DNA of 21,325 bases from a virus. The translations under genes and the position numbers were made by a program. The DNA lies in IMG/VR virus record IMGVR_UViG_3300036670_000032, positions 1-21,325 of that record, one strand, 5' to 3'. Shown here one piece after another: positions 1 to 21,325 of this stretch. Under the pieces are notes generated by a model. It was given only the letters and a program-made list of their open reading frames with translations. It searched no databases and was not told the origin of the DNA. Each line of letters begins with the position of its first letter. The first letter of the stretch is position 1.

Positions 1-798
1 GTCAAGTGTTCCGGCAGTTGGATAGTGCCGAACTCTTAGAAAACTCCATTTTCCTACAATGTTCTTGTACTTGTCTGTAGTAGGATCAAATGCAACTCCA
101 ATGTCTGTCCATAATAGATCGTTTGGGGTACCGCCTTCGGCTAAGCTGCCCTGTACAATAGCTGTGCCTACGTAATCTGCTGATGCATAGAATTGTAACG
201 TATGTAGACTAGATGCAGTATCGTAGTTTTTAGTATCGATGATGCTCGAGGTAATATAAACAGGCTCAGTGTTACCAGTGGTCGCTGGATTGATACGAGC
301 AAACTTATTAATTTTTAAAGTCTCTGCAATATCCCCAAACACATCACCACTAACTTCTAGAGTAGCAATAACTCCATACTGGCTATCGATATACATAGGA
401 GTTCGGGCGGTTACGTAATAATCTGTAGAGTCTACAGTTTCTCTAACTTCTTGTGTAATAGTAAAGTTGTAGAATCCAGATTCAAGTGATAATGTTTCTG
501 CTTCAGTAATAACAACATAAACTTTACCTTTGGCAGCATCAACTACTATACAGTCCTTAGCTAATATTAAATCTTTGGTGTCTCTAGTAACTAGGTTAAA
601 TACCAATGTTGACCCAGTTATGTTTGCAGACTTTTCGTCGCTGTTGCGCACCTGTAAATCAATACGATTGTCAACACTACGAAATATTTTTAGATTGCGA
701 TTATACACTTGACGATACCTCTCTGTTTTCCATGAGGCTAGTGCATTTGTAAAGACATCTATCTTATTTGAATATAAATAAACTGAATTAAGTTGCAT
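1..798 (-). CDS. Probable virion structural protein, 5' part only (runs off the left edge)
   Basis: An uninterrupted minus-strand frame of 266 codons starts at the ATG at 796-798 (MQLNSVYLYSNKIDVF) and is still open at base 1. The translation is rich in Thr, Val, Ile and Tyr and looks beta-stranded. Residues about 60-125 carry a pattern of the type 'L.F.LVTRD...LI..D.V......G.VYV.IT....SLESGFY.FTI', which resembles the N-terminal domain of baseplate upper proteins and tail-fibre-associated proteins. No enzyme motif is visible. A late-promoter-like element lies just upstream (820-827) and the leader contains AAGGG. I infer a tail, baseplate or fibre component expressed late. The reading frame is secure, but the function rests only on composition and this weak resemblance. 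Confidence 0.75.
   Translation of the reverse strand, partial: MQLNSVYLYSNKIDVFTNALASWKTERYRQVYNRNLKIFRSVDNRIDLQVRNSDEKSANITGSTLVFNLVTRDTKDLILAKDCIVVDAAKGKVYVVITEAETLSLESGFYNFTITQEVRETVDSTDYYVTARTPMYIDSQYGVIATLEVSGDVFGDIAETLKINKFARINPATTGNTEPVYITSSIIDTKNYDTASSLHTLQFYASADYVGTAIVQGSLAEGGTPNDLLWTDIGVAFDPTTDKYKNIVGKWSFLRVRHYPTAGTLD
773..780 (+). promoter_or_regulatory. T4-type late promoter box (TATAAATA)
   Basis: Perfect match to the T4 late promoter core TATAAATA on the plus strand. Initiation would fall near 786, giving a leader of about 43 bases before the ATG at 829. The box lies inside codons 7-9 of the oppositely oriented gene that starts at 798. Confidence 0.65.
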
Positions 799-819
799 AC
801 ACTAGCGGACCCTTTATAA

Positions 820-827
820 TATTTAGC
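820..827 (-). promoter_or_regulatory. Possible late promoter box for the left-edge structural gene
   Basis: The minus strand reads GCTAAATATTAT, which keeps the TAAATA core and 9 of 13 positions of the extended T4 late consensus TATAAATACTATT. It lies 21 bases upstream of the ATG at 798, with AAGGG in the short leader. A transcript from here would overlap the 5' end of the plus-strand transcript from 773-780. Confidence 0.35.
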
Positions 828-828
828 A

Positions 829-1200
829 ATGAGAATAACAGAAAACTTACAAGAAAACTTCCCATTTATTAGTGTTATTAACCACGTCAATCAAGAGTAC
901 GTGGGTATTATTATTAATCAAGATGCACAAGTTACCAGTATGTACATTTATACTTCTATTAAGACGGAAGAAGAGCGGACTCAATTTTTAGAGCTAGGCG
1001 AAGCATGGTGGTGGGAGTCAAATCGTCAAATTCCTATTAATATTTTTCTGTTAAGAGAAATTGCAGGATTCCGATATATTATTAAAAACTTTTCAACTAA
1101 GGATGTAAAAGTTATGTTTGGCCCATGCACAAGCCTAAACAATATTATTGTAAAACGTATCAAACGTAAATCAATTACTCTAGTCAGAAAACCTACTTAA
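829..1200 (+). CDS. Conserved phage protein of unknown function (123 aa)
   Basis: A 123-residue protein on the plus strand, one of only two plus-strand stretches in the window. It is basic near its C-terminus (IVKRIKRKS) and has a Trp-rich segment EAWWWESNRQIPINIFL at about residues 63-79. It has no signal peptide or transmembrane helix. From memory it resembles a family of small proteins in marine T4-like phages that begin MRITENL, but no function is known to me. A perfect late promoter box precedes it at 773-780. No clear Shine-Dalgarno sequence is visible before the ATG. Its stop codon overlaps that of the convergent gene at 1197-1775 through a shared TTAA. Confidence 0.8.
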   Translation: MRITENLQENFPFISVINHVNQEYVGIIINQDAQVTSMYIYTSIKTEEERTQFLELGEAWWWESNRQIPINIFLLREIAGFRYIIKNFSTKDVKVMFGPCTSLNNIIVKRIKRKSITLVRKPT

Positions 1201-1775
1201 CTAAATCCGTAACTAATTCCTTCACAGATTAGATTCATCTGCACCACAATAGCAACAGCATATGCAGTGGCATGGGACTTCTTAAAGAAGTATTCATCGC
1301 CCGCTGGCTTTGTCCATACCTCGTTCATTACCGTAGTCCAATCTTTTCCAATTAGATAACGTTTCGCAGGCCGGATCATTGCCAAAATTGCCGCTAATTG
1401 TTCTATACTAGTTGGCTTCATTGATCTCAGAATAGAACCATGACCGTTTACATGAAACAGCAGATTACTGAAATCGTCCTGCTCTAGTAAGTCCCATAGT
1501 GGTTCGTTGTTCATTAATTCTACAAGATGAGTTTCATCTCTTACACCTTTGTAAATGCCAACATTAAGAAAGTCAATTTTAAAGTATCCTTCGTTATCTG
1601 CTTCATTATAAGGAACACTGCACAGTCCAGTAATTGCGTCAACTGGAACTTCGTGCATGTAAACCCCAGTGTTATGTTTAACTAGTTTGTTATTGTCAAC
1701 ACGACTAGCACCAACGTGCTTAAACAATGTTAATGCGTGTTCTCTATCTAAAAAGTCAATATCGATATCTGGCAT
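1197..1775 (-). CDS. Miniature DnaE-like protein (Pol III alpha palm-core homologue)
   Basis: This 192-residue protein carries the ordered signature blocks of bacterial DNA polymerase III alpha (DnaE) in very short form. PDIDIDF at residues 2-8 corresponds to the DnaE PDFDIDF motif, with Asp5 and Asp7 matching the first two catalytic aspartates. KHNTGVYM at 33-40 matches the 'HAAGVVI' block. GYFKIDFL at 63-70 matches 'KFDFLGL', so Asp68 is the third catalytic aspartate. FHVNGHGS and IRPAK (107-138) match 'FQLES.GM' and 'YRPGP'. FKKSHATAYA (164-173) matches 'FNKSHAAAYA'. DnaE is normally over 1000 residues; the PHP, most of the fingers, the beta-binding and OB regions are absent. From memory, similar short proteins occur in other marine T4-like phages. 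The match to DnaE motifs is strong; polymerase activity is unproven. Confidence 0.8.
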   Translation of the reverse strand: MPDIDIDFLDREHALTLFKHVGASRVDNNKLVKHNTGVYMHEVPVDAITGLCSVPYNEADNEGYFKIDFLNVGIYKGVRDETHLVELMNNEPLWDLLEQDDFSNLLFHVNGHGSILRSMKPTSIEQLAAILAMIRPAKRYLIGKDWTTVMNEVWTKPAGDEYFFKKSHATAYAVAIVVQMNLICEGISYGFS

Positions 1776-1784
1776 TTTTAATTC

Positions 1785-2450
1785 TCATCCTAACACATTT
1801 ATTTTAATATTTCCAGAAACACTTATTCTATATTCATCTGATGTATAGAACGGATAAACAATATGATTCAAACTAGAAGGAAACATCATAATAGTTCCTT
1901 CATAATTACTATCGACCGGAACTGGCATTTTGGTAATCTTGCCTAACGAATCTAGATAAACAAAGCAAAACTGAGAAGTGAATACTGATCCTCTATCAGT
2001 AGCGTTGCCCGACATAGCAGGAAAGTACTGCATCTCGTCTTCTAACTTATAAGGAATTTTAACCCAGATAACAAAACTTAATACAGATGGATGAGTGTGT
2101 AACGGATTAAATTCATATTTTTTCTGTTTGTTAACCCACAGTCTATCGAGTTGTAATTCATAATTATTGTTTTTAGTTACTTCCTCAAATTTATCAATGT
2201 ATCCAGGATGTGCAGCATGCCAAGCATTAGCTAATGCAATTATGTAACTAGACATTGTGTCATTAATATGATCTAATGAATATTCTTCTCGGATGTGGCC
2301 TGACAGTCTTAGATTGTAAGTTTCAGAGTCTTCAGTTAAATTATCTATAGAAGTTTTTAGAAACTGGAAAAGATCGTCCGGAAGTGTTGATTCTAAAACT
2401 CCTATGTTTGTAAAACTTCTAAGCGTTGCTGTTGTATTTTTCTCAGACAT
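1785..2450 (-). CDS. 2OG-Fe(II) oxygenase-like protein (phage prolyl-hydroxylase type)
   Basis: A 221-residue protein with the layout of phage 2-oxoglutarate/iron oxygenases. NPLHTHPSVLSFVIWVKIP at residues 115-133 holds candidate metal ligands His118 and His120. PSSLNHIVYPFYTSDEYRIS at 191-210 supplies the distal His196 and Arg208, the latter expected to bind the 2-oxoglutarate carboxylate. The textbook ligand set is HxD...H; here the second position is His, as I recall for other phage members with an 'H.H....S.V.Y' pattern. The family hydroxylates proteins or small molecules, but the substrate here is unknown. It lies nine bases upstream of the mini-DnaE gene in the same direction, with no recognisable Shine-Dalgarno before its ATG. 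Confidence 0.7.
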   Translation of the reverse strand: MSEKNTTATLRSFTNIGVLESTLPDDLFQFLKTSIDNLTEDSETYNLRLSGHIREEYSLDHINDTMSSYIIALANAWHAAHPGYIDKFEEVTKNNNYELQLDRLWVNKQKKYEFNPLHTHPSVLSFVIWVKIPYKLEDEMQYFPAMSGNATDRGSVFTSQFCFVYLDSLGKITKMPVPVDSNYEGTIMMFPSSLNHIVYPFYTSDEYRISVSGNIKINVLG

Positions 2451-2481
2451 TTAATTTACTATAGTGTTGTTATTCTATTAT

Positions 2482-2706
2482 TCATTGTATTCTTGTTGTT
2501 TCGAATAAAAGTAAAGGTAATGTTTCTGCTAGGAACTGTGCGTATTCCTCAGCATCCTCGCTGTCAGCAAAGCCAGAAAACTTTACAAAAACTTCGTTAG
2601 TATCTTCAGTTACTACAACTTCAACATCAATGTCGTCATCTGAAATAAAAGTTTCGTTTTCAGCTAACTCTATTTCTTTAATTTCTTCTTCAGGTCGTTT
2701 TGCCAT
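2482..2706 (-). CDS. Small acidic protein of unknown function (74 aa)
   Basis: A 74-residue, strongly acidic protein. Residues 1-37 are rich in Glu and Asp. The rest, from FVKFSGFADSEDAEEYAQFL onward, is likely one strand plus an amphipathic helix, ending in a hydrophobic LPLLLFE. Its ATG overlaps the stop of the zinc-finger gene by one base (TAATG), so the two are translationally coupled. From memory it resembles a small conserved protein of marine T4-like phages without assigned function. The hydrophobic C-terminus on an acidic body loosely recalls clamp-binding tails of T4 transcription factors, but I see no real motif for that. Confidence 0.7.
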   Translation of the reverse strand: MAKRPEEEIKEIELAENETFISDDDIDVEVVVTEDTNEVFVKFSGFADSEDAEEYAQFLAETLPLLLFETTRIQ

Positions 2707-3389
2707 TATAATATCTTCGCCTCCTTGATAACGTCTTTAACTAATTCTGTATCTGCTGGTAGAGATTTAAAACGTCTCATCCAAAACTGCGGATCGATAA
2801 CTGGCCCTACAATTGCCAGTTGCTCATCATTCATGCCTTTCAGCATCTCTTTACCAGCTTTGGTATTTAATATAATCCAAGGACTGACCAGTCCTTCTTT
2901 GATATCATGCGTAGCTCTATTTAAATTGACATAGGCAAAGTAATGCTCCCACTGTGATTTATTATCATCAGCCCAATCCATCATAGTTTTTATAGTACGC
3001 TGAATTGCACCATCGGCTGGCTCAATCTTAATAAGCTCGCTAATATATTTGTCATACAATTCGTCTCTACACCAGTGATCCAGTTTAACTCCGCTCTTGA
3101 TAACAAAGTCAACAAACCGTTCTGGATAGATAGGAGCAGTATTAACAGTGAAGCTGCCAAACTTTACAAAGGCTGTATAGAAACTACTTGATGCGAATTC
3201 ATCAAATGTCTTTGCCTGCTTTGCTTTTTGCGTAAGCTCGTAGAAACGTTGGAATGTTAACAACCCCATCTGAACATGTTTCTCGCCCTTGCTTAAATGC
3301 CTACGTTTTTGTTCGCAGATGTGAACTACCAAAGTCTTTTCTTTAGCAAATAGTTTTTCACAATGTTCGCACTTAAAATTTAATTGCAT
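2706..3389 (-). CDS. Zinc-finger-containing conserved phage protein
   Basis: From the ATG at 3389 (MQLNFKCEHCEK) this is a 227-residue protein. Its N-terminus has a C2H2-like finger: Cys-x2-Cys, twelve residues, His, and then either a nearby Cys or a His eight residues on (CEHCEK...VVHICEQKRRH). The remainder is helical with Trp/Tyr-rich blocks such as SSFYTAFVKFGSF, ERFVDFVIKSGVKLDHWC and DPQFWMRRF. The frame extends upstream to 3422, but that would add an 11-residue tail before the finger. The 3389 start is preceded by a purine run (AAGAAAGAAA) and gives a 17-base overlap with the upstream gene. I recall the same finger-plus-body layout in other T4-like phages, always without function. Nucleic-acid binding is a guess from the finger. 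Confidence 0.75.
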   Translation of the reverse strand: MQLNFKCEHCEKLFAKEKTLVVHICEQKRRHLSKGEKHVQMGLLTFQRFYELTQKAKQAKTFDEFASSSFYTAFVKFGSFTVNTAPIYPERFVDFVIKSGVKLDHWCRDELYDKYISELIKIEPADGAIQRTIKTMMDWADDNKSQWEHYFAYVNLNRATHDIKEGLVSPWIILNTKAGKEMLKGMNDEQLAIVGPVIDPQFWMRRFKSLPADTELVKDVIKEAKIL

Positions 3390-3852
3390 TGATTTCTTTC
3401 TTATCCCAACCAAGTTTCTCACAGTATGCTTTTACTTCTTTATCGGTTGTAATTATACACATAGTTTCAACGTCCGACATTTTCATATCGGGAAACAGTT
3501 CCGCTAAGAACGCTACTTTTTTATTCTTCTGCTTCTTTAACGGAATCCATTCGTGGAACTGTTTCTTCTTGCTTTCATGACTACACAAACATAAAGTCTG
3601 CCATACTAACTTAGGATGCTTCTGGATGTCATTCCAATTCTTATTGTAGAATTCATTGACAGTCAATACAAAATGTTCTTGTAGCTCTCTGTTATTGCTC
3701 TTAACACTGCTGATATATCTAGTAAGATTGAAGAAGTCGCCTTTAATTTCTTTTTTGCCTTCATCAGTAGCAGCGTCCCACAATTCTTTGATACCGAGAT
3801 CAACAGCAGGAATCATGTCATTAAAAAGATCTACGTGTTTATTTTTGCCCAT
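3373..3852 (-). CDS. Hypothetical protein (159 aa)
   Basis: A 159-residue, Lys-rich, probably all-helical protein (MGKNKHVDLFNDMIPAVDLG). It has several conserved-looking Trp positions (ELWDAAT, KNWNDI, LVWQTL, HEWIPL) and a Cys/His cluster LCLCSHESKKKQFHEW around residues 87-102. It has no signal peptide, membrane segment or catalytic motif I can name. The position, between a small conserved protein and the zinc-finger protein in an unbroken minus-strand set, suggests an early or middle DNA-metabolism gene. I considered a diverged clamp-loader small subunit (T4 gp62-like) because of the size and helix content, but there is no motif to support it. Confidence 0.65.
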   Translation of the reverse strand: MGKNKHVDLFNDMIPAVDLGIKELWDAATDEGKKEIKGDFFNLTRYISSVKSNNRELQEHFVLTVNEFYNKNWNDIQKHPKLVWQTLCLCSHESKKKQFHEWIPLKKQKNKKVAFLAELFPDMKMSDVETMCIITTDKEVKAYCEKLGWDKKEINAIKF

Positions 3853-4126
3853 CGTCTTTACTCAAGTGATATATTAGTATAGCATGGTCTAATGCTGCCT
3901 GTAAAGCTGTATTTGTCTTTGCTTCTCTCCGAATGCTGCCCCAAAGTTTATCTTCTCGTATGTGATCAATTAGCGGGCGTCCGTCACTTGTTCGAGGATC
4001 AGGAGTTCTTCCCATTTCGTATTTGTATCCAACTAATGTACGATCTGTTTCGCCGAACTCGCGAGCATATATTTCCTCACCATTACGCTCGTAGATATAT
4101 GTTGCTCCAGGTTTAAGACTTCCCAT
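3839..4126 (-). CDS. Conserved phage protein of unknown function (95 aa)
   Basis: From the ATG at 4126 (MGSLKPGATYIYERNG) this encodes 95 residues. That start has AGGA ten bases upstream. An earlier in-frame ATG at 4135 lies only one base from the same AGGA and is less likely. The N-terminal half reads as beta strands (GATYIYERNGEEIYAREFG). The C-terminal half holds a helix, ALQAALDHAILIYHLS. The middle contains GRTPDPRTSDGRPLIDHIREDKLW cut into two motifs, DPRTSDGRPL and IREDKLWG. From memory, small proteins of this kind occur in many marine T4-like phages with no assigned role. It overlaps the end of the cupin gene by 14 bases and the next gene by 14 bases. Confidence 0.72.
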   Translation of the reverse strand: MGSLKPGATYIYERNGEEIYAREFGETDRTLVGYKYEMGRTPDPRTSDGRPLIDHIREDKLWGSIRREAKTNTALQAALDHAILIYHLSKDDGQK

Positions 4127-4475
4127 CTTTTGCATGTCCTACTGTTTCGCGCTCGATATCGGCATGATCAAACTCTGCCCAATATAATTCAAAGGCAATG
4201 CAATCAGTGACAGCTTCAAATTGATGATATTCACCTGGAGCAACTTTGGTATATTGGCCGGCAGTTAATACTGTTTCGTCAATTAGATCGTAGTTGTTCT
4301 TCCACACTCGAATAATCATTTCACCTGACTCTACAAAGAAGCCATTCCATTTGTATTTGTGTCGATGCTTTGAGCATACGCCGCCCGACACCGCTTCAAT
4401 ACGGTGAAATTCTAATACACCGTTTGCTTCAAGGAGTTCAGTGGCCCCCCATACTTTACCAGCGCGAATTCCCAT
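4113..4475 (-). CDS. Single-domain cupin protein (sugar isomerase-like)
   Basis: A 120-residue protein that is essentially one cupin barrel. CSKHRHKYKWNGFFV (residues 34-48) is cupin motif 1 with His37 and His39 as metal ligands. LTAGQYTKVAPGEYHQFEA (70-88) is motif 2 with His84. The lead-in RAGKVWGATELL is typical of cupins related to mannose-6-phosphate isomerase and sugar-nucleotide enzymes. It probably binds a metal and a sugar-phosphate or similar small ligand; the reaction is not determinable. Translation starts at the TAATG overlap with the GIY-YIG endonuclease gene. The AAGGAG ribosome binding site is encoded inside the last codons of that endonuclease (Cys-Lys-Glu-Lys-Lys). A relic of an older start for this gene lies upstream of the endonuclease (5091-5111). 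Confidence 0.82.
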   Translation of the reverse strand: MGIRAGKVWGATELLEANGVLEFHRIEAVSGGVCSKHRHKYKWNGFFVESGEMIIRVWKNNYDLIDETVLTAGQYTKVAPGEYHQFEAVTDCIAFELYWAEFDHADIERETVGHAKDGKS

Positions 4476-5062
4476 TATTTTTTCTCCTTACAACTATTAA
4501 AATGCCATCTAGTCATAGACGGTTTACCTCCTTTTTTATTACAATGAGGACAACTAATTTGTTCTTTTTTGTCTCCGACAATTCCTTTATTCCACGGAAT
4601 GTTTCTATCAGCAAAAGAGTGAACTTGTACTGTTTTATATTTTTTAGGCTTATTATAGTGCCCGTGTTGCTCGCCACCTATTTGTGTTTTACCTAATCGA
4701 AATCCTATAGGACAATCTTCTGCTAAAGTATTTTTCTTACCATTAGTAAACCAATGTTTTCCGTTATGGTTCGGTGGCATGCCACCACCTTCTAATATAT
4801 TCCAACCTGTTTCTTTAGTAGGTCTCAGCTCAACTTCTTTGGCAATACATTCTTCCTCAGTGCCTTCAAATATAATATCTACTTCTAAATCTTTATATAA
4901 GTTGTAAGCATTTTGTAAATGTGGATTAGGATGAGACTTATTTTGTAATTTATTAAAATGACCCCAGATTCTATTGCCACGTCCTTCGGTTACAGTTATG
5001 CCAATATATCCTTGAGTCATTATATCATTATGTTCTTTATTTTTTATCCAGTATACTTTCAT
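4475..5062 (-). CDS. Freestanding GIY-YIG homing endonuclease (Seg-like)
   Basis: From the ATG at 5062 (MKVYWIKNKEHND) this encodes 195 residues. The N-terminal catalytic domain shows the GIY-equivalent VYW, the GYIGIT motif, an RIWGHF block that may supply the catalytic Arg, and the Glu-containing LRPTKETGWNILEGG block. The C-terminus (CPHCNKKGGKPSMTRWHFNSC) is the zinc finger of Seg-type endonucleases, expected to help bind DNA. An alternative ATG at 5077 (MLNTF before MKVYW) has a good AGGA ribosome site five bases upstream and may be used instead. A late-promoter-like motif ends five bases before the 5062 ATG. It sits between the 71-aa gene with its cupin relic (5091-5111) and the intact cupin gene, whose start it overlaps by one base. 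Confidence 0.88.
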   Translation of the reverse strand: MKVYWIKNKEHNDIMTQGYIGITVTEGRGNRIWGHFNKLQNKSHPNPHLQNAYNLYKDLEVDIIFEGTEEECIAKEVELRPTKETGWNILEGGGMPPNHNGKHWFTNGKKNTLAEDCPIGFRLGKTQIGGEQHGHYNKPKKYKTVQVHSFADRNIPWNKGIVGDKKEQISCPHCNKKGGKPSMTRWHFNSCKEKK

Positions 5063-5077
5063 AAAAGTATTTAGCAT
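5062..5077 (-). promoter_or_regulatory. Late-promoter-like motif at the start of the GIY-YIG gene
   Basis: The minus strand reads GCTAAATACTTTTATG across the endonuclease start, 10 of 13 positions of the extended late consensus TATAAATACTATT. Transcription would begin at or next to the ATG at 5062. The same motif, with one G for T and one upstream difference, precedes the HNH gene. Confidence 0.5.
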
Positions 5078-5090
5078 TTTTCCTGCTTTT

Positions 5091-5111
5091 ATAAACCTTG
5101 CCTGCTTTCAT
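5091..5111 (-). pseudogene. Relic of the cupin gene 5' end, upstream of the GIY-YIG gene
   Basis: A well-formed start (AAGGAG, six bases, ATG at 5111, overlapping the stop of the preceding gene as ATGA) opens a frame reading M-K-A-G-K-V-Y. It then leaves cupin-like sequence and stops at 5037. The intact cupin starts M-G-I-R-A-G-K-V-W. The shared A-G-K-V is spelled GCA GGC AAG GTT here and GCT GGT AAA GTA in the intact gene. I infer this is the original cupin start cut off by insertion of the endonuclease gene. Confidence 0.6.
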
Positions 5112-5323
5112 TTTGTTCTCCTTAATTCATATAATAAAAATTCTGCCGGGTCACACCAATACGTTTCATATATCGCATCGCCAGGGCCAGTTAGTATTGT
5201 ATATATTACTCGACACCGTTTAAGCCATAATTTCTTTCCACTGAGATAACACCGTCTAGGAAGCAGTGATGTTTTTACTTCGCTAGATATTCTCCGGTGA
5301 TCAACCATACATGATTGAGGCAT
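5108..5323 (-). CDS. Small basic protein of unknown function (71 aa)
   Basis: A 71-residue, Arg/Lys-rich protein with four Cys (Cys5, Cys25, Cys37, Cys57). Its core, RCYLSGKKLWLKRCRVIYTILTGPGD, is split here as RCYLSGKKLW and LTGPGDAIYETYW. It ends WCDPAEFLLYELRR. From memory, this layout (a Cys-x-x-SGK/LW strand pair, a TGPGD turn, then a Trp-rich helix) appears in many tailed phages as an unassigned small protein. Its ATG overlaps the previous gene's stop by one base (TAATG), so the two are probably coupled. It stops in an ATGA overlap with the cupin relic, which shows the original operon order was this gene followed directly by the cupin gene. Confidence 0.72.
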   Translation of the reverse strand: MPQSCMVDHRRISSEVKTSLLPRRCYLSGKKLWLKRCRVIYTILTGPGDAIYETYWCDPAEFLLYELRRTK

Positions 5324-5829
5324 TAAATCACCTTATCTAGTTGTACAATTTCACTTTGCCTTGATATTTCTTTAACAAAATAAACACAAGGAGGGCTTGG
5401 ACCGTCATGCAATGGAACAGTAAGCAAGTGTCCGTTTTTCATTTTAGGGAAATACCATTTTACGTCTTGATAGATATTTACAATCTCAATCGGCATAAAC
5501 TCTGCTCTAAATCCGTTTATCGGATTAAAACACAATGCATCAAATCCACGTTCGTTAATGCTAGTCAATGGCAATACTTCTGGATCAAGCCCACATTCTT
5601 TATCGCCAACTACCATGCACCAATCTAAAGGCATTTGAATTTCGTGTCCGCCAATATTTAACAAAATAGCCGGACTATTAAAAGATTCTAAAAAGATCAG
5701 TGGCATGAAAAAGAAGTCAGGATCGTTAGGATTAGAATTATCTAATACTGAAAATCTAGTATCTTCATCTACCTCATCTGGTAAGTCGTTAAGGTCAAAT
5801 GACCTATTGTTTAGTGTTAAAATTCTCAT
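5323..5829 (-). CDS. Conserved marine T4-like phage protein next to uvsW (168 aa)
   Basis: A 168-residue acidic protein rich in Pro and aromatic residues. It contains FFFMPLIFLESFNSPAILL, IQMPLDWCMVVGDKECG, and LPLTSINERGFDALCFNP. Its C-terminal half reads IYQDVKWYFPKMKNG and SPPCVYFVKEISRQSE. It looks like a compact beta-rich fold with no catalytic motif I can name. The start forms an ATGA overlap with the uvsW stop, so it is co-translated with the helicase. I recall a similar protein directly downstream of uvsW in other marine T4-like phages, always unannotated. The linkage suggests a role in recombination or replication, but this is only context. Confidence 0.78.
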   Translation of the reverse strand: MRILTLNNRSFDLNDLPDEVDEDTRFSVLDNSNPNDPDFFFMPLIFLESFNSPAILLNIGGHEIQMPLDWCMVVGDKECGLDPEVLPLTSINERGFDALCFNPINGFRAEFMPIEIVNIYQDVKWYFPKMKNGHLLTVPLHDGPSPPCVYFVKEISRQSEIVQLDKVI

Positions 5830-7280
5830 CTAGTTACCTTGGTAATTGTAAAAGGATACTGTGCATCCTTATAAAACTTTTTTCTTTCTGTCAAATGTCT
5901 CTTGCTGTATTTGCAAGCTGATGTAATATCCCAAATTTCTACATGGTCTTTGTCTTCCGCTTTCCTAATACCGCGTCCAATAGACTGGATAACCCTAACA
6001 AAGCTCTTTCCGGGTTCCAAAAGAACCAGATTAAAAATCCTAGGAATATTAATGCCCACAGCGGCCACACCATAAGTCGCCACAATAATCTTATTAGTAC
6101 TTGTTTTAATTTCATCATATGATTCTTTCCTATCATCTAATTTCATACCGCCGCTGACAAAGACGGCTTCTGGTATTCTTTCAATTAGTTGCTTACCAGT
6201 ATCGATACGATTGATTAATACTAGAGTATTGCCAGTCAACGACAGCTCTTTAATTTTATTTGCCATCCAGGTCAATCGACTATCGTCCGTAACTAAGAAG
6301 GTATATTCGTCTGAGAAACTTCTAAACACTTCTACTTCGTTAGTCTGTAATACATTAATGTTTAGTTGTGCTAACACACCTTTTTCTTGTAAGTCGTGTG
6401 CAGATACTCGATTAATAACTGGACCAATAGCTGCAAGGATGCCTTGAAACTCAAATGCTTCCTTAGGTACTGTACCGGTCAATCCCCAACGAATAGCACA
6501 ATTTTTAAAGTTAACAGTTAGTAGTTTTGTTAGAACTTCTGCTTTAGCTTGGTGTACTTCGTCAATGATAATTGCAACCACGCCTTCAATAAATTCAGCT
6601 AGGCTCAATACTGCGGTATCGTAGCTTTTCTTATCAAGCACATTTAGACTTTGCCATGTACATATAGTATGCATTCTTCCTAGTTCTTTTCTATCGCCGA
6701 AGTAAACTCCAACGTCTAGACCTAAGTTCTTATAATCTTCTTCAGTCTGCACAACAAGACTCTTGTTGGGAACAATAACCATAGTTCGACCATACGGCTC
6801 GCACAAATGACTTAATGTTGCTGTGGTAAGCGTCTTGCCTGCGCCAGTTGCAACTTCTTGCAATGCTTGCGGATTCTCGCAGAACTTATTAACTACATCA
6901 AATTGATAGTCTCGAAGTACAACTGGTTGTCCTGCTGCTATATGTCCTTTAGGCCAAGTCTTACCTCGATCGGCCCAATAGTTCCCATCAATCTGTGGAA
7001 ATTTTAGTTCATGATGTTCACGTAGATCTTCTACTTCAATTTCGTAGCCGGCTTCTTCTATAATAGGTAGTATAACATCCAAATGTGCAAGATAACCAGT
7101 GCCACCAATACTGAAATAGGTTTTAGTTCCATCCCATCTTCCTAATTTATATGACGGCATATGTCGTGCATATGGCAGCTCAAATTTTAATTTGTTGACA
7201 ATCTTACGTCGTGTCTCTACGCTAAGTCCGTCTACCTTAATGTTTACTTCGTCTCTGATTGTAAGTTTACAGCTCGACAA
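5826..7280 (-). CDS. uvsW: UvsW-type recombination DNA helicase
   Basis: A 484-residue superfamily 2 helicase. Residues 1-88 form the small N-terminal DNA-binding domain seen in UvsW, with LPYARHMPSYKLGRWDGTK. Walker A is ATGAGKT (144-150), the Walker B box is DEVH (240-243), motif III is GLTGT (266-270), and motif VI is QSIGRGIR (432-439). T4 UvsW is about 500 residues, so this is full length. The family unwinds D-loops and R-loops and remodels stalled forks, and in T4 it shuts down origin replication in favour of recombination-dependent replication. The start is a TTG at 7280 with AAGGA seven bases upstream; the next Met is at residue 41, inside the conserved domain. The gene overlaps the 391-aa gene by 14 bases. 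Confidence 0.95.
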   Translation of the reverse strand: MSSCKLTIRDEVNIKVDGLSVETRRKIVNKLKFELPYARHMPSYKLGRWDGTKTYFSIGGTGYLAHLDVILPIIEEAGYEIEVEDLREHHELKFPQIDGNYWADRGKTWPKGHIAAGQPVVLRDYQFDVVNKFCENPQALQEVATGAGKTLTTATLSHLCEPYGRTMVIVPNKSLVVQTEEDYKNLGLDVGVYFGDRKELGRMHTICTWQSLNVLDKKSYDTAVLSLAEFIEGVVAIIIDEVHQAKAEVLTKLLTVNFKNCAIRWGLTGTVPKEAFEFQGILAAIGPVINRVSAHDLQEKGVLAQLNINVLQTNEVEVFRSFSDEYTFLVTDDSRLTWMANKIKELSLTGNTLVLINRIDTGKQLIERIPEAVFVSGGMKLDDRKESYDEIKTSTNKIIVATYGVAAVGINIPRIFNLVLLEPGKSFVRVIQSIGRGIRKAEDKDHVEIWDITSACKYSKRHLTERKKFYKDAQYPFTITKVTR

Positions 7281-8442
7281 TTGGTTGTCCTTTTTGTTCT
7301 GATGGCTTAATATCGCCTAGGAAAATTACGCAAGGATGAGTATTGAACCAATCCTTTGCTATCATGCTTGTAGGCGGATAAATGTTGTTTGTAACTAATA
7401 GTGTAACAGAATCTTGTTCTTTAAACAACCACTTTGCCGGCTTTTGTTCAAAGATTAAAATGTCACCATCTTCAACCTTGCCGCCGAAACCATTATCTTT
7501 AATCCACTCATTTATGTCAGTCTTTGCTCCTTTTTCTGCTCTGAAACAAACTCTAACTTTGTTGCGATTAATATCCGACCGATCAATATCTTCTGCAAAT
7601 TTTGTTAACCAATTAATAGTATCACTTACACGATCCAGCACAATGCACATCTTGCCGCCTACTCGATGGTGCAGGTCCAGTAGCTCTTTATTAGTTTTAA
7701 TCCAAAACGCATTAGACTGCGATGCTGCAATCTTCTCAACAGTGCTAAACGGCATGCCCTCGTAGCAATAGCCCATACTCTTTGCCAACATTAGATCTTT
7801 TGAGTAGTTTCCTGTGCAGTGTTCGTTCCACCATAAATTAGTTTCATTACTAGAGTTCAGTAAGGTTACCCAATTTGCAATTAAGGCAGATGCTGGTGAA
7901 ATCTCTTCAGGAGCAGACCAAATTTCTTCAACTTCACCTAGTGCTATTAGCAAGGTATCGTCAATTTCAAAATTGTGTTTTACAGAAAAGTCATGCAGTT
8001 GGATTAAGTTACATTTATAAATTGACACTCGACGCATCTTCCTTTCGTGATCCCAAGTGCCATTAACTAAATCTCTAAATTCAGATTCAAATGCAGCTTT
8101 GATCTGGTAAGGAAATTTCATACAAACCACAGGGACCGTGTGCTCATCTTGCTCAACCCAAATGCTTTTGGTTAGATCAATAATCCTAAAAGGACTTTTC
8201 CACTTTGGTGTTTTGATATCGTCTTGATAATCAAGGCCGTGCCGTGCCATTACTACTTTATACTTGTCTAGTATCTTTAGCAAGAAGTTTGCTTGATTCT
8301 GAGTCAACGGTTTACTGTCTAAGATAGACGCATAGAAACTTTGGCTAGCACTTTGATCTTGATGCTGGATGTCTATGTCAAAAATAGAGGCGTGATAAAA
8401 ATCAGAAAAAATGTCTTCGATGTAGCGAGGTGATGATAGCAT
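7267..8442 (-). CDS. Hypothetical protein upstream of uvsW (391 aa)
   Basis: A 391-residue soluble protein of unknown function. The first 60 residues are Ser/Asp/Gln-rich. A segment NQANFLLKILDKYK follows, then mixed alpha/beta sequence. Residues about 200-250 contain LWWNEHCTGNYSKDLMLAKS. The C-terminal third reads like alternating strands and helices (KMCIVLDRVSD, NKVRVCFRAEKG, SVTLLVTNNI, HPCVIFLGDIKP), a pattern of a Rossmann-like or helicase-like domain without a visible Walker motif. I recall a protein of this size beside uvsW in other marine T4-like phages. It is directly preceded by a perfect consensus sigma70 promoter whose predicted initiation point is the start codon itself. The 14-base overlap with uvsW argues for shared expression and perhaps shared function. 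Confidence 0.75.
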   Translation of the reverse strand: MLSSPRYIEDIFSDFYHASIFDIDIQHQDQSASQSFYASILDSKPLTQNQANFLLKILDKYKVVMARHGLDYQDDIKTPKWKSPFRIIDLTKSIWVEQDEHTVPVVCMKFPYQIKAAFESEFRDLVNGTWDHERKMRRVSIYKCNLIQLHDFSVKHNFEIDDTLLIALGEVEEIWSAPEEISPASALIANWVTLLNSSNETNLWWNEHCTGNYSKDLMLAKSMGYCYEGMPFSTVEKIAASQSNAFWIKTNKELLDLHHRVGGKMCIVLDRVSDTINWLTKFAEDIDRSDINRNKVRVCFRAEKGAKTDINEWIKDNGFGGKVEDGDILIFEQKPAKWLFKEQDSVTLLVTNNIYPPTSMIAKDWFNTHPCVIFLGDIKPSEQKGQPIVEL

Positions 8443-8448
8443 TTAACT

Positions 8449-8477
8449 ATTATAGCACCGCCCAACACAGATGTCAA
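8449..8477 (-). promoter_or_regulatory. Perfect consensus sigma70 promoter (early) for the 391-aa gene and uvsW
   Basis: On the minus strand TTGACA (8472-8477), a 17-base spacer and TATAAT (8449-8454) match the bacterial housekeeping consensus at every position. The -35 box contains the TGA stop of the upstream glycosyltransferase gene. The ATG at 8442 follows TATAAT by six bases, so the message is predicted to be leaderless or nearly so. Confidence 0.85.
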
Positions 8478-9307
8478 CTAATCTTACCCAACAATCTTGT
8501 TAATGGTATACCTTTAGTAATTTCACCAATAGTCCATTCTGTGTGACAAAGCCTTAAGAACCAGTCTTCTCTATCTGGTAGTACAATGTTGTTGATGTTT
8601 TCAATTGTACCAGATAACGGACCTGCTAAACTTGAATGGTCACAAATAACTGGTATACCATTTATTGCTGCTTGAACTGCAGGACCGCTGTTATAATTTA
8701 TAACGCAATGATACCCATAAAAAATATCAAAATCGTCGTACGACCCAATTATTCTTTTTGGAGTTTCTATAAAAATATTTCTAATTTTTAATGGAAAAGG
8801 AGATCTAGGATGATATCTAACCACAATTCTTTTTTTAGAATATTGTCGAATTTTTTCAATAGTATCTTCAGTCCATTGCTTCATAGATGGCATTCCGGCC
8901 CACTGAAGGCTGTGCGAATGTTGGGTAGCAATTAAAATATCTCCCCGTCTTTTTTCTTGTATTGGGGTTAACTTAATTCCTAACTTAGTTGGACGATCAG
9001 TATCTAAGTTAATATCATTACCAAATATTCCAAGTCCATTAATATGATTAACACTAACTTTCCAAGTAGTACCTCGTACAAGACTGCCCACCTCAAGTAT
9101 AATTATAGGAGTTCCGGCGGATCGACTTTCATCATAAATTTTTTGATTAGCAGCCATTCGGCCGGCCCACAATACTGACCAAATTACCGGAATGGCATCT
9201 CCGGTTTTTACACTTTCATGTCCAAGTAATTTCAAGCCAGCCTCAAACGCATCAAAGATAGGTTGACTGTTTAGGGCACCGTGTTCGCGATATAATCTGA
9301 AGCGCAT
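8474..9307 (-). CDS. Capsule-synthesis-like GT-B glycosyltransferase paralogue 1
   Basis: A 277-residue protein belonging to the family repeated three more times in this window. Recognisable blocks are VIWSVLWAGRM near residue 41, a strand with RIVVRYHPRSPFP (residues about 159-171), NYNSGPAVQAAINGIPVICD (about 224-243), and the family C-terminus, WFLRLCHTEWTIGEITKG. The His-Pro and Asn-Ser-(G/S)-x-A-x(2-4)-A-x(2)-G-x-P blocks are typical of capsule polysaccharide synthesis or export and Kdo-transferase-like GT-B proteins. I infer a role in building or modifying a surface glycan; donor and acceptor are unknown. AGGA lies four bases before its ATG. It reads away from the plus-strand glycan genes that start at 9335 and ends inside the -35 box of the next promoter. 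Confidence 0.75.
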   Translation of the reverse strand: MRFRLYREHGALNSQPIFDAFEAGLKLLGHESVKTGDAIPVIWSVLWAGRMAANQKIYDESRSAGTPIIILEVGSLVRGTTWKVSVNHINGLGIFGNDINLDTDRPTKLGIKLTPIQEKRRGDILIATQHSHSLQWAGMPSMKQWTEDTIEKIRQYSKKRIVVRYHPRSPFPLKIRNIFIETPKRIIGSYDDFDIFYGYHCVINYNSGPAVQAAINGIPVICDHSSLAGPLSGTIENINNIVLPDREDWFLRLCHTEWTIGEITKGIPLTRLLGKIS

Positions 9308-9314
9308 AAGATCC

Positions 9315-9322
9315 TATAAATA
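9315..9322 (+). promoter_or_regulatory. T4-type late promoter box (TATAAATA) for the plus-strand glycan genes
   Basis: Perfect TATAAATA on the plus strand, placing initiation near 9328, just before the gene at 9335/9344. It is the only obvious promoter for the three plus-strand genes, implying late expression. Confidence 0.65.
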
Positions 9323-9326
9323 TAGC

Positions 9327-9336
9327 AGTATTTAAT
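9327..9336 (-). promoter_or_regulatory. Possible divergent late promoter box for the 8474-9307 gene
   Basis: The minus strand reads ATTAAATACT here, keeping the TAAATACT part of the T4 late consensus. Initiation near 9323 would leave a 15-base leader holding AGGA before the ATG at 9307. It lies back to back with the plus-strand box at 9315-9322. Confidence 0.35.
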
Positions 9337-9343
9337 GATTCCT

Positions 9344-9742
9344 ATGGACCAGTTTAAAAAAAGATTATCTAAGTTATCTAAGCATCCACAAAATGCAGTA
9401 GTCATCGGCAATGGGTTCGAACGATTAACTGATTTGTTGGATGTATTTGAAACTGTTTTTATATTCTCTAATAAGCCTGCTAGCATCAAGGCCAAGAACT
9501 TAGTTCCTAAAGAATCGATAATCTCAATATTGAATGCTATAAATGTAACTGCAATTCTTGTAGATTTAGAATACTTGCCTAGCCTAGAACAAACTTTACC
9601 GTTATGGCATCAATGGCGCCCTTTAATTTTAATAGAGGGAAATGATCCTATTGGTAGAGATAAGTCTCAAACATTATATAAAAATCATTATCGCTGTGTC
9701 GATCAACATAGTGTATATCACGTATGGAAATTTCAACCATGA
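9344..9742 (+). CDS. Hypothetical protein in the glycan block (about 132 aa)
   Basis: From the ATG at 9344 (MDQFKKRLSKL) this gives 132 residues; an in-frame ATG at 9335 adds three. Neither start has a clear Shine-Dalgarno. The sequence alternates strands and helices: NAVVIGNGFERL, ETVFIFSNKP, VTAILVDLEYL, RPLILIEGND. This suggests a small Rossmann-like fold, but I recognise no nucleotide or SAM motif. It is the first gene behind the late promoter at 9315-9322 and overlaps the next glycosyltransferase start as ATGA (9739-9742). It may be an accessory subunit to that glycosyltransferase, but this is inference from coupling only. Confidence 0.7.
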   Translation: MDQFKKRLSKLSKHPQNAVVIGNGFERLTDLLDVFETVFIFSNKPASIKAKNLVPKESIISILNAINVTAILVDLEYLPSLEQTLPLWHQWRPLILIEGNDPIGRDKSQTLYKNHYRCVDQHSVYHVWKFQP

Positions 9743-10545
9743 AAATAGCAGTAGTAACAACCTTTCACGAAAAAGGGTTAAAGACATATGCACAAAAGAT
9801 GATTAATACCTTCTGTGAAAATTGGCCAGACGAAGTTACCCTTCATATCTATCCTGAAAAATGCAACCCGATTATCAGAAATCATGGACATATCACATTA
9901 ACTAGTTTAGACGACGTTAAAGGGTTGACAGCATTTAAAGAAAAATGGAAGAACGTTCCTAAAGCAAATGGAGATGTTAGCGCTGATCCTATTCGTAGTA
10001 AACGTAAAGATTCAGGTAAAGGGTTCAAGTGGGATGCTGTACGATTTGCCCATAAAGTATATGCTATTTTTGATTGTGCAAAGTATTCAGATGCAGATGT
10101 GTTAGTATGGATGGATGCTGACACAATTTGCCATAGTCCTATTACTAAAGAGCGTTTAGAGCAGTTAATTCCTGTCGATAAAGACTTGTGCTTCCTTGGC
10201 CGTAAAGGAAAATATACTGAGTGTGGGTTATACTCGATGAACCTTAGATCACCATTAGTGCAATCATTCTTACAAGAATTTCAGCGCATGTATGACGATG
10301 CAGAATCCGGTATTTTTACATTGGATGAATGGCATGATAGTTTTGTATTTGATGCTGCTAGAACGAAATTTAAGAAATTAAACAACTTAGATTGGAGTAG
10401 TCATTTAATAGCAGGTGAAGGACATCCGTTAATCAACAGTGAATGGGGCGCCTATTTAGATCATTTAAAAGGCGCTCGAAAGACAGTTGGGCGGAGCCAA
10501 TTAAGCGATTTAAAAGTTAAAAGAACAGAGGAGTATTGGAAATGA
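9739..10545 (+). CDS. GT-A-type glycosyltransferase
   Basis: From the ATG at 9739 (MKIAVVTTFHEKGL), which forms an ATGA overlap with the preceding gene, this encodes 268 residues. The frame could also start at 9724, adding five residues. A first strand IAVVTTF, an FKWDAVRFAHKVYAIFD helix, and VLVWMDADTICHSPI with the metal-binding Asp126-x-Asp128 give the GT-A layout. Later blocks are CGLYSMNLRSPLVQSFL and the DEWHDSFVFD segment near residue 204. The enzyme probably transfers a sugar from a nucleotide-sugar donor using a divalent metal. The stop overlaps the FkbM methyltransferase start (ATGA), so sugar addition and methylation are translationally coupled. Confidence 0.85.
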   Translation: MKIAVVTTFHEKGLKTYAQKMINTFCENWPDEVTLHIYPEKCNPIIRNHGHITLTSLDDVKGLTAFKEKWKNVPKANGDVSADPIRSKRKDSGKGFKWDAVRFAHKVYAIFDCAKYSDADVLVWMDADTICHSPITKERLEQLIPVDKDLCFLGRKGKYTECGLYSMNLRSPLVQSFLQEFQRMYDDAESGIFTLDEWHDSFVFDAARTKFKKLNNLDWSSHLIAGEGHPLINSEWGAYLDHLKGARKTVGRSQLSDLKVKRTEEYWK

Positions 10546-11192
10546 AACAATCACATGGGTTTTGGTTTCCGGATTACGATAGTCATTTTCCGAAAATGCT
10601 TAATAAAAGTATGGTAAAAGACGGTGTTGCTAGATATCAATATCGGGCAAGAGATGCAGCTATCGCTATGTGCAATCAAAAAAGAATATGTTTAGATATC
10701 GGAGCGAATGTTGGATTATGGTCGTGCGACCTGGTTAGATCATTTGAACATGTTATTGCATTTGAGCCTGTAGTAGAGTTTATTGAATGTTTTAAAAAGA
10801 ACGTTACTAGTAATAACTATACTATGCACCAAATAGCTCTAGGGCGGACAGAAAGTGTTGTTGAGATGAATATTGTTCAAGGAAATACTGGGCATTCACA
10901 TATCAATCAACAATCAATAGGCAAAGGAACAATTCCGTTGAAAACTCTCGATAGCTTTGGTTTGTTAAACGTTGACATGATAAAAATTGATGTTGAGGGG
11001 TTTGAAGGTGAAATTCTTGCCGGGGCTATAGAAACTATAAAGAAAAATAAACCAATTTTAGTAATTGAACAGCAAAAACATGAATATCAAAATGATATAA
11101 ACGAAACACCGGCTATTAAGATTTTAGAAAATTGGGGTTACCGAGTCGTTGATCAATTTAGCAAGGACTGGATACTTAAATGTATTAATTAA
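10542..11192 (+). CDS. FkbM-family SAM-dependent methyltransferase (copy 1)
   Basis: From the ATG at 10542 this gives 216 residues; a GAGGAG ribosome site lies eight bases before it, and an upstream TTG at 10536 is the alternative. Motif I is CLDIGANVGLWS (SAM-binding), followed by VIAFEPVVEFIE. The FkbM signature is MIKIDVEGFEGEILAGA. FkbM enzymes O-methylate hydroxyls, commonly on sugars of glycans or antibiotics. It is the last of three coupled plus-strand genes and a paralogue of the gene at 16095-16718; both start with a 'W.PD.D.HF' N-terminal block. Its TAA shares TTAA with the stop of the convergent gene at 11189. Confidence 0.88.
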   Translation: MKQSHGFWFPDYDSHFPKMLNKSMVKDGVARYQYRARDAAIAMCNQKRICLDIGANVGLWSCDLVRSFEHVIAFEPVVEFIECFKKNVTSNNYTMHQIALGRTESVVEMNIVQGNTGHSHINQQSIGKGTIPLKTLDSFGLLNVDMIKIDVEGFEGEILAGAIETIKKNKPILVIEQQKHEYQNDINETPAIKILENWGYRVVDQFSKDWILKCIN

Positions 11193-12091
11193 GTTAAGTA
11201 TGGCAAGAATTTTTTATAAATTAATCCTTGTCTACTCTCATTGTCTGACCAATGACATGCTGCTAGATCGTGTATCCATTGTGTTCGATCAAATAACTCA
11301 GGATTATTGAATGAAGATAATGTGTTATTAGCCACTGGCCAACATACACTACTACTATCATCTACCCAAAGAGGAACTCCTGCTAAGATACTAGCAACAC
11401 CACTACTACTATTGAACACGAGTGCAGCCTTGGCATGTTTTAAATCTTTCAATAACGAAATAGTCTTACTATTACTAATAGAAACTCCAGGACAAACTAG
11501 CGACGACAAGTCTGCAACTTTTCCAGGATGGGGCCTAAGCACTATCGGCAGGTCTGTGTATTTGCGTACTTCTTGAATTTTATTTCTAGACCACGTAACC
11601 GGATCGATTCCTTTCATACTCCATCCGCCGTCACGTTGTACTAAGAATAAAATATAGTCTCCGGAGTTTTTCCAGTTTGCTATTTTTAGGCCTAAATCAC
11701 GGCTTACATTTTCCCATTGGCTAGAATCCGAATTCTTATTCGCGTACTCGCTAGTATCGTAAAATACTCCGTTGAGACTATATCTCAAATACTTATTTTT
11801 GACATCGTTAAATTTAAAACAATTAGCATCGATTGCCATTGTGTGATTGCCTGCTTTTTTCTGAGAGTCTATAACTACTGCCCTAAGCCTGATATTTGAA
11901 GTAGATTGAACCGGAGCAGTCCAGCCTAATATTACCGCTAATTTTGCAGGACGATATACATAGTGTGTTTCTATATGAACGCGAGCACCGGCTTTTCGAG
12001 CGCCTTCGGCAAATGCAGTTAATGCATCTACTTTTCTGCCAGGTTCTTGCTTATGCAATGAACTAAGATATACTACAACGTCATTTATCAT
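11189..12091 (-). CDS. Capsule-synthesis-like GT-B glycosyltransferase paralogue 2
   Basis: A 300-residue protein beginning MINDVVVYLSSLHKQEPG. It shows the family blocks in order: LAVILGWTAPVQST, YILFLVQRDGGWSMKG, LPIVLRPHPGKV, FNSSSGVASILAGVPLWVDD, and the C-terminal WIHDLAACHWSDNESRQG. Compared with the other three copies it keeps the His-Pro pair, as paralogue 1 does and paralogues 3 and 4 do not. It starts in an ATGA overlap with the end of the GT-A/GT-B fusion gene upstream, so it is co-translated with it. Substrates unknown. Its expression probably depends on the minus-strand glycan operon that begins at 17353, or on late boxes inside it. Confidence 0.75.
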   Translation of the reverse strand: MINDVVVYLSSLHKQEPGRKVDALTAFAEGARKAGARVHIETHYVYRPAKLAVILGWTAPVQSTSNIRLRAVVIDSQKKAGNHTMAIDANCFKFNDVKNKYLRYSLNGVFYDTSEYANKNSDSSQWENVSRDLGLKIANWKNSGDYILFLVQRDGGWSMKGIDPVTWSRNKIQEVRKYTDLPIVLRPHPGKVADLSSLVCPGVSISNSKTISLLKDLKHAKAALVFNSSSGVASILAGVPLWVDDSSSVCWPVANNTLSSFNNPELFDRTQWIHDLAACHWSDNESRQGLIYKKFLPYLT

Positions 12092-13749
12092 TTGGCTGGA
12101 TAATATACTGTTTGTGTTGCAGGATCTTCGTTAAGGATTCTCCATGCAGTGCCGTTACGCATATCTGCTTCGCTAAACTGGCAGTAGGCAAGATGAGCAG
12201 CCCATAATGCTAATTCGTCCAAACTAGGAATATATGGGTTTTCTATTTGAGAAAGATCATCTAAACACAATTGGTGCGCAGCATTAGGTCCAAGCGTAAA
12301 TGCAGGCTTGCCCAAAAGTAGTGCTTCTGATGCTGCGATACTATTATATGTAACTAGACAATGTACATTGTCAGCTAATGCCATTTCCATAGTATCTGTT
12401 GACGATCTTTCTCTTCTACTAACTTTCTGCCTAATAACAATTGGTCGGTCAGTATGTTGTTTAATTGTAGAAATAATTTCTTCCATCCATTTGTCTAAAT
12501 TTAATCCAAATGCATTCATAGCCTTGGCACTAGGAGGGCACACTAGAATATTGCTACCAGGTCTAAACTTTTTCTTGCGCCAGCCAACTTGGTCTAATCG
12601 ATCAAACGGTCTTTCGATAATTGGACCAATGTTTTGCATGGCATTTTTAGTAATTCTATGATAGAATTTTTTACGTACATTACCAAAGTATCCAGTATCA
12701 ATATAGAAATAATCTCTGCCTGCGGCAGCACATGCTTTCATATATTTGTGCTTAGTGATTCCTCTAAATATTACCGGAGACATTAACTGTTCTACTTTAT
12801 CATAAGTTGTTATTTGGCCACCACAGCCTAATATAAATGATTCCATGTATGGATCCCATCCTAGTCCTTTGCCGTCACTAACATCTCTGCCGCCATCTAC
12901 TGCTACGGCATTCTTACTATCTAACATTTTAATTTCGTTAATTACCTGATCAATTGTAGTTCCGTATATTTCATTAGCAGGATCAACTCTATATTTTAAA
13001 ATATGATTAAACACTGATCGGATGTTGTCGGGGATATTATCAAATGGCTTAGGTGCTGGCTGTACAATTATTGATTCAATATAGCTTGCTTTCTCCTGCT
13101 CCCATACTGCTCCGAATTCTACATGCGTGCAATTCGGAAACCAAGGACCGCCTTCTGTATAATGTATAACTTTTGGATACCCGTCTTTAGGAGTCTTGTA
13201 CCATCCTACTAGCCAATTGTATTCGTGTGATAACGAACCAATTTGGCTATCGTTTAACCATCTGAATCTGTGAAAATATTCTCCAGTATTTGACATGCTA
13301 TTAACAGCAGCAGCGGTCATTTTTGCATTAGCAGGATGCCCGCAATTCCACAAAATTACTGAACTCCAATTTTTTCTAGGATACAGGTGCTGTGTTTTTC
13401 CGTCCATTTTTTCTCCGGCTAACGGCGTGTAGTCGTGTTTAACTACCATAACTGCATAGTCGTCGTTTGCCTGTTTAAAAATTTCCTCAACATCAACCTG
13501 AAAAATAATATCGCTGTCACAGAATATTGCCCAACCTTTGTATTCCATCATATGAGGAACAAGGAAGCGGGTAAATGTAAATTCAGTCGAACTTAGGTTA
13601 TCAAAATTTCTGGTATATAATTTTTTCTCTATCAGTTCTTTCTGCTTTAACGGTATTACAGTAACAGCAGAATTCCGTTTAGTAATACTATGTTTACACA
13701 CTTCGTATGCTATACTTTCTCTTGAATCCCATCCAATAAAAACCTTCAT
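12088..13749 (-). CDS. Two-domain fusion: GT-A glycosyltransferase plus capsule-synthesis-like GT-B domain (paralogue 3)
   Basis: A 553-residue fusion. Residues 1-225 are a GT-A domain starting MKVFIGWDSRESIAYEV, with the metal motif FCDSDI (Asp78-x-Asp80), WSSVILWNCGHP and a distal VIHYTEGGPWF. After a linker, residues about 300-545 are a paralogue of the neighbouring gene at 13759-14562. Shared blocks are IFRGITKHKYMKAC, DYFYIDTGYFGN, HRITKN.MQN..PIIERP.DR, DRPIVIRQK, NSIAASEALLLGKPAFTL and LALWAAHLAYCQFSEADMRNG. The similarity is visible at DNA level too, which points to a tandem duplication followed by fusion. One polypeptide with two transferase domains could add two sugars in sequence. 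Donors and acceptors are unknown. Confidence 0.82.
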   Translation of the reverse strand: MKVFIGWDSRESIAYEVCKHSITKRNSAVTVIPLKQKELIEKKLYTRNFDNLSSTEFTFTRFLVPHMMEYKGWAIFCDSDIIFQVDVEEIFKQANDDYAVMVVKHDYTPLAGEKMDGKTQHLYPRKNWSSVILWNCGHPANAKMTAAAVNSMSNTGEYFHRFRWLNDSQIGSLSHEYNWLVGWYKTPKDGYPKVIHYTEGGPWFPNCTHVEFGAVWEQEKASYIESIIVQPAPKPFDNIPDNIRSVFNHILKYRVDPANEIYGTTIDQVINEIKMLDSKNAVAVDGGRDVSDGKGLGWDPYMESFILGCGGQITTYDKVEQLMSPVIFRGITKHKYMKACAAAGRDYFYIDTGYFGNVRKKFYHRITKNAMQNIGPIIERPFDRLDQVGWRKKKFRPGSNILVCPPSAKAMNAFGLNLDKWMEEIISTIKQHTDRPIVIRQKVSRRERSSTDTMEMALADNVHCLVTYNSIAASEALLLGKPAFTLGPNAAHQLCLDDLSQIENPYIPSLDELALWAAHLAYCQFSEADMRNGTAWRILNEDPATQTVYYPAK

Positions 13750-13758
13750 TTTCTTCCT

Positions 13759-14562
13759 TTAAATTTCTCGAAGCATACGCAATGCATTGCCGTTTTCTAA
13801 TTCACCATTATGGAATTGCCCATAAGCTAAGTGACTTGCCCACTTAATTAATTTATCATATTCTGGATAGTATGGCGTTTCAATTTTAGAAAGATCTTGG
13901 CAAGCTACAGGGCTTGCAGCATTTGCAGGAGCTAATGTAAATGCCGGAATACCCTGCATAATTGCTTCCGTTGCTGCAACTGAGTTAAAAGTTACTAGAG
14001 CAAATACATCATCAGCTAATGCATTTTTTAATGTATCGCTAACTGTTCTATCAATACGTTTTGCTGCACGATCTCTTACTAACACTGGACGATCTGTATA
14101 TCGTTTAATAGTGTCTACAGTATTGTTAGTCCACTGTTCTAAATCAATTCCATAAAATTTACAAGGTTTGTCGTCAGGCTTAGCAACTAGAATTTTTCTG
14201 CCGTCTGTTTTCCAAGGAGTAAATGTCTTGTTAAAAATACTCCATCTATCCGCTGGTCGTTGAATTATCTCACCGTGTTGTATATTATTTTTAACAATAC
14301 GATGCCAGTGTTTCCAACCATGTGGGTTCGACGAATTAGCTTCGTTGCCAAAATATCCAGTATCTATATAATAAAAATCTCTGCCGTCATCCCAGCAGCG
14401 TTTCATAATTTTATGTTTTAAGATACCTCTTAGTACAATAGGACTGTCTGAATTTTCATAAACAAAGTCGTCAGTAGATATAATCTTGCCGCCGCAAGAT
14501 CTTGCTAACTTTTCAACGTATTCGTCTTTACCATCTTTACTGAGAAAAATCCAATCTTTCAT
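13759..14562 (-). CDS. Capsule-synthesis-like GT-B glycosyltransferase paralogue 4
   Basis: A 267-residue stand-alone version of the C-terminal half of the fusion protein encoded next to it. Blocks in order: IVLRGILKHKIMKRC, DFYYIDTGYFGN, HRIVKNNIQHGEIIQRPADR, DRPVLVRDRAAKRI, FNSVAATEAIMQGIPAFTL, and KLIKWASHLAYGQFHNGELENG. Where the other branch of the family has Arg-x-His-Pro, this has Arg-Asp-Arg-Ala, so the donor site differs. The start overlaps the cytidylyltransferase-cupin stop (ATGA) and only nine bases separate its stop from the next gene. It is likely co-translated with the enzyme that makes an activated sugar, so it may use that product as donor; this is inference. Confidence 0.78.
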   Translation of the reverse strand: MKDWIFLSKDGKDEYVEKLARSCGGKIISTDDFVYENSDSPIVLRGILKHKIMKRCWDDGRDFYYIDTGYFGNEANSSNPHGWKHWHRIVKNNIQHGEIIQRPADRWSIFNKTFTPWKTDGRKILVAKPDDKPCKFYGIDLEQWTNNTVDTIKRYTDRPVLVRDRAAKRIDRTVSDTLKNALADDVFALVTFNSVAATEAIMQGIPAFTLAPANAASPVACQDLSKIETPYYPEYDKLIKWASHLAYGQFHNGELENGNALRMLREI

Positions 14563-15317
14563 TGTCGTTCAATATCCTCTTCAACGCACTGATCGCCGTA
14601 TTGTATTTCAACAACTTTAACAGGAACTTCAAATGGATTTGTTAATTGATGCCATTGCCTAACAGGTACTTTGTATTCTTCATGTGGTACTAGGACTGTT
14701 GCAGGCAATACATAACCGCTGCTCATTTGGCTATTAACTACTGCATTACCTTCGCTAACAATCCAATATTCTGCACGTAGTTGATGCCGCTGCATACTAA
14801 GACTGCATCCGGGATTAACTGTAAGTTCTTTAACTTTCATTCCCGGAACTTCATGCAGGACGCGATAATATCCCCATTGTCGTTCAGTCTTAGGAGCCTT
14901 CCATTCTTGCAATATCCAGCTACTAGAATTTTTTTTATCTTCGCCGCCGACTCCGAATACAAATTCTATGTTGTCTACACCGCTATCCATTTCTGGAATA
15001 TTATCTAATGTTCGATCTCCGCCGTTGGCGAAAATAATACGATCATTGGGATACAGCATCTTAACATTGCGGATGGCTTCTATAGCAGTGTTGTCATCAT
15101 CGTTAAACAGGATGCAATGACTAACCATTTTTAGGTTTTCTATAATCGTAACACGCTCTGCGCTAGGCATAAAGGCTTGGCCCTTCTTACGCTCTAGCCA
15201 GCCGTCACTATTGATACCAACGACTAAAACATCGCCTAACTCTTTTGCTGCGTTGAAGTAGGCAATGTGCCCACTGTGTAAAGGGTCGTATCCGCCAGTG
15301 CAAAGTACAATTTTCAT
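14559..15317 (-). CDS. Cytidylyltransferase-cupin fusion (sugar or polyol activation)
   Basis: A 252-residue two-domain protein. Residues 1-135 are a nucleotidyltransferase of the glycerol-3-phosphate cytidylyltransferase/HldE-C type, with TGGYDPLHSGH at 7-17 (catalytic HxGH, His14 and His17) and FANGGDRTLDNIPE. Residues about 140-252 are a cupin like the C-terminus of type II mannose-6-phosphate isomerase: RQWGYYRVLHEV, VNPGCSLSMQRHQLRAEYW, a VRQWHQLTNP block and VEIQYGDQCVEEDIER. The protein probably activates a sugar or polyol phosphate and isomerises or binds a related one. ATGA overlaps link it to the HNH endonuclease upstream and the glycosyltransferase downstream. A relic of a second, differently coded start lies beyond the endonuclease (16029-16067). 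Confidence 0.85.
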   Translation of the reverse strand: MKIVLCTGGYDPLHSGHIAYFNAAKELGDVLVVGINSDGWLERKKGQAFMPSAERVTIIENLKMVSHCILFNDDDNTAIEAIRNVKMLYPNDRIIFANGGDRTLDNIPEMDSGVDNIEFVFGVGGEDKKNSSSWILQEWKAPKTERQWGYYRVLHEVPGMKVKELTVNPGCSLSMQRHQLRAEYWIVSEGNAVVNSQMSSGYVLPATVLVPHEEYKVPVRQWHQLTNPFEVPVKVVEIQYGDQCVEEDIERQ

Positions 15318-16009
15318 TTTTTAATAATTCTCCCTTTTATATATCCGCCAGGTTCTTCTCCAGGATAAAATATTGAACATTTTTTTGTCACAGAACAATA
15401 GTACCAAGATTTTCCTCGCTTTCCATTGCCAGCTGCATATCTTTTAGCAGGATCTTTCATTTGTTCTTTTGACTTCTGTTTTCGTACCTCAATCTGGTTA
15501 GGATCGTTAAATTGTTTCCGGTTTGCTTCTCGAAGTGTATCTTTTGTTTTTTCGTTATGCGTTTTTCCGAGCATTGGAGAATCTTGAAGTTTTCTTTTTT
15601 CCTTCATTAAAGATCGAGTTTTGTCAGTATGCGTTTTTCCATAGAAAGGATTATTTGTCCCTTTTTGAGATTTACCTATTATTGCTCTAGTTTCTTTAAT
15701 TATAGATTCATAACCTTTAGACGATATTTTGTATCTTGACTGGTAAGGATTTTCTCTAATCATCATTGTTCTAATAGCATACGACATTTTTACTTTATTG
15801 TTACCTTCTGTCATTTTAACCAAAAGTCTATGACAAATAAAATGTTCTTTTGCTGTAAGTGCTACTATATTTTCTTTTTTATTTGAGCCACCTAAACTTT
15901 TAGGAATTATGTGATGATTCTCTTTATAACCCGATATGTCTAAAGGATTATTTTTTCTATTAGATATAATGCTGTTATACCATCTTGTATATTTGTTATT
16001 CTTAAACAT
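15314..16009 (-). CDS. HNH homing endonuclease with NUMOD3 repeats
   Basis: From the ATG at 16009 (MFKNNKYTRWYNSI) this encodes 231 residues; an in-frame GTG at 16042 is possible but would begin inside the cytidylyltransferase relic. The HNH core is ENHHIIPKSLGGSNKKENIV with His32/His33 and Asn48, and AKEHFICH supplies later histidines. Two DNA-binding NUMOD3-type repeats follow: NPFYGKTHTDKTRSLM and SPMLGKTHNEKTKDTL. The basic C-terminus ends GRIIKK. The stop overlaps the cytidylyltransferase start as ATGA. No intron structure surrounds it, so it is freestanding. A late-promoter-like GATAAATACTTG precedes the ATG directly, and no Shine-Dalgarno is visible. Confidence 0.88.
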   Translation of the reverse strand: MFKNNKYTRWYNSIISNRKNNPLDISGYKENHHIIPKSLGGSNKKENIVALTAKEHFICHRLLVKMTEGNNKVKMSYAIRTMMIRENPYQSRYKISSKGYESIIKETRAIIGKSQKGTNNPFYGKTHTDKTRSLMKEKRKLQDSPMLGKTHNEKTKDTLREANRKQFNDPNQIEVRKQKSKEQMKDPAKRYAAGNGKRGKSWYYCSVTKKCSIFYPGEEPGGYIKGRIIKK

Positions 16010-16022
16010 ACAAGTATTTATC
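16009..16022 (-). promoter_or_regulatory. Late-promoter-like motif at the start of the HNH gene
   Basis: The minus strand reads GATAAATACTTGT then ATG, 10 of 13 positions of the extended T4 late consensus and a full match to the NATAAATA form. The start codon falls at the expected initiation point. It nearly duplicates the motif in front of the GIY-YIG gene. Confidence 0.5.
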
Positions 16023-16028
16023 AAACTT

Positions 16029-16067
16029 TGGATCAAACCCACCGGTAACTAAAATTATTTTGCGCAT
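16029..16067 (-). pseudogene. Relic of a cytidylyltransferase 5' end, upstream of the HNH gene
   Basis: An ATG at 16067 opens M-R-K-I-I-L-V-T-G-G-F-D-P, then leaves homology and stops at 16002. The intact gene beyond the endonuclease starts M-K-I-V-L-C-T-G-G-Y-D-P. Apart from Met and one AAA Lys, every identical residue (I, L, T, G, G, D, P) uses a different codon in the two copies. I infer the remains of the target gene's original or paralogous start, separated from its body by the endonuclease insertion. Confidence 0.65.
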
Positions 16068-16072
16068 AAAGT

Positions 16073-16080
16073 TATTTATG
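16073..16080 (-). promoter_or_regulatory. Late promoter box (CATAAATA) in front of the cytidylyltransferase relic
   Basis: The minus strand reads CATAAATA, then ACTTT, then the relic's ATG. It fits the NATAAATA late core and lies in the 27-base gap after the methyltransferase stop. It may still drive the HNH gene and the downstream glycan genes. Confidence 0.5.
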
Positions 16081-16094
16081 TACGCAGTTAATAC

Positions 16095-16718
16095 CTACCA
16101 GCCGAAAATGTAATCTTTTCTAACGCTGGTTAATTCTATTGCACCTAGCGACTTAAGATATTCGCCTGCTTGCTTAAACTTTGCATGTTGTTCAACAATT
16201 AAAATAGGTTTATATTTTAATATTGTTTCTGTAGCACCTTTAAGTACTTGGAGTTCGTAGGTTTCACAATCGAGTTTTATCATTCCAAATTTTGGAAGAT
16301 TTAAATCATCTAATTTTTTAATTAAAATACTACCAGTTCCGAGCGAATCTTTTTTAATATAACTTGCGCCAATGTTTTCATGATCGAAAAACATATCAAC
16401 AGTATTGTTTTCCTCGCCCAGCGCAAAGTTGTACAAATCAACGTTTAGCCCTTTAACATTTAGTTCTAAACATTCGTAGACTTCGTTAATTGGTTCAAAT
16501 GCAATTACTTTATTAAATCGTTCAGCTAGATGCTTTGCCCAAAGTCCTACATTGGCTCCTACATCAACAACTAGATCAAAGTCAGTTACATATTTGTATG
16601 CTGCATCTCTTACGTCATCTTGATATTGTGCAGGTCCGCCTTTTTTAATACGTTTAGCAATTAACCCTTCAAAATGTTCGTCGCAATCGGGCATCCAATA
16701 TTCGTAAACTTTTTTCAT
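16095..16718 (-). CDS. FkbM-family SAM-dependent methyltransferase (copy 2)
   Basis: A 207-residue paralogue of the methyltransferase at 10542-11192. The SAM motif is VVDVGANVGLWAKHL, followed by VIAFEPINEVYECL. The FkbM signature region is MIKLDCETYELQVLKGA, where copy 1 has DVEGFEGE, so the usual Gly after Glu is Thr here. The N-terminal block YEYWMPDCDEHFEGLI matches WFPDYDSHFPKML in copy 1. It probably methylates a glycan hydroxyl. The start is two bases after the stop of the glycosyltransferase gene and has AAGG eight bases upstream. A late promoter box (16752-16759) lies inside the preceding gene. Confidence 0.87.
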   Translation of the reverse strand: MKKVYEYWMPDCDEHFEGLIAKRIKKGGPAQYQDDVRDAAYKYVTDFDLVVDVGANVGLWAKHLAERFNKVIAFEPINEVYECLELNVKGLNVDLYNFALGEENNTVDMFFDHENIGASYIKKDSLGTGSILIKKLDDLNLPKFGMIKLDCETYELQVLKGATETILKYKPILIVEQHAKFKQAGEYLKSLGAIELTSVRKDYIFGW

Positions 16719-16720
16719 CT

Positions 16721-17353
16721 TTATACCTTGTATTTGTTGTATTCTACAAGATATTTATCTGTGGTTTTCTGTTCGCCTTTGAGAGTTAAAAATACCCCAT
16801 TGGTTTTATTTTTTCCACTGTTTATCCATTGTTGTCCTACTGGAGAAAAATTATAATCAGTTGACATTTGCCCAAGAATTTTTTGATCTCTTCCCCACTT
16901 CCATTCTTCAACAGGAATACTAGTTAACAACTCTGCATACCGTTTTCTAAAATCAGTATTGCCAAAAGATACTAAACATGCTAGCCATCTTGTTGATTTA
17001 TGGTGCTGCATTACGTACTGTTTTGTAAATAATGTTTTAAATTCAGCTTCGGTAAAACTTCTTGTGCATATCGTATCAGTATCTACTACAATTAGGGATT
17101 CACTATTTGGAATCTTTGATGCTGCAAGAAACCTAGCAGCCTGCAAATAAGAAATTTTAGATTCGTCATTTAAAAAAGAGATGTTTTCAGTTGTATATGA
17201 AACAAAATCTAATTCTTTTGCATTTATTGGGTTAACTATATGACATCTTAGTTTAATCCACGGATTGTTATAATGTATAGATTGTAATAATGCAATCCCC
17301 CAATCGTCATAATAAGATTGGTCGCACCCAATTAAAATACTATAGTGACGCAT
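16721..17353 (-). CDS. GT-A-type glycosyltransferase (GT8-like)
   Basis: A 210-residue protein beginning MRHYSILIGCDQSYYDDWGIALLQSI, a layout seen in family 8-like transferases. LIVVDTDTICTRSF holds the metal-binding Asp-x-Asp. Later blocks are KSTRWLACLVSFGNTDF and EWKWGRDQKILGQM, and QWINSGKNKTNGVF near the C-terminus. It is short compared with typical GT8 proteins (about 250-330 residues), so it may be a minimal catalytic domain. It starts 14 bases inside the 3' end of uvsY, making it the first gene of the glycan block and a probable co-transcript of the recombination operon. Confidence 0.8.
   Translation of the reverse strand: MRHYSILIGCDQSYYDDWGIALLQSIHYNNPWIKLRCHIVNPINAKELDFVSYTTENISFLNDESKISYLQAARFLAASKIPNSESLIVVDTDTICTRSFTEAEFKTLFTKQYVMQHHKSTRWLACLVSFGNTDFRKRYAELLTSIPVEEWKWGRDQKILGQMSTDYNFSPVGQQWINSGKNKTNGVFLTLKGEQKTTDKYLVEYNKYKV
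16752..16759 (-). promoter_or_regulatory. Late promoter box (GATAAATA) for the FkbM copy 2 gene
   Basis: The minus strand reads GATAAATA, matching the NATAAATA late core, inside the end of the glycosyltransferase gene. Initiation near 16746 would give a leader of about 28 bases with AAGG before the ATG at 16718. Confidence 0.5.
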
Positions 17354-17795
17354 CTTCTAATCCTGATACTCGTAATTTAACAATGTTGCTTAGATGCCAT
17401 TGTTTCTGATCAAGTGCTTTAATAATGCCCAACCACTTGTTACGTAATAGGGCAAAATCGTTGATAATTTTTTCAAAGTCTACAACGTCAGCTTCACCTT
17501 CTACGAACTTTTCACAGTCCCTAGAAGATAAAGCTCGTTGATAATTTTCAAGATACTTGCGAAAATATTGACTACGAAGTCTACGAAGTTCAATGTGTAA
17601 GTACTCAAGGATACCTTCAATCTCTTGAAGTTGATTAAAGCGGTTTTCTACGATGCCGGGCATTTGCGAACTTGCTTTCTCAATGTTTCCCGCTATGCGG
17701 ACATCTTGTTTTGCATGAATTAATTCAGCTTCATAATAAGCCACAGCATCGGGAATATTGCTTATATCTTTACTAACCTTGTGGTACCAGTTCAT
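17340..17795 (-). CDS. uvsY: UvsY recombination mediator
   Basis: A 151-residue, largely helical protein (T4 UvsY is 137). The central YLHIELRRLRSQYFRKYLENYQRAL block and the repeated charged heptads fit the oligomerising helices of UvsY; the C-terminal WLGIIKALDQKQWHLSNIVKLRVSG matches the end of the family. It loads UvsX onto gp32-covered single-stranded DNA. The gene follows the 76-aa gene with TAA directly abutting its ATG, and it lies two genes after uvsX, the usual T4-like association. Its 3' end overlaps the first glycosyltransferase gene by 14 bases, which is unusual for this operon. Confidence 0.88.
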   Translation of the reverse strand: MNWYHKVSKDISNIPDAVAYYEAELIHAKQDVRIAGNIEKASSQMPGIVENRFNQLQEIEGILEYLHIELRRLRSQYFRKYLENYQRALSSRDCEKFVEGEADVVDFEKIINDFALLRNKWLGIIKALDQKQWHLSNIVKLRVSGLEDASL

Positions 17796-18026
17796 TTAAT
17801 CCTCGTAATCTTCTTCGTCTTGTTCTTCGATTTCTTCACCGTCTACTGCATATTCAATAGCCTGATCTAGATATGGATCTACGCCCATTAAACTTTCTAG
17901 TACGCTTTCTTTAATCCCATGATCGAGCAAAGCGTTTACAAAATCTGCTGCAACATCTTTTCTTGCTTTCTCAGGGATATGTTCAATAACAATAGTCCAA
18001 ATATCCGTAATTAAATCTTCTTTCAT
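17796..18026 (-). CDS. Small acidic protein between uvsX and uvsY (76 aa)
   Basis: A 76-residue protein with an N-terminal helical body (MKEDLITDIWTIVIEHIPEK, then FVNALLDHGIKESVLESLMG) and an extremely acidic tail (EEIEEQDEEDYED). It starts in an ATGA overlap with the uvsX stop and its own stop abuts the uvsY ATG, so all three proteins should be made together. I recall a similar small acidic gene between uvsX and uvsY in marine T4-like phages. The acidic tail could mimic DNA or contact UvsX, UvsY or gp32; nothing in the sequence decides this. Confidence 0.78.
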   Translation of the reverse strand: MKEDLITDIWTIVIEHIPEKARKDVAADFVNALLDHGIKESVLESLMGVDPYLDQAIEYAVDGEEIEEQDEEDYED

Positions 18027-19102
18027 TCAGTAATCTCCGTTTCAGGTTCAACAATAGTAGTTATCTCTGAATCGGATTTTTCGCCATGTTTCGAAATGTC
18101 TGCCATAATAACATCGAGACCTTTCTTTTCATTGCGTTCCCACGGCTTACGGAACTGTTTGATAATTTCGCCATCACTGGTTATGTATACTAGGCTGTTA
18201 CCTTCTTTCTTGAGCATCCCTTTAGCTTCGAACAAGTCGACTAATCCACTATATGGACTCATACCTGTTTCATAAGGAATCTCAACCTGTACACTTTCAA
18301 ACGGCTTTGCATAACGTGTTTTCATAATCTTACAAGCTGCACGAATACCTTGCACAGTTGAAGTTTTGTTACCGTCTGCATCAAGTTTCAACTTTAACTT
18401 GCGCATAGCGACAACAATTGAACTTGCGTAGATAAAGCCTTGGCCGCCACTGATTTTATCATCCGGATCAAACATATCTTGTGATGCGTATGTGTGATTA
18501 GTACATACCATACCAATGTTGTAAGCACCAAACATATTAACACAGTTACGAACAAGTGCGGTTAGTGCCTTAGGCTTACGGCCCATATCACCTTTCATAT
18601 CACCTGCTTGGAATTGATTAACATCGGTTGGAGTCAACAACATGCCCAAGCTATCAACGATAAACAATACTTTAGGACGATCAAGTTCGTCCATTGTTTT
18701 GTACTCTGAAATAAACTCTGTGATAGTCTTTGCTACATCGTCAATCATAGCCATGTTAAGTTTTAGCAACTTATCTGGACTTGTATCAACACCAAGAGCA
18801 TGTAGCCATTTTTCATCAAGCGCATTCTCTGTATCAATCAAGATAGGATAGATGCCTTGTGCTTGTGCGTTCTTAACTAGATTGCCCGAACAGATAAAAG
18901 ATTTACCTGCACCAGATTCTCCAGCAAATACTGTAACCTTGCCTAGCGGAATGCCTCGATCAAAGTGTCCACTGATAAGATAGTTCAATGCGTAGTTGTT
19001 TGTACTAACCCAATCTGTTGGGTCGTTAAAGCCAATACTTAAACCTTCGATTGATTTAGTGATTGACTTTCTAAATTTAGAAATATCAAATGCTTTTGCC
19101 AT
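18023..19102 (-). CDS. uvsX: UvsX RecA-like recombinase
   Basis: A 359-residue RecA-family strand-exchange protein (T4 UvsX is 391). Walker A is GESGAGKS (61-68); Walker B is VLFIVD (145-150). ILIDTENALDEKWLHALGVD (87-106) corresponds to the adenine/DNA-contacting region that follows Walker A in UvsX. GGQGFIYASSIVVAMRKLKLKL follows as the region after the L2 loop. The C-terminus is acidic and short. It forms filaments on ssDNA with UvsY and gp32 and drives recombination-dependent replication. It is separated from gene 32 by a perfect 10-bp inverted repeat, and its stop overlaps the next start (ATGA). Confidence 0.96.
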   Translation of the reverse strand: MAKAFDISKFRKSITKSIEGLSIGFNDPTDWVSTNNYALNYLISGHFDRGIPLGKVTVFAGESGAGKSFICSGNLVKNAQAQGIYPILIDTENALDEKWLHALGVDTSPDKLLKLNMAMIDDVAKTITEFISEYKTMDELDRPKVLFIVDSLGMLLTPTDVNQFQAGDMKGDMGRKPKALTALVRNCVNMFGAYNIGMVCTNHTYASQDMFDPDDKISGGQGFIYASSIVVAMRKLKLKLDADGNKTSTVQGIRAACKIMKTRYAKPFESVQVEIPYETGMSPYSGLVDLFEAKGMLKKEGNSLVYITSDGEIIKQFRKPWERNEKKGLDVIMADISKHGEKSDSEITTIVEPETEITE

Positions 19103-19122
19103 ATTAGTCCCTGTAAATGAAG

Positions 19123-19147
19123 AAGAGTGGGAACCTGTCCCACTCTT
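19123..19147 (-). terminator. Hairpin between gene 32 and uvsX (partial terminator or mRNA-stabilising stem)
   Basis: A perfect 10-bp inverted repeat (AAGAGTGGGA / TCCCACTCTT) with a 5-base loop fills the short gap between the gene 32 stop and the uvsX start. Only a weak T-rich run follows on the minus strand (TCTTCATTT), so it could attenuate transcription, favouring gp32 over UvsX, or protect the gene 32 message. Confidence 0.7.
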
Positions 19148-19156
19148 TTATGTTGC

Positions 19157-20161
19157 TTACTCTGCTGCTTTGCGATTACGAATCATTGCAAGAATGTCTT
19201 GCGCACGACTATCGCCACCTGTTGTTGCTGCTGGTGCAGCTACTGGTGTTGGTGCTTGAGTAACTCTTGCTACAGGAGCAGGCTCGCTGTCTGCATAGTC
19301 TGCACTAGCTTTAGCAGCTGGTGTAGCTGTGTTAGCAGTTGCACGATGCGGATCGCCAGTTGCTTGACCCATACCCGCTGGCTTGTAATACTGACCCCAA
19401 CGTTCCAGGTCATATGCTTCGCCATCAACTGATGCTTCAAACATTTCCTTCATTACCTTAAGCTCAACATCAGTTGGCTTTTTAGGCAGGAAGTCGCTGA
19501 GAGTGTACAACTCATTTGTTGCCAATGCACTTGCTTCAACTTCTGTCAATGCACGTTCACGACGGCTCCACTTTGAAGTAGAGTAATCAGCGAAGCCACC
19601 TTTAGATGTCTTAGCAATACGGAAGTCTACACCTTTCAGGTAATCAGTTGGCAACTCTTCCAATTCTGGATCCATTAATGCTGAACGGATAATTTGAAAG
19701 ATTTGAGGACCAATGATGAATCGACGAATTGGGTTTGCCGGAGTCTTTTCTTCACGAATAGGATCTTCAACAACAAAGCCTTGGAAAATGTATGAACGCT
19801 TTTTCCAGTACTTACGACCCATGTCTTCTAAAGATTTATCTTTAAACCAACCACGTACTTCTGATAAGATCGGACAAACAGTACCGTCATTGTACATTTC
19901 AATACAAGGAACTTGTACTTGAACTGGACGACTGTCAGTTTCACCTTTAATACCTGCGAACGGCAACTTGATCATTGCACGTTCTACCCAGAAGAATGTA
20001 TTGGCAGAATTGCCATCGGGTAGCAAGCGAATTACTGCTTCCTTACCTTCAGCCATGTTCCAATGTGGGTAAATTGCGTTGTCTCCACCGCCGGTGGATT
20101 GTCCTGTGGACTTTGATTGTGCTTCTGCGAGTTTAGCACGGATTTCTGCGAGTGATGCCAT
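19157..20161 (-). CDS. 32: gp32-like single-stranded DNA-binding protein
   Basis: A 334-residue protein with the T4 gp32 plan. The short basic N-terminus (MASLAEIRAKLAEAQSK) is followed by a core OB-type domain with YPHWNMAEGKEAVIRLLPDGN and SYIFQGFVVEDP, and FIIGPQIFQIIRSAL further on. The C-terminal third is a low-complexity Ala/Pro/Thr linker. T4 gp32 binds zinc through His64, Cys77, Cys87 and Cys90; here Cys86 and Cys96 keep the ten-residue spacing, but position 99 is Leu, so the zinc site is probably lost or altered. The usual strongly acidic C-terminal tail is weak: the chain ends RAQDILAMIRNRKAAE. A strong AGGAGG ribosome site lies at 20171-20176, and a sigma70 promoter drives it. Confidence 0.88.
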   Translation of the reverse strand: MASLAEIRAKLAEAQSKSTGQSTGGGDNAIYPHWNMAEGKEAVIRLLPDGNSANTFFWVERAMIKLPFAGIKGETDSRPVQVQVPCIEMYNDGTVCPILSEVRGWFKDKSLEDMGRKYWKKRSYIFQGFVVEDPIREEKTPANPIRRFIIGPQIFQIIRSALMDPELEELPTDYLKGVDFRIAKTSKGGFADYSTSKWSRRERALTEVEASALATNELYTLSDFLPKKPTDVELKVMKEMFEASVDGEAYDLERWGQYYKPAGMGQATGDPHRATANTATPAAKASADYADSEPAPVARVTQAPTPVAAPAATTGGDSRAQDILAMIRNRKAAE

Positions 20162-20198
20162 TTTTGTATGCCTCCTATAGCCTAAAATAAAAATGTTG

Positions 20199-20218
20199 TA
20201 TATGCCTTAATGCACATA
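20199..20218 (-). promoter_or_regulatory. 5'-terminal hairpin in the gene 32 leader
   Basis: On the minus strand TATGTGC, a 6-base loop and GCATATA form a 7-bp stem with one G-U pair at the extreme 5' end of the predicted gene 32 message (initiation near 20216). T4 gene 32 is autoregulated through a leader structure, so this is a candidate operator or a 5' stabilising stem. Confidence 0.4.
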
Positions 20219-20222
20219 AGCT

Positions 20223-20251
20223 ATTATGCGCTTTTTATTTAGTATTGTCAA
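20223..20251 (-). promoter_or_regulatory. Near-consensus sigma70 promoter for gene 32
   Basis: On the minus strand TTGACA (20246-20251), a 17-base spacer and CATAAT (20223-20228). Only the first base of the -10 departs from consensus. Initiation near 20216 gives a leader of about 55 bases ending in AGGAGG. Confidence 0.85.
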
Positions 20252-20290
20252 CGATTATCTACTACTTTATTGGTTTTATTAAGCCAAAAG

Positions 20291-20314
20291 AAAAGGACTT
20301 CGAAAAGTCCTTTT
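20291..20314 (-). terminator. Strong terminator with UUCG loop after the 329-aa gene
   Basis: On the minus strand AAAAGGACTT, loop TTCG, AAGTCCTTTT, then CTTTTGG: a perfect 10-bp stem with a UUCG tetraloop followed by T-rich sequence. It begins about 17 bases after the stop at 20331 and isolates the gene 32 promoter from upstream transcription. It is symmetric enough to act in both directions. Confidence 0.85.
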
Positions 20315-20330
20315 CATGAAGCATTGCTGC

Positions 20331-21320
20331 TTACATGCTGTACATGCCTGATAGTGCTTTAATACGAGCTAGCTCTGGATTCTCTGCTGGTTCTGGAGCT
20401 TGTTGTTGCGGCGCCATTCTTTCAGCCATCTTACGAGCTACTGTTTCTGCCTGCTCACCAAACTTCTTACCTACCATAGTGCAAACGCCTTCTGGGCCTT
20501 TGGGAAATGTGCCTGAATCTTTATCATAAAAGCTGTGCATAAACTCAGCTAATTCTTGTACGTTCATCTTGCCACTATGTTCTTCCGGCGATTGTTCTTC
20601 CGATTCCTGTGGGACTTCTTCTGGCGCAGTTTCTTCACCCCCTTGGTCTGTCGCCGGCTCACCGCCCACTGGTTCTGGTTGAAAATCACCAAAATCTAAT
20701 ACCTCTAACACTTCTGGAGCATTGGCTTCCAGCCATACTTGTACTAGGCCTCTTACATCTGCTTCCGGATCTTCTTTAGATTGCGTCTTAATTTCTTCTT
20801 CTAATCGTGGATCATCTATGATGCCTTTAAGACTTTCAATTGCATTAGAACCGTCTACGCCTGCGGGGAATGCCTGGCTAACTAACTCTTGTAATTGTTG
20901 TGCTGCTGCTGCCTGTTCTTCTTCATCTTGGCTTTGTATTGCGCTTTCTTCGCCTAAATTCATAGCCCATTGTTCAAACTTTGCAAATGGGTCATAGCGG
21001 TCTGCGTTGAAATCCTCGTCTTCAGTTTGGATTTCTTCTTGTGTCATGGCGACTATGTCGTCGTAGCCTAGTTCACTCTCTTTCATTAAACGATACAGTA
21101 CAGGAAATACTGCGGCCATATCTTCTTTGAAATTTTTCACTGTAAATTGATCTTTAAACTGTTCTGCAATTTCTTGCGGAACTTCCATAGGTTGCTGTGC
21201 CTGGAAACTTTCTTTGTAAGCCTCATAGTGGCCTTGTTTTGATAGTGCTTTTATTTGCTCACGTAATCCGTTAAGTGCTTGTGTACTACGCTCAACAACA
21301 CTGTTCGTGTCACTGTTCAT
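20331..21320 (-). CDS. Acidic low-complexity protein of unknown function (329 aa)
   Basis: A 329-residue, very acidic, Gln/Glu-rich protein. Residues about 1-45 are helical (VVERSTQALNGLREQIKALS), 90-135 contain an acidic stretch (EEIQTEDEDFNADRYDPF), and 216-250 are a Pro/Glu linker (EPVGGEPATDQGGEETAPEE). The region after it, MNVQELAEFMHSFYDKDSGT and GVCTMVGKKFGEQAETVARK, looks like a small folded domain. The chain ends NPELARIKALSGMYSM; 'ELARIK.L.G' tails recur in marine T4-like phage proteins as I remember them. No enzyme motif or signal peptide is visible. A scaffold or prohead-core role is possible from composition alone. It ends in the strong terminator at 20291-20314. Confidence 0.7.
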   Translation of the reverse strand: MNSDTNSVVERSTQALNGLREQIKALSKQGHYEAYKESFQAQQPMEVPQEIAEQFKDQFTVKNFKEDMAAVFPVLYRLMKESELGYDDIVAMTQEEIQTEDEDFNADRYDPFAKFEQWAMNLGEESAIQSQDEEEQAAAAQQLQELVSQAFPAGVDGSNAIESLKGIIDDPRLEEEIKTQSKEDPEADVRGLVQVWLEANAPEVLEVLDFGDFQPEPVGGEPATDQGGEETAPEEVPQESEEQSPEEHSGKMNVQELAEFMHSFYDKDSGTFPKGPEGVCTMVGKKFGEQAETVARKMAERMAPQQQAPEPAENPELARIKALSGMYSM

Positions 21321-21325
21321 TAGAT

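Follow-up and report, generated by a model that had tools for sequence, protein, structure and literature searches.

An environmental phage fragment encoding a probable C-terminal half of the split minimal Pol III alpha

In the jumbo phages of group 2.2, a phage-specific minimal DNA polymerase III alpha (Pol III alpha) has been described that is split into two proteins encoded at distant loci, and its pieces, an N-terminal NTP-binding one and a C-terminal one that binds Mg2+ and the template, occur in genomes that also encode a family B polymerase (Iyer et al. 2021, PMC7824862). According to the proposal of Iyer et al., the two proteins together restore an enzyme that serves one strand or repair, and they placed Atu_ph07, which we used here as a relative, in group 2.2 (PMC7824862). 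Short Pol III alpha proteins have been noted in individual phages as well, namely, gp316 in the genome paper of Atu_ph07 (PMC6102473), which is an N-terminal half (N-half), and the 172-aa CBB_328, called 'truncated' (PMC5259590), which is probably the N-half that sits at ~243 kb in the CBB genome. A search of the open-access literature found no biochemical study of the split Pol III alpha. The gene analysed here lies in a 21-kb IMG/VR virus record (21,325 nucleotides; this whole stretch is referred to as the window) and encodes a C-terminal half (C-half), which is an environmental member of this already described split minimal Pol III alpha (PMC7824862). The concept has been known since 2021 from genome comparison, and the window provides one new environmental member; we add the exact breakpoint, the residue mapping, the two PHROG families, the gene neighbourhoods and the co-occurrence of the halves in environmental contigs.

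The C-half gene occupies positions 1197..1775 on the minus strand, with its ATG at 1775-1773 and its stop codon at 1199-1197, and encodes 192 aa, while the plus-strand reading of 1197-1775 is full of stops. The extent and length given for this ORF in a preliminary description were recovered, as were all the motifs quoted there, in the same order, on the minus strand. In PHROG, the C-half ORF matched phrog_11778 (annotated 'DNA polymerase') with an E-value of 2.7e-67, and showed weak links to the full-size DnaE family phrog_405 (E 4.4e-6). Using tblastn, we identified 90 phage records, all below 60% identity, with 89 of the 90 matches covering at least 80% of the query; the 60 records listed are mostly large phages, including RaK2/121Q-like and PA5oct-like phages, Atu_ph07, Phosso, XacN1, GAP32, CBB and similar ones. 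IMG/VR contains at least 544 relatives. The median dN/dS of the C-half over 117 pairs of close homologues is 0.10, a value for the family, as synonymous sites between the window C-half and its own nearest relatives are near saturation and thus give no ratio for the window itself. Judged by these comparisons, the 192-aa ORF is real and a member of the widespread phage family phrog_11778, far beyond chance. A single clear relative emerged from a scan of genome contigs; the 3.7-kb contig on which it lies belongs to an archaeal MAG and is probably a stray phage contig. Two weak matches were returned besides.

The catalytic aspartates of E. coli DnaE are D401, D403 and D555, of which D401 and D403, the first two Asp of the PDxDxD motif, form the metal-binding pair, and the third Asp of the motif, D405, is kept in DnaE and is Asn in PolC (PMC3919608). 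The MPDIDIDF motif of the C-half places D3 at D401, D5 at D403 and D7 at D405 (codons D3, I4, D5, I6 and D7, corresponding to E. coli D401-D405, at 1755..1769 on the minus strand), and, with the residue roles taken from PMC3919608, D3 and D5 are predicted metal ligands. D68 (codon at 1572..1574, minus strand), the third predicted metal ligand, corresponds to D555 in the profile alignment of the C-half with DnaE (E 6.6e-7). The preliminary description had placed the catalytic aspartates at D5, D7 and D68; the last assignment stands, and the first two should be shifted to D3 and D5, with D7 equivalent to D405. All of D3, D5, D7 and D68 are 100% conserved in 157 C-half homologues, and so are H34 (H511), G37 (G514), K66 (K553), R135-P136 (R639-P640), H168 (H760) and Y172 (Y764); the conservation survey that had been suggested thus left the triad intact. 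The R-P of R135-P136-A137-K138 (1362..1373, minus strand) matches R639-P640 of DnaE, with K138 being invariant in the phage family only, and F164-KKSHATA-Y172 (1260..1286, minus strand) matches the DnaE segment FNKSHSAAY at E. coli 756-764. By this alignment, the presence of D7 points to the DnaE side of the C-family, away from PolC.

The protein is much reduced relative to DnaE. The DxD and D555 equivalents are separated by 60 residues in the C-half versus about 150 in DnaE, and the 192 aa include none of the PHP, thumb, clamp-binding and OB parts of DnaE. The C-half starts exactly at the DxD motif, and the GS motif (GRGS) of the nucleotidyltransferase fold is missing as well. The fingers are shortened, and the DnaE-invariant Q687-Q689 (YQEQ segment) and R709 are absent from the phage halves. 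Among the 48 positions that are invariant in six DnaE sequences and can be mapped onto the two halves, 27 have the same majority residue, and at 19 the residue is kept in at least 95% of the sequences, all catalytic ones included.

An AlphaFold2 model of the C-half, built with 54 homologues, had a pLDDT of 90.9. When this model was compared with the PDB by Foldseek, the first 16 matches were all DnaE/PolC (probability 0.60-1.00, E 6.7e-4 to 0.42), and the next match was to an unrelated structure with a probability of 0.05. The TM-scores against DnaE/PolC are moderate, about 0.4-0.5, which, given the domain limits of the DnaE thumb and fingers, would fit a protein that has no thumb and shortened fingers. 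The placement of the aspartates in the predicted active site comes from the sequence alignment together with the fold match. On the alignment and the model, the C-half is a DnaE-derived palm plus part of the fingers in which the catalytic triad is kept. The proposal of a DnaE-derived palm with a retained triad is supported by the DnaE/PolC fold match, where an unrelated fold would have spoken against it, and by the invariance of the triad in the 157 homologues.

A polymerase-beta-like site requires a GS motif ahead of the DxD strand. The C-half starts at the DxD strand without a GS motif. When whole related records were searched with PF07733, 13 of 18 contained another ORF that scored above the family cut-off; the same search detected no full-length DnaE in related records. 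These N-half ORFs are about 155-180 aa long, belong to phrog_11127 (annotated 'DNA polymerase'), and match the PF07733 profile at positions 11-98 only, where they stop. Their C-terminal end reads '...WGVGRGSSVASYVLYLIGVHKVDSxKYxLxxxEFxK', and in all 101 N-half ORFs collected the end falls there or no more than a few codons away. In E. coli DnaE coordinates, the N-half ends at ~393-396, and the window C-half begins at 399. The profile comparison of the N-half with DnaE gave an E-value of 9.9e-10 over E. coli 320-396, its AlphaFold2 model had a pLDDT of 91.7, and the first 14 PDB matches of the model were DnaE/PolC. The GRGS motif of the N-half is invariant or nearly so in very diverged homologues, and the DnaE-invariant R390 is Glu in the N-half. 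No fused form was present among the 101 N-half and 163 C-half ORFs. By sequence, the N-half and the C-half are exactly complementary at the breakpoint. Thus, the earlier view that the 192-aa protein by itself is a complete minimal palm is not supported, as the GS (GRGS) part sits on a second conserved phage protein. A third missing piece was considered for weak PF07733 matches in CBB and GAP32 (L176, L177) and was rejected, as the frames there contain stops and the ORFs look unrelated, one being deaminase-like.

Among the related contigs or genomes, 21 reach at least 259 kb, and both halves are present in 20 of them (W01-W06, G001-G004, G009, G021-G028 and G033), a count that includes possibly incomplete IMG/VR contigs. 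We rejected the remaining contig, G005 (280 kb), as a true exception: its family B polymerase (gp43) is located at 260.6 kb on the minus strand, and since the N-half is located about 20-26 kb upstream of gp43 in G004, G006, G008, G033 and G034, the expected N-half site in G005 falls past the contig end. Smaller fragments often contain one half only, e.g. the N-half in G035 (202 kb) and the C-half in G007 (198 kb), as expected for distant genes; the halves are ~31 kb apart in 121Q and ~180 kb apart in Atu_ph07. A distance-correlation test of the two halves gave r 0.965, computed without a control gene, a value that reflects shared descent and is no evidence of binding. As the window record is a 21-kb fragment, the statements on the N-half and gp43 rest on its relatives. 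The family B polymerase was absent from the window fragment and was found in 16 of 17 large related contigs, which supports the earlier assignment to a lineage with a family B polymerase, here a T4-type one. This gene lies in separate reading frames in Paride (W03, 88.9-92.7 kb), G009 (197.7-200.3 kb) and Atu_ph07 (W02, 212.3-213.7 kb), in keeping with the report of a split PolB intein in MIJ3 (PMC6892783). A DnaQ (epsilon) protein was considered as an obligatory partner; it occurs in most of the isolated phages and is absent from the window-like contigs G004, G006, G008, G033 and G034, and is thus not a fixed part of the system.

The C-half gene is located downstream of UvsW, and a few genes before a primase and/or a DnaB-type helicase in five of six annotated phages inspected, XacN1 being different. 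In the window, the UvsW-type helicase (5826..7280, minus strand) is the upstream neighbour in a conserved replication/recombination block, and UvsW, UvsX, UvsY and a gp32-like SSB, the T4-type recombination genes that mark group 2 phages, are all four present. In 47 of 57 loci, the N-half gene precedes the gp44 clamp loader gene by 1.1-2.9 kb on the same strand. Both halves are therefore in replication neighbourhoods, though different ones. A convergent gene of unknown function (phrog_11637; 829..1200, plus strand) shares 4 bases with the 3' end of the C-half gene and is not part of the polymerase; of the 126 related loci whose flank is long enough, 125 have a match to it, each time on the strand opposite to the C-half.

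Several other genes were noted in the window. A C2H2-like zinc finger gene of 238 aa (phrog_11058; 2706-3422, minus strand) lies upstream of the C-half in 125 of 126 loci and is possibly a replication or transcription accessory. A 2OG-Fe(II) oxygenase-like gene (1785-2450, minus strand; PF13759, E 5.5e-11) is inserted just upstream of the C-half and is shared by only 8 related loci. Two ORFs are homing-endonuclease-like, one at 15314-16042 (minus strand) of the NUMOD3/HNH type, and one at 4475-5077 (minus strand) with a weak GIY-type match and no counterpart in the related loci searched. Between UvsW and UvsY/UvsX, ~9 kb (8474-17353) are occupied by carbohydrate-type genes, including glycosyltransferase 8-like and FkbM methyltransferase genes, and a gene at 14559-15317 in which a cytidylyltransferase-like domain is fused to a mannose-6-phosphate isomerase C-terminal domain. 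PADLOC gave no match.

On the alignments and models, we consider it likely that the C-half is one half of a two-protein polymerase/nucleotidyltransferase, the halves of which assemble into one site. The C-half would supply the ligands D3/D5/D68 for two metals and, with its RP and KSHA finger motifs, would contact the template through reduced fingers, while the N-half would supply the GS motif (GRGSS), which in DnaE faces the incoming nucleotide; the halves would thereby join into a single nucleotidyltransferase site of the polymerase-beta-like type, at which nucleotides would be added to DNA. A processive replicase is disfavoured, and short synthesis, gap filling or end addition favoured, because the thumb, YQEQ, R709, and the clamp-binding and OB parts are lost, and also because R390 is replaced by Glu in the N-half and an invariant Lys follows R-P in the C-half. 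Judged by gene context, such an activity could belong to repair or to recombination-dependent replication, with gp43 as the family B replicase at its side. An active phage polymerase built from two chains is known from Aeromonas phage 25 (gp43A/43B; PMC2988022). We would give an even chance to the stronger statement that the halves, together ~350 residues long, make up a functional C-family polymerase that lacks the PHP, thumb and clamp-binding domains. In this reading, two proteins with genes of their own would each contribute to the active site, and a widespread group of large phages would use the enzyme alongside a family B replicase.

The halves might instead assemble with catalysis lost and play a structural or regulatory role at the replication fork, e.g. 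by bridging gp43, the clamp loader and the helicase. The missing thumb and the loss of much of the fingers, including the DnaE-invariant Q687-Q689 and R709, would suit such a role, and inactive polymerase homologues with accessory roles exist, e.g. ImuB of the Y family (PMC12926913); however, the three metal ligands and GRGS are invariant or nearly so in very diverged homologues, which is unexpected after a loss of catalysis, and we regard this reading as unlikely. It is rather improbable that the 192-aa C-half works alone, either as a tiny nucleotidyltransferase or as a decoy for host DnaE, clamp or clamp-loader partners, both of which had been put forward earlier. Its fold is predicted with confidence on its own and its gene is far from that of the N-half, but the GS motif is in the other protein, which is complementary at the exact breakpoint and is encoded in the same genomes; a decoy for the clamp or tau is further disfavoured, as the missing regions of DnaE are precisely those with which it binds these two partners. 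Finally, the C-half is far shorter than any cellular DnaE, and CBB_328, probably an N-half, was called truncated (PMC5259590), as would be expected for a truncated, decaying relic of a captured host dnaE. We find this hardly credible, and it is already contradicted by the present data: there are hundreds of homologues of near-equal length under purifying selection (dN/dS ~0.10), with invariant catalytic residues and a conserved gene order. The selection and the invariant active-site residues also argue against the relic suggested earlier.

Should the two-protein enzyme prove active, it would be a Pol III-type polymerase of very small size, from which the DnaE parts needed for chemistry could be learned cleanly. 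It would then have to be asked what large phages that have a family B replicase of their own gain from a second polymerase, bacterial in type and kept as two pieces. The two genes are carried by cultured E. coli phages such as 121Q, and the assembly is thus testable. As for the origin of the split, the full-size DnaE of Staphylococcus phage SpP (locus L276, 3-4912) is interrupted by an intron-associated endonuclease gene directly before the DxD motif, and, by analogy, a mobile element might have been inserted at the active-site codons. This route remains a suggestion, because no RNA family or intron model matched at the SpP junction or in the window; Iyer et al. discuss an ancient minimal form instead (PMC7824862).

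Compared with E. coli DnaE, the phage halves have equivalents of the Asp triad, D405, H511, G514, K553, R639-P640 and FxKSHxxxY in the same order, but the phage enzyme has no PHP, no thumb-sized segment, shortened fingers and no clamp-binding or OB parts, and its GS motif is on the other polypeptide. The gp43 of Aeromonas phage 25 is likewise a split phage DNA polymerase: each of its two chains has its own gene, and the chains co-purify and are active (PMC2988022). This polymerase differs in being of family B, full-size and encoded by adjacent genes with a homing endonuclease. The DnaE of Staphylococcus phage SpP is broken at the same place as here, directly before ADIDID, but is full-size, with adjacent pieces and the endonuclease gene between them. 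The closest counterpart is the split minimal Pol III alpha of group 2.2, from which the window C-half, a standalone C-terminal piece with the catalytic Asp present, differs in nothing essential.
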